Assembly (NCBI RefSeq): GCF_036568125.1
Contig: NZ_DATCTF010000010.1
Span: 62,001-126,000 of the forward strand
Origin: Magnetovibrio sp.
GTDB lineage: Bacteria > Pseudomonadota > Alphaproteobacteria > Rhodospirillales > Magnetovibrionaceae
Direction of reading: 5' to 3'
Length of the DNA stretch: 64,000 nucleotides
Both the position numbers and the translations under genes were made by a program. A model generated the notes under the pieces. The model was not told where the DNA came from and searched no databases. It saw only the letters and a program-made list of their open reading frames with translations. Numbering within the stretch: the first letter of the stretch is position 1; each line of letters begins with the position of its first letter. This document shows positions 1 to 64,000 of the stretch, piece by piece.

Positions 1-1
1 A

Positions 2-919
2 GCGGTGGCGCTGGCCACCCAACACGATGTGATCTTGTGCACCTATGCCGATCTGATGCGGGTGCCGGGCACCAAGTACGAAAGCCTGATCAAGGCCCGG
101 TCAAAGGGCGCGGATGTGCGGATGGTCTATTCGACCATGGACGCGCTGAAGATCGCCCAGGACAATCCCGAACGCGAAGTGGTGTTTTTCGCCATCGGAT
201 TCGAAACCACCACGCCGCCGACCGCCGTCGCCATCAAGCAGGCGCAAAAGCTGGGGCTAAAGAATTTTTCGGTCTATTGCAATCACGTTCTGACTCCGGC
301 GGCGATGCGCGCGATTTTGGGTGCGCACACGCCCGAGGGGGCGCCAAACGTGGTGCTGGACGGCTTCGTCGGCCCCGCCCACGTCAGCGCGGTGATCGGC
401 ACCCAACCTTATGAAGAGTTCACCACGGATTACAAAAAACCCGTGGTCATCGCCGGGTTCGAGCCTCTGGACGTGATGCAATCGATCTTGCAATTGATCC
501 GCCAAGCCAATGATGGGCGCGCAGATGTGGAAAACGAATACGCCCGTGCGGTGACGCCTGAAGGCAACGTCAAGGCCCAGGCCTTGGTCGATGAAGTGTT
601 CGAGGTGCGCGATGAATTTTCCTGGCGCGGCCTCGGCTCGGTGCCGCTGAGCGCGCTGAAGATCCGGTCCGAGTTTTCTGAGTTCAATGCTGAGCTGCGC
701 TTTCGCGTCGAGGTGCCGAGCCCGAAGGAAAACAAGCTGTGCGAATGCGGGCCGATTTTGCGCGGCGAAAAAAACCCGGTGGATTGTGCGTTGTTCGGCA
801 CCTCGTGCACGCCCGACAATCCGATGGGCGCGTGCATGGTCTCAAGTGAGGGCGCGTGCGCCGCGCACTGGACCTACGGACGATTCCGCACCGAACTTGA
901 GTTGGAGGAAAGCGCATGA
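2..919 (+). CDS. hypD: Hydrogenase maturation protein HypD (5' end outside window)
   Basis: HypD is the scaffold that, with HypC, carries the Fe(CN)2CO unit while it is assembled for the active site of [NiFe] hydrogenases in the cytoplasm. About 305 residues are present; the family is usually about 370-380, so roughly 70 N-terminal residues, including the expected GPGCPVC segment, lie before the window. The frame is open to the window edge, so the GTG at 5 is not taken as the true start. The C-terminal Cys-rich part is clear: CECGPILRG (near residue 242), then further Cys in CALFGTSC and in GACMVSSEGAC, which in the family bind a [4Fe-4S] cluster. The stop overlaps the hypE start by 4 nt (ATGA), so the two are translationally coupled. 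Confidence 0.95.
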   Translation, partial: AVALATQHDVILCTYADLMRVPGTKYESLIKARSKGADVRMVYSTMDALKIAQDNPEREVVFFAIGFETTTPPTAVAIKQAQKLGLKNFSVYCNHVLTPAAMRAILGAHTPEGAPNVVLDGFVGPAHVSAVIGTQPYEEFTTDYKKPVVIAGFEPLDVMQSILQLIRQANDGRADVENEYARAVTPEGNVKAQALVDEVFEVRDEFSWRGLGSVPLSALKIRSEFSEFNAELRFRVEVPSPKENKLCECGPILRGEKNPVDCALFGTSCTPDNPMGACMVSSEGACAAHWTYGRFRTELELEESA

Positions 920-1992
920 ACGCCCCTCAAAACCCACCCCAAAAACCACGGGGTAACAAGCCCGGTGGGCGTCCCTTGGATCTGAAAAACGGTCGCGTCG
1001 ATATGAGCCATGGCGCGGGCGGCCGCGCCATGGCGCAGTTGATCGAAGATTTGTTCGTTGGTGAATTCAACAACGAACTTCTCAACCGTGAACATGACGC
1101 GGCGATGTTCCGTTTGCCGCCCGGCCGGGTGGTGATGAGCACCGACAGCTTCGTCATCTCGCCGCTGTTTTTTCCCGGCGGCAACATCGGCTCGCTGGCC
1201 GTGCACGGCACCGTCAACGACATTTCGATGGCCGGGGCCAAGCCCTATTACCTGACCGCGGGCTTCATCATCGAAGAAGGCTTCCCGCTTTCCGATCTGG
1301 CTGAGATCGTCAAATCCATGGCCGAGGCCGCGAAGGAAGCCGGGGTCAGCATCGTCACCGGCGATACCAAGGTGGTCGAACGCGGCCATGGCGACGGCAT
1401 CTTCATCAATACCGCCGGCGTCGGCGTGGCGCGAGACGGCATCGAGATCTGCGGTGATCTGGCCCAACCCGGCGACAAGATCTTGGTCAACGGCACGCTC
1501 GGCGATCACGGCGTGGCGGTGATGAGCAAACGCGAAAACCTGAGCTTCACCACCGCGATCGAATCCGATAGTCAGTCGCTTGGCGATTTGGTCGGCGCGA
1601 TGATCGACGCGGTGCCTGACATCCATGTGCTGCGCGATCCGACCCGTGGCGGATTGGCGGCGACGCTGAACGAAATAGCCCACCAGTCGGGCGTTGGCAT
1701 CGAATTGCACGAAAGCGCCATCCCGGTGCGCCCGGAAGTCAAAAGCGCGTGCGAACTGTTGGGCCTCGATCCGCTCTATGTCGCCAACGAAGGCAAACTC
1801 ATCGCCATCTGTCCCGCGGAGAAAGCCGACGCGCTGCTGGCGGCGATGCAGGCCCACCCCAAAGGAAAAGACGCCGCCATTGTCGGCGAGGTGTTGCAAG
1901 ACGCACGCTGCTTCGTGCGCATGAAGACGGGACTGGGCGGCACCCGCATGGTCGACTGGCTGGCGGGCGAACAACTGCCGCGTATCTGCTAG
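916..1992 (+). CDS. hypE: Hydrogenase maturation protein HypE
   Basis: HypE dehydrates the thiocarboxamide that HypF places on its C-terminal cysteine, giving the thiocyanate that donates cyanide to the HypC-HypD iron. The 358-residue protein has the PurM/AIR-synthase fold order: an N-terminal glycine-rich MSHGAGGRAM motif, the metal/ATP part with STDSFV and GTVNDISMAGA, and a C-terminal AIRS domain with RDPTRGGLAATLNEIA. It ends exactly in PRIC, the invariant terminal cysteine tail that is modified. A Pro/Lys-rich N-terminal extension of about 25 residues precedes the conserved region. It is coupled to hypD by a 4-nt overlap and followed 19 nt later by the regulator gene, so one transcript is likely. 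Confidence 0.96.
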   Translation: MNAPQNPPQKPRGNKPGGRPLDLKNGRVDMSHGAGGRAMAQLIEDLFVGEFNNELLNREHDAAMFRLPPGRVVMSTDSFVISPLFFPGGNIGSLAVHGTVNDISMAGAKPYYLTAGFIIEEGFPLSDLAEIVKSMAEAAKEAGVSIVTGDTKVVERGHGDGIFINTAGVGVARDGIEICGDLAQPGDKILVNGTLGDHGVAVMSKRENLSFTTAIESDSQSLGDLVGAMIDAVPDIHVLRDPTRGGLAATLNEIAHQSGVGIELHESAIPVRPEVKSACELLGLDPLYVANEGKLIAICPAEKADALLAAMQAHPKGKDAAIVGEVLQDARCFVRMKTGLGGTRMVDWLAGEQLPRIC

Positions 1993-2011
1993 GACGGGGT
2001 GGGGTCTAAGC

Positions 2012-3475
2012 ATGACGCAGCAACCGATCATTTTGGTCATCGACGACGAGGTTCGTTCCCAAGAAACGCTCAGGCGGGTTTTGGAAGACGACTATCAGGT
2101 TCTGTGCGCCAGCAGTGCCGAAGATGCCGAAACCATTCTGCAAAGCGAATCGGTGCATTTGATTTTGTGCGATCAGCGCATGCCGGGCATGACCGGGGTG
2201 GCGTTCCTTACCCAAGCGCGCGAAAAGTGGCCCGACGCCGTGCGCATGATCATTTCCGGCTATACGGACTCCGAAGACATCATCGCCGGGCTCAACACGG
2301 CGGGTATCTATCGCTACATCACCAAACCGTGGGACCCGGGTGAATTGCTGGAAACCGTGCGTGACGCCATCCAACTGGTGGACTTGCAACAAGACAATGC
2401 CAATGCGGCCTTGGAAATCAAACAGTCCGCCGCGTTCGTCGAAAAGCGTCTGCGCGAAAGCAAAACACGGCTGAAAAAGTGCTTTGATTTTTCCAACATC
2501 ATTCACGCCCCCAACAGTCCCATGCGAGGCGTGTTGGATTTGGCGGCAAAGGGTGCGGTGGTGGATATCTCGGTTTTGATCACCGGCGAAAGCGGTACCG
2601 GCAAGGAGATTTTGGCGCGCGCAATCCACTACAATTCCGGGCGCGCCGACAAATCGTTCGTCGCCGAAAACTGCGGCGCACTGCCCGACGAGTTGCTCGA
2701 AAGCGAACTGTTCGGCTGTAAGAAAGGGGCCTATACGGGGGCCTACGAGGATCGCATCGGCTTGTTCGAAAAGGCCGATGGCGGAACCATCTTCTTGGAC
2801 GAAATCGGCGAGACCTCGCCCGCGTTTCAGGTCAAATTGTTGCGCGTCCTGCAAGATGGGGAGTTTCGCCCGTTGGGCTCGCAACGCATGCGCAAGGTCG
2901 ATGTGCGCGTCATCACAGCGACCAATCGGGTTTTGGAAAAGGAAATCCGCGCCAAGCGCTTTCGCGAAGACCTCTATTACCGCTTATCGGCGTTTCCCAT
3001 CAATTTGCCGCCGTTGCGGGAGCGTCCGGTAGACATTCCGTTGTTGGCGGAAAACGCGCTTAAATCCATCGCGCGTCAATTCGACAGTCCGGCGCAACGG
3101 TTTGCCCCCGAAGTGATGAGCGCTTTTCAACATCATCCTTGGCCCGGAAACGTGCGCGAGATGCAAAATGAAATCCAGCGCATGGTGGCCCTGGCCGACG
3201 GCCCGGTCCTTGGGGTAGAGGCGTTGTCCGAACGCATGACCTCAAGCGCACCGTTGGAAGCCATGTTGGACAAAATGGTGGAACTGGATCTGGACTGGAA
3301 ACCGATTCCTGGGATCGGCCTGCGTGAACAGGTGGAAATGTTGGAGCGTCAGATTCTCAGCGCCGCATTGGCGCGCCACAAGGGCAACATTTCGCGCATC
3401 GCCGAAGAGGTCGGCCTGTCGCGTGTCGGTTTGCGCAGCAAGCTGCAGCGCTATGACCTCGCCCGGCCCAATTGA
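2012..3475 (+). CDS. hupR: HupR/HoxA-type sigma-54-family response regulator of hydrogenase genes
   Basis: NtrC-family response regulator, 487 residues. Domains in order: receiver (about 5-125) with acidic pocket DDE at 11-13 and predicted phospho-Asp54 in CDQRMPGM; AAA+ domain (about 165-390) with Walker A GESGTGKE, the sigma-54 contact loop as GAYTGA and Walker B GGTIFLDEIGE; C-terminal Fis-type helix-turn-helix ending in GLSRVGLRSKLQRY. Its place between hypE and a HupT-like kinase points to the HupR/HoxA group controlling [NiFe] hydrogenase expression; this is inference from context and architecture. Members of this group can act unphosphorylated, but the intact GAYTGA loop suggests that sigma-54 contact is still possible here. 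The stop TGA lies 20 nt before the preferred start of the kinase gene. Confidence 0.88.
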   Translation: MTQQPIILVIDDEVRSQETLRRVLEDDYQVLCASSAEDAETILQSESVHLILCDQRMPGMTGVAFLTQAREKWPDAVRMIISGYTDSEDIIAGLNTAGIYRYITKPWDPGELLETVRDAIQLVDLQQDNANAALEIKQSAAFVEKRLRESKTRLKKCFDFSNIIHAPNSPMRGVLDLAAKGAVVDISVLITGESGTGKEILARAIHYNSGRADKSFVAENCGALPDELLESELFGCKKGAYTGAYEDRIGLFEKADGGTIFLDEIGETSPAFQVKLLRVLQDGEFRPLGSQRMRKVDVRVITATNRVLEKEIRAKRFREDLYYRLSAFPINLPPLRERPVDIPLLAENALKSIARQFDSPAQRFAPEVMSAFQHHPWPGNVREMQNEIQRMVALADGPVLGVEALSERMTSSAPLEAMLDKMVELDLDWKPIPGIGLREQVEMLERQILSAALARHKGNISRIAEEVGLSRVGLRSKLQRYDLARPN

Positions 3476-3495
3476 GCGGGATTAGGATTGCCGAT

Positions 3496-4875
3496 ATGGC
3501 CAGTTCACACGATCCAAAATCCACCCGCGCAGAAGACCGCCTCGGCAGCGCCCTGGGCGACTTTGGCGAATTGGGCCTCACCGGTTTGCAAGAGACCGCA
3601 TGGGTCGAGGTGATCGCCAAGATGGAAGAGGTCTATTCAGACCTGATCCAATATGACATCGATTTGGAACGCAAAAACACCGAGCTGGAAGAAACCCACC
3701 AGTTCATCGACAGCGTCATCAGTTCGATGTCGGAAATTCTCATCGTCTGCGACCGCGATCAGTACGTCGAACAAATCAACCGCGCCACCGAAGACTTGAC
3801 CGGGTTTACAGCGCAAGACTTGGTGGGCAAGAAGTTGGTCGATCTGGTGGTCGATCCGGGCAGTTGCCGGTTCGAAAACATCGGCGCGTCACGGTCGCCC
3901 AATGGGACGGCTTACTGCGAAGTGCGCTTGAAATCGCGTCTCGACGAGATGGGCACGGATCCGGTGTCGATGAACGCGTCGGTGCGCATCGACCATCAAG
4001 GCCGCCCAGTCGGCATCGTCATCATCGGCCGCCCCATGGGGGAGTTGCGCCGGGCCTACCAAGCGCTCAACAAGGCTCACGCCGACTTGGTGCGCGCGCA
4101 GCAGCGATTGGTGCAGTCGGAAAAGCTTGCCAGTCTGGGGCGTTTGGTCGCGGGCGTGGCGCACGAGCTCAACAACCCCATCAGTTTCATCAACGGCAAT
4201 ATTCATAGTCTGGACAAATATAAAGCGCGCCTGAAAACGTATTTTGAGGCCGTAAATGAAGGCGGTGGCGATTGGGCGCAGCAGCAAAAGCTGCGCCGCG
4301 AACTGAAAATCGACCGCATTCTCGAAGACCTCGACCCGTTGGTCGAAGGCACCCTGGAAGGCGCGGACCGAGTTCGCGATATCGTTAAGAACTTGCGCCG
4401 TCTGTCGTTCAACGGTGCGGAGCTGACGGAGCCGTTCGATTTGGTGAAAATCGTGCAAACTGGGGTCAGTTGGGTGAAGCGCTCAGCTCCGCAGCCGGTC
4501 GAGGTGAAGCTGGACGTACCGCAGTCGTTAGAGGTCGTCGGCCACGCCGGACGCATCCATCAGGTGGTCGTCAATCTTGTGGACAATGCCTTGGACGCGG
4601 TGGCCGACGTGGCCGAGCCGAACGTCAAGATCTTGGTGCGTCAGGAAAACGGCTATGCGGTGATGAGCGTATCGGACAATGGCTGTGGGATCAGCGCGAA
4701 CGATTTGCCCAACGTCTTCGACCCTTTTTTCACCACCAAGGGGGTTGGCGAGGGGACCGGGTTGGGGCTATGGATCAGTTACGACCTGGTTCACGACCAC
4801 GACGGGACGTTGAGCATCGAAAGCGAGCCAGGCCGCGGCACCACTTTGACCATGAGCTTGCCGGTCGCCACTTAA
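3496..4875 (+). CDS. hupT: HupT/HoxJ-type PAS sensor histidine kinase
   Basis: Soluble kinase, 459 residues from the ATG at 3496, which has AGGA 8 nt upstream; an in-frame TTG at 3472 overlaps the previous stop and has no ribosome-binding site. No membrane segment is seen. A helical N-terminus (about 1-65) precedes a PAS domain (about 68-190), then a coiled linker, the HisKA box LVAGVAHELNNP with phospho-acceptor His223, and a HATPase domain with N box (VVNLVDNALDAV), G1 (SDNGCGI) and G2 (GTGLGLWIS). The pairing with the upstream NtrC-type regulator matches the HupT/HupR and HoxJ/HoxA systems, where the kinase conveys the state of a regulatory hydrogenase. The regulatory hydrogenase itself is not in the window. 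It ends 14 nt before the convergent matB. Confidence 0.87.
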   Translation: MASSHDPKSTRAEDRLGSALGDFGELGLTGLQETAWVEVIAKMEEVYSDLIQYDIDLERKNTELEETHQFIDSVISSMSEILIVCDRDQYVEQINRATEDLTGFTAQDLVGKKLVDLVVDPGSCRFENIGASRSPNGTAYCEVRLKSRLDEMGTDPVSMNASVRIDHQGRPVGIVIIGRPMGELRRAYQALNKAHADLVRAQQRLVQSEKLASLGRLVAGVAHELNNPISFINGNIHSLDKYKARLKTYFEAVNEGGGDWAQQQKLRRELKIDRILEDLDPLVEGTLEGADRVRDIVKNLRRLSFNGAELTEPFDLVKIVQTGVSWVKRSAPQPVEVKLDVPQSLEVVGHAGRIHQVVVNLVDNALDAVADVAEPNVKILVRQENGYAVMSVSDNGCGISANDLPNVFDPFFTTKGVGEGTGLGLWISYDLVHDHDGTLSIESEPGRGTTLTMSLPVAT

Positions 4876-4889
4876 GGCACGTAGGCAAT

Positions 4890-6401
4890 TTATGCAAAGG
4901 TGCTCTTGTAACTCTCGCGCAGCACGTTCTTTTGCACCTTGCCCATGGTGTTGCGCGGTAGTTCCTCGACAACGAAGACCTTTTTGGGATGCTTGAAACG
5001 CGCCAAATCGCTCTTGATCGCAGCCTGCACTTGGGCCTCGTCGATGGTGGCGCCTTGTTCGGTGACGATCACCGCGACCACCGCTTCGCCGAAGTCGGGA
5101 TGCGGCACGCCGATTACGGCGCTTTCCTTGACGCCGTCCAACGCGTCGATGGCGGTTTCAATTTCCTTGGGATAAACGTTGTAGCCGCCGGAAATGATCA
5201 TGTCCTTGGCGCGCCCGACGATGGACACGCGCCCATCCCCAGCCATCTTTGCCACGTCGCCGGTGATGAACCAGCCGTCAGCGCGAAATTCAGACGCGGT
5301 TTTTTCCGCCATGCGCCAGTAGCCTTTAAAGACGTTGGGGCCTTTGACTTCCAGAACCCCGATTTCTTCCGCTTCAAGAATTTTGCCGTCCTCGTCGGCG
5401 ATGCGCACCTGGACGCCGGGCAGCGGATAGCCGACCGTGGCGGGCAGGCGCTCGCCGTCCAACGGGTTGGACGTGATCATGCCGGTTTCCGTCATGCCGT
5501 ACCGTTCCAAGATGCGGTGCCCTGTTTTGGTTTCGAATGCACCAAATGTTTCCGCCAGCAACGGTGCGGACCCGGCGACGAACAGGCGCATGTTGGTGGC
5601 GGCCTCGCGGGTCAGGCCGGGGTGATCGACCAATCGGGTGTAGAACGTCGGTACGCCCATCAGAACGGTGGATTGCGGCATCAGCTCAATCACCTGATCG
5701 GCGTCGAATTTGGGCAGGAACCACATTTTCGAACCGTTGATCAGCGCGCAATGGATCGCGACGAACAGGCCGTGGACGTGAAAAATCGGCAGCGCGTGGA
5801 TCAACACGTCGCCGTCGCGCCAACCCCACATTTTATGTAGAGCGAGGGCGTTGGAGGCCAAGTTGTCATGGCTGAGCATCGCGCCCTTGGACCTCCCGGT
5901 GGTGCCCGACGTGTACAAGATCGCGGCCAAGTCGTCGCCGGTCACGTCGACGACGTCATGGATTGGTTGGACACCGTCTGTATTCAGCGATCCTTGGCCG
6001 TTTTCATCGAGCGTGCGCACATGTGGTGCGTTGGGACCGGCGACCACGTCGCGCAGCGCCTGTTCCGACTGCGGGCGGCACACCAGCAAGGCCGGTTCGG
6101 CATCGCCGACAAAATAGGCCACTTCGGCGGCGGTGTAGGCGGTGTTGAGTGGCAAATAAATCGCGCCGATGCGCAGGCATCCGAGATAGAGCGCCACGGC
6201 TTGAGGCGATTTGTCGACCTGCACGGCAACGCGCTCGCCCTTGCCAACGCCCAGGCTCGCCAGCAGCCCCGCATAGCCCGCCGACATGGCGTTTAGATCG
6301 GCGTACGTGATCGTCGCACCGCCGGGGCTGACCAGCGCGGGGGCGTCGGGATCGGTGGGGAAATGCTTTTGAAATAGGGCGTAGAGGTTGGCGTTTGTCA
6401 T
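4890..6401 (-). CDS. matB: Malonyl-CoA synthetase (MatB-type acyl-CoA ligase)
   Basis: Adenylate-forming enzyme, 503 residues, predicted to make malonyl-CoA from malonate, ATP and CoA in the cytoplasm. Visible ANL-family motifs are the phosphate loop YTSGTTGRSKGAM (near residue 165), the aromatic/Thr segment ERYGMTETGMI, the hinge-proximal TGDVAKMAGDGRVSIVGRAKD, and the C-terminal catalytic Lys in PRNTMGKVQKN. Length and sequence fit MatB rather than long-chain acyl-CoA ligases. The specificity call rests heavily on neighbours: a GntR regulator 26 nt upstream on the same strand and, divergently, a TRAP transporter plus malonyl-CoA decarboxylase. It is probably co-transcribed with the regulator. 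Confidence 0.9.
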   Translation of the reverse strand: MTNANLYALFQKHFPTDPDAPALVSPGGATITYADLNAMSAGYAGLLASLGVGKGERVAVQVDKSPQAVALYLGCLRIGAIYLPLNTAYTAAEVAYFVGDAEPALLVCRPQSEQALRDVVAGPNAPHVRTLDENGQGSLNTDGVQPIHDVVDVTGDDLAAILYTSGTTGRSKGAMLSHDNLASNALALHKMWGWRDGDVLIHALPIFHVHGLFVAIHCALINGSKMWFLPKFDADQVIELMPQSTVLMGVPTFYTRLVDHPGLTREAATNMRLFVAGSAPLLAETFGAFETKTGHRILERYGMTETGMITSNPLDGERLPATVGYPLPGVQVRIADEDGKILEAEEIGVLEVKGPNVFKGYWRMAEKTASEFRADGWFITGDVAKMAGDGRVSIVGRAKDMIISGGYNVYPKEIETAIDALDGVKESAVIGVPHPDFGEAVVAVIVTEQGATIDEAQVQAAIKSDLARFKHPKKVFVVEELPRNTMGKVQKNVLRESYKSTFA

Positions 6402-6427
6402 GCTCGAATATCTTTGATTATGGGTGT

Positions 6428-7096
6428 TTAAGCGCTGGAGCGAACCAGGTCGGTCGGCAGCGTGGCGATAAAGTCGGTGAACGATCCGCTTTGCACGGTC
6501 ACGTGCTCGCTGAGCAGTTGTTTGGCGCGTGCTTCATCGCCGGCCAAAATGGCGTCGAGAATTTCGCCGTGTTCGCTAAACGATTCCGCCAGACGTTGGC
6601 GTTGACGCAATTGTAAACGGCGATAGGGGGCCAGGCGGTTGCGCAGTTGGCGGGTCTGGTCGGCCAAGAACGTGTTGCGACTGCCGTGGTAGATGGCTTC
6701 GTGAAAGCAGACGTTGGCGTCGTAATAGCCGTCGTGATCTTCGGTTTCGGCAAAGCTACGGGCTTGCTCGTGGCAGTCTTTCAGCTTTTGACGGTCGTCG
6801 CCGCTCATGCGTCGGGCGGCGAGTTGTCCGCACATGCCTTCCAATTCGGCCATGACTTCGAACATCTCCATCATTTGCTTAAGGCCGAAGGATGCGACCA
6901 CCGCCCCGCGACGGGGGCGCATTTCGACCAAGCCGATGGAGGCCAATTGGTTGAGCGCTTCGCGCACCGGCGTGCGCGACACGCCGAATCGATCCGCCAG
7001 GCCCATCTCTTCCAGACGCGTGCCGGGGGCAAGCTGACCGGTGACGATCTCTTGTTCCAAGGTTTCCTTTAGCGTGCTGGCGCGTTTGCTCGACAT
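6428..7096 (-). CDS. GntR-family (FCD/FadR subfamily) regulator of the malonate cluster
   Basis: Transcription factor of 222 residues. The N-terminal winged helix (about 8-75) includes TRLEEMGLADRFGVSRTPVREALNQL, split here as TRLEEMGLADRFG and VSRTPVREALNQL, typical of GntR. The all-helical C-terminal FCD domain (about 85-210) has the metal/ligand His pattern around DANVCFHEAIYHGSRN. The position between matB and the divergent TRAP/decarboxylase operon makes it the likely malonate- or malonyl-CoA-responsive repressor (MatR-like). Two palindromes in the 326-nt divergent region (7178-7207 and 7232-7247) are candidate operators; the second has the FCD-GntR-like core TTGTATACAA. Effector identity is inferred. 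Confidence 0.85.
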   Translation of the reverse strand: MSSKRASTLKETLEQEIVTGQLAPGTRLEEMGLADRFGVSRTPVREALNQLASIGLVEMRPRRGAVVASFGLKQMMEMFEVMAELEGMCGQLAARRMSGDDRQKLKDCHEQARSFAETEDHDGYYDANVCFHEAIYHGSRNTFLADQTRQLRNRLAPYRRLQLRQRQRLAESFSEHGEILDAILAGDEARAKQLLSEHVTVQSGSFTDFIATLPTDLVRSSA

Positions 7097-7177
7097 CGTC
7101 TCTCCCCCCTGATCCGAACCTTTTGATGGTGCAACGGCGCGTCTGCGTCCAGATGTTTAAGGGCCGGTCGGGGCTGA

Positions 7178-7207
7178 TTGTAGTTCATTGCGTGCAATAC
7201 ACTACAA
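7178..7207. promoter_or_regulatory. 30-bp palindrome, candidate GntR operator
   Basis: TTGTAGT at 7178-7184 and ACTACAA at 7201-7207 form perfect 7-bp arms, and nested inside is ATTGC-N2-GCAAT (7187-7198). It lies 80 nt upstream of the regulator start, where its promoter is expected, so autoregulation is plausible. Confidence 0.5.
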
Positions 7208-7231
7208 GCAATATCGCATCCGGGAAACATG

Positions 7232-7247
7232 AAATTGTATACAATTT
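7232..7247. promoter_or_regulatory. Perfect 16-bp palindrome AAATTGTATACAATTT, candidate operator of the malonate TRAP operon
   Basis: The perfect dyad abuts the -35 element of the predicted matPQM-matA promoter by 3 nt. The core TTGTATACAA resembles sites of FCD-type GntR regulators, one of which is encoded next door. Confidence 0.6.
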
Positions 7248-7250
7248 GGT

Positions 7251-7279
7251 TTGACAGGCATCCAATCGGGTTCTAGGCT
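7251..7279 (+). promoter_or_regulatory. Predicted sigma-70 promoter of the malonate TRAP operon
   Basis: TTGACA (7251-7256), 17-nt spacer, TAGGCT (7274-7279). The -35 is consensus and the -10 is weak, which would suit a regulated promoter. The rest of 7280-7422 is a leader with no other recognisable feature. Confidence 0.45.
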
Positions 7280-7422
7280 TTGTGCCGAATACGCAGACCT
7301 CCTCCTCGTTTTCGTCCCCAATCTGCTTCGTTTTATGGCGCTTTGGGGGCGAAAACATGAGGGGAAACTGCTTGCAAACATAAAGAATCCAACAGGGAAA
7401 AGCGTCAGGGGAGCTAACTCAA

Positions 7423-8415
7423 ATGACCTTCTATAAGAACATCATGGCCGGGGCGGCTGCCTTTGCCTTCGTCGCCACGGCCGGAAGCGCCGGGGCGGAA
7501 ACGCTGAAAGCATCGCACCAATGGAACACGTCCGACGTTCGACACCAGATGGTGCAGATCATCGCCGACGAAGTCGCCAAGGCCAATGTCGGTCTCGACG
7601 TTAAAATCTATCCGTCGAAATCATTGTATAAGCCCAAAGAACAGTGGGCGCCGTTGACTAAGGGACAATTGGACATCACCGCATTTCCGCTGTCCTATGC
7701 GGCCAGCCGTCATCCTGAATTCGACGCGACGTTGATGCCGGGATTGGTGAAAAACCACGCTCACGCCGCGCGCCTGAACGATTCACCGTTCATGGCCGAC
7801 ATCAAAAGCATCATCGACAAGGCCGGCGTCGTGGTGTTGTCCGACACGTGGCTCGCGGGCGGTTTCGCGTCGAAGAAAAGCTGCATTCTCGGCCCCGATA
7901 CCATGAAGGGCCAAGTGACCCGTGCGGCGGGCAAGGCGTTTGAACAGATGCTGGTCGGCGCAGGCGCGTCGATTGCGTCCATGCCCAGCTCGGAAATCTA
8001 CACCGCCATGCAAACCGGCGTTTTGGATGCGGCCAACACCAGTTCCGGCAGCTTCGTTTCGTATCGCATTTACGAACAGGTCAAATGTCTGACCGAGCCG
8101 GGCGCACATGCTCTGTGGTTCATGTACGAGCCGATCTTGATGTCGAAAAAGACCTTCAGCAAACTGAACAAAGACCAACAGGCCGCCCTTATGGCCGCCG
8201 GTCAAAAAGCGGAAGACTTCTTCGCCAAGGCTGCCGAAGAAATCGATCAAAAGATGGTCGATACGTTCTCCAAGGCCGGTGTCGAAGTTGTCTCCATGAC
8301 GGCTGAGCAGGCAGACGCCTGGCGCAAAATCGCGAACGAGACCTCCTACGCCGAGTTCGCCAAGAGCGTGCCCGGTGGCAAGGCTTTGTTGGACAAAGCG
8401 CTCGCCGTCGAGTGA
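7423..8415 (+). CDS. dctP: TRAP transporter substrate-binding protein, probable malonate binder
   Basis: Periplasmic DctP-family receptor, 330 residues. A Sec signal peptide covers about 1-26, with cleavage predicted after GSAGA. The mature part starts with ETLKASHQWN and has the DctP features of an N-terminal beta-alpha lobe, a central RAAGKAFEQMLVGAGASIASMP segment (written here as RAAGKAFEQ and GAGASIASMP) with the Arg that binds a carboxylate, and EIYTAMQTGVLDAANTS. Ligand is inferred to be malonate from the flanking malonyl-CoA synthetase and decarboxylase. A strong hairpin follows it before the membrane genes, which would raise receptor over permease mRNA. Confidence 0.9.
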   Translation: MTFYKNIMAGAAAFAFVATAGSAGAETLKASHQWNTSDVRHQMVQIIADEVAKANVGLDVKIYPSKSLYKPKEQWAPLTKGQLDITAFPLSYAASRHPEFDATLMPGLVKNHAHAARLNDSPFMADIKSIIDKAGVVVLSDTWLAGGFASKKSCILGPDTMKGQVTRAAGKAFEQMLVGAGASIASMPSSEIYTAMQTGVLDAANTSSGSFVSYRIYEQVKCLTEPGAHALWFMYEPILMSKKTFSKLNKDQQAALMAAGQKAEDFFAKAAEEIDQKMVDTFSKAGVEVVSMTAEQADAWRKIANETSYAEFAKSVPGGKALLDKALAVE

Positions 8416-8437
8416 TCATCGGTGCTGTCATCTCTGT

Positions 8438-8476
8438 CGGCACTTGCATCGTCTGAGGCAAGTGCCGGCAGTTTTT
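8438..8476 (+). terminator. Hairpin with T run after the TRAP receptor gene (partial terminator/attenuator)
   Basis: CGGCACTTGC (8438-8447) and GCAAGTGCCG (8458-8467) form a perfect 10-bp stem with a 10-nt loop, followed by TTTTT at 8472-8476. It sits inside the operon, so it probably sets the receptor-to-permease ratio. Confidence 0.6.
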
Positions 8477-8495
8477 CTATTCAGGAGCGTTGGCC

Positions 8496-9023
8496 GTGAA
8501 AGCTTTCACGAAATCGATCTGCTTCGTGTCGCATGTTTGCGGCGTGGTCGCGTCGCTGTTGGTGACTTCCGCCATTTTGGTGGTGTGTCAAATGGTGGTG
8601 TGGCGCTACTTTCTCAATGCCTCCACGGTGTGGCAGACGGACTATGTGACCTTCGCACTGGTCGCCGCGACGTTGATCGGCAGCCCTTACGTGCTGCTGC
8701 TTAAAGGTCACGTCAACGTCGATCTGTTGCCCCATTACTTGCCGCATCGCGCACGCGTGGTGTTGGCGCTGGTGGCTTGCGTTGGCGGTTTGGTGTTCGC
8801 AGGTGTTTTGGCGTGGACGGGTTTTGAACTGTTTTATGATGCGCTCGACGGCAACTGGAAAACCGAAACGGTGTGGGAACTGCCGCTTTGGATACCTTAT
8901 ATATCCATTCCCATCGGGTGTGGGCTTTTGGCTTTGCAATACGTCGCCGACATCATTGCGCTGCTGACAGGCCAGCAAATGCCGTTCGCCGCCGCCACAC
9001 ATTCTGAATTCGAAGGGGAATGA
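8496..9023 (+). CDS. dctQ: TRAP transporter small permease (DctQ)
   Basis: Small membrane subunit of the malonate TRAP transporter, 175 residues, with four predicted membrane helices (about 12-38, 50-70, 87-110 and 128-150). The GTG at 8496 is preferred because AGGAG lies 8 nt upstream; a TTG at 8490 would be only 2 nt from that site. The QMVVWRYFLNASTVWQTDYVTF segment, seen as WRYFLN followed by WQTDYV, is typical of DctQ. It overlaps the large permease start by 4 nt, so the two membrane subunits are translationally coupled. Confidence 0.88.
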   Translation: MKAFTKSICFVSHVCGVVASLLVTSAILVVCQMVVWRYFLNASTVWQTDYVTFALVAATLIGSPYVLLLKGHVNVDLLPHYLPHRARVVLALVACVGGLVFAGVLAWTGFELFYDALDGNWKTETVWELPLWIPYISIPIGCGLLALQYVADIIALLTGQQMPFAAATHSEFEGE

Positions 9024-10345
9024 TCATGGATCCGTTAATCATCGGTCTGTTGGTCGCGGTGGTGACGATTGTGGTGCTCGCCACCGGTATTCCCGTGGCG
9101 TTCGGCCTGGGCCTTGTCGCCATCGGTTTTTTGGTCGCGTTCGAAGGCTGGGATTCCCTCGAAGGCATTGCCGATACGTTTTTTGCAGGGCTGAATGAAT
9201 TCGCCCTGGTATCGATTCCCATGTTCATCGTCATGGGCGCGGCCGTGGCGTCATCGCCGGCGGGCAAGGATTTGTACGAAGCGTTGGACCGCTGGTTGTC
9301 GCGGGTGCCGGGCGGGTTGATCATTTCCAACCTTGGCGCGTGTTCGATCTTTGCCGCGCTGAGCGGCTCTTCGCCCGCGACGTGCGCCGCCATCGGCAAG
9401 ATGGGCATCCCCGAAATGCAAAAGCGCGGCTATCCCGACGGTTTGGCGACGGGCTCCATCGCCGCGGGCGGCACGCTGGGCATTTTGATTCCGCCGTCGA
9501 TCACCATGATCGTTTATGGCATCGCCACGGAAACGTCGATCGGGCGCTTGTTTCTGGCAGGGCTATTGCCGGGTTTGATGCTGACGGTTTTGTTTATGGC
9601 TTGGGCGCTGTATACCGCGTGGCGTTCGGGCTATCGCTTTGGTGAGCAAAGCCATGTTGCCGGATGGCGGGCGAAGTTCGAGGTGCTGCCCCGGGTGCTG
9701 CCGTTCTTGCTGATCATCGTGGGCGTTTTGTATGTGCTGTACGGCGGCGTCGCCACGCCGTCCGAAGCCGCGGGCGTCGGCGCGGCATTCTGCCTGCTGC
9801 TGGTGGCGGTGATCTATAAGGTTTGGCAGCCGTCCAAGATTTGGGCGATCGTGTCCGATTCCATGCGCGAAAGCGTGATGATCTTGATGATCATCGGTGC
9901 GTCGGCGTTGTTCAGCTTTACCTTGTCGTCGCTGTTCGTCACCCAGTCGGTGGCGCACACCATCGCCGAGTTGTCGGTCAACAAGTGGGTTTTGCTGGCG
10001 TGCGTCAATCTGTTCTTGTTGGTGGCGGGGTTCTTCCTGCCGCCGGTGGCGGTAATCTTGATGACCGCACCGATCTTACTGCCGATCATCACGTTGGCGG
10101 GCTTCGATCCGTATTGGTTCGCGGTTATTTTTACCATCAACATGGAGATCGGCTTGATCACCCCGCCGGTCGGGCTAAATCTATATGTGATCAACGGGAT
10201 CGTGCCGAACGTTGGCTTGCCGACCATTTTGAAAGGCGCATTGCCGTTCATGCTGTGCATGGTGGTGGGGATATTGATTTTGTGTCTGTTCCCCGAGATC
10301 GCGACGTGGTTGCCCAATAAGTTGATGGGCCCTGCGATCGGTTAG
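9020..10345 (+). CDS. dctM: TRAP transporter large permease (DctM)
   Basis: Large membrane subunit, 441 residues, about 12-13 hydrophobic helices, the sodium-coupled translocation unit of the TRAP system. Family signatures include SGSSPATCAAIGKMGIPEM near residue 117 (given as SGSSPATCAAIG and GIPEM), AAGGTLGILIPPSI, and the second inverted-repeat copy near EIGLITPPVGLNLYVI. It probably imports malonate with the receptor and DctQ upstream. A GC-rich junction separates it from the decarboxylase gene. Confidence 0.93.
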   Translation: MIMDPLIIGLLVAVVTIVVLATGIPVAFGLGLVAIGFLVAFEGWDSLEGIADTFFAGLNEFALVSIPMFIVMGAAVASSPAGKDLYEALDRWLSRVPGGLIISNLGACSIFAALSGSSPATCAAIGKMGIPEMQKRGYPDGLATGSIAAGGTLGILIPPSITMIVYGIATETSIGRLFLAGLLPGLMLTVLFMAWALYTAWRSGYRFGEQSHVAGWRAKFEVLPRVLPFLLIIVGVLYVLYGGVATPSEAAGVGAAFCLLLVAVIYKVWQPSKIWAIVSDSMRESVMILMIIGASALFSFTLSSLFVTQSVAHTIAELSVNKWVLLACVNLFLLVAGFFLPPVAVILMTAPILLPIITLAGFDPYWFAVIFTINMEIGLITPPVGLNLYVINGIVPNVGLPTILKGALPFMLCMVVGILILCLFPEIATWLPNKLMGPAIG

Positions 10346-10373
10346 GTTGCTATCGGCGAAGGATGACATCGAC

Positions 10374-11684
10374 GTGACTTTTTTCAGGACGTTTCTCAGC
10401 TCCATCGCGGACGCAGGACGGGAACTGTTGGACGGACGGTTGGGCCGCGACGCCAAGTCCGCAGATATGGTCACGCTGTGTTCGGATCTGATCACGCAAA
10501 AGGGAGAGGCGCTGGGCACCGCGTTGGCGTGCGCGGTGGTCGATCTCTATCGCGGTTTCGATGATGCCGAAAAACTGGTTTTTTTCGAGATGCTGCTCAA
10601 CGATTTCGATGTAGACAGCGACGCGCTGAATGCGGCGATTGCCACGTATCAGAAAAATCCCGATCCGGCCTCCGCCCAGGCGGTGGCGCAGGCGGCGGAA
10701 TCGCGCCGCCAAAGGGTCGTACGCGCGATGAATATGGCGCCGAACGGCACCCGCACGGTGATCAACATTCGCGAAGACCTGTTGAAGCTGTTGAAGAGCC
10801 ACCCGCATTTGACGCCGGTGGACACCGATTTTGCCCATCTCTTGGCGAGCTGGTTCAACCGCGGATTTTTGGAGTTGCGGCGCATCGATTGGAGCACCCC
10901 TGCCAACGTGCTGGAGAAGTTGATCCAATACGAAGCCGTGCACGAAATCCGCGACTGGGACGATTTGCGCCGTCGCTTGGACAGCGACCGGCGATGTTAT
11001 GCCTTTTTCCATCCAGCCCTTCCTGACGAGCCGCTGATCTTCGTCGAGGTGGCGTTGGTTCAAGGCCTGGCCGGTTCGGTGCAGGCGCTGCTGGACGACA
11101 CCGCCGAACGGATCGCGCCGAAAAAGGCCGACACGGCGATTTTCTATTCCATCAGCAATTGCCAAAAAGGCTTGCGCGGGGTGTCGTTCGGCAACTTCCT
11201 GATCAAGCAGGTGGTGTCGGAACTGCGTAAGGAATTGCGCAACTTGACCACGTTTTCGACCTTGTCGCCGGTGCCGGGGTTCCGCGATTGGCTGAATAAG
11301 AACCACGCAGATTTGCCGCAGCTTGAAGCGTTGAAAAAGCCCGATTGGATTGCCGATGCGGATGCAATCGAAGCGATGGGGCAGACATTAAGCAGCTTGT
11401 GCGCGGTATATTTGGTCACGGAAAAAAGTCGCGGTCGGCCGCTCGACAGCGTCGCCCGGTTCCATCTGGGCAACGGCGCACGGTTGGAACGGATCAATTG
11501 GCTGGGCGACGTGTCGGCCAAGGGCGTTGAGGAATCGGCGACTTTGCTGGTCAATTACAAGTACGATCTGGCAAAGATCGAAAGCAACCACGAAGCCTAT
11601 GTCAACAGCGGCGCGGTGGTGCATTCCAAGCAGGTCGAAGTGCTGCTGGAACAAGCGGACGATCTCAAGCCTGTGTCGAACTAG
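10374..11684 (+). CDS. matA: Malonyl-CoA decarboxylase
   Basis: Converts malonyl-CoA to acetyl-CoA and CO2, completing malonate use with MatB. From the GTG at 10374, with GAAGGA 10 nt upstream, it has 436 residues; a TTG at 10347 would add nine residues without a ribosome-binding site. A helical N-terminal oligomerisation domain occupies about 1-140, followed by the GNAT-like catalytic domain with HPALPDEPLIFVEVAL, FYSISNCQKGLRGVSFGN (given as YSISNCQKGL and GVSFGN), and the downstream HLGNGARLERINWLGD, where the conserved His and Ser/Thr-rich features of the family reside. The 3' stop shares CTAG with the convergent RpiR gene. Confidence 0.92.
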   Translation: MTFFRTFLSSIADAGRELLDGRLGRDAKSADMVTLCSDLITQKGEALGTALACAVVDLYRGFDDAEKLVFFEMLLNDFDVDSDALNAAIATYQKNPDPASAQAVAQAAESRRQRVVRAMNMAPNGTRTVINIREDLLKLLKSHPHLTPVDTDFAHLLASWFNRGFLELRRIDWSTPANVLEKLIQYEAVHEIRDWDDLRRRLDSDRRCYAFFHPALPDEPLIFVEVALVQGLAGSVQALLDDTAERIAPKKADTAIFYSISNCQKGLRGVSFGNFLIKQVVSELRKELRNLTTFSTLSPVPGFRDWLNKNHADLPQLEALKKPDWIADADAIEAMGQTLSSLCAVYLVTEKSRGRPLDSVARFHLGNGARLERINWLGDVSAKGVEESATLLVNYKYDLAKIESNHEAYVNSGAVVHSKQVEVLLEQADDLKPVSN

Positions 11685-12556
11685 ATGAACTTGCGAAACA
11701 GCTTGGTGGTGTCGAACAGCTCTTCCAAGGTTTTCATGCGATCTTCGGTCTCACTCCAATTTTCGTTCTGAACGGCGGCGATCACCGCTTCGAGAATGAA
11801 CAAGGTGACGACGGACGAATCCCACGCCGACGGCGCTTCGATACGCGAATGAAAACTGTGGGTGGCCAGCTTCGACGCCGGCGAGCCCCATTGATCGGTG
11901 AACAGCACCAGTATCACGCCTTTGGCCGTGGCCATTTCCGCCAAACGCAAGATATCGCGTTCATAACGGCGAATGTCGAAAGCCACCAGCACGTCGCCGG
12001 GCTGCATGTTCAACACATAGTGCGGCCAAGTGTTGGAATTGGACGCGACGAGGGTGAGCCGGTCGCGGATCACCTGCATGTGGGTGAAAAAATAATCCGC
12101 CAAAGAGCGCGTCAGACGCCCGCCAACGACATGAACCGCTCGATCTTTGTCGGCCAACAGCTTCGCCACCGCGTCGAATTCACCCGGATCGATTTGACGC
12201 AAGGTCCTGCCCAGGTTCTCCATCACCGCATCGGCGAAGCGGTTGAGAATGTGGGTGTCCGGGGCGTTTTCTGTCCAGCGGTTGTGCTTAGTGATGGGGT
12301 TGGAAATGGTCGCTTCCACCTCGGTGCGCAGCGCGGCCTGCAATTCGGGAAAGCCGCTGAAGCCAAGCTTCTTGGCCATGCGCACGACGGTGGGGGTCGA
12401 GACTTCGGACGCTTCGGCAATGGTGGTAATGCTGCCCAAACCGGAAACCGGATAATTCTCAAGCAGCGCATTGGCCAACTGGCGCTCCGCCCGGGTGAGG
12501 TCGTCAAACTGGCTGCGAATGCGTTCCGCAACGGTCAGGTCTTGGGCGGTTCCCAT
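11681..12556 (-). CDS. RpiR-family transcriptional regulator (HTH + SIS)
   Basis: Regulator of 291 residues from the ATG at 12556, chosen because AGGGAG lies about 12 nt upstream; a longer GTG start at 12625 has no such site. The N-terminal HTH_6 domain (about 10-85) has LTRAERQLANALLENYP and ITTIAEASEVSTPTVVRMAKKLG (shown as ASEVSTPTVVRMAKKLG). A SIS sugar-phosphate-type domain follows (about 125-265) with VHVVGGRLTRSLADYF. It is divergent from the operon at 12735-20616 and faces a strong inverted repeat in that promoter, so it is the probable local regulator. The ligand is unknown; RpiR proteins bind phosphosugars but some control amine or amino acid operons. Confidence 0.88.
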   Translation of the reverse strand: MGTAQDLTVAERIRSQFDDLTRAERQLANALLENYPVSGLGSITTIAEASEVSTPTVVRMAKKLGFSGFPELQAALRTEVEATISNPITKHNRWTENAPDTHILNRFADAVMENLGRTLRQIDPGEFDAVAKLLADKDRAVHVVGGRLTRSLADYFFTHMQVIRDRLTLVASNSNTWPHYVLNMQPGDVLVAFDIRRYERDILRLAEMATAKGVILVLFTDQWGSPASKLATHSFHSRIEAPSAWDSSVVTLFILEAVIAAVQNENWSETEDRMKTLEELFDTTKLFRKFI

Positions 12557-12609
12557 GGCCGTTTGTGTCTCCCTGAATTGATTTGGCGTTTTCCATACTA
12601 AGCATGAAT

Positions 12610-12620
12610 GAAGAATCTTC
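12610..12620. promoter_or_regulatory. Palindrome GAAGAATCTTC upstream of the RpiR gene
   Basis: An 11-bp dyad with one central base, 54 nt upstream of the regulator start. The GAAGA half-site resembles the TCAGAAA half of the larger inverted repeat at 12649-12686. Candidate second regulator site. Confidence 0.3.
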
Positions 12621-12648
12621 ACCACAAAAGTTTTTTTAGAAGCAATCG

Positions 12649-12686
12649 TTTCAGAAATATACTTGACAGTGTCGGCATTTCTGAAA
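12649..12686. promoter_or_regulatory. 10-bp inverted repeat around the promoter of the gamma-glutamyl pathway operon
   Basis: TTTCAGAAAT (12649-12658) and ATTTCTGAAA (12677-12686) are perfect inverted copies separated by 18 nt. They bracket a consensus -35 TTGACA at 12663-12668, and a possible -10 AAGATA follows at 12686-12691 with a 17-nt spacer. Binding of a dimer here would block the promoter, which fits repression by the divergent RpiR protein. This also rules out the in-frame TTG at 12663 as a start. Confidence 0.6.
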
Positions 12687-12734
12687 AGATACCTTCATAA
12701 ATTTGGGGGCGGGGTACGGGAGCAGCCTTTGACA

Positions 12735-13562
12735 ATGCAGGAAAGTGCTCATTCCAATCAGAGCGACGGGGGCGAAGATCGTACCGCGAACGATGCTGGT
12801 GGCATCGTTCAGTTGGTCAATCCTGATGGCAAGGGCGCGATCGTGTTTGTGTGCGAGCACGCGTCACGTTTTGTCCCCAATGAATTCGCGGACCTAGGGC
12901 TCGATGCCGAGGCCTTGAAAAGCCACGTTGCGTGGGATCCCGGCGCCTGGGCCGTCGCCAAAGAACTTTCCGCTGCTTTCGATGCACCACTGGTTGGTCC
13001 GGGCGTTTCTCGCCTGGTTTATGACTGCAATCGTCCGTCCAAGGCGGAAAGCGCGGTGCCTCAAAAAAGCGAAATTTATGAAATTCCAGGCAACATCGGC
13101 CTCAGCGACAGTGATCGTTTGGCGCGGGCGGAACGATTTTACCTGCCTTACCGCAACGCTTTGACGAAGGTTCTCGAAGACGCGGTGCGTTTGGGCAGGC
13201 ACCCGGCGTTTATCACCATTCATTCCTTCACCCCGGTCTATCACGGCACGCGGCGGACCCTCGATTTGGGCATTTTGCACGATTCCGACGCGCGCTTGGC
13301 CGACGAGATTTTGCGCATCACCGCAGCTGAGGGCGAATTGACGGCGCTGATCAATCAGCCTTACGGTCCCAAGGATGGCGTGACGTACACGTTGGCCGAA
13401 CACGCCATACCACGCGGCTTGCTGAACGTGATGATCGAAATCCGCAACGACCTGATCGCCGATGGGGATGCGCAGCACGCCATGGCGATGCGTTTGGAAG
13501 GATACATCCGGGGCGCGCTGGCGAACCTGGATGTCGAACCGACACGCGAGGAGGCATCGTGA
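12735..13562 (+). CDS. N-formylglutamate amidohydrolase-family enzyme, possible gamma-glutamyl amide hydrolase
   Basis: PF05013-type amidohydrolase, 275 residues from ATG 12735; GGGAGC lies about 12 nt upstream. Expected metal ligands and motifs are present: CEHASRFVP with Glu/His near the start, HVAWDPGAWAVAKELS, SRLVYDCNRPS and ITIHSFTPVYHGTRR. Canonical members release formate from N-formylglutamate at the end of histidine degradation, but no hut gene is nearby. The operon instead contains a glutamine-synthetase-like ligase and two dehydrogenases, so I infer that it cleaves an N-substituted or gamma-amide of glutamate. The stop overlaps the next start region (GTGATG). Confidence 0.8.
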   Translation: MQESAHSNQSDGGEDRTANDAGGIVQLVNPDGKGAIVFVCEHASRFVPNEFADLGLDAEALKSHVAWDPGAWAVAKELSAAFDAPLVGPGVSRLVYDCNRPSKAESAVPQKSEIYEIPGNIGLSDSDRLARAERFYLPYRNALTKVLEDAVRLGRHPAFITIHSFTPVYHGTRRTLDLGILHDSDARLADEILRITAAEGELTALINQPYGPKDGVTYTLAEHAIPRGLLNVMIEIRNDLIADGDAQHAMAMRLEGYIRGALANLDVEPTREEAS

Positions 13563-14065
13563 TGGGGTTTGCCGCAAAATATGTGCGCGTCGTCGATGCG
13601 GTGAACTACCGCATTGGTCGGGTGATGATGTACAGCCTGTTCATCATGTTCGGCGTGTTGCTGTGGTCGTCGATCTCCAAGACGTTTTTCGTGCCGTCGT
13701 TGTGGACACTAGAAATCGCTCAGTTCTTGCTGGTGGCGTACTACATCCTCGGCGGACCGTATTCGATGCAGTTGGGCGCCAACGTGCGCATGGATCTGCT
13801 GTACGCCAACTGGTCGGCGAAGAAAAAGGCCTGGTTCGACGCGTTCACCGTGCTCTTCCTGATTTTTTACCTCGGCGTGCTGCTGTACGGCGCGATCGAC
13901 AGCACCACCTATTCGTTCGAATACAATGAGCGTAGCCCGACCGCGTGGCGGCCGCAGTTGTGGCCGATCAAGGTCGTCATGTGCATTGGCATCTTCATGA
14001 TGCTGCTGCAGGCGATTTCCGAACTGTTCAAAGACATTGCGCGTATCAAAGGGGAAGACCTCTGA
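13562..14065 (+). CDS. dctQ: TRAP transporter small permease (DctQ)
   Basis: Small membrane subunit, about 167 residues from the ATG at 13562 (a GTG at 13559 is immediately before it). Four hydrophobic helices are seen, with the conserved VAYYILGGPYSMQLGANVRMDLLY region, given as YYILGGP and GANVRMDLLY. It overlaps both the amidohydrolase stop and the DctM start (TGATG), showing tight coupling. It partners with the DctM and receptor genes that follow. Confidence 0.88.
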   Translation: MGFAAKYVRVVDAVNYRIGRVMMYSLFIMFGVLLWSSISKTFFVPSLWTLEIAQFLLVAYYILGGPYSMQLGANVRMDLLYANWSAKKKAWFDAFTVLFLIFYLGVLLYGAIDSTTYSFEYNERSPTAWRPQLWPIKVVMCIGIFMMLLQAISELFKDIARIKGEDL

Positions 14066-15387
14066 TGTCCTATGAGATGATCGCCCTTTTGATGTTCTCA
14101 TCGATGATGATGATGATGATGACCGGTCAGCGCGTGTTCGCCGCGATCGGTGGCGTCGCGGCGGTGGCCGCGTTGGCGCTGTGGGGCGTTGGTGGATCTG
14201 ACTTGCCGTTTTCGGCGGCCATGAAACTGATGAAATGGTATCCGCTGCTGACCCTGCCGATGTTCATTTTCATGGGCTATGTGCTCTCGGAATCGAAAAT
14301 CGCCGACGATCTGTACAAGATGTTTCATGTCTGGATGGGGCCGCTCAACGGCGGCTTGGCCATAGGCACCATTGCCTTGATGGTTTTGATCTCGGCCATG
14401 AACGGCCTGTCCGTGGCGGGCATGGCCATCGGCGCGACGATCGCGCTGCCGGAACTGTTGCGCCGTGGCTACGACAAGAAGATGGTCACCGGGGTCATTC
14501 AGGCGGGCTCGTCGCTGGGCATTTTGGTGCCGCCGTCGGTGGTGCTGGTGCTGTACGCCATGATTGCCCGTCAGCCGGTGGGGCAGCTGTGGCTGGCCGG
14601 GGTGCTGCCCGGCCTGATGATGGCGACGCTATTCATCATCTACATTGCCATCCGTTGCAAGTTGCAACCCGAACTTGGCCCGGCGCTGCCCAAGGAAGAA
14701 CGCAATGTGCCGATGGCGGAAAAGCTGCGGCTGCTGCGCGCGGGCATTTTGCCGATCGGCATTTTCGCCGCGATGATGGTGCCGTTCGTCAACGGTTGGA
14801 CCTCGTTGGTTGAAAGTTCCGCGATCGGCGCGCTGGCGGCGTTTGTCGCGGCGGTGCTGAAAGGGCGCATGAGCAAAACGGTGCTGGAGACGTCCTTGCG
14901 TCAGACCCTGGCGGTGTCGTGCATGTTCATGTGGATCATTTTGGCGGCGATGGCGTTCGGCGCGGTGTTTGACGGATTGGGCGCGGTCAAGGCAATCGAA
15001 AATCTGTTCACCGACCAACTGCACCTCAACCCGTGGGTCATTTTGATCTTGATGCAGTTGTCGTTCCTGGTGATGGGCACGTTCCTGGACGATACCGCCA
15101 TGCTGGTGATCGTCGCGCCGCTGTATGTGCCGCTGGTCGGTGCGCTGGGCTTCGACCTGATCTGGTACGGGGTGCTTTACACCATCACCACGCAGATCGC
15201 CTACATGACGCCGCCTTTTGGCTACAACCTGTTTTTGATGCGCGCCATGGCACCGCCGGAAATCAGCCTGCGCGATATCTATGGCTCTATTCTGCCGTTC
15301 GTTTTGGTGATGTTGGTTGCGCTGGCCTTGATTATGGCCTTCCCAGAGATCGCTCTGTGGCTGCCGCAATATGTCTACGCGAGATAA
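14065..15387 (+). CDS. dctM: TRAP transporter large permease (DctM)
   Basis: Large permease, 440 residues, starting at the ATG whose A is the last base of the DctQ stop; the reading frame is open further upstream but that part is coding in another frame. Twelve or so membrane helices and the DctM motifs LPELLRRGYDKKMVTGVI (shown as LPELLRRGYD), AGSSLGILVPPSVVLVLY (AGSSLGILVPPS) and AYMTPPFGYNLF are present. A Met-rich stretch, SSMMMMMM, follows the first residues of helix 1. The large subunit of the transporter for the operon's unknown substrate. Confidence 0.92.
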   Translation: MSYEMIALLMFSSMMMMMMTGQRVFAAIGGVAAVAALALWGVGGSDLPFSAAMKLMKWYPLLTLPMFIFMGYVLSESKIADDLYKMFHVWMGPLNGGLAIGTIALMVLISAMNGLSVAGMAIGATIALPELLRRGYDKKMVTGVIQAGSSLGILVPPSVVLVLYAMIARQPVGQLWLAGVLPGLMMATLFIIYIAIRCKLQPELGPALPKEERNVPMAEKLRLLRAGILPIGIFAAMMVPFVNGWTSLVESSAIGALAAFVAAVLKGRMSKTVLETSLRQTLAVSCMFMWIILAAMAFGAVFDGLGAVKAIENLFTDQLHLNPWVILILMQLSFLVMGTFLDDTAMLVIVAPLYVPLVGALGFDLIWYGVLYTITTQIAYMTPPFGYNLFLMRAMAPPEISLRDIYGSILPFVLVMLVALALIMAFPEIALWLPQYVYAR

Positions 15388-15454
15388 AGGATTGGGGAAT
15401 CTGTTTTCGTCGTTTGAGTACTGAGCAAACACTTAGGAGGTTAAGGAGAGGACT

Positions 15455-16498
15455 ATGATTACAAGGCGTAAGTTATTGAAGGGTGCGGGGGCTGCCGGTA
15501 TTGCGGGCGCCGCTTCGTTGGCTGCACCGGCGGTGCATGCGAAATCCACCATCAAATGGCGCATGCAGACCTATGCAGGTCCGGCATTGGCCGAACACGT
15601 CATCAAACCGGCCATCGACAGTTTCAACAAGATCGCCGGCGATGAAATGCAGATCGAACTGTATTTCGCCGATCAGTTGGTGCCGACGGGCGAACTGTTC
15701 CGCGCCATGCAAAAGGGCACCATCGATGCGGTGCAATCGGACGACGATTCCATGGCGTCGCCGACCGAAGTCACTGTGTTCGGCGGCTACTTCCCGTTCG
15801 CCAGCCGCTATTCGCTGGACGTTCCGGTGTTGTTCAACCAGTACGGCTTGAACGAAATCTGGGATGCGGAATATTCGAAAGTCGGCGTCAAGCACCTGTC
15901 CGCCGGTTCTTGGGATCCGTGTCACTTCGCCACCAAGGACCCGATCAACAGCTTGGCCGACCTGAAGGGCAAGCGGGTGTTCACGTTCCCGACCGCCGGT
16001 CGCTTCATGGCCCAGTTCGGCGTTGTTCCGGTCAACCTGCCGTGGGAAGACGTCGAAGTCGCCATGCAGACCGGCGAATTGGACGGCATCGCGTGGTCCG
16101 GCATCACCGAAGATTACACCGTGGGTTGGGCGAAGGTGACGGACTACTTCCTCACCAACAACATCTCCGGCGCATGGGCGGGTTCGTTCTTCGCCAACAT
16201 GGATCGCTACAACGAGCTGCCCGATCATCTCAAAGAGCTGCTCAAGCTGACCATGGATAGCTCTCACTACTATCGCCAGTGGTGGTACTGGGGCGGCGAA
16301 GCATCCTTGCGCGTCCACGGCAAGGACATGAAGCTGACCACCATTCCCGATGCCGAATGGGCCACAGTCGAAGCCGCAGCAGTGAAGTTCTGGGATGAAA
16401 TCGCCGCCGAGTCGGAAACCAAGGCCAAGGTGGTCGAGATCATCAAGAAGTACAACGCAGACATGACCAAAGCCGGTCGTCCGTATCGTTACGGCTGA
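15455..16498 (+). CDS. dctP: TRAP transporter substrate-binding protein with Tat-like signal
   Basis: Periplasmic DctP-family receptor, 347 residues. The N-terminus MITRRKLLKGAGAAGIAGA has a twin-arginine pattern (RRKLL) and a Tat-type hydrophobic stretch before AVHA, so export as a folded protein is likely. AGGAGG lies in the leader upstream of the ATG. The mature domain has YFADQLVPTGELFRAMQKG (shown as GELFRAMQKG), the ligand-lobe Arg in TFPTAGRFMAQFG, and MQTGELDGIAWSG. It belongs to the subfamily that binds 2-oxo acids or other small organic molecules; the ligand here is unknown and would be the pathway substrate. Two GC hairpins follow it. Confidence 0.9.
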   Translation: MITRRKLLKGAGAAGIAGAASLAAPAVHAKSTIKWRMQTYAGPALAEHVIKPAIDSFNKIAGDEMQIELYFADQLVPTGELFRAMQKGTIDAVQSDDDSMASPTEVTVFGGYFPFASRYSLDVPVLFNQYGLNEIWDAEYSKVGVKHLSAGSWDPCHFATKDPINSLADLKGKRVFTFPTAGRFMAQFGVVPVNLPWEDVEVAMQTGELDGIAWSGITEDYTVGWAKVTDYFLTNNISGAWAGSFFANMDRYNELPDHLKELLKLTMDSSHYYRQWWYWGGEASLRVHGKDMKLTTIPDAEWATVEAAAVKFWDEIAAESETKAKVVEIIKKYNADMTKAGRPYRYG

Positions 16499-16520
16499 TT
16501 TCGTCAAGGTCGAAAGCTGT

Positions 16521-16590
16521 GCGGCGAGGTTCGTTTTTACCCTCTGGGCCTCGCCGCTCGGATACCCCCCTGGGCTCTGTCCCGGGGGGG
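16521..16590 (+). other. Two GC-rich hairpins between the TRAP receptor and the ligase gene
   Basis: GCGGCGAGG (16521-16529) pairs with CCTCGCCGC (16549-16557). A second stem, CCCCCCTGGG (16565-16574) with CCCGGGGGGG (16581-16590), has one G-T wobble and a 6-nt loop. Neither is followed by a T run, so they look more like mRNA-stability or attenuation structures than full terminators. A TTGACA at 16598-16603 just after could be the -35 of an internal promoter, but no convincing -10 is seen. Confidence 0.45.
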
Positions 16591-16686
16591 GATTCGGTTG
16601 ACAAAAGCGCTACCCAAATTGTTTTGATACTTTCACAATATCCACGACCATTTGTTTTTTCGTTTTGAACCAACTAGGTGATGAAG

Positions 16687-18054
16687 ATGGCAGGCAAGTT
16701 GACTTTTGATGAGCTGAAACAGGCCGCCCAGGCGGGTGAAATCGATACGGTTCTCGCCGTCATGGTCGATATGCAAGGGCGCTTGATGGGCAAGCGCATG
16801 CATGTGGACTTTTTCATCGACAGCGGCTGGGAAGAAACCCACAGCTGCAACTATCTGCTTGCCACCGACATGGAAATGGAAACCGTCGCCGGCTACAAAT
16901 CGACCAGCTGGGAAGCGGGCTACGGCGATTACGCTTTGAAGCCGGACCTCGACACCATGCGCCGCATTCCGTGGTTGGAAGGCACCGCGCTGGTGATTTG
17001 CGACGTGCTCGACCATCAAACTCACGAACCCATTCCTCATTCGCCACGCGCCATCTTGAAAAAGCAAATCGCGCGTTTGGAAGCGATGGGCATGAAGGCC
17101 TTCATGGCGACCGAGTTGGAATTCTTCTTGTTCAAGGAAAGCTATGAGGAAGCCTTGGAAAAAGGTCATGTCGGACTGACGCCGATCAGCGGCTATAACG
17201 AAGATTACCACATCTTCCAAACCACCAAGGAAGAAGACGTCATGCGCGCGATCCGCAACGGATTGAATGGCGCCGACATTCCGGTGGAAAATTCCAAAGG
17301 CGAGGCGTGTGCCGGCCAGGAAGAAATCAACGTGCGCTACGCCGATGCCCTGGCGATGGGCGATCGTCACTCGATCATTAAAAACGGCTGCAAGGAAATC
17401 GCCTGGGCCAAGGGGCGTTCCATCAGCTTCATGGCGAAATGGAGCTACGATCACGCCGGCAACTCGTCGCACATTCACCAGTCGTTGTGGAGCTTGGATG
17501 GCGAACCGCTGTTCTTCGATGCCGACGCCGAACACGGCATGTCGGATCTGATGCGCCACTACTTGGCGGGACTGTTGCATCACGCCAGCGAAATCACCTA
17601 TTTCCTGGCTCCTTACATCAATTCCTACAAACGCTTCATGGAAGGCACCTTTGCGCCGACCAAGGCGATCTGGTCGATGGACAATCGCACCGCGGGCTAT
17701 CGCATTTGCGGCGCACATTCCAAGGCGGTGCGCGTGGAATGCCGGGTTGGCGGCGCCGACCTGAATCCTTATTTGGCGATGGCCGCGCTGCTGGCGGCGG
17801 GCATCGACGGCTTGGAAAACAAACGCGAGTTGGAGCCGGAATTCAAGGGCGACGCTTACCACGGCGAAGGCGCGCGCGAAATTCCCAAAACCCTGCGCGA
17901 CGCCATCACGGAGCTGGACAACTCCAAGATGCTCCGCGCCGCCATGGGCGACGATGTGATCGATCACTACGTCCATGCCGGACGCTGGGAACAATATGAA
18001 CAAGACCGCCGCGTCACCGACTGGGAAGTCCGACGCGGCTTTGAAAGAGCCTAA
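16687..18054 (+). CDS. Glutamine-synthetase-like gamma-glutamyl-amine ligase
   Basis: Type I glutamine synthetase fold, about 455 residues (ATG 16687 with AGGTGA upstream; GTG 16678 and ATG 16681 are alternatives). The N-terminal beta-grasp domain (about 1-115) lacks the classical GlnA Asp50 region. The catalytic domain has ATELEFFLF, GQEEINVRYADAL, the nucleotide segment SSHIHQSLW and the NRTAGYRICGAHSKAVRVECRVGGADLNPYL region (given as NRTAGYRICG and RVGGADLNPYL). It lacks the C-terminal adenylylation Tyr loop context of GlnA. This GlnT/PuuA-like group often ligates glutamate to an amine. With aldehyde and alcohol dehydrogenases immediately downstream, I infer gamma-glutamylation of an amino alcohol; true glutamine synthesis is unlikely. 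Confidence 0.82.
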   Translation: MAGKLTFDELKQAAQAGEIDTVLAVMVDMQGRLMGKRMHVDFFIDSGWEETHSCNYLLATDMEMETVAGYKSTSWEAGYGDYALKPDLDTMRRIPWLEGTALVICDVLDHQTHEPIPHSPRAILKKQIARLEAMGMKAFMATELEFFLFKESYEEALEKGHVGLTPISGYNEDYHIFQTTKEEDVMRAIRNGLNGADIPVENSKGEACAGQEEINVRYADALAMGDRHSIIKNGCKEIAWAKGRSISFMAKWSYDHAGNSSHIHQSLWSLDGEPLFFDADAEHGMSDLMRHYLAGLLHHASEITYFLAPYINSYKRFMEGTFAPTKAIWSMDNRTAGYRICGAHSKAVRVECRVGGADLNPYLAMAALLAAGIDGLENKRELEPEFKGDAYHGEGAREIPKTLRDAITELDNSKMLRAAMGDDVIDHYVHAGRWEQYEQDRRVTDWEVRRGFERA

Positions 18055-18082
18055 GAGCTTTACTTCTTTAAGAGAAAAAACC

Positions 18083-19465
18083 ATGACAAAAATGATCGAA
18101 TGTATCTCCCCCGTGGACGGGTCGGTTTTCGCCACGCGTCCGTGTGCTTCCGCCGAAGATGCCGCCGCCATCGTCGCCAAGTCGCGCGCCGCGCAACCCG
18201 CATGGGCCGCGCGCCCGATGTCGGAACGCATCGCCTTGGTGCGTGCCGGGCTTGAGCGCCTCGGTGAAATGAACGACGAAGTGGTGCCTGAACTGGCCCA
18301 TATGATGGGCCGTCCGGTGCGTTACGGCGGCGAGTTCAGGGGCGTGAACGAGCGCGGCACCTACATGGCTGAGATCGCCGAAGAGGCGCTGGCGCCAATC
18401 ATCGTCGAAAACAGCGAAGCATTCGAACGCCGCATCGTGCGCGAACCGCACGGCATCGTGTTTGTCATCGCGCCGTGGAACTATCCGTACATGACGGCGA
18501 TCAACACCGTCGCGCCCGCCCTGATCGCGGGCAACACCGTGATCATCAAGCACGCCAGCCAGACGTTGCTGGTGGGCGAGCGCATGGTACGCGCCTTCAA
18601 CGAAGCCGGCGTGCCTGGCGATGTGTTCCAAAACGTGTTCCTCGATCACGACACCACCTCGTCTTTGATCGCTTCGGGCAGCTTCGACTTCGTCAACTTC
18701 ACGGGCTCCGTCGGCGGTGGCCAGTCCATCGAACGCGCGGCTGCAGGGACCTTCACCGGCGTCGGCCTTGAACTTGGCGGCAAGGACCCCGGTTACGTGA
18801 TGGACGACGCCAACCTGGACGCGGCAGTCGACACTTTGATCGACGGCGCGATGTTCAATTCCGGGCAGTGCTGCTGCGGGATCGAACGCATTTACGTGGT
18901 CGAATCCCTGTACGACGCGTTTGTCGAAAAAGCCGTGGCGATCGTGTCGGGCTATAAGCTCGGCAATCCGCTGGATGAAAACACCACCATCGGTCCGATG
19001 GCGCACAAGCGTTTCGCCGACGAAGCGCGTGCCCAGGTTTCCGAGGCCGTCGCCGCGGGCGCGACGCCTTTGATCGACCCGGCGCTGTTTCCCGCCGACG
19101 ACGGCGGGGCGTATCTGGCGCCGCAGATCCTCACCAACGTCACCCACGACATGCGCGTGATGCGCGACGAAACCTTCGGTCCGGTGGTCGGCATCATGAA
19201 GGTCAAGGATGACGAGGAAGCGATCCGTCTGATGAACGACAGCGAATTCGGCCTTACCGCGTCGTTGTGGACCCAGGACGCCGCCCGCGCCGCCGCCATC
19301 GGCGCGCGGTTGCAGACCGGCACGGTGTTCATGAACCGCGCCGACTACGTCGATCCGGGCCTGTGCTGGACCGGATGCAAAGGCACCGGGCGCGGCGGCG
19401 CGCTGTCGATCATCGGGTACCACAACTTGACCCGTCCCAAATCGTATCACCTGAAGAAAGCTTAA
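18083..19465 (+). CDS. NAD(P)-dependent aldehyde dehydrogenase
   Basis: ALDH-superfamily enzyme, 460 residues from ATG 18083, where AAGAGAAA provides a weak ribosome-binding site; the frame is open further upstream but overlaps the ligase gene. Motifs: VIAPWNYPYMTAINT (cofactor cleft), the general base in ELGGKDPGYVM, catalytic Cys in NSGQCCCGIERIYV, and ETFGPVVGIMKV. It has a run of three Cys at the catalytic position, QCCCG, somewhat unusual. Its predicted role is oxidation of the aldehyde made by the alcohol dehydrogenase that follows 5 nt downstream. Product identity depends on the unknown operon substrate. Confidence 0.9.
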   Translation: MTKMIECISPVDGSVFATRPCASAEDAAAIVAKSRAAQPAWAARPMSERIALVRAGLERLGEMNDEVVPELAHMMGRPVRYGGEFRGVNERGTYMAEIAEEALAPIIVENSEAFERRIVREPHGIVFVIAPWNYPYMTAINTVAPALIAGNTVIIKHASQTLLVGERMVRAFNEAGVPGDVFQNVFLDHDTTSSLIASGSFDFVNFTGSVGGGQSIERAAAGTFTGVGLELGGKDPGYVMDDANLDAAVDTLIDGAMFNSGQCCCGIERIYVVESLYDAFVEKAVAIVSGYKLGNPLDENTTIGPMAHKRFADEARAQVSEAVAAGATPLIDPALFPADDGGAYLAPQILTNVTHDMRVMRDETFGPVVGIMKVKDDEEAIRLMNDSEFGLTASLWTQDAARAAAIGARLQTGTVFMNRADYVDPGLCWTGCKGTGRGGALSIIGYHNLTRPKSYHLKKA

Positions 19466-19470
19466 CGGCC

Positions 19471-20616
19471 ATGTCTCTCACCGCTAACTGGAACTACCCG
19501 ACCCCGATCCGTTTTGGCGCGGGGCGGATTAAGGAAATCGCCGATGCGTGCGCCGCCGTGGGCATGAAGCGCCCGCTGTTGGTCACCGACAAAGGCCTCG
19601 CCAACATGGCGATCACCCAAGGCACGCTCGATCTTTTGGATCAGGCGGGCCTGGGGCGCGCCTTGTTTGCCGACGTCGATCCCAACCCCAGCGAAATCAA
19701 TCTGGCCGCTGGCGTCAAAGCGTACAACGACGGTGACCACGATGGCGTGATTGCGTTCGGCGGTGGATCGGGTTTGGACTTGGGCAAAGTGATCGCTTTC
19801 CAAGCCAAGCAAACCCGCCCCGTTTGGGACTTTGAAGACGTCGGCGACTGGTGGACACGCGCCGATGTGGACGCCATCGCGCCGATCATCGCGGTTCCGA
19901 CCACGGCGGGCACCGGTTCCGAAGTGGGCCGCGCCGGCATCATCACCAATTCCGAAACCCACGTGAAGAAGATCATCTTCCACCCGAAAATCATGCCGTC
20001 CATCGTCATATGCGATCCGGAACTGACCGTCGGCATGCCTCAGGTGATCACCGTGGGCACAGGCTTGGATGCGTTCATTCACTGTCTGGAAGCTTACAGC
20101 TCGCCGTTCTACCATCCCATGAGCCAGGGTATCGCCCTGGAAGGCATGCGTTTGGTGAAGGAAAACCTGCCCAAGGTCTACGCCAACCCGAACGACATCG
20201 AAGCACGTGGTCACATGATGGCTGCCGCGGCGATGGGCGCCACGGCGTTCCAAAAAGGCCTCGGCGCGATGCACGCCATGTCGCACCCGGTGGGCGCGGT
20301 CTACAACACCCATCACGGCATGACCAACGCCGTGGTGATGCCAGCGGTGTTGAAATTCAACCGCCCCGCCATCGACGAGCGCATCGCCGCCGCCGCCGCC
20401 TATATGGGCATCGACGGCGGTTTCGATGGGTTTTACGATTTCGTCTTGCAAACCCGCGCCGATCATGGCGTGCCCGACAAGCTGAGCGCGTTGGGGGTCG
20501 GGACCGACCGGATTGACGACTTGGCCCAAATGGCGGTCGAAGACCCCAGTGCCGGCGGCAACCCGGTCGAGCTGACGGTGGACGCCGCGAAGGTCCTGTT
20601 CGAAGCCTGTATCTAG
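19471..20616 (+). CDS. Iron-containing (type III) alcohol dehydrogenase
   Basis: Group III metal-dependent alcohol dehydrogenase, 381 residues from ATG 19471; an upstream open frame lies inside the aldehyde dehydrogenase. The NAD-binding GGGSGLDLGKVIAF and TTAGTGSEVGR are present, and all four metal ligands can be seen: Asp and His in GTGLDAFIHCLEAY, His in GAMHAMSHPVGA and His in NTHHGMTNA. It would oxidise an alcohol group to an aldehyde for the adjacent dehydrogenase, working on a free or gamma-glutamylated amino alcohol. It is the last gene of the operon and is followed by a hairpin terminator. Confidence 0.92.
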   Translation: MSLTANWNYPTPIRFGAGRIKEIADACAAVGMKRPLLVTDKGLANMAITQGTLDLLDQAGLGRALFADVDPNPSEINLAAGVKAYNDGDHDGVIAFGGGSGLDLGKVIAFQAKQTRPVWDFEDVGDWWTRADVDAIAPIIAVPTTAGTGSEVGRAGIITNSETHVKKIIFHPKIMPSIVICDPELTVGMPQVITVGTGLDAFIHCLEAYSSPFYHPMSQGIALEGMRLVKENLPKVYANPNDIEARGHMMAAAAMGATAFQKGLGAMHAMSHPVGAVYNTHHGMTNAVVMPAVLKFNRPAIDERIAAAAAYMGIDGGFDGFYDFVLQTRADHGVPDKLSALGVGTDRIDDLAQMAVEDPSAGGNPVELTVDAAKVLFEACI

Positions 20617-20645
20617 TTCCCCAGGACCTCCCCACCCTTCAGCAG

Positions 20646-20697
20646 ACAAGGCCCGCGCGATGAAATCCTTATACGGTTTCTATCTCGCGGGCCTTGT
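20646..20697 (+). terminator. Terminator after the alcohol dehydrogenase gene
   Basis: ACAAGGCCCGCG (20646-20657) and CGCGGGCCTTGT (20686-20697) form a 12-bp perfect stem with a 28-nt loop and are followed by ATTTT. The long loop is unusual. Confidence 0.6.
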
Positions 20698-20717
20698 ATT
20701 TTCACCATATTCGAGCC

Positions 20718-21074
20718 ATGTACTCAGTCATGTGTAACGCCTTAAGCCCAGAAAAAGCCGTGATTTGGTCCGTTCTGCACGGGCTTGCCCCAGAGGATTT
20801 GCGCGCCGATTATTTTACCCATCCCGTCTATCGGGGGTGGTTCGAGGCCGTGGATGCTTTGCGCCGGGATCATGCCGAGGTCTCGATCGATGCGATTTGC
20901 GCCATTGCGCAAAATCGGGGGGTGGCGATGCGTGATATCGACCGCCGGGCGCTGCGCCGGATGATGCGCATTGCGCCACCGGGGCGTATCGCCGACAACG
21001 CCGAACTGTTGGGCCAAGCGCTGTTCGACCGTCACCACGGCAATGCCGTGCACATCGAAAAATTGATCAATTGA
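20718..21074 (+). CDS. Small protein of unknown function, DnaB N-terminal-domain-like
   Basis: Predicted soluble helical protein of 118 residues (ATG 20718; a TTG at 20694 is inside the preceding terminator, and ATG 20730 is an alternative). The pattern EKAVIWSVLHGL, EDLRADYFTHPVYRGWFEAVDALRRD (shown as DYFTHPVYRGWFEAVDAL) and the following SIDAICAIAQNRG resembles the N-terminal helical domain of replicative helicase DnaB, without any ATPase domain. This likeness is by eye only. It sits alone between two terminators. There is no strong ribosome-binding site. Function unknown. Confidence 0.6.
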   Translation: MYSVMCNALSPEKAVIWSVLHGLAPEDLRADYFTHPVYRGWFEAVDALRRDHAEVSIDAICAIAQNRGVAMRDIDRRALRRMMRIAPPGRIADNAELLGQALFDRHHGNAVHIEKLIN

Positions 21075-21089
21075 GAAGCACAAAAAAAG

Positions 21090-21118
21090 ACGCCGGTGAG
21101 AGAAACTCTCGCCGGCGT
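21090..21118. terminator. Bidirectional-looking hairpin terminator
   Basis: ACGCCGGTGAGAG (21090-21102) and CTCTCGCCGGCGT (21106-21118) pair over 13 bp with one G-T wobble and an AAA loop. It is flanked by seven A at 21082-21089, which gives a T run on the minus strand, and by AAATTTT on the plus side. The remaining 21119-21393 stretch is AT-rich and presumably holds the promoter of the next gene; no clear -35/-10 pair stands out. Confidence 0.75.
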
Positions 21119-21393
21119 AAATTTTAACCCCTTGCTCTCCAAAATGGAGATGTCACTGACACGCGAATGGGGACGCATGCCAATGAACACACACAAATAC
21201 ATTCTAACTATTGGGGAAAAATGGTACATTCCACGGATAGACGAACCGGGTAATCTAATTGTATTATTTAAAAGGTGGTTTGTTTTGTGTTTCAAAATGA
21301 ATCTGTTTTTACGCAATGACATAGCCTTATTTTGGGGTGAGTGGTGTGGCGGTCGAGACGGCTGCGGCTCTGTGCTCGTTCGAAGGGAATACA

Positions 21394-22029
21394 ATGAAAA
21401 TCCTATTGGTTGACGATCATAAGCTTGTCCGTGCGGGTCTGGTCCTGGTGCTGCAGCAAATGGAAGCCGGTATCGAGTTGCTGGAAGCCGGCACGGGCCG
21501 CGAAGCCATCGAATTAGCCGGCAACACCCCCGACATCGATTTGATTTTAATGGACCTCGATTTGCCTGAAGGCAGTGGCCTGGAAGCGTTGAGCGCCATC
21601 AACGCCAAGAACCCGGATTTGTCGGTGGTGATTTTATCGGCGATGGAAGATCAAGCCATGGTGTCGCGTGCGATGGAACTGGGCGCGCGGGGCTTCATTC
21701 CCAAATCGGCCAGCGGCGACGTGATGCTCAATTCGCTTCGTTTGGTGCTGTCGGGCGGCATTTGCCTGCCACCCGGTTATGGCGATGCGTCGCGCGGGGA
21801 CAATTCCGAATTGCCCAATTTGACCCAGCGACAGTTGGAAGTGTTGCGGTTCATGGCGCAAGGCAACTCCAACAAGGAAATTGCCCGCGAATTGGGTATT
21901 TCCGAAAACACCGTGCGCGTCCACATCTCGGCCATCATCAGCGCGCTCGACGCCACCAACCGAACCGAGGCGGCGTATTCGGCGATGCGCTTGGGACTGA
22001 TCCCGCGCGCCACCCTCAGCATGGCTTGA
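21394..22029 (+). CDS. NarL/FixJ-family response regulator (receiver + LuxR HTH)
   Basis: DNA-binding response regulator, 211 residues, ATG 21394 with GAAGGGA 6 nt upstream. The receiver (about 1-118) has DDH at 7-9, predicted phospho-Asp54 in LMDLDLPEG and the conserved Lys in FIPKSASGD. The C-terminal HTH (about 145-200) has LTQRQLEVLRFMAQGNSNKEIARELG (given as LTQRQLEVLRFMAQG) and ISENTVRVHISAI. It converges on the hybrid kinase gene, with only 40 nt between the stops, and is the obvious candidate output for that kinase, whose own receiver is C-terminal and lacks an output domain. Confidence 0.9.
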   Translation: MKILLVDDHKLVRAGLVLVLQQMEAGIELLEAGTGREAIELAGNTPDIDLILMDLDLPEGSGLEALSAINAKNPDLSVVILSAMEDQAMVSRAMELGARGFIPKSASGDVMLNSLRLVLSGGICLPPGYGDASRGDNSELPNLTQRQLEVLRFMAQGNSNKEIARELGISENTVRVHISAIISALDATNRTEAAYSAMRLGLIPRATLSMA

Positions 22030-22069
22030 TCTCGCAGATCTGAAGTGCCTGCCGTCACCGATGGTGCGT

Positions 22070-24430
22070 TTAAGCACTCGGAGGGGGCGGTTCCGGGGTG
22101 CTTTTTCGCGACAAGACCTTGTGCACTTTGGACATCAGTTCTTCGGGCTGGACGGGCTTGTGCAAGATGGGGAAGCCGCTCTTTTTCGCTTCGCGCAAAC
22201 GTTCCGGCGCGGTGTCGCCCGTGATGATGATGGCTGGGATGTCGGTGGCCAAGGTTTTGCGAATCATGTCGATGGCGTCGCGGCCGGTCAGTTCCGCATC
22301 CAAACGATAATCGGCAATGATCAAGTCGGGAATGCGGCTGGCACCGATAAAAGCGCCGCGAATGGTATTGGTGTGCGCGCTAAGGAACGTCTGGGTCGAA
22401 TACCCGGCATTGTTCAAAAGCGACTTCAGCCCCAACAGCACTTGCTCGTCGTCTTCGATGATGACGATGTGTTCGTCGCCGTGGACCATGGATGTGGGGA
22501 AGAAAGCCTCTTCCTCATCGACTTGTATCGACGACAACGGCACATCGATCCAGAACGTGGAGCCTTTTCCCGGTTTGGACGAACAACCGATCCGACAGCC
22601 CAGCAAATCCGACATCCGCCGCACGATTGAAAGTCCAAGCCCCAGGCCTTGGGCACGTTGGCGCGCTTGGTTGTCGATTTGGTAGAAATCTTGGAAGATC
22701 AGTTCCAGCTTGTCATTGGCGATGCCGGGACCGGTGTCGCGAATTTCAATGCGCAGATGGCCGTCGCGGCGGCGGCAACCGATCAGGACGCGACCGCGTT
22801 CGGTGTACTTGATGGCGTTATCGACCAGATTACGCACGATCGTTTCCAAAAGCGAAGGATCGGAATAGATGTGAGCGGAACTGTCGACAGTGCGCAGTTC
22901 CAAGTCGTTGGCCCACGCGACCGCGGTCAGCTCGCTTTTGATGCGTGCGATCATCGGGCCGACGCCGAAATCCTTGAACGCGGGTTGCACCACGCTGGCT
23001 TCCAGCTTGGAAATGTCCAGCAAGGTGTTGAGCAGCTCTTTCAAGGAGTCCAGGGAATTGCGGATCAGCTTGATGATGTCGCGTTTTTCGGCCTCGGTTT
23101 CCTTGCTTTCCAGGGCGTAGACGAACAAATTCAGCGCTTGCAAGGGTTGGCGCAGGTCGTGGCTGGCAGCGGCCAAAAAGCGCGTCTTGGCGACGGACGC
23201 TTTTTCAGCTTCGTCGCGCGCTTCCACCAATCCCGCTTCGCGCGAGTGCAAGGTGTCGACCAGATATTGCAGGGACCGCGCCATATCGGTGATTTCGTCG
23301 TCGCCCGAGGTATTGATTTTAATGTACTCGCCTTCGGCATGGGCCAGCATCGAAACGCGCAGCTGCACCAGGCGGCGCAACACCGTGCGGCTGACGTACA
23401 GGAACGTTGCGATGGCGACCAGGGCGGATACCAGAATGAATCCGATCATCGCTTGGAGGGTGATGTCCATTGACCGGCTGGTATCGCGGTTGGTTTTGGT
23501 GATGGCGGCACGGATGTCCTGGGTGGCAAGATTGGAAGCCGAAATGAATTGTTCGGCAATGGTGCGCGCGGAACTCAAAGAGGCCTGAATTTGGTTGAGG
23601 GTGTCGAGGTCAAGTTTTTTGACGTGAAACAACCCGGTGCGGCCGAATGTGATGGCGTCCAGACGTTCCAGGGTGTCTTGGGCGTCGAGTTTGGCCTCAT
23701 GGGGCAAATAGGCGTATTGGCCGCGGACATCGTCGAGCTTGCGGGTCGCGCGCTTTTCCAAATCGATTAGCGGTGCGCTGTGCTCGAGGCGGGTGGCCGT
23801 CATCAACATGAAAATCACCGAATGAATGGATTCATTCCATTGGTGCAGGGGGCCGGATGGGGCGATGGTGCCGTCGGGCAGGTTGGTGCCGAATTGCACC
23901 GACACCAAGTCCTCTTGCAACTGAATCATCTCCAGATCGATTTCCGACAGCCGTTCGGCATAGACGATCCGATTTTCCGTCAAAGTGTTAAGGGTGTTGT
24001 AGGTGCTGAACAGTTGTTCTTTGAGATCGAGCAGTTCCTGTTTGCGATTTCCGGATAGCGCCTCGGTAGAGATGCTGTTGACGATCTCTTCCAGCCAGGC
24101 GGCGTCGTCTTCGACCTGGGCGATCAAGTTGACACGGGTCCAGGTGGTGGGCGAAATGATCAAGCTGGCGCCACGGCCCGCGACGCTGATGGACAATTGG
24201 CTGATGTGGGCGGTGTCTTCAAGGGTCGGAAGCTCCGCATTGATCAGCATGTCGTAATTATCTTGGAAACGGTTGAGCGCGACAATGGACGCCACGCCCG
24301 CGACAATCGCCGTTATGGTGATGAACCCGAGCGCCAAAAAGAGCTTGGTCGAAATCGCGGATTGAGCCTTCGCAATGAAATGGTCGTTCTGATCATTGGG
24401 GGGTGCGTTCGGCGCGCCCATGGCGTCCAT
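22070..24430 (-). CDS. Membrane hybrid sensor histidine kinase
   Basis: Hybrid kinase of 786 residues from ATG 24430, which has AAGGA 9 nt upstream; a GTG at 24472 is less likely. Layout: a short cytoplasmic N-terminus, helix 1 (about 30-52), a long helical periplasmic region of about 270 residues, helix 2 (about 322-345), HAMP, HisKA with His424 in AAASHDLRQPLQALN, HATPase with NLVDNAIKYTERG, DTGPGIAND and GLGLGLSIVRRMS, then a C-terminal receiver with predicted phospho-Asp707 in ADYRLDAELTG. There is no Hpt domain. The helical periplasmic region resembles TorS-like sensors, which read a periplasmic binding protein; such a protein is encoded divergently at 24558. Phosphotransfer to the convergent LuxR-type regulator is inferred. 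Confidence 0.9.
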   Translation of the reverse strand: MDAMGAPNAPPNDQNDHFIAKAQSAISTKLFLALGFITITAIVAGVASIVALNRFQDNYDMLINAELPTLEDTAHISQLSISVAGRGASLIISPTTWTRVNLIAQVEDDAAWLEEIVNSISTEALSGNRKQELLDLKEQLFSTYNTLNTLTENRIVYAERLSEIDLEMIQLQEDLVSVQFGTNLPDGTIAPSGPLHQWNESIHSVIFMLMTATRLEHSAPLIDLEKRATRKLDDVRGQYAYLPHEAKLDAQDTLERLDAITFGRTGLFHVKKLDLDTLNQIQASLSSARTIAEQFISASNLATQDIRAAITKTNRDTSRSMDITLQAMIGFILVSALVAIATFLYVSRTVLRRLVQLRVSMLAHAEGEYIKINTSGDDEITDMARSLQYLVDTLHSREAGLVEARDEAEKASVAKTRFLAAASHDLRQPLQALNLFVYALESKETEAEKRDIIKLIRNSLDSLKELLNTLLDISKLEASVVQPAFKDFGVGPMIARIKSELTAVAWANDLELRTVDSSAHIYSDPSLLETIVRNLVDNAIKYTERGRVLIGCRRRDGHLRIEIRDTGPGIANDKLELIFQDFYQIDNQARQRAQGLGLGLSIVRRMSDLLGCRIGCSSKPGKGSTFWIDVPLSSIQVDEEEAFFPTSMVHGDEHIVIIEDDEQVLLGLKSLLNNAGYSTQTFLSAHTNTIRGAFIGASRIPDLIIADYRLDAELTGRDAIDMIRKTLATDIPAIIITGDTAPERLREAKKSGFPILHKPVQPEELMSKVHKVLSRKSTPEPPPPSA

Positions 24431-24557
24431 GTTCTTTGATCCTTGAAGCCCTATCCGTTTGGAGAGTATCACTTATATGTACGGGAATTTATAGGAAACT
24501 CTCTTGTTTTCGCAGTATACACGAGCAAAGTGGACAACGGGTAGGCGGAGTGGATTA

Positions 24558-25586
24558 GTGAAACAGACAATATTGTTGATGGCGATGGCGTGCGCGCTGG
24601 TATTGACGAACGGGGAGAATGCCCGCGCGGCCTCGACTATCGAGACGGTCAAAAATCGTGGCTATATCGAATGCGGCGTGACGGATCGTGTGCCAGGGTT
24701 CTCTTCGCAAAAATCCGATGGTGAATGGGCGGGCTTTTACATCGATTTCTGCCGCGCCATCGGCGCTGCGGTGATTGGCGACGCCAAGGCCATAGGCATC
24801 GATGATTATTGGCTGGATGCGCTGGAAGGGCGGGAAATCGACGTGTTGCATGCAGGCTCTACATGGACGTTCGTTCGTGACACCACCCGCGATATCGAAT
24901 TTCCCGGTATTTACTTTTATGACGGTCAAGGTTTTATGGCCCACGCCAAACTTGGTGCAAAATCGCTCAAAGAGGCCATGGCGCTTGAGGGCGTTCGGGT
25001 GTGTGCGATTGGGCCGACCTCGACGGCGCGCACCAATCTTGCCGATTTTATCGCCAAGAACAAGCTACCTTGGACGTTGGTGCCGATCAAAACCATGGAT
25101 GGTATGTGGCGGGCCTTTTTCGGTAGCCGGTGCGATATGGCGATCCACGACCGCTCCGCGCTCGCGGCCGTCCACGCGGGACGCTTGGAAGATAGCGACG
25201 ATTTCATCGTTTTTGCCGAAGTGATCAGCAAAGAACCGCTCGCTCCGGCGGTGCGCGCCGACGATGTGCAGTGGCGTGATCTGGTCGCGTGGGTTTCGCT
25301 GGTGATGATCGCGGCGGAAGAGTTGGGGGTATCCAAGGATAACGTCGACTACATGAAGGCGGCCTCTGAGTCTTCGGAAGTTCGGCGTTTGTTGGGCGAA
25401 GAGCCGGGACTCGGACAAGGCTTCGGTCTCGATGACGAGTGGGGCTATCGCATCATCAAGCAGGTCGGAAATTACGGCGATGTCTTTGAACGTAACTTGG
25501 GCATAAAAACGCCCTTCAAGATGGCGCGTGGGCTCAACAATTTGTGGCGCGACGGCGGGTTACTGTACGCCCCGCCCATCCGCTAG
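24558..25586 (+). CDS. Orphan AapJ-like periplasmic amino-acid-binding protein
   Basis: Solute-binding protein family 3, 342 residues from GTG 24558 with GGAG 7 nt upstream. A signal peptide spans about 1-25 (VKQTILLMAMACALVL then an Ala-rich cleavage site). The mature part begins STIETVKNRGYIECGV, the characteristic start of AapJ-type general L-amino-acid receptors, followed by GFYIDFCRAIGAAVIGD and DVLHAGSTWTFVRDT. No permease or ATPase gene is adjacent, unlike aapJQMP operons. It is divergent from a TorS-like hybrid kinase across 127 nt, so I infer a sensory role, presenting an amino acid or related ligand to the kinase. A strong terminator follows. Confidence 0.85.
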   Translation: MKQTILLMAMACALVLTNGENARAASTIETVKNRGYIECGVTDRVPGFSSQKSDGEWAGFYIDFCRAIGAAVIGDAKAIGIDDYWLDALEGREIDVLHAGSTWTFVRDTTRDIEFPGIYFYDGQGFMAHAKLGAKSLKEAMALEGVRVCAIGPTSTARTNLADFIAKNKLPWTLVPIKTMDGMWRAFFGSRCDMAIHDRSALAAVHAGRLEDSDDFIVFAEVISKEPLAPAVRADDVQWRDLVAWVSLVMIAAEELGVSKDNVDYMKAASESSEVRRLLGEEPGLGQGFGLDDEWGYRIIKQVGNYGDVFERNLGIKTPFKMARGLNNLWRDGGLLYAPPIR

Positions 25587-25612
25587 CTCGATTGTCGCAA
25601 CGATCAAACCTA

Positions 25613-25646
25613 AAAAGCCCGCCGTTGCATGACGGCGGGCTTTTTG
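25613..25646 (+). terminator. Rho-independent terminator of the AapJ-like gene
   Basis: AAAAAGCCCGCCGT (25613-25626) pairs perfectly with ACGGCGGGCTTTTT (25633-25646), 14 bp with a 6-nt loop and a T run. Confidence 0.92.
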
Positions 25647-25692
25647 TCGGTGCGGGCTTCTCATGTGGGCGATTTATCTATAAATTGTTTCT

Positions 25693-28600
25693 ATGAGCAA
25701 TGTGACGGGTTGGAAATTTTGGATCGATCGTGGCGGCACGTTCACCGATGTGGCGGCGCGTCGCCCCGACGGGCGTGTGGTGACGCTCAAGTTGTTGAGC
25801 GAAAATCCAGAACAATACCCCGATGCGGCGGTGGAAGGGGTGCGCCGGTTGCTGGATATCGCGCCCGGCGACGTCATCCCTGGCGAACTCATTCGCCACA
25901 TCAAGATGGGCACCACGGTCGCCACCAATGCCCTTTTGGAACGTAAAGGCGAACGCACCGCCTTGGTGATTACGCGGGGTTTTGCCGACGCCCTGCGCAT
26001 CGGCTATCAAAATCGGCCAGATTTGTTCGCGCGTGACATCCAACTGCCCGATCTGTTGCACGAACGCGTCATCGAAGCTCATGAACGCATCGATGCCCAT
26101 GGCAAGGTGGTCGCCGCGTTGGATGAGCAGGCGTTGCGCCAACAGTTGCAAGAGGTCTTCAGTGCGGGCGTTCGCGCGTTGGCGATTGTATTCGTGCACG
26201 GATATCGCTATCCGCAGCACGAACGGCGCGCCGCCGAAATTGCCAAGGATGTCGGCTTTACGCAAATTTCCACCAGTTTTGAGACCAGTCCGCTGATGAA
26301 GCTGGTGTCGCGAGGCGACACCACGGTTGTGGATGCGTACCTGTCGCCGATTTTGCGCCGTTATGTCGATCAAGTCAGCGCCAAGGTCGCCGACACGCGG
26401 TTGATGTTCATGCAATCGAACGGCGGTTTGACCGATGCGCGGCTGTTTCAGGGCAAGGACAGCATTTTGTCCGGTCCTGCGGGCGGTGTGGTCGGCATGG
26501 CCCGGACCGCCGGGCTCGCGGGTTTCAATCAGGTCATTGGCTTCGACATGGGCGGCACGTCGACCGACGTCAGCCATTTCGACGGCCAGTTCGAGCGCGT
26601 GTTCGAAACCCACGTCGCGGGGGTGCGGTTGCGCGCGCCGATGATGCACATTCACACCGTGGCGGCGGGCGGCGGCTCGATCTTGCATTTCGATGGCGCA
26701 CGCTTTCGCGTCGGTCCCGACAGCGCGGGCGCCAATCCCGGTCCGGCGTGTTATCGCCGTGGCGGACCGCTGGCGGTGACCGACTGCAACGTGATGCTGG
26801 GTAAAATTCAACCCGCGCATTTCCCTCATGTATTCGGGGCGACGGCTGATCAGCCCTTGGACGCAGATGCGGTGCGGCTCGGATTTGAGGCCTTGAGCAA
26901 GGAGATCGAGCGCGCCACCGGCGAGGCGATGAGCCCCGAGCAGGTCGCTGAAGGCTTCTTGAGCATCGCGGTTGAAAACATGGCCAACGCGATCAAGAAA
27001 ATCTCGGTGGAGCGCGGTTATGATATCACCGCCTACGCGCTTAATTGTTTCGGCGGTGCGGGTGGACAGCACGCCTGTTTGGTAGCCGACGCCTTGGGCA
27101 TGGAGACGGTGTTTATTCACCCGTACGCAGGCATCCTCTCGGCCTATGGCATGGGGCTGGCGGATTTTACCGCCATGCGCGAACGCGCCTTGGAATGCAC
27201 CTTGAGTGCCGATACCTTTGCGTCCTTGCGCACGGTTTTAAACGACTTGGGTCGCGAGGCACGTGGCGAATTGATCGCTCAGGATATCGCCGCCGAGCGG
27301 ATCGAGGTGAGGGAAAAAGTGCTGCTGCGCTATGCGGGGACCGACACCGCCCTGGAGATCGCCTTCGCGCCCTTGGCCGAGGTGATGCGCGCGTTTGAGG
27401 ATGCTCACCTCCGCCGGTTCGGCTTTGTCCAGCCCGGGCGTGGATTGATCGTCGAGGCCTGTGCGGTCGAAGCCGTGGGGCGTGACCGCGATGAAGTCGA
27501 TCAAGCCTGGATCCCGTCCGTGCGCATGGGTGAATTGAAACCGCTGGACACGGTGCAATTGACATCCGGCGGTGCATCTCACGATGCGCCGGTGTGGGAC
27601 ATTGCCAGCTTGCGCCCGGGCGACGTGCTTAAAGGTCCCGCGATCGTGCGCGACGTCAATTCAACGGTGGTGGTGGAACCGGGCTGGCAAGCCGCCTACA
27701 CGGACCAGGGCAACCTTGTGCTGACGCGTTTCGTGCCACGGCCCAAGGGTGTCAGTGTCGGCACCGATGCCGACCCGGTGATGTTGGAGATCTTCAACAA
27801 CCTGTTCATGTCCATCGCCGAACAAATGGGCGCGACCCTGGCCAACACCGCCCATTCGGTCAACATCAAGGAACGCTTGGATTTTTCCTGTGCGCTGTTT
27901 GATAGCGGTGGCAACCTGGTCGCCAACGCACCGCACATGCCGGTACATCTGGGTTCCATGGGCGAAAGCGTAAAAAGCGTTATCGACGCCCAAGGCTCGA
28001 GCATGAAACCCGGCGACGTGTTCGCCATCAACGCCCCCTACAACGGTGGCACCCACTTGCCCGACGTCACCGTGGTAACGCCGGTGTTCGAAAACAACGC
28101 GGTGTTGTTTTACGTCGCCTCGCGCGGCCATCATGCCGACATCGGCGGCATCACGCCGGGGTCGATGCCACCGCATTCCCAAACGGTCGAAGACGAAGGC
28201 GTTCTAATCGACAACGTTAAAATCGTCAGTCAGGGACGGTTCATGGAAAGCGAGGTGCGCGCCTTGTTGGCGTCGGGTCCTTGGCCCGCGCGCAATATCG
28301 ATCAGAATATCGCCGACCTCGGTGCGCAGATCGCGGCCAACGAAAAAGGCATTGCGGAACTGTCGCGCATGGTACGGCATTTTGGCCTCGACGTGGTGCG
28401 CGCGTACATGGGCCACGTGCAAGACAACGCCGAGGAAAGCGTGCGCCGGGTTTTGGACGTGCTCAGCGATGGTTCGTACACCTATGAACTGGATGACGGT
28501 GCGAAAATCCAGGTGGCGATCCGTATCGACAAGACGGCGCGCAAGGCGGTGGTTGATTTCACCGGTACCTCGGAGCAACAACCCACCAACTTCAACGCAC

Positions 28601-29295
28601 CGTTTCCGGTATGCCGGGCGGCGGTGCTCTATGTGTTTCGCACCTTGGTCGATGACGACATCCCGCTCAATGCGGGGTGCTTGAAACCCATCGAGATCAT
28701 TGCGCCCGAGGGCTGCATGCTCAATCCGCGTTATCCTGCGGCGGTGGTGGCGGGCAACGTGGAAACCAGCCAGTGCGTCACCGATGCACTGTATGGGGCG
28801 TTGGGCGTGTTGGCGGCGTCGCAAGGCACCATGAACAATTTCACCTTCGGCAACGCGACTTATCAATACTACGAAACCATTTGTGGCGGTGCAGGCGCGG
28901 GGCCGGGTTTCAACGGTCAAAGTGCGGTGCAAACCCACATGACCAATTCGCGCCTGACCGACCCGGAGGTTCTGGAGTGGCGTTTTCCGGTGCGGGTGGA
29001 CGAGTTTTCCATTCGTCGCGGTTCAGGCGGCACGGGGGCATATGCCGGTGGCGATGGTGTGGTGCGGCGTATCCGCTTCTTGGCGGCGATGAGCGCGGGC
29101 ATCTTGTCCAATCACCGCCGCATCGCGCCATTTGGTCTGAACGGTGGTGGCGCGGGGCACGTTGGAGTGAACCGTGTTGAGCGCGCGGATGGCCGGGTCG
29201 AAAGCTTAGGCCCCACAGCAGCTGTCGAACTTGCTGACGGCGACGTTTTCGTCATCGAAACGCCGGGCGGTGGCGGGTACGGAGATCCATCATGA
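25693..29295 (+). CDS. 5-oxoprolinase (ATP-hydrolysing), HyuA-HyuB fusion
   Basis: Full-length 1200-residue cytoplasmic enzyme that opens 5-oxo-L-proline to L-glutamate at the cost of ATP. The HyuA half (about 1-690) has the actin-like phosphate loops [15 protein letters not shown] and [16 protein letters not shown], with [18 protein letters not shown] and [19 protein letters not shown] between (the latter shown as [12 protein letters not shown]). The HyuB half (about 695-1200) begins [20 protein letters not shown] (family-typical) and has [20 protein letters not shown] and [15 protein letters not shown]. Fusion of both halves in one chain is typical of 5-oxoprolinase rather than of separate hydantoinase subunits. 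It overlaps a MarR-like gene by 4 nt. A role in salvaging gamma-glutamyl compounds could connect it to the neighbouring ligase operon, which is inference. Confidence 0.92.
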
Positions 29296-29801
29296 GCAAG
29301 CGAAAACCGATCGTTTCATCCGCGCACCTCGCCCAACCTGGGTCGGAGGGGTTGAGCGAATTCGAATACGGCTTAATCGTCGTGGGCGGCGCGTTCCAAC
29401 GCTGGACCGTGCGCTGCATGGCGGCGGCGGGGTTGAAGGATTTGAACCACTTGGACGTTTTGGTTCTGCATTCGGTCAATCACCGCGACCGCGACAAGCG
29501 CGCGGCGGATATTTGTTTTGTTTTGGGTGTCGAAGACACGCATACCGTCACCTACGCACTGAAGAAATTGGTGCGTCTGGGGTTGGTGAAGCGTTTGCGC
29601 AGAGGCAAAGAGAGTTTTTTCGCTGCCACCAAAGCCGGTCGTGAAGCATGCGCTACGTATGCCGAAGTTCGCGAGGCGTGCTTGTTGCAAGCGCTTGATG
29701 CCCTGGGACTCGAGGCCGGCGCAATTGAAGAGACTGCAGGACGGTTACGGGCCTTGTCTGGTCTTTATGATCAGGCCGCGCGCGCCGCCGCATCACTCTG
29801 A
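29292..29801 (+). CDS. MarR-like winged-helix regulator
   Basis: Predicted DNA-binding protein of 169 residues. The centre (about 55-115) reads as a winged helix: [25 protein letters not shown], shown as [18 protein letters not shown], then [21 protein letters not shown] as recognition helix and [18 protein letters not shown] as wing. An N-terminal helix and a C-terminal helical pair could form the MarR dimer interface. Translational coupling to 5-oxoprolinase (4-nt overlap) suggests that it controls this operon. The ligand is unknown. Confidence 0.8.
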
Positions 29802-29941
29802 TCTTTTTTTGTTATATATAGCAATTTTGTGTAGTATAAATGTATTATCCAAAAGATTTGTTTGTGGGCAATCTGTTATTCACTCATTTGTATCGATTGT
29901 AATGCGTATATGAGCATGTTTGAGTGTATTACCTGAAAATA

Positions 29942-29955
29942 TTGATTGATATCAG
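29942..29955. promoter_or_regulatory. FNR/FixK-like box TTGATTGATATCAG
   Basis: TTGAT-N4-ATCAG differs from the FNR/FixK consensus TTGAT-N4-ATCAA at one position. It lies 97 nt upstream of the FixL-like kinase start in an AT-rich 250-nt intergenic region that otherwise shows no clear feature. Suggests oxygen-linked transcription of the kinase. Confidence 0.5.
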
Positions 29956-30051
29956 CGTGCTATTGGTCATATCAAAGTAACGGCTTATTGTTAGGGCGTG
30001 TCTTGCGTCATGCGGTTGCTGGGGGCAACTCAAAAGGAGTGGCGAACCAAC

Positions 30052-31413
30052 ATGGGCGTCATAGCGCTTGTCGTACGTATCGGCCTTGTGATCTTCGTGA
30101 TCGAGGTTTTGATCATGGCTGGTTTCACGGTGTTGCCGTTTCAGATGACACCTAGCCGCCAGGCGCTGATGGATGCCGTTTTGCTGACGGTGTTCAGTTC
30201 GCCGCTGCTGTTTTTCGGTGTGATCCGCCCTTATGCCCGCAGCCAAAAGGCAATCGAACTGGCCGCCGAGTCGGCCCGGCAACGCAGTGAAAGCCATTTG
30301 GCGCAAATCCTCAGTGCGGTGGTCGATGGTATCGTGACGACGGATGATCGTGGGATCATTCAGGTTTTCAATCCAGCCGCAGAAAATATTTTCGGTTATA
30401 CAGCTGCAGAGACCATTGGCCAGAGCATCAACATATTGATGCCCCCGGATCAGTCTCGGCAGCACGACGGCTATATGGAGACCTATGGCAACACGGGGCG
30501 CGCCTCCATCATCGGCTACGGTCGTGAAGTCATGGGGCGGCGAAAGGATGGCACGGAATTTCCCATCGATTTGGCCATCAGCGAGTTGATTATCGACGGC
30601 CAACGCATGTACACCGGCGTGGTGCGCGACATCACCAAGCGCAAGCAGAGCGAACGCACACTGATCGATGCAAAAAATCAGGCTGAGCATGCCAGTCAGG
30701 TCAAATCAGAATTTATGGCCAATATGTCGCACGAACTGCGCACGCCCTTGAACGCCATCATCGGCTTTTCCGAGGTGGCGCGAAGTGAAATGTTCGGTCC
30801 CTTGGGCCATTCAAAATACAAGGAATACGTTGGCGATATTCAAGACAGCGCCCAGCACCTTTTGGATCTGATCAACGATATTTTGGATATGGCGCGGATC
30901 GAAGCGGATAAATTCGAACTGAACGATGAAGATATCGATCTGGCTCTGGTCGCCTCGACACCAATCCATTTCGTGCGGTCCGATCAGATAACCTTGCACA
31001 ACAACATTCCCAAGAACTTAGCCTTATTGCGTGCGGACAAACGCCGAGTAAAGCAAATTTTGCTGAATCTGTTGTCCAATGCGGTGAAGTTCACGCCCGA
31101 TGGCGGGACGGTCGATCTGGATGCCTGCGTCGCCGAGGATGGCGGTATTTTGGTGCAGGTGCGCGACACGGGAATCGGAATGGATGCGGAAGAGATTCAG
31201 CGCGCGCTCAAGCCTTTCGAGCAAATCGATACCGGCCTCAATCGCAAGTACGAAGGCACCGGCCTCGGCCTGCCGTTGGTCGACCGCATGGTCCATTTGA
31301 ACGGCGGGGCGCTATGCATCGAAAGCGAAAAAGGCAAAGGAACCTTGGTTTCCGTACATTTTCCGCCCGAGCGCACGGTTATGCGGGCACAAAACCGCGC
31401 GGCGAGCCTTTGA
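30052..31413 (+). CDS. FixL-like PAS sensor histidine kinase lacking the heme-ligand His
   Basis: Kinase of 453 residues; ATG 30052 follows AAGGAG by 12 nt, with ATG 30010 as an alternative. Two membrane helices lie at about 3-23 and 34-55. A PAS domain (about 75-195) closely follows the FixL pattern, including [16 protein letters not shown] and [20 protein letters not shown]. HisKA has His227 in [14 protein letters not shown]; the HATPase has [14 protein letters not shown] and [12 protein letters not shown]. In FixL the axial heme His sits in DPHIIGIGR; here the segment reads RASIIGYGR, so that His is Ser and heme binding as in FixL is not expected. No partner regulator adjoins it. An FNR/FixK-like box lies upstream. 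Confidence 0.88.
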
Positions 31414-31582
31414 ACGAAATGACCGAAGGGAACCCTGGGACAGCCAAAAAGGTGCCGGGCTTGGTGAGCTGAAAGAAACCCCAAAATCCACCATTAATCG
31501 GTTGACAGGTGCTGCCCCACGCCTTATTTTCCGCCTCCACAGGGGCCATGTCGGCTCCGCTTGTTTTTTGAGGATAGACGCC

Positions 31583-31708
31583 ATGAAGGTTCGCAACTCG
31601 CTTAAGTCCGCGAAGACCCGCGACAAGAACTGCGTCGTCGTGCGTCGTAAAGGCCGCGTCTACGTGATCAACAAACGCAACCCGCGTTTCAAAGCGCGCC
31701 AAGGCTGA
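31583..31708 (+). CDS. rpmJ: 50S ribosomal protein L36
   Basis: 41-residue basic protein of the large ribosomal subunit, with the family ends [11 protein letters not shown] and [21 protein letters not shown] (shown as [18 protein letters not shown]). ATG 31583 is preceded by AGGA 8 nt upstream. It belongs to the zinc-free type: only one Cys (in DKNCVVV) remains of the Zn-ribbon set. It stands alone, as is usual in alphaproteobacteria, and is followed by a terminator. Confidence 0.97.
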
Positions 31709-31760
31709 TCCCGATTTCGGGCGGCTGCACCTTGGTGCGGCCCTTTGGTAGACCGCTTAA

Positions 31761-31800
31761 GAAAACCGCGCCTTCCCTAAATTGGGTAGGCGCGGTTTTC
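31761..31800. terminator. Terminator after rpmJ
   Basis: GAAAACCGCGCC (31761-31772) pairs with GGCGCGGTTTTC (31789-31800), 12 bp perfect, and an inner CCC/GGG extends the stem. The arms supply T runs on both strands, so it may also serve the convergent lipoprotein gene. Confidence 0.88.
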
Positions 31801-31841
31801 TTCGTTTATGAGGATACACGGCAAAGCTGCTGACGGTGAGG

Positions 31842-32786
31842 TTAGCCGCGCGTCGGGGTGCGCCACTTCAGTTTGTCGGTGCGACACGCCACGCCCGCGT
31901 AAATGCTCGTTTTACCCTGGCGGGTCAGGTATTGCTTGTAAGTGCGGCAGAACAAGCCGCTTTTGGCGCGGTACGTCGCCAAAGGTTCGACCTGGGTCGA
32001 GGTTCCTGTCTTTTTGTCCGTCCAGCTGCGGATTTCACCGCCTTGTGCGTTTTCCAACGCATCCTGCCAAGTGCGGATGATGCCGACGCGGACATTTTGC
32101 GGTTCGTCGGTCAGGGACGGGCGTACGGCGGTGAGTTCGCGCACGCTTTCGCCGTTGGTTTTGTGATAGCTCCGTCGAAGCACATAGGCGTTGATCAACG
32201 GCGCATAATACCACGTATAGGACTGCCACCATTTGTTGGTCGAGCTGCGGCGTTCGCATTTGACGCGAAAGGTGTCGAATTCACCGGCCAGAACTCGCAC
32301 CCGTTCCACACCCTCGACCGCACATGACCATTTTTGGGAAAACTGGCTGGTTCGTTTGGTGGCCTTGCTGACGGAGCGCCCTTCGGTGGAAAAACTCACC
32401 GAGTTGCCGACGCGCAGTGGCCACATAGCATTGGTCGGTACGCGGGTTTCTTTGAAGTATTCCGAAGTCGAGCCTTCGAGGTAAGGCGCTGGAATGGCGA
32501 AATTGCGGAAATTGACCAGCTTGCGCTTGGCCTTGTTGATCATATCGATCGTCTCGCCGTTCGTGCTGACGACCTGTTCCATCCATCCGTTGGTGTAATA
32601 GAACTTATCGCCGGGATTTACCGTGGGCAGCGGGGCCGAGGGCAGGTTGGGATCGGATATGGCCTGTGAGGAAAAGTATTTCGATTGTGGCGTGGCGGCG
32701 GGAATGCACGCGCTGGCGCTCAGTCCCAAAGCACCAACAAGGCTAAATTTGAGAAAACTTATCTTAAAATTTTTTGCCTGAAGCAT
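31842..32786 (-). CDS. Lipoprotein with a C-terminal cysteine-pair domain shared with the neighbouring anti-sigma factor
   Basis: Predicted 314-residue lipoprotein: hydrophobic segment at about 10-26 and a lipobox-like LSASAC, so acylation at about Cys27. The central part is unassigned and rich in beta-prone and aromatic residues. The last 45 residues contain YRAKSGLFCRTYKQYLT and GKTSIYAGVACRTDKLKW, which matches position by position the C-terminus of the anti-sigma factor at 32971-33672 (KSGKYCREY and GLACRTDEGTW). A similar CRxY...ACR pattern is known at the C-terminus of 17-kDa/RT0821-type surface antigens. It is downstream of the sigma/anti-sigma pair but has its own 184-nt upstream region. 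Function unknown; a partner or target of the sigma system is likely. Confidence 0.82.
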   Translation of the reverse strand: MLQAKNFKISFLKFSLVGALGLSASACIPAATPQSKYFSSQAISDPNLPSAPLPTVNPGDKFYYTNGWMEQVVSTNGETIDMINKAKRKLVNFRNFAIPAPYLEGSTSEYFKETRVPTNAMWPLRVGNSVSFSTEGRSVSKATKRTSQFSQKWSCAVEGVERVRVLAGEFDTFRVKCERRSSTNKWWQSYTWYYAPLINAYVLRRSYHKTNGESVRELTAVRPSLTDEPQNVRVGIIRTWQDALENAQGGEIRSWTDKKTGTSTQVEPLATYRAKSGLFCRTYKQYLTRQGKTSIYAGVACRTDKLKWRTPTRG

Positions 32787-32845
32787 ACCTAGCCTGTGTG
32801 TCTTCTGAGAATGGTGCAGTATTACTCTTTGCGCTCAGCCCGGCG

Positions 32846-32859
32846 GTGATCCAAATCAC
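32846..32859. promoter_or_regulatory. CRP/FNR-family-like dyad GTGATCCAAATCAC
   Basis: Perfect 5-bp arms GTGAT and ATCAC with a 4-nt spacer, 60 nt upstream of the lipoprotein start. The shape matches CRP/FNR-superfamily sites, but the identity of the regulator is open. Confidence 0.4.
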
Positions 32860-32918
32860 ACCGTTTCGCAATTAACCCAGTCTACCAATTCAGCCTGAAT
32901 TCAAGCTGAATTGAAGCG

Positions 32919-32942
32919 AAAAACCGGAACGGTGGTTCCGGT
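32919..32942 (-). terminator. Terminator of the sigma/anti-sigma operon
   Basis: Read on the minus strand, ACCGGAAC and GTTCCGGT (32935-32942 and 32923-32930) form an 8-bp stem with a 4-nt loop followed by TTTTT at 32923-32919, 29 nt after the anti-sigma stop. Confidence 0.75.
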
Positions 32943-32970
32943 GTTTCGTTTTACGACCATGCGATTGCGA

Positions 32971-33672
32971 TCACAGCGATTTGCCAGCGCCATCTTCCAA
33001 AATCAAGTAGCGGGTTTTCCAGGTTCCTTCGTCGGTGCGACACGCCAGCCCGTATGTGGTTTCGGTTTTCCCGGTGGTGGTCACATCCTTGCGATATTCG
33101 CGACAGTATTTGCCGGATTTGTCTTGGTACGTGCGCACCGGGGTGAACCGTGCCGAACGATTGCTGTCGGGGTTTTGCCACGCCAGCTCGTTACCGCTGA
33201 GGTTGACTTCAAGGGCTTTGTTGAGCGCAGCTTCCATGGCGGCCTGATCGTGCATCATGGACATGGACGCCAACTGCATGGCCTTTTGCGTATTGGTTTC
33301 GGCATACTGAATGCCACCGCTCAGCCCCAGCAGTACGCCGGCGAACGCGGCGGCAATCGGCAGGGCTTTGCGCCACTGTGCGGGCGGACGCGGTTGAAAA
33401 GCGACCACATTGCCATCGACCGTCGCCGCACCTTGGGATGAAGGGGCTTGTGCCAAGGTCGCAGTAATGGCGTCGCGCAACTGTTGCGGCACGGGTTCGT
33501 GCAGGGTGTCGTTGAACGCCACCCGGCTCAACGCGGCGATTTCACGCAGGCGCTCGACGAATTTTCGGGCTTGTGGGTCGTCGCGCAATTTGGCTTCGAC
33601 TTCGCGGGCAGTCTGGGAATCCAGTTCACCGTCGACGTAAGCGATGAGTGTGCCTTCATCAAGGTTCATCAT
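32971..33672 (-). CDS. Transmembrane anti-sigma factor with C-terminal cysteine-pair domain
   Basis: 233-residue membrane protein. The cytoplasmic N-terminus (about 1-75) has the anti-sigma layout MNLDEGTLIAYVDGELDS and ARKFVERLREIAAL. A single membrane helix lies at about 110-130 (ALPIAAAFAGVLLGLSG). The periplasmic part carries a short helix and ends with YQDKSGKYCREYRKDVT and GLACRTDEGTWKTRYL; its two Cys probably form a disulfide. The start overlaps the ECF sigma stop by 4 nt, so the two are made together. The periplasmic domain is shared with the downstream lipoprotein, suggesting that the signal is sensed in the envelope. Confidence 0.87.
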   Translation of the reverse strand: MMNLDEGTLIAYVDGELDSQTAREVEAKLRDDPQARKFVERLREIAALSRVAFNDTLHEPVPQQLRDAITATLAQAPSSQGAATVDGNVVAFQPRPPAQWRKALPIAAAFAGVLLGLSGGIQYAETNTQKAMQLASMSMMHDQAAMEAALNKALEVNLSGNELAWQNPDSNRSARFTPVRTYQDKSGKYCREYRKDVTTTGKTETTYGLACRTDEGTWKTRYLILEDGAGKSL

Positions 33673-34223
33673 GGCTGTGCACCTCGTTCCAAAGGGGGGA
33701 TTTGTTTATCGGCAGTGACGCCGTCGGCATCACCAGGGTTGTCTATCATGCGGGTCAGCGCGGTTCGGGCGCGGACAAGACGGCTGGTCAATGTGCCCAT
33801 GGGGATTTCCAAGACGTCGGATGCCTCTTTGTAAGACAGACCTTCGACCGAAACCAACATGACCACAGCACGCTGCTCTTCGGGCAGGTTGTAAATGGCG
33901 CGGCGCACGTTATCCAAGGTCAGGTTGGCCTCCATGGCGTTTTCTCCATCAAAGGATTGCTCGCCTTGGTTCTCGATGACTTCAAGATACGCGCTGCGCC
34001 GTTTCTGGCTGCGGATCTGGTCGATGTGGGTGGTTTGAATGATGCGAAACATCCAACTGTCCAGGCGGGTGCCTTGCTCCCATTGATCGATACGGGTAAT
34101 AGCCTTTTCGCAAGCAGCTTGAACAAGATCGTCGGCTTCCGTACCGTTACGGGTGAGACCGAGGGCAAATCGCCTCAAGCGAGGCAAAATCGCAACCAGT
34201 TCTTGTTGTGTCCGTACATTCAA
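33669..34223 (-). CDS. ECF sigma factor (RpoE-like)
   Basis: 184-residue RNA polymerase sigma factor of the extracytoplasmic-function type. Region 2 (about 10-80) has DDLVQAACEKAITRIDQWEQG (given as DDLVQAACEKA) and LDSWMFRIIQTTHIDQIRSQ; region 4 (about 120-170) has LPEEQRAVVMLVSVEGLSYKEASDVL (shown as LPEEQRAVVMLV and GLSYKEASDVL) and IPMGTLTSRLVRARTAL. There is no sigma region 1 or 3. It is co-transcribed with its anti-sigma partner (4-nt overlap). A promoter at 34341-34369 identical in both elements to the one for the divergent repeat protein suggests autoregulation and defines at least a two-operon regulon. Confidence 0.93.
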   Translation of the reverse strand: MNVRTQQELVAILPRLRRFALGLTRNGTEADDLVQAACEKAITRIDQWEQGTRLDSWMFRIIQTTHIDQIRSQKRRSAYLEVIENQGEQSFDGENAMEANLTLDNVRRAIYNLPEEQRAVVMLVSVEGLSYKEASDVLEIPMGTLTSRLVRARTALTRMIDNPGDADGVTADKQIPPLERGAQP

Positions 34224-34340
34224 GGTCTAAAAAACCACTTCAGTTCAAATCCAATTTCGAGCCGCCATTATGTATGTATAGGCGCAGAAGTCTGTGTTGC
34301 GATAGGTTTGCCGTCTACACATCTGCGCGTGTTCTGTGAT

Positions 34341-34369
34341 GATAACGACGGGCGGGGCTTTTTCATCCC
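34341..34369 (-). promoter_or_regulatory. Predicted ECF-type promoter of the sigma operon
   Basis: On the minus strand GGGATGAAA (34369-34361) is followed after 13 nt by CGTTATC (34347-34341). Both elements recur exactly in the divergent promoter at 34415-34444. The leader to the sigma start would be about 110 nt. Confidence 0.65.
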
Positions 34370-34414
34370 TGGGGCTTAATTTTTTTCGCATATTTCACTT
34401 TTTTTTCGGATGAT

Positions 34415-34444
34415 GGGATGAAAGTGGCGTTTTGTGACGTTATC
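34415..34444 (+). promoter_or_regulatory. Predicted ECF-type promoter of the Gly/Asp-repeat gene
   Basis: GGGATGAAA (34415-34423), 14-nt spacer, CGTTATC (34438-34444), the same pair of elements as the divergent sigma-operon promoter. It places transcription start near 34451 and thus excludes the upstream in-frame start at 34434. Confidence 0.65.
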
Positions 34445-34499
34445 CGGGCAAGAACGCCGATGGGCGCTTCAGATTTTCGACTTGGAAGGATACCTATCG

Positions 34500-35306
34500 A
34501 TGGCACAGGCATGGATCAAAGCGGATACCGAAGACCGCGGACTGCCGTATTACAAACGTGTTGGTGGGGATTTCAGCGCTGCAATCAAAACAGCCATGAG
34601 CAAGTTGGTGCTTGCGGCGTCCGTGAGCGCATTGGTTTTGGCCTTCACCATGAGCCCGGTACATATGGACCATCACGGCCTGTCGTTCGGCTTCAACAAA
34701 GCCTTTGCCGATGGCGATGGCGGCGGTGACGGTGGTGGCGACGGTGGTGGTGATGGCGGCGACGACGGCGGTGACGATGGTGGTGACGACGGCGGTGACG
34801 ATGGTGGCGACGACGGCGGCGACGACGGTGGTGGCGACAGTGGTGGCGACGGCGGCGGCGACGACGGCGGAGATGATGGTGGGGACGACGACGGCGGCAA
34901 GGACGGCGGCGACGACAGCGAAGATATTGGCGACGATAAGGGCGACGATGTCGGCGATGACATCGGCGACGATAAGGGTGACGACCGCGGTGATGATGAC
35001 GGCACGGGCGCCGGAGGTGGCGCGGCTGGCGGTGGCACCGCAGGTGGTGTTGGTGCCGGAGGTGCCGCAGGTGCAGGCGGTTTGACGGGCACCGGTGGAG
35101 CAGCGGGCGCGCCAGGGGCCGGTTCGCCGATTGACGCGCTTGGCGGCTTGACAGGTATCGGCACGGCTGCCGAAGCAGGACTCGTCGGCAATTGGGGCGG
35201 CGCGGGCGCTGCCACGGGTGGCGCTGCTACGGGCGGCACTGCTACGGGCGGCACTGCTACGGGCGGTGCTGCTACAGGCGGCGCTGCAGCCGGGGGCGGT
35301 CTTTAA
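34500..35306 (+). CDS. Secreted Gly/Asp-repeat protein, probable ECF sigma target
   Basis: 268 residues from ATG 34500, which has GGAAGGA 9 nt upstream. After an unusually long basic N-region, a signal-like helix (about 33-52, MSKLVLAASVSALVLAFT) precedes FNKAFADGDGGG. Residues about 72-165 are an acidic, low-complexity stretch of DGGG and DDGG units, passing into GDDKGDD/GDDIGDD variants. The rest is Gly/Ala/Thr-rich and ends in ATGGA/ATGGT pentapeptide repeats. No catalytic domain is seen. The Asp-Gly repeats could bind calcium or other cations, but they do not match the RTX nonapeptide. Control by the divergent ECF sigma factor is inferred from matching promoters. Function unknown. Confidence 0.75.
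   Translation: MAQAWIKADTEDRGLPYYKRVGGDFSAAIKTAMSKLVLAASVSALVLAFTMSPVHMDHHGLSFGFNKAFADGDGGGDGGGDGGGDGGDDGGDDGGDDGGDDGGDDGGDDGGGDSGGDGGGDDGGDDGGDDDGGKDGGDDSEDIGDDKGDDVGDDIGDDKGDDRGDDDGTGAGGGAAGGGTAGGVGAGGAAGAGGLTGTGGAAGAPGAGSPIDALGGLTGIGTAAEAGLVGNWGGAGAATGGAATGGTATGGTATGGAATGGAAAGGGL
34707..35000 (+). repeat. Imperfect GGYGAC/GATGGTGGT-type DNA repeat coding for Asp-Gly units
   Basis: Tandem short-period repeat (units of 12 nt built from GGCGGTGACGAT variants) within the Gly/Asp protein gene. It is prone to slippage, so length variation between strains is expected. Confidence 0.7.
35217..35290 (+). repeat. 15-bp tandem repeat coding for ATGGx pentapeptides
   Basis: About four to five copies of GCTACGGGCGGCACT or close variants near the 3' end of the same gene. 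Confidence 0.7.
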
Positions 35307-35350
35307 GGTCTCTCCTTCGACACGCTCAAGCGCGATTAAACGTAAAGATG

Positions 35351-35380
35351 CCCCCGGCCCTGTGGTCGGGGGTGTTTTTT
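35351..35380 (+). terminator. Terminator after the Gly/Asp-repeat gene
   Basis: CCCCCGGCC (35351-35359) pairs with GGTCGGGGG (35364-35372) with one wobble and a 4-nt loop, followed by TTTTTT at 35375-35380. Confidence 0.85.
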
Positions 35381-35507
35381 GTTAAATTCGTACCCGATTC
35401 TGCTGTTTTTATATGGCCCTCAAAGGCCGTGGGCGACTACACTCTTTAGACGATGCTGCGGGGCTGCCCGTCGCTTTTTCCACACCTTTGATTAGAGTGA
35501 TCCTGCT

Positions 35508-38500
35508 TTGGCGAAGAAAATTTTGATTGGTGTTGCGGTTGTTATGGCCTTGCTTGGGGCAATAGTGATCGTTGGGCCGAGTTTCATCGATTCAAACGCC
35601 TTGAAGCGGGAAATCACCACCCAGGCCCGTGCCGCCACCGGTCGCGAACTGACCATCGGTGGCAATTTGGAGATTCGCTTTTTCCCCGCACCGGCCTTGA
35701 CGGCCAACAATGTTAGCCTGTCCAACGCCGCTGATGCGGATAACGCGGAAATGGTGAGCCTGAAAGCGGTCGAGGTGCGCGTCGCGCTGATGCCGCTGCT
35801 GTCGGGCCAGGTGCAGGTGGAGCGCATCCGCTTGCTCAGCCCGGTGATCAACATCGAAAAATTCGCCGATGGCCGTACCAACTTGGAATTCAAACCCGAA
35901 ACCGGCGCCACACCGTCAGCCGAAGCGCCGCAAAGCGCACCAGTCGCACGCGATGGCGCGCAAACGAAACAAGGCGGCGGTCTGGACGTTCGTCTCGACA
36001 ATTTCGAGGTTTCAGGCGGCCAACTGATTTACCGCGATGCTGCGACGGGGTCGGTGGAGCGGATTGAAGACATCGACGCGACGTTGCGCGCGGGATCCCT
36101 CAACGGTCCGTTCGAGGCCCAGGGGCAGGCGCGGGTCAGAGGCGTGCCGCTGGCGTTCGAAGTTTCGCTGGGCCAAATCATCGAACAGCGCACGGTGCCC
36201 GTGAACGCGATTGTCAATGCTCCGGGTGGCGCGCGCGTTCAAGTCACCGGTGCGGTGCTGGGATTGGAAGCTGAGCCCTATTTCAAAGGCAAGGTTTCCG
36301 CATCGGGTAAAAACCTCGCCCAGCTCGTCGATGCTCTGAGCGCGGTGGGCACGGCTCCGGCGTTGCTCGGCCAAGATTTCGCCCTCGACAGCGACGTCGT
36401 TGCCTCGGCTTCATCCGTGGCCTTGAGCGAGTTGGAAGCGCAATTGGGCAAATCGCGCACCACCGGCGGTGTGACGGTTGCGCTCAAAGACGGTGTGGAA
36501 TTCGATGTGACGCTGCAAGCGGCGCGCATTGATGTCGATGCCATGTTGGACGCGGTCGGCACATCGCCGCAACGTGCCCCCAGCGAACCATCCGATATTC
36601 AGTCTGGTGCAAGCATGGCCCCCACGCCGCCGGGCGGCAACGCCAAGGCTGACGGGGCTTCACAGGCGTTCGCCTTTCCCAAGGACGTGCGTGGTACCGT
36701 TCAGGTCACAGTCGACGCCGTGACGGTTAAGGGCGGACTGTTCAGCGATGTGCGCATGACTGCCGAGCTCGCCGACGGTGAATTGGCATTGAGCCAATTA
36801 CAAACCATGGCTCCCGGGGTGACGGATATGGCGCTGTTCGGTTTTGTGCGCGCCAAAGACGGTATTCCGCGTTTCGAAGGCGATGTCGAAGTCATCAGCG
36901 CCGATCCGTCGACATTTGCCAATTGGCTGGACGTGAAGTTACCGGACGGCGTCGCCGGGCGGGTCAAGCGCGTCACCTACAAAAGCAAAATCTTCGCCGA
37001 TACCGATCAGGTGGTGATCAGCGGCTTGCAGATCACCGCCGATCAATCCAAGCTTACCGGCGGTGTGACCTTGGCATTGCGCAAGCGTTTGTCGTTTGGC
37101 GCGGATTTGGCCTTGGACACCATCAACCTCGACACCTACATGAACGCAAACGGCACAGCCACCAACGGCACCGGTGCGTCTCAACCCAGCAATGCGACGG
37201 CAGCGCCCGCAGACAGCAAAAAGGCAGCGGAAGGCCCCAGCGCGTTAGAAGCTGCGCAGGCCTGGGTGGGCCTGTCGGTGCTCAACGATTTCGACGCCAA
37301 CCTCAAGGTTCGTGTCGGCGCGTTGACCCGGGGCGGAAAGACGTTCAAGAACGTGCTGCTCGACGGCACGTTGTATGCCGGAACTCTGGACCTGCGCAGC
37401 CTGAAGCTGGGCGACTATCAAGGCGGCAACGCGAACCTTTCGGGCACATTCAACGGTTTCGGTGCGATCCCGGAAATGTCCAAGGTCAAGCTCAACGCCA
37501 AGGTAAAGGACGCGGCCGCACTGGCAGTGAGCCTGGGCGCAAGCGGCGTGCCGGCGGGCCTTAAGGCGGTGGAGCTGAACGTCGCGGCGGAAGGTTCGCT
37601 GTTGAAGCCGCGTTTCGACGCCAAGCTCGACGCGCTCAAAGGTCAATTCACCGCCAAGGGCAGCTTCTCGTTGTTGCCCATCGGGTTCGGTTACAACGGC
37701 GCTGTCACCGCCCAACACGGCGATATGGTGGCATTGTTGAACGCGCTGGACATCGGCTACAAACCCGCCGGGCCGCTCGGCGCGTTGGATCTCAGCGCCA
37801 CCGTGAACACCGATGGAAAAACCCATAAGATCACCGGATTGAAAAGCACGCTCGGCGATACCGCCATCAACGGTGACATCACCGCGCGTACCTCTGGCGC
37901 AAAACCGCATGTGACCGCGAACCTGCAAACCGGCGCGCTGATTTTGGACCGCTTCTTGCCCAAGGCGCAAAAGACCGCATCGACTGCGGTGCCTGCGCCA
38001 CGGTGGACCAAGTATCTGAAAAATCCCAACATCGTGAAGGCGTCGTTCGCTCAAGACGAGGTGGCGCAATCGACGTCGCGGGCGGATAAGCGCTGGTCGC
38101 GCGATCGCTTCGATCTCGGCGCGCTTAATCTGCTCGACGGTGAACTGACGTTGAAATCGGATGCGATCGCTTTCGGCACGTACAAACTGAGCAATGCCGA
38201 TATTCACGCCACCGTGCTCGACGGCGTGATGAGGGCCGACAAGATCGTCGGCAATCTGTTCGGCGGGCCGCTCAGCGGTTCGGCGGTCGTGCGCGCCAAC
38301 GGTACGCCGACGATCGAGACGGATCTCAAGCTCGACGCGTTGCAGGTCGGACAAGCGGTGCAAGCGGTGACGGGTAAGGATTTGGCAGCCGGTAAGCTGT
38401 CTTTGAACCTGGGTTTCAATGCCACCGGGCTCAGCCCCGCGGACATGGTCAGTTCGTTGACGGGCGGGGGCAATCTCAGCATCGATGAACTCGACGTCAA

Positions 38501-39122
38501 ACAGGGCGGCAAAGGTTCGGCGCTGTCGGGGGTGATCGGTTTGGTCGCGGCGATGAACCAGTTGTCGTTGGGTGCGCCTAAGCAGGGCAAGGGCTTGGCC
38601 GATTTGGCGCTGGCGTTCGACATTCAAGACGGCATTGCCGACGCGAAAAAAATGACGCTCAATTCCGCCATGGGCAACGGCAGTGGGTCTGGCAAGGTCG
38701 ACATTGCTGGTTGGGGGATCGATTTCGCGGGCAACATGACGGTGGAACCGAACCTTCTCACCAGCTTGCTGTCCAAGGGCCGTATTGGCCGCCAAGAGGT
38801 GCCGTTCTCGGTCCGCGGCGCGTTGGACAATCCCGGCATCGACCTGGGTGTGGGCAAAGCCTCGACGGGTGCGACGGGGGGAACGCAGCAAAAGCTCGAC
38901 CCGTTCAAGAGCTTGATCGAAAAAGCCTTGCCGGGGGTGAAGCTCCCGCAACAACCCGCGCCTCAGCCGAGCCAGCCGGTTCAGCCCACTCAGCCGCAAC
39001 AGCAAGACGGCACCTTGTTGCCGCCGCCGCCGCAAAGCGGTTCCAGCGCGCCTGCCCCGACGCAAAAACCCGGCAAGCCGTCGGCCGAAGACATCATCAA
39101 GCAGTTGATGAAGGGATTGTAG
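35508..39122 (+). CDS. AsmA-family envelope protein
   Basis: 1204-residue protein anchored by one N-terminal membrane helix (about 5-25, ILIGVAVVMALLGAIVIVG) with the bulk in the periplasm. The start is TTG 35508. The N-terminal AsmA domain shows the family pattern GRELTIGGNLEIRFFPAPAL and later VRVALMPLLSGQVQVERIRL (20 residues of the pattern); the C-terminal AsmA_2 part includes GKDLAAGKLSLNLGFNATG and GGGNLSIDELDV. A Pro/Gln-rich tail follows (about 1150-1190). AsmA-like proteins are long beta-rich bridges thought to move phospholipid between the membranes or affect outer membrane assembly. Two Ala/Pro-rich linkers (about 365-390 and 545-575) separate the beta-rich blocks. Confidence 0.88.
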   Translation: MAKKILIGVAVVMALLGAIVIVGPSFIDSNALKREITTQARAATGRELTIGGNLEIRFFPAPALTANNVSLSNAADADNAEMVSLKAVEVRVALMPLLSGQVQVERIRLLSPVINIEKFADGRTNLEFKPETGATPSAEAPQSAPVARDGAQTKQGGGLDVRLDNFEVSGGQLIYRDAATGSVERIEDIDATLRAGSLNGPFEAQGQARVRGVPLAFEVSLGQIIEQRTVPVNAIVNAPGGARVQVTGAVLGLEAEPYFKGKVSASGKNLAQLVDALSAVGTAPALLGQDFALDSDVVASASSVALSELEAQLGKSRTTGGVTVALKDGVEFDVTLQAARIDVDAMLDAVGTSPQRAPSEPSDIQSGASMAPTPPGGNAKADGASQAFAFPKDVRGTVQVTVDAVTVKGGLFSDVRMTAELADGELALSQLQTMAPGVTDMALFGFVRAKDGIPRFEGDVEVISADPSTFANWLDVKLPDGVAGRVKRVTYKSKIFADTDQVVISGLQITADQSKLTGGVTLALRKRLSFGADLALDTINLDTYMNANGTATNGTGASQPSNATAAPADSKKAAEGPSALEAAQAWVGLSVLNDFDANLKVRVGALTRGGKTFKNVLLDGTLYAGTLDLRSLKLGDYQGGNANLSGTFNGFGAIPEMSKVKLNAKVKDAAALAVSLGASGVPAGLKAVELNVAAEGSLLKPRFDAKLDALKGQFTAKGSFSLLPIGFGYNGAVTAQHGDMVALLNALDIGYKPAGPLGALDLSATVNTDGKTHKITGLKSTLGDTAINGDITARTSGAKPHVTANLQTGALILDRFLPKAQKTASTAVPAPRWTKYLKNPNIVKASFAQDEVAQSTSRADKRWSRDRFDLGALNLLDGELTLKSDAIAFGTYKLSNADIHATVLDGVMRADKIVGNLFGGPLSGSAVVRANGTPTIETDLKLDALQVGQAVQAVTGKDLAAGKLSLNLGFNATGLSPADMVSSLTGGGNLSIDELDVKQGGKGSALSGVIGLVAAMNQLSLGAPKQGKGLADLALAFDIQDGIADAKKMTLNSAMGNGSGSGKVDIAGWGIDFAGNMTVEPNLLTSLLSKGRIGRQEVPFSVRGALDNPGIDLGVGKASTGATGGTQQKLDPFKSLIEKALPGVKLPQQPAPQPSQPVQPTQPQQQDGTLLPPPPQSGSSAPAPTQKPGKPSAEDIIKQLMKGL

Positions 39123-39127
39123 GCGGC

Positions 39128-39358
39128 TCAGTCCTTAAGCTGGCTGAGCACGAACACGCGGATGGTGCTCGACAGATTGGTGGTGCGGGCGTGGTCGAGT
39201 TCCGTCACCAGTTTGTTGACCGACATGCCGCGCCGTTTGGCGATGGCGTTCAGCCCATGCCAAAACGCGTCTTCCAACGACACGCTGGTCTGATGGCCGT
39301 TCAGCAGCACCGAATGCTTGCGCATGGTATAGTCGGGATGCGAAAGGTCGTCGTCCAT
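39128..39358 (-). CDS. Ribbon-helix-helix protein
   Basis: 76 residues from ATG 39358, where GAGGAG lies 7 nt upstream. The sequence YTMRKHSVLLNGHQTSVSLEDAFW (shown as RKHSVLLNGHQTSVSLEDAF) followed by IAKRRGMSVNKLVTELD is typical of the RHH_4 family: a beta strand for DNA contact or oligomerisation, then two helices. It is the last gene of the fumA operon and ends 6 nt from the convergent asmA-like gene. Small RHH proteins of this type are common in alphaproteobacteria; the target is unknown. Confidence 0.82.
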   Translation of the reverse strand: MDDDLSHPDYTMRKHSVLLNGHQTSVSLEDAFWHGLNAIAKRRGMSVNKLVTELDHARTTNLSSTIRVFVLSQLKD

Positions 39359-39369
39359 CCGGCTGCTCC

Positions 39370-40008
39370 TCAAAACAAATTATCGTAAACCATCAGCGCC
39401 GCGACCGTGATCATCAAGATCCCGGTCGAATGGGTGATCAGTTTATAGATGCGTTCGTTTTTCAGCCACCGCCGCACCGCTTCGGCGGCCAACGCCATCG
39501 GTGCCTGCCACAGGGTGTTGATGGTCATCAGGCCCAGTGACAACGCGATCAGCTGATAAGGCACGTCGTCGCGGGTGTTGTCGACGAAGTTTGGAAACAA
39601 CGCCAGGAACAGCAAGATCACTTTGGGGTTGAGCAGATTGCACAGCATCGCGTCGCGAAAGGCTTTGCGCGCCGATACCGGCGGTTTGCCGGTTGCGCCA
39701 ACGTGCAGCAAGCCGTGCTCGCGAAAGCTTTGGATGCCGATCCATGCGATGTAGGCCGCGCCCAGCAACGCCACGGTTTTGAACAACACGGGGATGGATG
39801 CGATCAGGACCGAAATGCCGAAGATCGCCAGCAGGGTGTGGCCGACCAATCCCATCTGCACGCCGAACACGGTCGCCAGCCCGACGTTGCGCCCCGAACT
39901 CAGGGAATAGCGCAAGATGATCAGGGTGTCCGGCCCCGGCGTCAAAACGATCGCGGACGCGGTGAGCAGAAAGGCGCCGTAGGTGGCGAGGTCGACGGGA
40001 AAGCCCAT
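39370..40008 (-). CDS. LysE/RhtB-family amino acid exporter
   Basis: 212-residue inner membrane protein with five to six predicted helices. The family motif is at the start of the protein: TPGPDTLIILRYSLSSGRNVGL (given as TPGPDTLIILRYSLSSGRN), followed by GVQMGLVGHTLLAIFG and LNPKVILLFLALFPNFV. It probably exports an amino acid or similar metabolite; substrate unknown. It lies 2 nt after the hydrolase stop and just before the RHH gene, so one operon is likely. Confidence 0.9.
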   Translation of the reverse strand: MGFPVDLATYGAFLLTASAIVLTPGPDTLIILRYSLSSGRNVGLATVFGVQMGLVGHTLLAIFGISVLIASIPVLFKTVALLGAAYIAWIGIQSFREHGLLHVGATGKPPVSARKAFRDAMLCNLLNPKVILLFLALFPNFVDNTRDDVPYQLIALSLGLMTINTLWQAPMALAAEAVRRWLKNERIYKLITHSTGILMITVAALMVYDNLF

Positions 40009-40010
40009 GG

Positions 40011-40655
40011 TTATAAATCCCGCGCAAACGCGGCCATGGCGTCGATGGCCTCATCCCAGTTTTGCGCTTCGCTGCGACCCGAGGATTTGCGCGGCTTGAA
40101 ACCGTGATCGCCATCTTCCAGCCAGTGCACGCGGATTGCGTTCGACAGCGAAAAGGCCGGGACCTGTTCGATGGTGCCGAAGGTGTCGCGGGTGCCTTGC
40201 AAGATCAAGGTCGGGGTCTTCAGATCCGACAGGTGTGCCATGCGACCTTGCGCCTTTTCCGGCTTGCCCGGCGGGTGAAACGGGTATCCCAGGCATACCA
40301 GTCCCTTGACCGGCGCATTTTCGTCTTCCAACTCGCGCGCGATCATCGACGCCATCCGTCCGCCCATCGACTTGCCGCCGATGATCAGGTTCTCACGGCC
40401 CAATTCATCGATCACGGCGCGCCAGGTTTCCAATAACACCGGCGCACGGTTGGGGGGACGTTTCTTACCGTCCACGCGACGCTCATGCATGTAGGGAAAC
40501 TCGAACCGCACACAGCGCAGCCCGCGTTGGGCCAAGCCATCGGCGAACGCGACCATGAACGGACTGTCCATCGGCGCGCCCGCGCCATGGGCAAGGGCGA
40601 TGGTCACGGGCGCATTGTCGGGACCGTCGATGAGCAGACCGGGAAGCGTCATCAA
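40011..40655 (-). CDS. Alpha/beta hydrolase of the KANL3/Tex30 type
   Basis: 214 residues with the small alpha/beta-hydrolase layout: oxyanion-hole region [14 protein letters not shown], nucleophile elbow [11 protein letters not shown] (Ser in GKSMGG), acidic residue near [11 protein letters not shown] and catalytic His in EDGDHGFKP. These bacterial proteins are widespread and poorly characterised; substrate unknown. The start overlaps the fumA stop by 4 nt. Confidence 0.85.
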
Positions 40656-42301
40656 CCGGAATCCTGGCCGTTGATGTCGTTGCCCTTCTTCTTAATGTCT
40701 TCGAAGAAATCGTTGCCCTTGTCGTCGACGATGATGAAGGCGGGGAAGTTTTCGACCTCGATCTTCCAGATCGCTTCCATGCCGAGTTCGGGATATTCCA
40801 GGCATTCGACATGCTTGATGGATTTCGACGCCAGTTCCGCCGCCGCGCCGCCGATGGAGCCCAGGTAAAAGCCGCCGTGTTTTTTGCACGCATCCGTCAC
40901 GGCTTGGGACCGGTTACCCTTGGCGAGCATCACCATGGACCCGCCCGCTTCTTGGAACTGATCGACGTAGCTGTCCATGCGCCCTGCGGTGGTCGGGCCG
41001 AACGAGCCGGATGCATAGCCTTCGGGCGTTTTCGCCGGACCGGCGTAATAGACCGGATGGTTTTTAATGTATTCGGGCAAGCCCTGACCGGCATCCAAAC
41101 GCTCTTTCAATTTGGCATGGGCCAGGTCGCGCCCGACGATCAGCGAGCCGGTCAAGCTGACGCGGGTGCGGATCGGGTGCTTGCTCAATTCGGCGCGGAT
41201 GTCGGCCATGGGCTGGTTGAGGTCGATGGCGACCACGGTATCGGACAGCGCGCCCGCGCCGGCATCGGGCATGTACTTGGCCGGATCGGTTTCCAGTTTT
41301 TCCAGGAAGATGCCGTCGGCGGTGATCTTGCCCAAGATTTGACGGTCGGCGGAGCACGACACCCCGATGCCCACCGGGCATGACGCGCCGTGGCGGGGCA
41401 GGCGGATGACGCGCACGTCGTGGCAGAAATACTTACCACCGAATTGCGCGCCGATGCCGAGGTTCTGTGTCATGGCGAGGATTTCGGCTTCCATGTCCAG
41501 GTCGCGGAACGCTTGGCCGTAGGCGTTGCCCTGGGTCGGCAGGCCGTCGAGATAATGGGCCGAAGCCATTTTGACGGTCTTGAGGTTTTGTTCCGCCGAC
41601 AATCCGCCAATGACAACCGCCAGGTGATACGGCGGGCATGCCGCCGTGCCCAGCGTGGCGATCTGAGTGCGCAGGAATTCGGCCATCGATTTGGGGTTGA
41701 GCAACGCCGCGGTTTGTTGATGCAGGAAGGTCTTGTTGGCCGAGCCGCCGCCCTTGGCCATGAACATGAACTTGTAGCTGCCGCCGGGCACCGCGCCGAT
41801 GTCGATCTGCGCGGGCAGGTTGGTGCCGGTGCCGACTTCCTTGAACATCGACAGCGGCGCCATTTGGCTGTAGCGCAGATTGTTTTCGGCGTAAGCCTTC
41901 ATCACGCCTTCGGACAGCGCTTCTTCGTCGCGCCCGCCGGTCCAGACGTTTTCGCCCTTTTTGCCCATGATGATGGCGGTGCCGGTGTCTTGGCACATGG
42001 GCAACACGCCGCCCGCCGAAATGTTGGCGTTTTTCAACAGCTCCATGGCGACGAAGCGGTCGTTGGCGGAGGCCTCGGGATCGTCGAGAATGGCCGCCAA
42101 CTGCTTCAAATGCGCAGGGCGCAGCAGGTGCGAGGTGTCGCGCAACGCGGTCGCGGCCAACAGGCTCAAGCCCTCGGGCTCGATCTCCAAGATGGTGCGC
42201 CCGGCGACGTTGTGGGTCGACACATGGTCGCGGGTCAGCAGACGATATTCGGTCTCATCGGGACCGAAGGCGAAAAGTTCGTGGAAGGCAGGCTCGCTCA
42301 T
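40652..42301 (-). CDS. fumA: Class I fumarate hydratase
   Basis: Oxygen-sensitive [4Fe-4S] fumarase of 549 residues that interconverts fumarate and L-malate in the TCA cycle. The N-terminal alpha domain includes [20 protein letters not shown] (cluster Cys) and the later Cys in [15 protein letters not shown] and [21 protein letters not shown] (given as [11 protein letters not shown]). The C-terminal beta domain has [16 protein letters not shown] and MLAKGNRSQ. Single-chain alpha-beta fusion as in E. coli FumA/FumB. It leads a minus-strand operon with a hydrolase, an exporter and an RHH protein. Confidence 0.95.
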
Positions 42302-42396
42302 GGAAAAAGTCTCTCAACTGGGGAGGCTGAAAAGGACTTAATTTGTAACGCGCCTCGCGAGAGGGAACCAGATGCAATTTGACGGGAATGGAATTC

Positions 42397-42936
42397 TTAT
42401 TTTTTGCGAAACGCGTCCAGGGTGATCACTTCGCCGGTTTTCGGCTCGTCATCGTCCGTCAGGCCGCGTTCGCGGTCGTCCTGGTTGGTGCGGTTGCGCG
42501 TTTCCTCGAAATAATCGAGATGACGGGAGTCGTAATCCTCGACGTCGTCCTCGTCGTATTCTTCGTCGTCGTCGCCGAGCGGCAGCATTTTCAGCTGCAA
42601 GGCAAAGTTCACGGACGGATCGGCGAACGAAATCACCGATGCGTAAGGAATGACGAGATCTTCCTTTTTGCCGCCGAAGCTGAGCGTGATGGAAAACGAA
42701 TCTTCACCCGCGGCCAGATTTTCGAACTGGTGTTGCAGGACGATGGTCATGTCGTTGGGGTGCTGAGCGCGCAGACGCGCCGGAATTTGGACGCCGCTGT
42801 CTTGGGTCAGGAACGAAATGTAAAAGTGATGGTCGCCGGGAAGGCCGTGATCCGCGACATGGGCGATCGTTTTCTGGATGACGCTACGCAACGCCTCCTC
42901 AACCCAAATGTCGTAGCGAAGTGTATCTTCGGTCAT
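42397..42936 (-). CDS. sspB: SspB adaptor for ClpXP (alpha type)
   Basis: 179-residue adaptor that binds ssrA-tagged polypeptides and delivers them to ClpXP. The N-terminal substrate-binding fold (about 1-120) has RYDIWVEEALRSVIQKT and FYISFLTQDSGVQIPARLRA (shown as FYISFLTQDSGVQIP); then an acidic linker (DDDEEYDEDDVEDYD) and the C-terminal ClpX-docking tail ending GEVITLDAFRKK. It lies directly downstream of ssrA on the same strand, about 65 nt from the end of the RNA, an arrangement that could give coordinated expression of the tag and its adaptor. Confidence 0.92.
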   Translation of the reverse strand: MTEDTLRYDIWVEEALRSVIQKTIAHVADHGLPGDHHFYISFLTQDSGVQIPARLRAQHPNDMTIVLQHQFENLAAGEDSFSITLSFGGKKEDLVIPYASVISFADPSVNFALQLKMLPLGDDDEEYDEDDVEDYDSRHLDYFEETRNRTNQDDRERGLTDDDEPKTGEVITLDAFRKK

Positions 42937-42999
42937 ATGATCCTGCGTCTTCCTACGTTCTGCTCAATTCGGCGTGCCGCAAGCGGCGGTGTGTTTTAA

Positions 43000-43298
43000 G
43001 TGGGGGGCTTCTGTTGCCAGGTGCCCCCCGAACCCCGTGGTTGCTTAGCTGTTAAGCGGCAACCGCAAATGCTACGTCATTATCGTTGGCATTTGTAAAA
43101 GTAGCCCGATATCGGTGGTACCATGCCGGGCGAAAGTCAGACCTTTACCACGCTCGTCGATCCTGTTTCGCCCCCATACCTACCGATGCGCCCGAAGCTT
43201 CAAGCTCGCCGGAAAATTTGGTGGAGGCGCCGGGTACCGCCCCCGGGTCCGAAACGCTTATTCCGAAAAACGTTTATCGCCATAGTCGGTTGCCCGAC
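43000..43298 (-). ncRNA. ssrA: Two-piece (circularly permuted) tmRNA
   Basis: Ribosome-rescue RNA on the minus strand, in the permuted order of alphaproteobacteria. Acceptor piece about 43298-43220: a 5' hairpin GTCGG-GCAA-CCGAC, a T arm CCGGG/CCCGG with loop GGCGGTA, acceptor strand CGCCTCC and an encoded ACCA end at 43220. About 44 nt (43219-43176) would be removed. Coding piece about 43175-43000: GGGGGCG at its 5' end pairs with CGCCTCC over 7 bp, with G3-U70, the alanine identity pair. The tag frame at 43090-43055 reads ANDNDVAFAVAA with stop TAA at 43054-43052. A hairpin (GCCCCCC 43008-43002 with GGGGGGC 43029-43023) ends the coding piece. The exact 3' end is approximate. Confidence 0.95.
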
Positions 43299-43304
43299 AC
43301 GACA

Positions 43305-43333
43305 AATATAGGATGCCCTGCGTGCGATTGCAA
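43305..43333 (-). promoter_or_regulatory. Promoter of ssrA
   Basis: On the minus strand TTGCAA (43333-43328), 17-nt spacer, TATATT (43310-43305). It predicts transcription start at about 43298, exactly where the first hairpin of the acceptor piece begins. Confidence 0.75.
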
Positions 43334-43539
43334 AGGCTGCTGTGCGCAAACGGCGAATAATACAAAACGATGAGCTTTTTAAAATTTTCCACAATATATG
43401 GTGTGCCTGGCGGTTGAGGATGGCAAATTTATGGTAAGATGCGGTGCTCGAATCGCACCTTGCCTCGATATTTCATCCCATCGGGGGCGCCGCGCGAGCG
43501 TCACAACCTTAGGGGCACAGTTCGGGGGACCGCAAACCG

Positions 43540-44859
43540 ATGGCGGACATCTTCATCGTCGATGATCAAGGGCCGGAAGCCACGGCCATGCTGCAAGCAC
43601 TGTATTCGCGCTCGGACGAAAGTGCGCGCAAGCACTTGGAAATGGTCAAGGAACGCGGTTCGGCCAAGTTCATGGAAAGCTATTACGTCGGCTATGGCCA
43701 TGCCTCGATCGGCGATTGCGGCACCACCACGCTGTTCGTCGAGGGCCTGTCGATTCTGGCGTGCAAGGCGGTGCAGGACAATCCGCTCTACAGCGGCCAG
43801 GAAAGTTCGACACGCTATATCGATTTTTCCAAGCAACCGATCATCGATCCCATCGCCACGGATGCCAGCAAAGCCATCTTGGACAAGTGGATGGACTTCT
43901 ACCTCGGCGCGTTGGAGCCGCTGGAAGCCTATCTCAAAACTCAGTTCCCGATCGGCGAGGGCGAGAAAGAGCGCGTGTGGCAAAACGCCATCAAGGCGCG
44001 CAGTTTCGACATTTTGCGCGGGTTCTTGCCCGCCGGCATCACCTCGCAGTTGGCGTGGACCACCAATTTGCGCCAAGCCGCCGACAAGCTGCATCTGCTG
44101 CGACACCATCCGCTGGCCGAAGTGCGTGAAATCGCCGACGGCTGTCTGGCGGAACTGCGCAAGAGCTATCCCAGCAGCTTCGGTCACAAGGACTACCCCG
44201 AGACCGAGGCCTATCTGGCGCGCACGGCGTTTAAGACCAATTATCTCGATGCTGATTTCTTTGGCGCCGATCAGCCTGATTTGAGCTTTTCCACCACTGT
44301 AGACAACGCGGTTTTGGAAGCCAAGGAACTCGACGTCATCGAAGGTCGCCCGCAACGCACCAATTTGCCGCGTTATCTGGACGGTTACGGGCAGTACACC
44401 TGTACCTTCGACCTCGATTACGGCTCCTACCGCGACTTGCAACGCCATCGCAACGGCATCTGCCGCATACCGCTGTTGACCGGCGAGCGGGGCTTTCATG
44501 GGTGGTACTTGGACGAACTGCCGGGCGATCTGCGCACCCAGGCCGAGGCCTTGGTCGCGGAACAGTACGCTGCCATCGCGGCCCTGGATGCGTGTGCGGA
44601 AGACAAGCAGTATCTCTACCCGTTGGGCGCCAAGGTGCGTTGCCAGACCGTCTACAGTTTGCCGCAGATGATCTATGTCATTGAATTGAGGTCACAAAAC
44701 ACGGTGCATTCGACACTGCGCGAGGTCATGCACTGGATGCACGCAGAGATGATCAAGCATCACCCGCGTCTGACCCTGCACACCGACCTGCAGGCTTCGA
44801 AATTCGATGTCAAACGCGGCACGCAGACCATTGTCAAACGCGAACAGATGGACGCTTGA
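43540..44859 (+). CDS. thyX: Tandem-domain ThyX-like (FAD-dependent thymidylate synthase superfamily) protein
   Basis: 439 residues, well above the usual 220-300 of ThyX. Two ThyX-like halves are visible. In the first (about 1-130) GYGHASIGDCGTTTLFVEGLS precedes DNPLYSGQESSTRYIDF, which aligns over 14 columns with the ThyX motif RHRxxSxNxxSxRY but has DNP in place of RHR. In the second (about 265-430) FDLDYGSYRDLQRHRNGICR keeps RHR but has lost the Ser/Asn/Ser/Arg part. Catalytic and FAD residues are therefore split between halves. It may be a true thymidylate synthase or a derived flavoenzyme; the sequence alone does not decide. No thyA is in the window. Divergent from ssrA. Confidence 0.7.
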   Translation: MADIFIVDDQGPEATAMLQALYSRSDESARKHLEMVKERGSAKFMESYYVGYGHASIGDCGTTTLFVEGLSILACKAVQDNPLYSGQESSTRYIDFSKQPIIDPIATDASKAILDKWMDFYLGALEPLEAYLKTQFPIGEGEKERVWQNAIKARSFDILRGFLPAGITSQLAWTTNLRQAADKLHLLRHHPLAEVREIADGCLAELRKSYPSSFGHKDYPETEAYLARTAFKTNYLDADFFGADQPDLSFSTTVDNAVLEAKELDVIEGRPQRTNLPRYLDGYGQYTCTFDLDYGSYRDLQRHRNGICRIPLLTGERGFHGWYLDELPGDLRTQAEALVAEQYAAIAALDACAEDKQYLYPLGAKVRCQTVYSLPQMIYVIELRSQNTVHSTLREVMHWMHAEMIKHHPRLTLHTDLQASKFDVKRGTQTIVKREQMDA

Positions 44860-45016
44860 GCCCTCAAGGCGGTTCAAAATGACGCTCCTATATACCCCTA
44901 ATTTTTATTGGGGATTGCGTTTTTTAGCGGATGGGTTCAATTTTATTTCCGTCGACACAGCTGCAATGTGAGACGCGGTGTAACGCGTCCATATCCGTGC
45001 GAAAGGGCAAATATCT

Positions 45017-45724
45017 GTGAATTCCCAGAAGAAATTGTTTTCCGCAGAACGCCGCTTGATGAAGGAGCGCGGTGAGACCATTCCCGCCTATCACGCTCCC
45101 GCGCCGGCTATCCACACCGAAGAGGTGCTGAAAGCCATTGCCGAGGTCAAGAGCATGATCGAAAGCTTGAACGTGCAAGAAGCGGCTGGCGTCAACGAGG
45201 CGAGCCCGGAAATGTCGGTTTTGCGCGGACAACTGCACGATTTGAAGACGTCCATCGACAAGACCAAGGCGGAAATCGCCGCAATTCATAAACCTGGTGA
45301 AAACGAAGACAAGTTCGTCACCGCCGCGATGGAATTGGGCGCGATCGTCGAAGCGACCGAAGTCGCCACCAACAACATTCTCGGCGCCGCTGAAGACATT
45401 CAGGAACACGCACAAAGCATTCGCGAACGGGTCACGGACACGACCTCACACGATCATCTCAGAGCCATCGACGATCTGATCATCAAGATTTTCGAGAACT
45501 GCAACTTTCAAGACATTACCGGACAGCGCACCGGCAAGGTGGTCAAGACCATCAACTATTTGGAAGAGCGCATCCTCACCATGATCAACATCTGGGGCGA
45601 GGAAGATTTCGAAGGAATCGAACTGTCTGCGGATCTGCGTTCCGAAGACGAAAAGCTTCTCGAAGGACCGCAACTCGCGGGTTCCGGCATTTCTCAAGAC
45701 GACATCGATTCTTTGTTCGATTGA
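45017..45724 (+). CDS. cheZ: CheZ-family CheY-P phosphatase
   Basis: 235 residues starting at GTG 45017 with AAAGGG about 9 nt upstream. A long four-helix-bundle hairpin (about 30-200) is predicted. The active-site segment FENCNFQDITGQRTGKV carries catalytic Gln165. The C-terminus, SGISQDDIDSLFD, is the separate CheY-binding helix after a flexible linker. It removes phosphate from CheY and resets flagellar motor response. No other chemotaxis gene is near, which is common for alphaproteobacterial cheZ. The 157-nt region upstream holds no other feature that I can name. Confidence 0.9.
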   Translation: MNSQKKLFSAERRLMKERGETIPAYHAPAPAIHTEEVLKAIAEVKSMIESLNVQEAAGVNEASPEMSVLRGQLHDLKTSIDKTKAEIAAIHKPGENEDKFVTAAMELGAIVEATEVATNNILGAAEDIQEHAQSIRERVTDTTSHDHLRAIDDLIIKIFENCNFQDITGQRTGKVVKTINYLEERILTMINIWGEEDFEGIELSADLRSEDEKLLEGPQLAGSGISQDDIDSLFD

Positions 45725-45766
45725 TATCGGCTGGCCGAGGGAGCTGGTCGGGGGCCGGTTCGGTGG

Positions 45767-46879
45767 TTACGGCAGGACGATTTCCACGCGGCGGTTCTTC
45801 GGCTCGTACTTTCCGTCGTCGGTGGGCACCAACAGGGCCGTTTCACCCTTCGCTTTCACGGAAATTTCATCGGCATCAAAGCCGCGGGCGACGAACGCGG
45901 CCTTGACCGCTTCGGCGCGCCGTTTCGACAAGTCGACGTTATAGCCTTCGTCGCCCGAACGGTCCGTATGGCCGGTCAGGATCAAGCGCGTGACGCTCAT
46001 AGCGCGGGCGTTGGCCGCAGCTTGGTCGATTATATCCAAACCTTGCTCGGTCACGATGGCTTTGTTCAGCACAAAATGCACCATGTAGGTGTCGGGCAAG
46101 GTGTGCTGCGGTAAGGTGGCGAGCTGGTCGTCTTGCGAGGTTTGCACCTCGGACGGTCCGGCAGCGGCGGTGGTCATGGACTGCATCTCGCTGCCCAGTG
46201 CGCCAGCGCCTAGCTCGGCGTTGCTCAGTTCGGTGGACGTGCCGAAATTGAACCGTAGCCCGGCCATCACGCCGTGGGTCGACAGGTCCATCGACGTCGC
46301 CGTTCCGGCGGCGGTGGTGAAATCGGCGTTGCGCGTGGCGAAATAGCGGTAATCGGTAAACAGGTCGACTTGGTCGTTCAGGCTGTAGCTTAACCCGGCG
46401 AGCAGCTGAAGCGCCGCGGTGGTGTCTGAACCGTTGACGGTCGATCCGCCAAACGGCGCCGCGCCGTTCAGCTCGACCTTAGCCAAACCCACGCCCGCGC
46501 CGATGTAGGGGCGCACGGGGCCAACGGTTTCGAAATCATAAATGGCGTTGCCCATCAGGCTGGTGGCGAGTACCTCGCCGCGTGCGCTGGTTCCCGAGAC
46601 CGAAGACAGATCCAGCGCCCGGCGGGAGATTTCCGCTTCGCCACGCCACGCGATGTCGCCTCCTTGGAAGCCGCTGCCGATGAACGCCACGCCCATGTTG
46701 CCGGTGTCGAACTTGACGGTGCCGCCACTGGTGCCGCTGGCGGTGGTGGAGGGGCCTTTGACGAGGCCGAGGCCCGCGCCGGCATATAGGCCATCAGCGG
46801 CCGTCGCGGGAAGTGTGCCGAGCAAGGTGGTGCTCAAGGCGGCAGTGAAAACAGCGGCGGCGGGAAAGATTCGGGACAT
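45767..46879 (-). CDS. OmpA-family outer membrane porin, copy 1
   Basis: 370 residues: signal peptide (about 1-27, cleavage after ATAADG-like site), an N-terminal eight-strand beta barrel (about 28-215) with the family pattern YAGAGLGLVKG, SLMGNAIYDFETVGPVRPYIGAGVGLA (shown as GNAIYDFETVGPVRPYIGAG) and LSYSLNDQVDLFTDYRYFAT, a linker, and a C-terminal peptidoglycan-binding OmpA domain with LILTGHTDRSGDEGYNVDLSKRRAE (given as GHTDRSGDEGYNVDLSKRR) and KNRRVEIVLP. It closely resembles the protein at 47748-48836. It converges on cheZ. Confidence 0.92.
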   Translation of the reverse strand: MSRIFPAAAVFTAALSTTLLGTLPATAADGLYAGAGLGLVKGPSTTASGTSGGTVKFDTGNMGVAFIGSGFQGGDIAWRGEAEISRRALDLSSVSGTSARGEVLATSLMGNAIYDFETVGPVRPYIGAGVGLAKVELNGAAPFGGSTVNGSDTTAALQLLAGLSYSLNDQVDLFTDYRYFATRNADFTTAAGTATSMDLSTHGVMAGLRFNFGTSTELSNAELGAGALGSEMQSMTTAAAGPSEVQTSQDDQLATLPQHTLPDTYMVHFVLNKAIVTEQGLDIIDQAAANARAMSVTRLILTGHTDRSGDEGYNVDLSKRRAEAVKAAFVARGFDADEISVKAKGETALLVPTDDGKYEPKNRRVEIVLP

Positions 46880-47098
46880 GTGTGCGCTCTTATGGGCAGA
46901 AAAACCGATGCATGCTGAACCGAATGTGGCGCGATATTTTGAATATTTTGTTAAAGCGACGCGCCGATTTCGGGGATGCTTGCAACCCCGGGACGTAAGG
47001 GCATGGAGGCTGTTCTGCGCGCGCGTGAAACCAACAGCAAATAACCCGAGATTTTTCCCGTATTTGTGTTTATTATGAGCCCAAAGTTGGGAGCTTTT

Positions 47099-47653
47099 AT
47101 GATCTATCGGGCTTTACGCACCAAAAGGGGCGGGCTTGCCAAGAGTATCATTTGCGCAAGCATCGTTGTGGGTATTGGATTGGGAGCTGCATCGGCAAAG
47201 GCCGAGGTGTGCGCCGATACGGCCGCACGTACCGCGTTGGAACTGCGCGTCCTGCAAAGCGAATTCATGGTGTCCGCACTGACATGCGGTCAACGGGCCA
47301 GCTACAACGCCTTCGTCACCACCTTCAAGCCATACCTCAAAAAACAAGGTGGGCAGTTGCGCGCGTTCTTCACCAACGCCTACGGCGCGAAAGTCGGCGC
47401 GCAAAAGCTCAATGGAACCGTGACGCGTTTGGCCAACATGGCGTCTCAAAACAGCTTGAGCGGCGGAACCGAAGCTTATTGCAAGGCAGCCGAGACCAGG
47501 TTCCTGAACGCCCTGAAAAGCACCGACAAGGACTTGGCCCAGATGGCACGGAGCAATCCGCACGCCGGTGCGCATGGCTATAAAGCCTGTGTGGAAATTG
47601 CCGATCGCAATGTCGCCGAAGGCGACGCGGCGGCCCCTCAAGGCGTGAACTGA
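47099..47653 (+). CDS. Secreted protein of unknown function
   Basis: 184 residues from ATG 47099, preceded by GGGAG 5 nt upstream; in-frame starts at 47066 and 47075 lack this. A signal peptide with a basic N-region (RALRTKRGGLAKS) and hydrophobic core (IICASIVVGIGLGAA) ends near SAKAE. The mature part is helical with four Cys (CADTAA, ALTCGQ, EAYCKAAE, YKACVE), suggesting two disulfides in the periplasm. No family recognised. It is placed between the two OmpA-like porins and transcribed oppositely, so an envelope role is possible. Confidence 0.78.
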   Translation: MIYRALRTKRGGLAKSIICASIVVGIGLGAASAKAEVCADTAARTALELRVLQSEFMVSALTCGQRASYNAFVTTFKPYLKKQGGQLRAFFTNAYGAKVGAQKLNGTVTRLANMASQNSLSGGTEAYCKAAETRFLNALKSTDKDLAQMARSNPHAGAHGYKACVEIADRNVAEGDAAAPQGVN

Positions 47654-47691
47654 GGCCTTTCAATTCCCTTGCTTCTTCGACCTAGTCGATA

Positions 47692-47725
47692 AAAAAGCCA
47701 CGACCCAGGTAGGCCGTGGCTTTTT
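47692..47725. terminator. Bidirectional terminator
   Basis: AAAAAGCCACG (47692-47702) pairs with CGTGGCTTTTT (47715-47725), 11 bp, with A and T runs on the two sides. It serves the secreted-protein gene and the convergent porin gene. Confidence 0.88.
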
Positions 47726-47747
47726 AGGTCTGCATAAGCGCGAGCGC

Positions 47748-48836
47748 TTACGGCAAGACGATTTCCACACGGCGGTTTTGCGGTTCGCGCACCCCGTCGT
47801 CGGTCGGCACCAGCGGATCGGTCTCGCCCTTGGCGATCACTTCGATTTCGCCGGGGGCAAAGCCCAAGGCTTCAAATCGCGCCCGCACGGCGTCGCCGCG
47901 GCGCTTGGACAGTTTGACGTTGTAGGCGGCAGGGCCGGAACGGTCGGCGTGACCGGTCAGCACCATGCGCACTTGGCCCATTTGGTTGGCGTTGGCGGCG
48001 GCGGTTTTGATAATCGCTGCGGCTTCCGGCGTGATATCGGTTTTATCCCAATCGAAGAACACGATGTAGTTGCGCGGCAGTTGCGGCGCGGCCACCGGTT
48101 CGGGCATCGGCGCCGGAGCCGGCGCGGGTTCGGGTTGCACCATCGCCACAGGTTCGGGTTTCGCCGGGGCCTTGGGTGCGCCAAAGCTGAAGCGCAGGCC
48201 AACCATCACGGTATGGGCATCGACATCGAACGAGGCGCTGTTACCGGCCACCGTGCGCATGTCGAGGTTGCGGGTGGTGAAATAACGGTAATCGGCGAAC
48301 AGGTCGAGATTGTCTTGCAGCTCATAGCTGGCACCCGCAATGGCTTGCATCGCCAGTCCGGTGTCGGTGTCGTCGATGGGTGACGCGCCGAAGGGCGAGG
48401 CGTTGTCGAAATTGACCCGCCCGGCACCGACGCCGACGCCTAAGTAAGGCGTGAAGCGGCTGCTGACATCGAAATCGTAAAGCACGTTGCCCATCAGGCT
48501 GGTGGCGCTGAGATCGCCGCTTGCGTTCGCGCCGGCAACTTTGTCCAAGCCCACCGCGCGGCGCGCCAGTTCGACTTCCGTGCGCCAGGGGCTGGCGTAA
48601 TCGTAACCCAGCGCTACGGCACCGGCGAGGCCGTCGTCAAACGACACCTTGCGGCTGGCGGTGTCATTGACGGTGGTTTTTTCAACACCGACCACACCGA
48701 CAGCGCCGCTGACATAAAGACCGGCGTCCTGTGCGAGTGCAGGCGTGAATGTTGTCGCCAATAGGGCGACGGCGAACGAGGCGATGGTGGACTTGTAAGA
48801 AACGGACATCATTTTTCCCGATTGACACTTCATCAA
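47748..48836 (-). CDS. OmpA-family outer membrane porin, copy 2
   Basis: 362 residues, paralogue of the protein at 45767-46879. Signal peptide about 1-35, beta barrel about 36-225 (LYVSGAVGVVGVEKTTV; TSLMGNVLYDFDVSSRFTPY; NLDLFADYRYFTTRNLDMRT), a Pro/Ala/Glu linker (PEPAPAPAPMPEPVAAP) and the OmpA domain with NYIVFFDWDKTDITPEA, MVLTGHADRSGPAAYN, and PQNRRVEIVLP. The two porins share the barrel motif GNxxYDF and the final eight residues. Probably a recent duplication that spread around the small gene between them. Confidence 0.92.
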   Translation of the reverse strand: MMKCQSGKMMSVSYKSTIASFAVALLATTFTPALAQDAGLYVSGAVGVVGVEKTTVNDTASRKVSFDDGLAGAVALGYDYASPWRTEVELARRAVGLDKVAGANASGDLSATSLMGNVLYDFDVSSRFTPYLGVGVGAGRVNFDNASPFGASPIDDTDTGLAMQAIAGASYELQDNLDLFADYRYFTTRNLDMRTVAGNSASFDVDAHTVMVGLRFSFGAPKAPAKPEPVAMVQPEPAPAPAPMPEPVAAPQLPRNYIVFFDWDKTDITPEAAAIIKTAAANANQMGQVRMVLTGHADRSGPAAYNVKLSKRRGDAVRARFEALGFAPGEIEVIAKGETDPLVPTDDGVREPQNRRVEIVLP

Positions 48837-48927
48837 CAGTCGAGCGGATTGCTCACGTGAGAATATGCAAAAGGCATAATACGCTTGTTTCTCTATAGTT
48901 CACAGGGATTTTTTGTGACGGATTCAT

Positions 48928-48957
48928 AAAAAAGGCGCTCCCGAAGGAGCGCCTTTT
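48928..48957. terminator. Terminator of the mrp gene
   Basis: AAAGGCGCTCC (48931-48941) and GGAGCGCCTTT (48946-48956) form an 11-bp stem with a CGAA loop; the minus strand has a T run of six or more after it. Confidence 0.9.
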
Positions 48958-48978
48958 AAGGGGGAATCGCAAGCGGTG

Positions 48979-50082
48979 TTACTGGACGATTTTCGGCATT
49001 TTCGCCGCTTTGGCTTCCAGTTTTTCGCAAGCTTTGTTCCACACGGCTTCGGCGATCGCCTTGTAGGCCTTGGCGTGTTCGCCATCAGGGGTGTGGTCGA
49101 CAATCGGATGGCCGCTGTCGGAGGTTTCGCGGATGGTGATGTCGAGTGGAATTTCGCCCAAGAAATCCATCTGCAACAGATCGGCTTCCTGCTTCGCGCC
49201 GCCATGGCTGAACACGTCGGTGCGTTCGCCGCAGTGTGGGCATTTGAAGTAGCTCATGTTTTCGACGATGCCCAAAACCGGTACGTCGACCTGACGGAAC
49301 ATGTTGAGGCCCTTGCGTGCATCGAGCAGCGCAATGTCTTGCGGGGTGGACACGATCACCGCACCAGTCAGCGGAACCTGCTGCGCCATGGTCAGTTGCA
49401 CGTCGCCGGTGCCCGGCGGCATGTCGATCATCAACACGTCCAGATCGCCCCAGTTCACGTCACGCATCATCTGCACCAACGCGGTCTGAGCCATCGGGCC
49501 GCGCCAAATGACGGGGGTTTCTTCTTCGACCAAGAAGCCCATCGACATGCACTTGATGCCGTGGCCTTCCATGGGGTCGAGGTGTTGGCCGTCGGACGAG
49601 CTCGGCTCGCCGGTGATGCCCAGCATGCGCGGCATCGACGGGCCGTAGATGTCGGCGTCGAGCAGGCCGACTTTGAGGCCTTGGTCGCGCATCGCCAGCG
49701 CCAGGTTGACGGTGGTGGTGGATTTGCCCACGCCGCCTTTGCCCGATGCAACGGCGATGATCGTCTTCACGCCGGGCATCAGCGGCCCTTCTTTGGGCTG
49801 CGGGGCTTTTTGACCGGAAGCTGCGGCTTGGCCGCCTTCGTTTTCGGCGGTCAGAACGACGGTTGCTGACAGCACGCCGTCCAAAGCATGGACTTTTTCC
49901 TCGGCTTCCTTGCGGATCGGTTCGGCGGAAGCGCCGACCGAGGGCGGAACAACAATGGCGAAAATGACATGGCCGTCTTGGACTTGAAGGCCTTGGACCA
50001 TACCTTTTTCGACAATATTTTGATCGCCGTCCTTAATGGTGGCGAGAGTTTCGAGAATTTTTTCTTCATTAATCTGCGACAT
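48979..50082 (-). CDS. apbC: Mrp/ApbC (NBP35-type) iron-sulfur carrier ATPase
   Basis: 367 residues. An N-terminal MIP18/DUF59 domain (about 1-85) precedes the P-loop ATPase, with deviant Walker A ASGKGGVGKSTTTVNLALAM (20 residues) near 112, switch DADIYGPSMPRMLG, MIDMPPGTGDVQLT and the C-terminal CPHCG pair that binds a bridging [4Fe-4S] cluster between two subunits. It assembles or carries Fe-S clusters in the cytoplasm. It is divergent from hflK with a 218-nt GC-rich gap in which I see no further gene or clear promoter. Confidence 0.93.
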   Translation of the reverse strand: MSQINEEKILETLATIKDGDQNIVEKGMVQGLQVQDGHVIFAIVVPPSVGASAEPIRKEAEEKVHALDGVLSATVVLTAENEGGQAAASGQKAPQPKEGPLMPGVKTIIAVASGKGGVGKSTTTVNLALAMRDQGLKVGLLDADIYGPSMPRMLGITGEPSSSDGQHLDPMEGHGIKCMSMGFLVEEETPVIWRGPMAQTALVQMMRDVNWGDLDVLMIDMPPGTGDVQLTMAQQVPLTGAVIVSTPQDIALLDARKGLNMFRQVDVPVLGIVENMSYFKCPHCGERTDVFSHGGAKQEADLLQMDFLGEIPLDITIRETSDSGHPIVDHTPDGEHAKAYKAIAEAVWNKACEKLEAKAAKMPKIVQ

Positions 50083-50300
50083 GGTTGAAATCTCCGAAAA
50101 CGAGCAGATATCCCTGTTCAGGTTGCCTCGCGGCTACGTATGTCCCTGTTGGCGTTGCGCGGCCCGGCGGGCTAGCCTATAAGCGTTACGAACCCTGATA
50201 TAGGGTGTCGTATTAGAAAAGCAAAATATAATTGACCGGTGCGGGCGAAATCTTCCTCGTATATGTCAGTTGAAAATTGGACCTGAAGGAAACATAGCGT

Positions 50301-51437
50301 ATGGCTTGGAAACCTCAAGGTGGAGGCGGACCATGGGGCTCTGGCGGCGGTAACGGCGGCGGACCCTGGGGCGGTGGCGGTGGTGGTTCCACCGGTGGCG
50401 GGAACCAGCCCCCCGACATCGAAGAAATGCTGCGCCGTTCGCAGGATAATTTCAAGAATTTCATGCCCGGCGGGTTTGGATCGGGCCGCGCGATCGCGTT
50501 GGCGGTTCTAGCTGCGTTGGTGTTGTGGCTGGCCAGCGGCATGTTTCGCGTCGACGCCGGTCATCAGGGCGTGGTGATGCTGTTTGGCAAGCACGTTCCC
50601 GAACAAGATGCCGGACCGGGCCTACATTGGTATTTCCCGGCCCCCATCGGTAAGGTTTTGACGCCCAACGTCGAAGCGGTACGCCGTATTGACGTCGGCT
50701 TCCGCGCTGCGGGCGACACGGCAGCGGCGTTTGGCCGTGCGGCAAGCGTCGGGCGCGATGTTCTTGAAGAAAGCTTGATGCTGACTCAGGACCAAAACAT
50801 CATCGATGTGGATTTCACGGTGCAATGGAAGGTCAAGGATGCGGGACGCTATCTGTTCAACATTCGCGATCCGGAAGTGACCGTGAAGCTGGCCGCCGAA
50901 AGCGCGATGCGTGAAGTCATCGGCCAGACCGATTTGGAAAAAGCCCTGACCAGCGATCGTGAGTTGGTCGCGGATAAGTCTCGTAACTTGTTGCAGGACA
51001 TTCTCGACAAATACAACTCCGGTATCACGGTCATCCAGGTGCAGTTGCTGAAAGGCGATCCGCCCGCGCAGGTCATCGACGCGTTCAACGACGTGCAATC
51101 GGCGCGTCAGGATTTGGATCGCTTGAAGAACGAAGCCCAGGCTTACGCCAACAAGATCGTCCCGACCGCCGAAGGTGAAGCGGCCAAGATGATCCAGCAG
51201 GCGGAAGCCTATAAAGAGCAGGTCACCAAGGAAGCCGAAGGTGAAGCAAAGCGTTTCCTGTCGGTCTACGAAAGCTACAAGGTGGCGAAAGACGTCACCA
51301 CCCAGCGCCTGTATCTGGAAGCGATGCAAGAGATCATGTCCAATTCCAATAAAGTGATTTTGGATCAAAACAGCGGTGGCGTGGTGCCTTACCTGGCATT
51401 GCCGGAACTGCAGAAAAAGTCGGGAGGCCAGAAATGA
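50301..51437 (+). CDS. hflK: HflK, SPFH subunit of the FtsH-modulating complex
   Basis: 378 residues. A Gly/Trp-rich N-terminus (WKPQGGGGPWGSGGGNGGG) is followed by one membrane helix (about 68-85) and the SPFH/band 7 domain in the periplasm (DAGHQGVVMLFGKHVPEQDAG; shown as DAGHQGVVMLFGKHVPEQ), then a long helical coiled region with FNDVQSARQDLDRLKNEAQAY (given as ARQDLDRLKNEAQAY). With HflC it forms a large cage around FtsH and controls membrane protein turnover. The stop overlaps hflC by 4 nt. Confidence 0.95.
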   Translation: MAWKPQGGGGPWGSGGGNGGGPWGGGGGGSTGGGNQPPDIEEMLRRSQDNFKNFMPGGFGSGRAIALAVLAALVLWLASGMFRVDAGHQGVVMLFGKHVPEQDAGPGLHWYFPAPIGKVLTPNVEAVRRIDVGFRAAGDTAAAFGRAASVGRDVLEESLMLTQDQNIIDVDFTVQWKVKDAGRYLFNIRDPEVTVKLAAESAMREVIGQTDLEKALTSDRELVADKSRNLLQDILDKYNSGITVIQVQLLKGDPPAQVIDAFNDVQSARQDLDRLKNEAQAYANKIVPTAEGEAAKMIQQAEAYKEQVTKEAEGEAKRFLSVYESYKVAKDVTTQRLYLEAMQEIMSNSNKVILDQNSGGVVPYLALPELQKKSGGQK

Positions 51438-52306
51438 GCAAGACATTCACAGCCGTTCTCGGCATTCTCGTCTTGGCTGTCGGCATCATAGGGTCGTCGG
51501 CATTGTTCACGGTGTCGCAGACCGAACAAGCCATGGTCATGCAATTTGGTAACCCGAAAAAGGTCATCCGCGAACCGGGCCTGAACGTCAAAGTCCCGTT
51601 CATTCAGAACGTCGTTTACTACGACAATCGGGTTTTGGATTTGGACCCGCCTGCGGGCCAAGTGATCTTGTCGGACCAAAAGCGCATCAATGTGGACGCG
51701 TTCGCGCGTTATCGCATCACCGATCCGCTGCGGTTCTTCCAGGCGTTGCGCACCGAAGCGGCGTTTCGCGACCAAGTGGGGCGCATTCTGAATTCCAGCG
51801 TGCGTAACTCGATGGCGCGTAACTCGCTCAGCGAACTGCTGTCGGAAAAACGCGGCGACATCATGAACGAGATCCAAACGCGTCTGGCTGCGGAAACCAA
51901 GGACTACGGCATCGAAATCGTCGACGTCCGCATCGGCCGCACCGATCTGCCGCCGGAAATTTCGCAGAACGTCTATAACCGTATGCGGTCCGAACGTGTC
52001 AAGGAAGCCAACCAATTGCGCGCCGATGGCGGCAAGGCGAAATTGACCATCGAGTCCCAGGCCGATCGCAAAAAGACCGTGATCATCGCCGAAGCTCAAC
52101 GTCAGTCGCAAATTCTGCGCGGTGAAGGCGACGCGGCGCGCAACACCTTGTTGGGTGCGGCGTACAGCCAGGATCCGGAATTCTTTGCGTTCTACCGTTC
52201 GATGACGGCGTATCGTGAATCGTTGGCCGGTGGCGACACCAATTTGGTGCTGTCGCCCGATAGCGATTTCTTCCGCTACTTCGGTGATCAAACCGGCAAA
52301 AAGTAG
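51434..52306 (+). CDS. hflC: HflC, SPFH subunit of the FtsH-modulating complex
   Basis: 290 residues with one N-terminal membrane helix (about 5-25) and an SPFH domain that contains LFTVSQTEQAMVMQFGNPK, VYYDNRVLDLDPPAGQVILS and the family-typical RIGRTDLPPEISQNVYNRMR (20 residues). The coiled C-terminal part includes ADGGKAKLTIESQADRKK. The partner of HflK above, translationally coupled to it. Confidence 0.96.
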   Translation: MSKTFTAVLGILVLAVGIIGSSALFTVSQTEQAMVMQFGNPKKVIREPGLNVKVPFIQNVVYYDNRVLDLDPPAGQVILSDQKRINVDAFARYRITDPLRFFQALRTEAAFRDQVGRILNSSVRNSMARNSLSELLSEKRGDIMNEIQTRLAAETKDYGIEIVDVRIGRTDLPPEISQNVYNRMRSERVKEANQLRADGGKAKLTIESQADRKKTVIIAEAQRQSQILRGEGDAARNTLLGAAYSQDPEFFAFYRSMTAYRESLAGGDTNLVLSPDSDFFRYFGDQTGKK

Positions 52307-52331
52307 AGTGAACGCTGAGAGACCAATGGCG

Positions 52332-52370
52332 GCGGCCCGTTCCTGATTGAGGGCGGGCCGCTCGCTTTTT
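52332..52370 (+). terminator. Hairpin with T run between hflC and the DUF2065 gene
   Basis: GCGGCCCG (52332-52339) pairs with CGGGCCGC (52354-52361) and TTTTT follows at 52366-52370. Partial termination would reduce transcription of the small downstream gene. Confidence 0.7.
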
Positions 52371-52384
52371 AGGAAGCTGCCCAT

Positions 52385-52570
52385 ATGAACAATCTGCTTG
52401 CGGCCTTTGGTTTGGTGTTGGTGATCGAAGGCGCGCTTTACGCCTTGTTTCCCGACGTCATGCGCCGCGCCATGGCGATGATGTTGAGCATGGACGAAAT
52501 GCACATTCGCATCAGCGCGGTGGTGTCCGCCGTACTGGGCTTGGCGCTGGTGTGGCTAGCCTTGGGTTAG
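52385..52570 (+). CDS. DUF2065 small membrane protein
   Basis: 61 residues with two hydrophobic helices (LLAAFGLVLVIEGALYALF and ISAVVSAVLGLALVWLALG) joined by a Met-rich loop (RRAMAMMLSMDEMH). This family is commonly encoded right after hflC in proteobacteria, as here. Function unknown; a small accessory of the HflKC-FtsH complex is plausible from gene order. Confidence 0.85.
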   Translation: MNNLLAAFGLVLVIEGALYALFPDVMRRAMAMMLSMDEMHIRISAVVSAVLGLALVWLALG

Positions 52571-52708
52571 GCGCGCGCGTTCGGGTAAAAAAGTCGCAAT
52601 GCAGACGAGGTTCCGCCATACTTCTTCCCAAATTGCCCACTATATGTTGATGTAAGCTTTCGGGACGTCCCCCCAGCTTTCCCCTCGAACTCTCGTGATC
52701 GATTTCAA

Positions 52709-54244
52709 ATGATGAAAAGCCACATGATGAAAAGCCACATGATGAAACACCGTTCCCATGCCTTGGCTCCTGCTGGGGTCAACCGTTCATTGACGTTGAT
52801 GCTCGCCGTGTTGGCGACTGCGATGCTGCTGCTTCAGCCCCTGGCGGCGAACGCCAAGGGTGCGCCGGAAAGTTTCGCCGATCTGGCCGATAAGTTGCTG
52901 CCTGCGGTGGTCAACGTATCGACCACCCAGGTGATCGAAGGCAAGTCTTCCATGCCCGATATGCCGCAGTTCCCGCCGGGATCGCCGTTCGAAGATTTCT
53001 TCAAGGATTTCTTCGACAAAAACGGCGGCGGCGGTCAGCACCCGCAAAAGCGCAAGGCGACGTCGCTGGGTTCCGGGTTCATCATCGATTACCGCAAGAA
53101 CGGCGACGCCTATGTCGTGACCAACAACCACGTTGTCGAAGGCGCGGATGAAGTTTCGGTCATCTTGCAAGACGACACCCGCCTGAAAGCCGAAATCGTC
53201 GGTCGCGACGCCAAATCGGATTTGGCGGTTTTGAAGGTACACACCGACCGCAAGCTGCCCTCGGTCGGCTTCGGCGACAGTACGGCGTCGCGCGTCGGCG
53301 ATTGGGTTGTGGCGATCGGCAACCCCTTCGGCCTGGGCGGCACGGTGACGGCGGGTATCATTTCGGCGCGTGGCCGCGATATCAACGCCGGTCCCTACGA
53401 CGATTTCATTCAAACTGACGCGTCAATCAACCGCGGTAATTCAGGCGGCCCCATGTTCAACATGCAAGGCGAGGTCATCGGCATCAACACGGCCATCTTC
53501 TCGCCGTCGGGGGGCAGCGTCGGCATCGGCTTCGCCATTCCGTCCAACGCCGCTCAGGTGGTGATCGAACAATTGATCCAATACGGCCAAGTGAGCCGTG
53601 GCTGGTTGGGCGTGCACATCCAAGTGGTCACGGACTCCATCGCCGAAACCTTGGGGCTGAAAAAGGCCGAAGGCGCGTTGGTCGCCAGCGTGATCGAAGA
53701 CGGACCCGCGGCCAAAGCCGGCATCAAGGCGCGTGACGTGATCTTGGAATTCGACGGCAAGCACGTCAATGAAATGCGCAAGTTGCCGCGCATCGTGGCC
53801 TCGACGCCGGTGGAAAAAGCCGTCAGCGTGAAAGTTTGGCGCGATGGTAAAATCAAAACCCTGAGCGTGATGATCGGCCGCTTGGACGACGACAAGGAAG
53901 TCGTGGCCAGTGCGGATGAACAACCCAAGGGCAAAACGGCCGAGCATGCCTTGAACGAGTTGGGCCTGACGGTATCGCTGCCGACGGCGGAGGTGCTGCA
54001 GCGCTTCGATCTCGCCGACGGTGTCGACAGCTTGGTGATCACGGACGTGGACGCCGACAGTCAAGCCTACGAAGAAGGCATTCGCGCTGGTGATCTTTTG
54101 ACCGAAGTGAATCAAGAAAAGGTCAAAACCCCCGCCGACGCCGAGCGCGTGGTCAAGGCGGCCAAGAAAGACGGCAAGCGTTCGGTGCTGCTGTTGATCG
54201 AAGGTCAAGCCGGTTTCCGCTTCGTCGCGGTGAAACTGCAGTAA
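52709..54244 (+). CDS. degP: DegP/DegQ-type periplasmic serine protease (Do family)
   Basis: 511 residues. After a repeated N-terminus (MMKSH twice, then MMKH) comes a signal peptide with core SLTLMLAVLATAMLLLQPL, cleaved near ANAKG. The protease domain (about 50-290) has the triad His in TNNHVVEGADEV, Asp in AKSDLAVLKV and Ser in RGNSGGPMFN. Two PDZ domains follow (about 300-390 and 415-505) with SRGWLGVHIQVV and AYEEGIRAGDLLTEVN. It degrades or chaperones misfolded envelope proteins. There are three possible ATG starts in the 15-bp repeats; none has a good Shine-Dalgarno sequence, so the first is given. Confidence 0.94.
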   Translation: MMKSHMMKSHMMKHRSHALAPAGVNRSLTLMLAVLATAMLLLQPLAANAKGAPESFADLADKLLPAVVNVSTTQVIEGKSSMPDMPQFPPGSPFEDFFKDFFDKNGGGGQHPQKRKATSLGSGFIIDYRKNGDAYVVTNNHVVEGADEVSVILQDDTRLKAEIVGRDAKSDLAVLKVHTDRKLPSVGFGDSTASRVGDWVVAIGNPFGLGGTVTAGIISARGRDINAGPYDDFIQTDASINRGNSGGPMFNMQGEVIGINTAIFSPSGGSVGIGFAIPSNAAQVVIEQLIQYGQVSRGWLGVHIQVVTDSIAETLGLKKAEGALVASVIEDGPAAKAGIKARDVILEFDGKHVNEMRKLPRIVASTPVEKAVSVKVWRDGKIKTLSVMIGRLDDDKEVVASADEQPKGKTAEHALNELGLTVSLPTAEVLQRFDLADGVDSLVITDVDADSQAYEEGIRAGDLLTEVNQEKVKTPADAERVVKAAKKDGKRSVLLLIEGQAGFRFVAVKLQ

Positions 54245-54260
54245 CGCGGTTTTCCATTTC

Positions 54261-54300
54261 AAACAAAAAGCCCCGTCGTTGTCGGCGGGGCTTTTTGTTT
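54261..54300. terminator. Bidirectional terminator between degP and the diguanylate cyclase gene
   Basis: AAACAAAAAGCCCCG (54261-54275) pairs perfectly over 15 bp with CGGGGCTTTTTGTTT (54286-54300). Both strands have T runs, serving convergent genes. Confidence 0.93.
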
Positions 54301-54312
54301 GTCCGATCGTTC

Positions 54313-55740
54313 TTAAATTTCGTTTGGCGCCGGGGCGAAGGCGTAGTTGTTCTTGCCGCCGCCCTTGACGGCGTACATGGCGTTGTCGGCATGTTTCAAG
54401 ACCGTTTCGGCATTGTGTCCGTGGTCCGGGTAAAGGGCGATGCCGATGCTGGTGCCGACCTGCACGCTGTGACCGTTGAGCTCGATCGGTTCGGACAACG
54501 CCTGCAAAACCTTGGCGGCGACCATGGCGCCATCTTCAGTTTTGGTCAAATCGCTGAGCACCAAAACGAACTCGTCCCCGCCGAAACGCGCGGCGGTGTC
54601 GGCGTCGCGGATACACGCGTTCAGGCGCATCGCGGCTTCACGAAGCACCAAATCGCCTTGGTCATGACCCAGAGTGTCGTTGATGGGTTTGAAACCGTCC
54701 AGATCCAGAAACATCACCGCGCATTTGGTCTGGTTGCGTTTGGCCCGCGCGATGGCCTTGTCCAGGCGATCAAGCATCAAGGAGCGGTTCGGCAGGTCGG
54801 TGAGACCGTCGTGGGTGGCGACGTGACGTAGCTTCTCCTCGGCTTGGCGGCGGACGGTGACTTCGTCTTGCAGGGCGCGGGTGCGGGCCTCGACGCGCTG
54901 TTCCAAGGTCTCGATGGATTGGCGCAGCGCGGTGACGGCGCGATTGTGCGCGGTGATGTCGCGTGCCTCGATCATGAAATTGCTGCCCCGGCCACTGTCG
55001 AGGATGGAGATACCGACCTCCGCGTCGATCTGGTTTTGGCTGATGTCGACGAAACGCACCGGGATCAACATGTCTTCGGCCACCAGTTCGCGGATGTCGC
55101 CGGAAAAGATGCCTTTATAATCGTCGTGCAGGAACGTTTCGAGCGGTTGGCCGATGACTTCGTCCTTATAGGCGGCCTTGAGCATCTTCATGCCGGCGGT
55201 GTTGATGTAGGTGATCAGGCCGTCGTTCATCACGCAGATGAGGTCCAAGGCGTTGTCGACCAACTTACGAAACCGTGCTTGGCTTTCGTGGATCGCGTCG
55301 GTCAATTCAGCCTGGCGGGTGACGTTTTCGCCCATCACGATGTGCGCGGTTTCCCCCAGGTCGGGCACGCTCACCACTTTCAGACGCAGACTGACCAGCT
55401 TTCCGTTCACGCCTTTGATGCGCATGGGCATGGCGTCGGGTTCGTCGGCCATCACCGCGATGATGTTGTCGATGGTGGTGGCGAAATCGTCGCAGATCAG
55501 GCTTTGAAAGGACCGGCCGATCAGGTCCTCGGTGTTGTTCGCGCCCAAAATGGCAAGGCCCGAGGTGTTGACGTGGCGAATTGTGCCGTCGATGCACACG
55601 CACACCATGTCCGACAACGCATCCAACACGCCGGACATCGCAAAGGGCGACATCTCTTGCAAGATATTCGTCGGTCGAGAAATGTTTCGCGCCGTACCGC
55701 GATCGTCGCGCACGGGCTTTAAATCAGGGGCGTTGTTCAT
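54313..55740 (-). CDS. PAS-PAS-GGDEF diguanylate cyclase
   Basis: 475 residues, no membrane helix. Two PAS domains (about 30-145 and 150-270) are followed by a coiled coil (about 275-305, ALRQSIETLEQRVEARTRAL) and a GGDEF domain (about 310-470) with intact RFGGDEFVLVL. The inhibitory I-site RDAD lies five residues before GGDEF. It should make cyclic di-GMP in the cytoplasm with product feedback, responding to a PAS-bound signal or partner. No EAL or HD-GYP domain is present. Confidence 0.92.
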   Translation of the reverse strand: MNNAPDLKPVRDDRGTARNISRPTNILQEMSPFAMSGVLDALSDMVCVCIDGTIRHVNTSGLAILGANNTEDLIGRSFQSLICDDFATTIDNIIAVMADEPDAMPMRIKGVNGKLVSLRLKVVSVPDLGETAHIVMGENVTRQAELTDAIHESQARFRKLVDNALDLICVMNDGLITYINTAGMKMLKAAYKDEVIGQPLETFLHDDYKGIFSGDIRELVAEDMLIPVRFVDISQNQIDAEVGISILDSGRGSNFMIEARDITAHNRAVTALRQSIETLEQRVEARTRALQDEVTVRRQAEEKLRHVATHDGLTDLPNRSLMLDRLDKAIARAKRNQTKCAVMFLDLDGFKPINDTLGHDQGDLVLREAAMRLNACIRDADTAARFGGDEFVLVLSDLTKTEDGAMVAAKVLQALSEPIELNGHSVQVGTSIGIALYPDHGHNAETVLKHADNAMYAVKGGGKNNYAFAPAPNEI

Positions 55741-55977
55741 GCCTCAGCGGTATCCCATTATGAGCACAGATGTATTTTTTATTTATTTCCCTTAAACAAA
55801 ATGCCCGCCCCCAGGCGTTTCGGTAAGGAAGGCGGCTTTTTACACTCTTTATTTGTCAGAAACAAGCGCATAACCATGATGCACGTGTGGAGGCTTATTT
55901 CCGCAGTGGAAAATTGCGCCGGACAAGTCGATAATGCCCCTCCAGAGGGTCCATGATGTTGATAGAAGGGGGAATTC

Positions 55978-57345
55978 ATGTCCGACAGCATTAAATATCT
56001 GCTCACCGAAGATCGCATGCCTAAGCGCTGGTACAACCTGATGGCCGATCTGCCGGAAGCGCCGCCCGCCGTGCTGCATCCCGGTACCGGCCAGCCTGTC
56101 GGTCCGGACGATCTGGCGCCGCTGTTTCCCATGGCGCTGATCGGTCAGGAAGTCACCCAGGAACGCGAAGTCGAAATTCCCGAGCCGGTGCGCGACGTCT
56201 ATCGCCAATGGCGTCCGTCGCCGTTGTTTCGCGCCCGCAAGCTGGAACAGGCCTTGGGCACCCCGGCGAAGATTTACTACAAGTACGAAGGCGTCAGCCC
56301 GACCGGCAGCCACAAGCCCAACACCGCCGTGCCGCAGGCGTTCTACAACAAGCAAGAAGGCACCAAGCGCCTGACCACCGAAACCGGGGCAGGGCAATGG
56401 GGCTCGTCGATCGCTTACGCCGGGCAGTACTTCGGCCTGGAAGTCGACGTCTACATGGTCAAGGTCAGCTATCAACAAAAACCTTACCGCCGCGCCTTGA
56501 TGCAGACCTTCGGTGCGCGCTGCGTGGCGAGCCCGTCCGATGAAACCAATTCCGGGCGCGCGGTGCTGGCCGAACATCCCGACAGCACCGGGTCGCTGGG
56601 CATCGCCATTTCCGAAGCCGTCGAAATGGCCGCCGGACGCGACGATACCAAATATGCGTTGGGCAGCGTGCTCAACCACGTCTTGCTGCACCAGACCATC
56701 ATCGGCCTGGAAGCGATGGAACAGATGGACATGGCGGGCGACGATCCCGACATCGTCATCGGTTGCGCGGGCGGCGGTTCGAACTTGGCCGGATTGGCGT
56801 TCCCCTACATCGGACGCAACCTGCGCGAAGGCAAAAAGACCCGTATCATCGCCGCCGAACCGGCGTCGTGCCCGACGCTGACGCGCGGCAAGTTCGCCTA
56901 CGACTTCGGCGACACCGCCAGCCTGACGCCGTTGGTGAAGATGTACACGCTGGGCTCCAGCTTCGTGCCGTCGCCGATCCACGCGGGCGGCTTGCGCTAT
57001 CACGGCATGGCGCCGCTGATCAGCCACGCCTATGAGCTCGGTTTGATGGAGGCCCGCGCCTACGCCCAGACCGAATGCTTTATCGCCGGCGTGACCTTCG
57101 CCAAGGCAGAAGGCATCGTACCTGCGCCCGAAAGCACCCACGCGGTCAAAGCCGCCATCGACGAAGCGCTCAAATGCAAGGAAAGCGGCGAGAGCAAGAC
57201 CATCTTGTTCAACCTGTCCGGCCACGGCTACTTCGACATGCAAGCCTACACCGACTTCTTCGACGGCAAACTCACCGACGAACCCTACGACGAGGCGATG
57301 CTGGCGAAATCCCTCGAAGGCCTGCCCGACGTTGCGGCGGAGTAA
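55978..57345 (+). CDS. trpB: TrpB2-type tryptophan synthase beta chain
   Basis: PLP enzyme of 455 residues. The PLP Lys113 is in GVSPTGSHKPNTAVPQAF; the phosphate loop is GCAGGGSNLAGLAFPYIG and catalytic context ETGAGQWGSS. The extra N-terminal length and GLRYHGMAPLISHAYELG are features of TrpB2 rather than TrpB1. TrpB2 enzymes make tryptophan from indole and serine, usually without a TrpA partner, and no trpA is nearby; indole salvage is the likely role. It begins after an AGGGGGA site and is followed by a very strong terminator. Confidence 0.93.
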   Translation: MSDSIKYLLTEDRMPKRWYNLMADLPEAPPAVLHPGTGQPVGPDDLAPLFPMALIGQEVTQEREVEIPEPVRDVYRQWRPSPLFRARKLEQALGTPAKIYYKYEGVSPTGSHKPNTAVPQAFYNKQEGTKRLTTETGAGQWGSSIAYAGQYFGLEVDVYMVKVSYQQKPYRRALMQTFGARCVASPSDETNSGRAVLAEHPDSTGSLGIAISEAVEMAAGRDDTKYALGSVLNHVLLHQTIIGLEAMEQMDMAGDDPDIVIGCAGGGSNLAGLAFPYIGRNLREGKKTRIIAAEPASCPTLTRGKFAYDFGDTASLTPLVKMYTLGSSFVPSPIHAGGLRYHGMAPLISHAYELGLMEARAYAQTECFIAGVTFAKAEGIVPAPESTHAVKAAIDEALKCKESGESKTILFNLSGHGYFDMQAYTDFFDGKLTDEPYDEAMLAKSLEGLPDVAAE

Positions 57346-57360
57346 ACAGAGCTTATCCTC

Positions 57361-57401
57361 AACAAAACAAGGACCGATCTTTGATCGGTCCTTGTTTTGT
57401 T
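57361..57401. terminator. 19-bp perfect bidirectional terminator
   Basis: AACAAAACAAGGACCGATC (57361-57379) and its exact complement at 57383-57401 are separated by TTT. It ends trpB and the convergent membrane-protein gene. Confidence 0.95.
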
Positions 57402-57419
57402 GTACCCGTTCCTTAGGCA

Positions 57420-57983
57420 TTACTTTGGCGGATCGATGCCAAGTTGTTCGCTGAACGTCAGGAGCTGTTGTTTGTTCAACAGTTTTTGCAGATTCACGGC
57501 GTGTTGAACTTCTTCCTTTTTCAGGGCGGTACTGCCGCTTTCGGCAATCAACCGAGCGTTAGTTTCGTATTCTAAGCGCAGCTGCGCCCCCCACTGCGTT
57601 CCGATGAGTAGGCAGAGTACCAACGTTGTGATGCTGCTCGCCGTTATCAGCTGTAATAAGGCATCATTTTTACTAATCAAATACATGAACAATCCGCCAA
57701 TCAGGGTCAAAATACCGGGAAGAACGTCACCGATCGCTGGGTCGCGGCTTTGTCCCGTCATCTGACCGCTGATGGCCCCCAACAGGGCAAAGGTCACTAG
57801 GACGGCGAAATAAGCTGTGTACGGCATTTTTGTTGAGATACTGGACGATTGTTCCCCGCTTGATGTCTGGCAAAAATAAGTAACCACAGAAACGATCCCC
57901 GCGATCACAACGGCCACGAGAACAGGGGTATAGATGGCTTTGGACAGAAGCATGTCCATGAAACTGACTTCAAGGAATTCCAT
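57420..57983 (-). CDS. Membrane protein of unknown function
   Basis: 187 residues with four predicted membrane helices (about 13-37, 53-75, 87-105, 110-130) and a charged C-terminal tail of about 55 residues, partly coiled (KKEEVQHAVNLQKLLNKQQLL). No family is recognised. It lies 9 nt after the small secreted protein gene, so both are probably co-transcribed. Lower GC content than its neighbours hints at recent acquisition; this is an impression, not a computed value. Confidence 0.72.
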   Translation of the reverse strand: MEFLEVSFMDMLLSKAIYTPVLVAVVIAGIVSVVTYFCQTSSGEQSSSISTKMPYTAYFAVLVTFALLGAISGQMTGQSRDPAIGDVLPGILTLIGGLFMYLISKNDALLQLITASSITTLVLCLLIGTQWGAQLRLEYETNARLIAESGSTALKKEEVQHAVNLQKLLNKQQLLTFSEQLGIDPPK

Positions 57984-57992
57984 AAACGTGCC

Positions 57993-58256
57993 TCACATGT
58001 TTTTAAAACCGGGAATCGCCTGTTGCATGGGGGGGGGAATTTTGAGTGGAGCTGGCGGAGCTATGGTTGGATTGTTTTTTATGATCGGAGAGGTCTTTTT
58101 TTCCAATTCTCTGATGGCGCATACAACGGCATCGGCACCGGTGAGTCCCGCGCAAGGGGATGTGGCGGTTTTTAAGGTAGCGCCGCTTTCGGCATAGAGC
58201 GTTGCAGGAGATAAGCTGACTAAAGCGACAAAAGCGATTTTGGACACGGCGCGCAT
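57993..58256 (-). CDS. Small secreted protein of unknown function
   Basis: 87 residues with a signal peptide (about 1-22, MRAVSKIAFVALVSLSPATL, cleavage near YAES). The mature 65 residues hold two Cys (SPCAGL and VVCAIRE) and a Pro-rich end (NNPTIAPPAPLKIPPPM). First gene of the pair with the membrane protein at 57420. Function unknown; it might be anchored to or act with that protein. Confidence 0.65.
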   Translation of the reverse strand: MRAVSKIAFVALVSLSPATLYAESGATLKTATSPCAGLTGADAVVCAIRELEKKTSPIIKNNPTIAPPAPLKIPPPMQQAIPGFKNM

Positions 58257-58370
58257 TGTTCTTTTCCATAATGCGTCATGAGAAGAGAATTATAATCAAG
58301 CCACCCAATATGCGTGTGATTATCTGTGCATAATACACTAAAAGATGTGCCAATCATATGCTAAAAATTA

Positions 58371-58438
58371 CTCACCACACCACTTCCGTCGAACGCTTTT
58401 TGGTTTTGTCCACGGCCTTGGAATAGAGTTCCCATTCG
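58371..58438 (+). repeat. 68-bp direct repeat, left copy (duplicate of a gene 3' end)
   Basis: Identical over 68 bp to 60281-60348, where it forms the last 22 codons plus stop of the gene at 60282-61325. The left copy has no coding frame continuing. The arrangement resembles attL and attR of an element inserted at a gene 3' end; see findings. Confidence 0.85.
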
Positions 58439-58486
58439 ACGCGGTAGAGTGGTTCCGCACAATCCAAACCTTGAACCGTATATGAG

Positions 58487-58513
58487 GGAGCCGGCGCTTG
58501 ATGCGTCGGCTCC
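58487..58513. other. Hairpin GGAGCCGGCGC/GCGTCGGCTCC
   Basis: 11-bp stem with one wobble and a 5-nt loop, without a T run. It lies in the gene-free 58257-58687 stretch with the left 68-bp repeat and an interspersed repeat; nothing else is recognised there. Confidence 0.4.
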
Positions 58514-58600
58514 TTATGCGTTGGTGAACGTGTTTACGAAATCGACAAGGTCGCCCTCACTTCGGGCACTTCTATAGGCACGCCGGAGGAGGTTGCTTTC

Positions 58601-58663
58601 GACCCGTAAGCAGACGTAAGAACATCCATGCGACCATGTCCGTTTTTAGCCAAACGCAGACAT
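58601..58663. repeat. Interspersed repeat, copy 1
   Basis: Shares the exact 17-bp core ATGTCCGTTTTTAGCCA (58636-58652) and alignable flanks with 59371-59434. The core and the following CAGACAT form an imperfect dyad. On the minus strand both copies contain the short frame CVWLKTDM/CFWLKTDI. Confidence 0.7.
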
Positions 58664-58687
58664 CAAGGTCTTCTTCCAAGCGATCGA

Positions 58688-59260
58688 TCAGTCCACAGTG
58701 CCGGGCATATCGCGCCATCGTACATCTGCGACACCGAAACCCTTCATATTTACAGACTTGAGATAGGCCACGTATTCGTCGAGGGACCCGTAAGGTCCAT
58801 GCACCCCCTGAATGGCCTGCCATTTTTTACCGGTACCAAAGTCCATTACATAAAGCTTGCCCTCAACGGTATACCCGGTGACCCAGTGATTTGCCCCAGG
58901 CTTGGAATTCTCGATGAATATCCAGCGAGGATTATACTCTGGATCTACGCGGGACAGGGCATCGAGTGCAAAGTTGGCCGAATCGCCACAGTAGCCCTTG
59001 CTGTCGTTAAAAAGGGTCTCCGGATCGCGAATCAGTAAGCCAGATGGCCCCTGGGATTTAAGGCGTTTTTGAATAATCCCCTGGCGCTTCTTGTCGAAAA
59101 CAAAATTGTTTTCCAGCCACGCTGCCACGTCCTTGTGGTCGGTCCAACCGGATACGGTATTTTCGTAGTCACCAGCGACGGCAAAACCGACACACCAAGC
59201 TACTGTAAGCACCAATGCAAGGGTAGCCCGGGTCATATATGCCCATACGTTTTTAGTCAT
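58688..59260 (-). CDS. Secreted transglutaminase-like cysteine protein
   Basis: 190 residues with an N-terminal signal or anchor (about 8-28, TRATLALVLTVAWCVGFAVA). A papain/transglutaminase-like triad can be read in order: Cys in SKGYCGDSANFALDAL, His in PGANHWVTGYTVEG and Asp in LYVMDFGTGKKW. This matches transglutaminase-like proteins of the periplasm, which may be hydrolases rather than crosslinkers. It is inside the islet bounded by 68-bp repeats and stands alone. Substrate unknown. Confidence 0.72.
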   Translation of the reverse strand: MTKNVWAYMTRATLALVLTVAWCVGFAVAGDYENTVSGWTDHKDVAAWLENNFVFDKKRQGIIQKRLKSQGPSGLLIRDPETLFNDSKGYCGDSANFALDALSRVDPEYNPRWIFIENSKPGANHWVTGYTVEGKLYVMDFGTGKKWQAIQGVHGPYGSLDEYVAYLKSVNMKGFGVADVRWRDMPGTVD

Positions 59261-59370
59261 TTGTCTTCCCCCCCCATTTCATAACACAAGTGACTAAAAC
59301 GATAATGGAAATCAGATGCGTTTTCTACAGTTTAGAACTGCAGTAAAAGCGAGAGGATAGATGTCTGCAT

Positions 59371-59434
59371 TGGGTCATAAGGAGACGTTTGTGGGAGCAT
59401 TCATGAATGTCCGTTTTTAGCCAGAAGCAGGCAT
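59371..59434. repeat. Interspersed repeat, copy 2
   Basis: Second copy of the 58601-58663 repeat; core at 59407-59423. Located in the 256-nt gap before the methyltransferase gene, which shows no other feature. Confidence 0.7.
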
Positions 59435-59516
59435 ACGCCCTACCACATAACCGGCTTGGCCATATAATGTCTAAGCCCGTTGCGTAAGCTTGGGGTGCGT
59501 AGGTTTGGGGAATGGC

Positions 59517-60236
59517 ATGCCATCGAAGACTGTTCGTCATAAAGCCGTTCGACGAGGCTCCCCGCGCCAATGGGGCGGTGTCGTTGTGGTGTATCTCTCT
59601 ATCCCGCTGGCTTTATTGCTATGCGGAGGGGATGTCGGTTGGTGGCAGGCGTGGATCTATTCCCTGCTGATTTTTGTCGCCGGCATAGGCGGGCGCATTT
59701 GGGCGGAACAGCGGCATCCGGGCTTGATGGCCGAACGGCAAAATATCGACAATGTCCAAACCGCGAAAGCTTGGGACAAAGTGCTTGCCCCACTGATGGC
59801 GCTGAGCTTGGGGTACTTACCGGTCATTGTGGCAGGGCTGGATCACCGCTATGGATGGTCCCCCGAATTTCCGTTATGGCTCACCTTACTCGGCTTGATC
59901 TTGATCTCGTTCGGATACGCTTTCGCCACGTGGGCCTTGGCAGAGAACCGCTTTTTTTCCAGCGTGGTGCGCATTCAGACGGATCGCGGGCATGTGGTGT
60001 GTGACAGCGGTCCATACCGGTTTGTGCGGCACCCGGGCTATGCCGGAAATATTCCGCCGCTGCTGGGCATTGTTCTGGCCTTGGGCTCGATGTGGGCACT
60101 GATTGCGGCCACGGTGGCGTTGATCATCACGGTGATCAGAACCGCACTGGAAGATCAGACGCTACAGGCAGAGTTGCCGGGCTATCGAGACTATGCGCAT
60201 CGCGTGCGCTATCGGTTAATTCCGGGGATATACTGA
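59517..60236 (+). CDS. ICMT/PEMT-like membrane methyltransferase
   Basis: 239 residues from ATG 59517 with GGGGAA 5 nt upstream; the in-frame TTG at 59490 has none. About five membrane helices. The C-terminal SAM-binding signature of isoprenylcysteine carboxyl methyltransferase and phospholipid methyltransferase families is present: DSGPYRFVRHPGYAGNIPPL and later EDQTLQAELPGYRDYAHRVRYRLIPGIY (given as LPGYRDYAHRVRYRLIPGIY, 20 residues). It methylates a lipid or other small membrane-soluble acceptor; unknown which. Second gene of the repeat-bounded islet. Confidence 0.85.
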   Translation: MPSKTVRHKAVRRGSPRQWGGVVVVYLSIPLALLLCGGDVGWWQAWIYSLLIFVAGIGGRIWAEQRHPGLMAERQNIDNVQTAKAWDKVLAPLMALSLGYLPVIVAGLDHRYGWSPEFPLWLTLLGLILISFGYAFATWALAENRFFSSVVRIQTDRGHVVCDSGPYRFVRHPGYAGNIPPLLGIVLALGSMWALIAATVALIITVIRTALEDQTLQAELPGYRDYAHRVRYRLIPGIY

Positions 60237-60280
60237 AGGGCCTCGCCCTTGCAATTTGTTGGCGTCGCCACGTTGGTGTC

Positions 60281-60348
60281 CTCACCACACCACTTCCGTC
60301 GAACGCTTTTTGGTTTTGTCCACGGCCTTGGAATAGAGTTCCCATTCG
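60281..60348 (+). repeat. 68-bp direct repeat, right copy (3' end of an intact gene)
   Basis: Exact match to 58371-58438. It starts one base beyond the stop codon of the gene at 60282-61325 and ends inside it, so the intact gene keeps its 3' end. Confidence 0.85.
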
Positions 60349-61325
60349 TCACGGGGCAGATAGCGTTGGGCGAGGAAGTGGTAGAGCTCGGCCAATAGCC
60401 GTTCGGCCTTGGTGGAACGATTGGACGACAGCGTGCGCCACTCTTCGATAAGGCCTTCCCAGGCCCACAGGCGGCGGTGCAGGTCGTCGCGGTTTTGGCG
60501 GATGAAGCGGCTGACCTGGGCAATGTTGGTCAGCGCGGAGAGGATTTCGCCGGTCTGCGCGTCCAATTGTTCGAAAGAATTGCTGAACCCGTCGATGGCG
60601 ATCTTCAACAATCGTTTCAGCGGGGTGACGGTGTCGAGCACGCTGTGTTCGTGTTTGTAGGTCTTCTCCAGCCCTTGGACCGTTTTACGAATGCGCAGAA
60701 TTTCATGAAACTCGTCGCGCAGCGCTTCGATATAAGATAGTTCGTTGGCCAGGTTGGCGATGAGGGCCAGCACGTCTTCGCGGCGTTCTTCTTCGATGTT
60801 CAAGGCCTTGGCGGCAGCGGAAAACGCTTGGCTGATCTTTTCCTTGGTTTTTGGGTCGTCGACCACTTGCGCCAATTGATCGGGATCGGTGATCAGCATT
60901 TCCTCGCCCGACATCCACGACACCAACTGCATGGTCACGCGGTTGTGGGCAATGGCGCGGTGTTCGTCGGTGACGGCCCACGAGGCGCGGCCGCTGGTCA
61001 TTTCGCTCGGCACCTTGTCGCCGATGCGCAGTTCGCGCACGAACTTCAAACCCTCGGCGACGATGTCGAGCATCTTGGCGTCGGGGCTGTCGTCTTCGAG
61101 GTTCAGTTCGGTCTTGATGCCGGAAAATTTCAACGACACGTCGTGATGGTCGAGCACGGTGATCATCACCGCTTCGCCGGTGTCCTCGCGGGTGCGAAAC
61201 GAGGTTTGTTCGATGGAATGAAAAAACGGATGCGCGAAGGCGACCTGGGACGGCAGCGGTTTGTTCTCGCCGGATTGCTCTTCACCGGCTTCGGCTGGCG
61301 CGTCGTCGGTCGGCTCGTTTTGCAT
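60282..61325 (-). CDS. Conserved-looking soluble protein of unknown function
   Basis: 347 residues from ATG 61325; a TTG at 61376 would add 17 Arg-rich residues. The N-terminus is acidic and disordered (about 1-30). Residues about 45-130 look alpha/beta; the rest is helical, with coiled-coil-prone stretches around YKHEHSVLDTVTPLKRLLKIAI (given as HSVLDTVTPLKRLLKIAI) and FSNSFEQLDAQTGEILSAL, ending in KKRSTEVVW. No domain recognised and no signal or membrane segment. Its last 22 codons are duplicated at 58371-58438, which suggests that its 3' end once served as an integration site. Confidence 0.75.
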   Translation of the reverse strand: MQNEPTDDAPAEAGEEQSGENKPLPSQVAFAHPFFHSIEQTSFRTREDTGEAVMITVLDHHDVSLKFSGIKTELNLEDDSPDAKMLDIVAEGLKFVRELRIGDKVPSEMTSGRASWAVTDEHRAIAHNRVTMQLVSWMSGEEMLITDPDQLAQVVDDPKTKEKISQAFSAAAKALNIEEERREDVLALIANLANELSYIEALRDEFHEILRIRKTVQGLEKTYKHEHSVLDTVTPLKRLLKIAIDGFSNSFEQLDAQTGEILSALTNIAQVSRFIRQNRDDLHRRLWAWEGLIEEWRTLSSNRSTKAERLLAELYHFLAQRYLPRDEWELYSKAVDKTKKRSTEVVW

Positions 61326-61419
61326 CTGATCTGGCCGTTGCCTTGGTCGTGTTCTAGAACAGATAGAGTATCTCAACGGGTGTGAAGATCAATACCCACC
61401 ATCAACCGGCCAGTCTATC

Positions 61420-62316
61420 TTACGTGACGAATTCGTCGCGGCGATAGCCTTGAATGAACAGCGCGCCGCTGAGGTCGGCGTGATCGAGCCGCGCGCGGGC
61501 GTGTTCGCGCGCCACCGGATGGCCGTGGTAGGCCACGCCCATGCCCGCGGCCATGAGCATCGGCACGTCGTTGGCGCCGTCGCCGATGGAAAACGTGTCG
61601 GTCATGCCCAGTTCTTGCTGGGCGGCCATGTCGACGAGCATTTCCAGCTTGGTGTCTTTGTCGACCACCGGCGGGATCACCTGGCCGGTGAGGTGACCGT
61701 CGACGATTTCCAACTTGTTGCCGAGCGACATGTGAAAGCCGACCCGTTCGCGGATGCGGTCGGTGAAGAACGAAAATCCGCCGGAAATCAGCGCCGTGAA
61801 CGCGCCGTTTTCGCGCATGGTGGCGATCAGCTCGCGGGCGCCGGGGTTGAGGTGCACACCGTTCATGGTTTCTTCCAAAAAGCTCTCGCTCAACCCTTCG
61901 AGCATCGCGACGCGGGTGCGCAACGCTTCGGCAAATCCGATTTCGCCGTTCATGGCGCGCTTGGTCAGGGCCGCGATCTGGTCTTTCAGGCCGGCGAACT
62001 CGGCCAACTCGTCGAGAGTTTCGCCTTCGACGATGGTGCTGTCCATATCCGCGATGATCAGCTTTTTCTTGCGCCGGAGCGCGCTTTGCGCGATCACATC
62101 AAGAGGCCGGTCACCGAGCGCTTGGCGCACGGCAGCCTCCGCATCCTTGGGGTGGACGCCGTCGAAGGCGATGTCCACGGCTTCATGGGGCGAAAGCCAG
62201 TCCGCGGCGGCACTTTGCCCGCCGATAGCATCCAGCGCGCGGCGCGCCACTTCCACCTGATCGGCGCTCAACGCGCCATCAGCGGAATTTGTAATCAAGG
62301 TGAGAACGTTGTCCAT
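61420..62316 (-). CDS. serB: Phosphoserine phosphatase
   Basis: 298-residue HAD phosphatase that makes L-serine from phosphoserine. The start at 62316 (MDNVLTLITN) matches SerB N-termini; an alternative ATG is at 62334. An N-terminal regulatory part (about 1-80) is followed by the HAD core with motif I IADMDSTIVEGET, motif II ALISGGFSFF, motif III Lys in VDKDTKLEML and motif IV GDGANDVPML. The start codon overlaps the divergent miaA start by 2 nt, so its promoter and ribosome-binding site lie within miaA. Confidence 0.94.
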   Translation of the reverse strand: MDNVLTLITNSADGALSADQVEVARRALDAIGGQSAAADWLSPHEAVDIAFDGVHPKDAEAAVRQALGDRPLDVIAQSALRRKKKLIIADMDSTIVEGETLDELAEFAGLKDQIAALTKRAMNGEIGFAEALRTRVAMLEGLSESFLEETMNGVHLNPGARELIATMRENGAFTALISGGFSFFTDRIRERVGFHMSLGNKLEIVDGHLTGQVIPPVVDKDTKLEMLVDMAAQQELGMTDTFSIGDGANDVPMLMAAGMGVAYHGHPVAREHARARLDHADLSGALFIQGYRRDEFVT

Positions 62317-63289
62317 GCCGACTGAAGAGGCCATACCGAAAAAGGGGCTGCGCTCGGCTTTGATCATCGCAGGGCCGACCGCCAGCGGCAAGTCGGCAAT
62401 GGCGATGGATGTCGCCGAGCACTTTTCGGGTACCGTGATAAACGCAGATTCCATGCAGGTCTACAGGGAATTGCGGATCATCACCGCGCGTCCCTCGATC
62501 GAGGATGAGCAGCGCGTTCCCCATCGCCTGTTCGGCGTGCTGTCCGGGCGCGAAATGTGCTCCGCCGGGCGTTGGTGCGCCATGGCGGTGGCGGAAATCG
62601 AGGCCTGTTTCGCCGCCGGTCGCTTGCCGGTGCTGGTCGGCGGCACCGGCATGTATCTCAAAAGTCTGGTCGAGGGGTTGTCGCCGATTCCCGATATCGA
62701 GCCCCGCTTTCGCGAACAGGCGACCGCTTTGCATGCCGAACTGGGGGCGCAAATGTTTTGGGGGGAGGTCGAAAAACTCGATCCCGTCAGCGCGGCGCGC
62801 CTGCCGGTGGGCGACACCCAACGCTTGTTGCGGGTTTGGGAAGTGACCACAGCGACCGGCAGGCCGCTGTCCGAATGGCAGGATTTGCCGCGCATCGCGC
62901 CGTTGCCCGACGTCAATTTTGCCCACATCGCCGTGGTTCCCCCGCGCGACGTATTGTATGGGGGCATCGATGCGCGGTTTTCTCGCATGGTGGAAGAGGG
63001 CACGCTGGACGAAGTTCGGGCTTTGATGGACCTAGACCTCGATCCCGCATTGCCGCTGATGAAGGCGTTGGGCGTACCGGAATTGATGGCGTTTCTCAAA
63101 GGCGAAATGAGCAAGGAACAAGCCATTTCTCAGGCGCAAAAGGTCAGCCGCAACTACGCGAAGCGCCAGTTAACCTGGGTGCGATCGCAACTGCCGGACG
63201 CTTATATCCTGCCTGCGCAATATTCGAAAAGTTTTCAGCAAAAAATCTTTTCATTTGTTCACGACTTTCTGTTGACCGGGCGGGCGTGA
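62315..63289 (+). CDS. miaA: tRNA dimethylallyltransferase
   Basis: 324 residues from ATG 62315 (GTG 62300 is a longer option; AAGGTGAG lies about 11 nt upstream of the ATG). MiaA prenylates A37 of tRNAs that read codons beginning with U. The P-loop IAGPTASGKSAMAMDVA, the Asp of VINADSMQVYRELRI, GGTGMYLKSLVEGLS and the C-terminal KVSRNYAKRQLTWVRSQLPD (20 residues) are all family signatures. Its start codon overlaps that of serB on the other strand. Confidence 0.95.
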   Translation: MPTEEAIPKKGLRSALIIAGPTASGKSAMAMDVAEHFSGTVINADSMQVYRELRIITARPSIEDEQRVPHRLFGVLSGREMCSAGRWCAMAVAEIEACFAAGRLPVLVGGTGMYLKSLVEGLSPIPDIEPRFREQATALHAELGAQMFWGEVEKLDPVSAARLPVGDTQRLLRVWEVTTATGRPLSEWQDLPRIAPLPDVNFAHIAVVPPRDVLYGGIDARFSRMVEEGTLDEVRALMDLDLDPALPLMKALGVPELMAFLKGEMSKEQAISQAQKVSRNYAKRQLTWVRSQLPDAYILPAQYSKSFQQKIFSFVHDFLLTGRA

Positions 63290-63316
63290 ACGTCTAGTTT
63301 CCCTTCTCTTGCGGCT

Positions 63317-63418
63317 GGGCCCGCCCTGGGGGAAAACCCAAGGGGCGGCCCATCTGCGTTCGGGCAGAGCTTTCACCTTTTTATCGTTGGTGCGGTCTCA
63401 TGTGTGAGCGAGGCCGCG
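63317..63418 (+). other. Leader region of ilvB with two hairpins
   Basis: A GC-rich imperfect hairpin spans 63317-63351 (GGGCCCGCCC side against GGGGCGGCCC) and a second, GCGGTCTC/GAGGCCGC, spans 63392-63417. The first may end miaA transcription. No leader peptide rich in Ile, Val or Leu is found, so classical attenuation is not supported. Confidence 0.4.
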
Positions 63419-63468
63419 TATTTGGATTTTGTGAAGAACAGACGCCGTCTTAGGGCAACGAGGACATC

Positions 63469-64000
<532 letters not shown>

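Follow-up and report, generated by a model that had tools for sequence, protein, structure and literature searches.

A probable gamma-glutamyl-type operon for ethanolamine uptake and catabolism in Magnetovibrio sp.

The presence in a single operon of a TRAP transporter, a glutamine-synthetase-like ligase, two dehydrogenases and a hydrolase, all facing a regulator, raises the question of which substrate is taken up and by what route it is degraded. The genes lie within a stretch of Magnetovibrio sp. DNA of 64,000 nucleotides (the window), and it is highly probable that they form an operon for the uptake and catabolism of ethanolamine, of the published eto or gamma-glutamyl type, where the substrate is assigned by homology. 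Ethanolamine is a widespread nutrient that derives from membrane phospholipids, and the route needs no ethanolamine ammonia-lyase.

Gene layout and proposed chemistry

Open reading frames and Pfam assignments place seven genes on the plus strand (FGase, DctQ, DctM, DctP, ligase, ALDH and FeADH), with a divergent RpiR gene opposite (Table 1). All the components named in an earlier note on this DNA, that is, the TRAP transporter, the glutamine-synthetase-like ligase, the type III alcohol dehydrogenase, the aldehyde dehydrogenase and the FGase-family enzyme facing an RpiR regulator, are present. The range given in that note, 12556-20616, extends from the start codon of RpiR to the stop codon of FeADH; the RpiR gene itself falls just outside it. 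The RpiR start codon is the ATG at 12556, with an alternative ORF start at 12625, and that of FGase is the ATG at 12735, with a TTG at 12663 also possible. The ALDH contains the motifs LELGGKDP at 229 and FNSGQCC at 258, and the FeADH carries GLDAFIHCLEAY and GLGAMHAMSHPVGAVYNTHHG, which we take to be the metal-binding segments of its family.

Table 1. Features of the operon, with positions in the window
Feature	Coordinates	Strand	Basis
RpiR-type regulator	11681..12556	-	Pfam HTH_6 + SIS (PF01418+PF01380)
Putative RpiR operator	12649..12686	.	inverted repeat
FGase-family hydrolase (PF05013), predicted gamma-glutamylglycine amidohydrolase	12735..13562	+	Pfam, 130 bits
TRAP small permease, EtoV-like DctQ (PF04290)	13559..14065	+	Pfam DctQ
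TRAP large permease, EtoW-like DctM (PF06808)	14065..15387	+	Pfam DctM
TRAP solute-binding protein, EtoX-like DctP (PF03480), predicted ethanolamine receptor	15455..16498	+	homology to Csal_0678
Glutamine-synthetase-like ligase (Gln-synt_C, PF00120), predicted gamma-glutamylethanolamide synthetase	16687..18054	+	match to 5dm3
Aldehyde dehydrogenase (Aldedh, PF00171), predicted gamma-glutamyl-aminoacetaldehyde dehydrogenase	18083..19465	+	Pfam Aldedh, 402 bits
Iron-containing (type III) alcohol dehydrogenase (PF00465), predicted gamma-glutamylethanolamide dehydrogenase	19471..20616	+	Pfam Fe-ADH + ADH_Fe_C

In the proposed scheme, EtoVWX would import ethanolamine, which the ligase would then join to the gamma-carboxyl group of glutamate with the use of ATP. 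The alcohol of the resulting gamma-glutamylethanolamide would be converted to the aldehyde by the FeADH, and the aldehyde to gamma-glutamylglycine by the ALDH, from which the FGase-family enzyme would release glycine and regenerate glutamate. The divergent RpiR probably represses the operon until the substrate or an intermediate is present. For this organism we infer each step from sequence, and this applies most of all to the cleavage by the hydrolase and to the effector of RpiR. The order of the chemistry put forward in the earlier note (import, gamma-glutamylation, alcohol to aldehyde to acid, hydrolysis) matches the enzyme names of the Phaeobacter system (PMC10132767) and the families listed for C. 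salexigens (PMC9397018), in the available excerpts of both papers.

With regard to regulation, an inverted-repeat search found the half-sites TTTCAGAAAT and ATTTCTGAAA, in inverted orientation, flanking a TTGACA -35-like box. The pair recurs in one of the loci compared below (L001), with looser forms visible in some others, and TTTCNGAAA, the strict form of the half-site, is present in 5 of 73 loci, against a control expectation of 0.4, two strict half-sites being found together in only one of the 73. This repeat is suggestive of an operator for RpiR.

Receptor, ligase and the nature of the substrate

Both the receptor and the ligase are closest to Chromohalobacter proteins, such that ethanolamine, with glycine as its product as the earlier note had supposed, appears to be the likeliest substrate. 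DctP shares 254 of 318 residues (80%) with Csal_0678 (PDB entries 4uab and 4xf5), and its model (m5f645928436d) superposes on 4xf5 with a Z score of 42.6 and an rmsd of 2.0 over 315 aligned residues. The crystal structure of Csal_0678 is described as having ethanolamine bound, with Glu220 at the platform (PMC12410723, excerpt). From an ungapped alignment and the PDB numbering, this residue is equivalent to Glu219 of DctP, which is kept in all 33 EtoX rows. TRAP receptors typically carry a carboxylate-binding arginine, according to the available part of PMC4646407; DctP has no arginine facing that of a malonate-type DctP, the only one compared, in a region where the alignment is gappy.

The best PDB match of the ligase is 5dm3 (Csal_0679; E 3.1e-194), to which it is 60% identical over a closely similar fold (Z 50.4, rmsd 1.7, 374 aligned). 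Further fold matches of receptor and ligase point to no more specific function. Judged by its sequence, the ligase is close to Csal_0679 and is not a true glutamine synthetase. Its PF00120 membership and the fold it shares with glutamine synthetase would also accommodate an ordinary enzyme of that kind, in an operon for some unrelated substrate, but this is extremely improbable given that the score against the NCBIfam GlnA model TIGR00653 is 259.8 bits (cut-off 429.15) and that against the type III model 241 bits (cut-off 470). Moreover, when the ligase is aligned with the GlnA of the same genome, neither the DGSS motif nor the glutamate of GFEAP is kept, the position opposite that glutamate being a phenylalanine, F322, which is invariant in 30 of 30 sequences, and the genome has another glutamine synthetase besides the ligase, L084, that bears the DGSS motif. 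The ordinary enzyme was rejected as a candidate on these cut-offs and motifs. The genome contains no second close ligase, the next best having 31% identity.

Another small amino alcohol, such as alaninol or 3-aminopropanol, could be the main substrate of the same chemistry, with alanine or beta-alanine as the product. In this regard, the second PDB entry of Csal_0678, 4xf5, presumably contains L-alaninol, a ligand that probably differs from that of the first entry, the isopropylamine pathway of Pseudomonas KIE171 proceeds through gamma-glutamyl-alaninol by the same logic, and the side chain is not fixed by the FGase or ligase sequences. Since 4xf5 probably holds another ligand, the substrate in vivo may be broader than ethanolamine. 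As the main substrate, however, a different amino alcohol is very unlikely: the EtoX of an operon of this type, that of Phaeobacter sp. MED193, binds ethanolamine in the micromolar range (Kd 7.9 uM) and five proteins of that operon are reported as increased on phosphorylethanolamine (PMC10132767, excerpt), and a transporter similar to an ethanolamine permease stands at two of the loci compared, L056 and L054 (see below).

Conservation of the gene set across loci and genomes

Loci were fetched by ligase similarity, the 80 taken being the best of at least 596 confirmed candidates, and gene presence was scored by identity cut-offs with half-length coverage. Those with at least 6.5 kb upstream and at least 5 kb downstream were regarded as fully flanked (65 of the 80), and the 15 with short flanks were set aside. 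The sample is not unbiased, since it is the best part of a larger list and 46 of its 80 titles are of the Rhizobium group. Within these best 80, RpiR, FGase, ALDH and FeADH all stand alongside the ligase in 62 of the 65 fully flanked loci, and the gene order and strands of the window recur in all 21 fully flanked loci of the TRAP type, across which DctM identity is 73-87%. The arrangement of the operon is not due to chance. Two neighbours of the operon were rejected as partners: the malonyl-CoA decarboxylase of the adjacent malonate operon had a tblastn match in none of the 80 loci, and the downstream response regulator gave partial, weak matches in L015 and L016 only.

A matched transporter is absent from 13 fully flanked loci, 10 of which hold all four partner genes; L017 has no partner gene, L069 the ALDH alone and L073 the FeADH alone. 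In L056 and L054 the place of the TRAP genes is taken by a permease, which matches TIGR00908, 'ethanolamine permease', best among NCBIfam models, with scores of 360 and 374 bits, respectively, just below the curated cut-off of 381.75. An APC permease at 49% accompanies the four partner genes in L029, and these genes occur without a matched transporter also in L052, L057, L061, L062, L063, L071 and L074. Four further loci were selected by their ligase from the genomes of the class: the set is complete in L127, where the permease is of the Eat type (55% to the L056 permease), while L125 holds ALDH and FeADH, L124 FeADH only and L126 none of them. In other words, the same enzyme set is served by different transporters, a modest point added by the comparison.

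A second modest point is that the TRAP transporter frequently occurs apart from the enzyme set. Across 289 genomes of the class, in many of which candidates were only partly scored, EtoX was found in 43, the ligase in 38 and both in 22, a joint presence with a Fisher p of 1.2e-11 when phylogeny is ignored; the two genes lie within 10 kb of each other in 13 of the 22 and separately in 9. For the 21 EtoX genomes that lack a close ligase all candidates were scored, the best reaching 392 bits (G081) and the rest at most 308. Four loci (L092, L093, L094 and L096) contain RpiR, FGase and TRAP genes with no ligase, ALDH or FeADH nearby.

The FGase-family enzyme is the least conserved of the set (43-58% identity, L001-L080). 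Its sole PDB sequence match is 2odf (Atu2144; E 5.4e-76), the aligned stretch of which is 93% identical to the FGase of the L056 operon, from A. tumefaciens B6, and the family is common, with matches at E 1e-30 in 150 of the 289 class genomes, many with candidates only partly scored. It is unlikely that this enzyme acts on another amide while an unlinked enzyme cleaves gamma-glutamylglycine; the four loci without ligase and dehydrogenases would fit such a division, but FGase accompanies the ligase in the 62 loci above even where the transporter differs, and in MED193 it is increased together with the other enzymes on phosphorylethanolamine (PMC10132767, excerpt). A rather doubtful reading is that RpiR, FGase and EtoVWX make up a separable module, given that the group occurs in relatives without the ligase and dehydrogenases. 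FGase would then have a role in amine metabolism besides or instead of the hydrolysis of gamma-glutamylglycine, and EtoX would feed more than one catabolic route, for ethanolamine itself or for an amine related to it, with EutB in some genomes and another route elsewhere. For the window, gamma-glutamylglycine remains the predicted substrate of the hydrolase.

Relation to known systems

In the Puu pathway for putrescine the amine is protected by gamma-glutamylation with a PuuA-type ligase, the oxidation enzymes are different and the final hydrolase, PuuD, is of another type. The window shares this logic of amine protection, but its ligase lies far below the cut-off of the gamma-glutamylputrescine synthetase model NF045547 (211.9 against 650 bits), and the Puu pathway was rejected. 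The canonical Eut pathway, based on the ethanolamine ammonia-lyase EutBC, would have the same substrate as that predicted here, and was likewise rejected since EutB (PF06751) has no match in the genome (G000), which is 95% complete.

In the GlnA4 route of Streptomyces coelicolor (SCO1611-SCO1615), as far as the available excerpts describe it, GlnA4 glutamylates ethanolamine (PMC6529630), and the route has in common with the window the gamma-glutamylethanolamide logic, a dehydrogenase, an ALDH and a last enzyme of the formylglutamate-amidohydrolase family (PMC6529630, PMC9397018), whereas its regulator is EpuRI (PMC9397018) and the excerpts name no TRAP genes. The Csal_0678/Csal_0679 pathway of Chromohalobacter salexigens (Vetting 2015, as cited in PMC10132767, PMC12410723 and PMC9397018) has a receptor and a ligase 80% and 60% identical to those of the window, respectively, and the four families tabulated for it in a 2022 review, PF00120, PF00465, PF00171 and PF05013, are all represented here (PMC9397018). 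Finally, the eto operon of Phaeobacter sp. MED193 (Westermann 2023), RpiR-GGAH-EtoV-EtoW-EtoX-ETAGA-GAADDH-GETADH, MED193_10021 to 10056, contains the same eight kinds of gene in, by locus tag, the identical order (PMC10132767). The combination of import by a TRAP transporter with a final hydrolase of the FGase type, which the earlier note had thought unfamiliar, is already published there. The pathway and its gene set are thereby known from related bacteria, and the window adds a further organism to them.

The operon and its neighbours

The window is part of a 3.39 Mb assembly of 19 contigs and contains seven tightly spaced genes, running from that of a PF05013 hydrolase (FGase) to that of an iron alcohol dehydrogenase (FeADH), which lie opposite a gene for an RpiR regulator. 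Gene calls and domain assignments agree with the gene list and coordinates of the earlier note, whose reading of the operon, ethanolamine uptake followed by gamma-glutamyl catabolism, we regard as highly probable. The inverted pair ahead of the FGase gene is plausibly an RpiR operator lying over the promoter. The same pair occurs at a related locus, L001, with looser forms in some others; the strict half-site is present in 5 of 73 loci, where the expected number is 0.4.

Features of the operon and the tmRNA gene (window positions)
Feature	Position	Strand	Remark
RpiR regulator	start 12556	minus	divergent, facing the plus-strand gene run
Inverted pair	12649-12686		TTTCAGAAAT / ATTTCTGAAA, bracketing a TTGACA box; in the gap separating the start codons of RpiR and FGase
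FGase	12735-13562	plus	
DctQ (EtoV)	13559-14065	plus	
DctM (EtoW)	14065-15387	plus	
DctP (EtoX)	15455-16498	plus	
Glutamine-synthetase-like ligase	16687-18054	plus	
Aldehyde dehydrogenase (ALDH)	18083-19465	plus	
Iron alcohol dehydrogenase (FeADH)	19471-20616	plus	
tmRNA gene	42961-43311	minus	tag ANDNDVAFAVAA; ARAGORN, asterisk flag

A malonate gene set adjoins the operon (4890-11684), comprising malonyl-CoA synthase (NF005702, 823 bits against a cut-off of 558), a GntR/FCD regulator, TRAP DctP-DctQ-DctM and malonyl-CoA decarboxylase. The ends of the decarboxylase and RpiR genes share 4 bases, and the decarboxylase has no match in 80 relatives' loci (the best 80 of at least 596 confirmed ligase matches). 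On the 5' side of the malonate genes (5-4875) are two ORFs which, by eye only, resemble the hydrogenase maturation proteins HypD and HypE; after them come a sigma-54 response regulator and a PAS histidine kinase. Just 3' of the FeADH gene (21337-24472) lie a NarL-type response regulator, with weak partial matches in only 2 of the same best 80 loci, and a NahK/ErcS-type hybrid histidine kinase (NF041832, 349 bits, below the cut-off of 400).

Receptor, ligase and hydrolase

The best PDB sequence match of the receptor EtoX (DctP) is the chain shared by entries 4uab and 4xf5, both of which are Csal_0678 of Chromohalobacter salexigens (E 1.2e-181, 254 of 318 residues identical); the second-best distinct chain reaches only 61 bits. 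According to the available part of a 2025 paper, ethanolamine is bound in 4UAB, where the platform residue is Glu220 (PMC12410723). By ungapped alignment and the entry numbering, this residue is Glu219 in the window receptor and is kept in 33 of 33 EtoX rows, Csal_0678 among them. The closest solved structure to the ligase is 5dm3, which is Csal_0679 (E 3.1e-194; Z 50.4, rmsd 1.7, 374 residues, 60% identity), such that the best matches of receptor and ligase both lead to one organism and there to adjacent locus tags.

The second structure match of the ligase, 11zs, is titled glutamine synthetase from Brucella melitensis. That the window ligase is a plain glutamine synthetase is spoken against by its scores, which fall far under the curated cut-offs of the GlnA, type III GS and gamma-glutamylputrescine synthetase models, and by its alignment to the GlnA of its own genome, in which the DGSS motif is absent and Phe322, a residue invariant in 30 of 30 relatives, takes the place of the GFEAP glutamate. 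We take the DGSS and GFEAP positions to be those of the ammonium-site residues Asp50, Ser53 and Glu327 of the Salmonella enzyme.

The ALDH and FeADH carry motifs which we presume to be the signatures of their families. The sole PDB sequence match of the FGase is 2odf (Atu2144, 'hypothetical protein'), the aligned stretch of which shares 93% identity with the FGase encoded in the operon at L056 (Agrobacterium tumefaciens B6); 2odf therefore very probably represents the gene of that same operon. Relatives of the FGase are common (150 of 289 class genomes at E 1e-30), but among the 15 nearest (E up to 2.5e-64; counted by reading) 14 have EtoX no more than 10 kb away, and the one exception (genome G145) is on a contig other than that of EtoX.

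Conservation of the gene set and variation in the transporter

RpiR, FGase, ALDH and FeADH accompany the ligase in 62 of the 65 loci having sufficient flank among the best 80 of at least 596 matches; the nearest ligase relatives among the matches listed are mostly alphaproteobacterial. Within these 65 loci, 21 are of the TRAP type, all with the order and strands of the window, 31 have a single APC permease instead of the TRAP genes, again with matching order in every case, and 13 belong to neither group. At L056 and L054 the top NCBIfam model for the transporter is TIGR00908, ethanolamine permease, at a score slightly below cut-off. That an unrelated transporter so named occupies the same slot speaks independently for ethanolamine. 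No such specific name attaches to the APC permease found at 31 loci, that of L021 being best matched by a general amino acid permease model.

Across 289 class genomes, EtoX is found in 43 and the ligase in 38, with both in 22, where they are adjacent in 13. The remaining 21 EtoX genomes lack the ligase at E 1e-120, and the surroundings of EtoX in 19 of them (G043 and G234 left out) were compared with ten query proteins. Four (L092, L093, L094 and L096; EtoX identity 78-86%) have RpiR, FGase and EtoVWX but no ligase, ALDH or FeADH close by, at L097 the FGase, TRAP, ALDH and FeADH genes occur without the ligase, and three (L103, L111, L112) have a distant GS-like gene near TRAP genes. In the other 11 the TRAP genes are the sole matches, some pieces being short or ending at a contig edge. 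At L112 (genome G156) an EtoX-like receptor (59%) has as its neighbours an ALDH (51%) and a GS-like ligase of another kind (32%), possibly a variant with another ligase.

EutB, the ethanolamine ammonia-lyase of the Eut route, is present in 5 of the 21 ligase-less genomes, from two genera, and absent from all 22 genomes with both EtoX and ligase, the window's own among them. These counts are partly against a fixed one-operon pathway; they fit EtoX as an ethanolamine importer supplying different routes, perhaps Eut instead in some, but the five EutB genomes are few and related, and not one of them has EutB beside EtoX. At E 1e-60 EtoX is patchy: among the 6 genomes sampled from the genus the window's own alone has it, and within the family it occurs in 3 of 18, some of these genomes being incomplete. 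Gain by transfer or repeated loss are possible causes.

Comparison with published pathways

The earlier note had called the combination of TRAP import and an FGase-type hydrolase unfamiliar; it is in fact already published for Phaeobacter sp. MED193 by Westermann et al., whose operon reads, in order of increasing locus tag number, RpiR, GGAH (gamma-glutamylglycine amidohydrolase), EtoV, EtoW, EtoX, ETAGA (ethanolamine gamma-glutamylase), GAADDH and GETADH. In the available text of that paper, ethanolamine is bound with a Kd of 7.9 uM, phosphorylethanolamine is not bound, five of the operon's proteins are raised on phosphorylethanolamine, and a figure legend terms the pathway predicted (PMC10132767). 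The same steps, with an enzyme of the formylglutamate amidohydrolase family last, were proposed for Streptomyces (Krysenko 2019, PMC6529630), and for C. salexigens a 2022 review (PMC9397018) tabulates PF00120, PF00465, PF00171 and PF05013. The sources, as far as available, disagree on the degree to which the C. salexigens pathway was demonstrated: PMC10132767, citing Vetting 2015, has the ethanolamine pathway demonstrated for close gene relatives in C. salexigens and A. tumefaciens C58, whereas PMC6529630, citing Gerlt 2016, describes that of C. salexigens as an in silico prediction. What is new here is one further member of this pathway, together with a side observation on a separable transporter module, the rest being already known.
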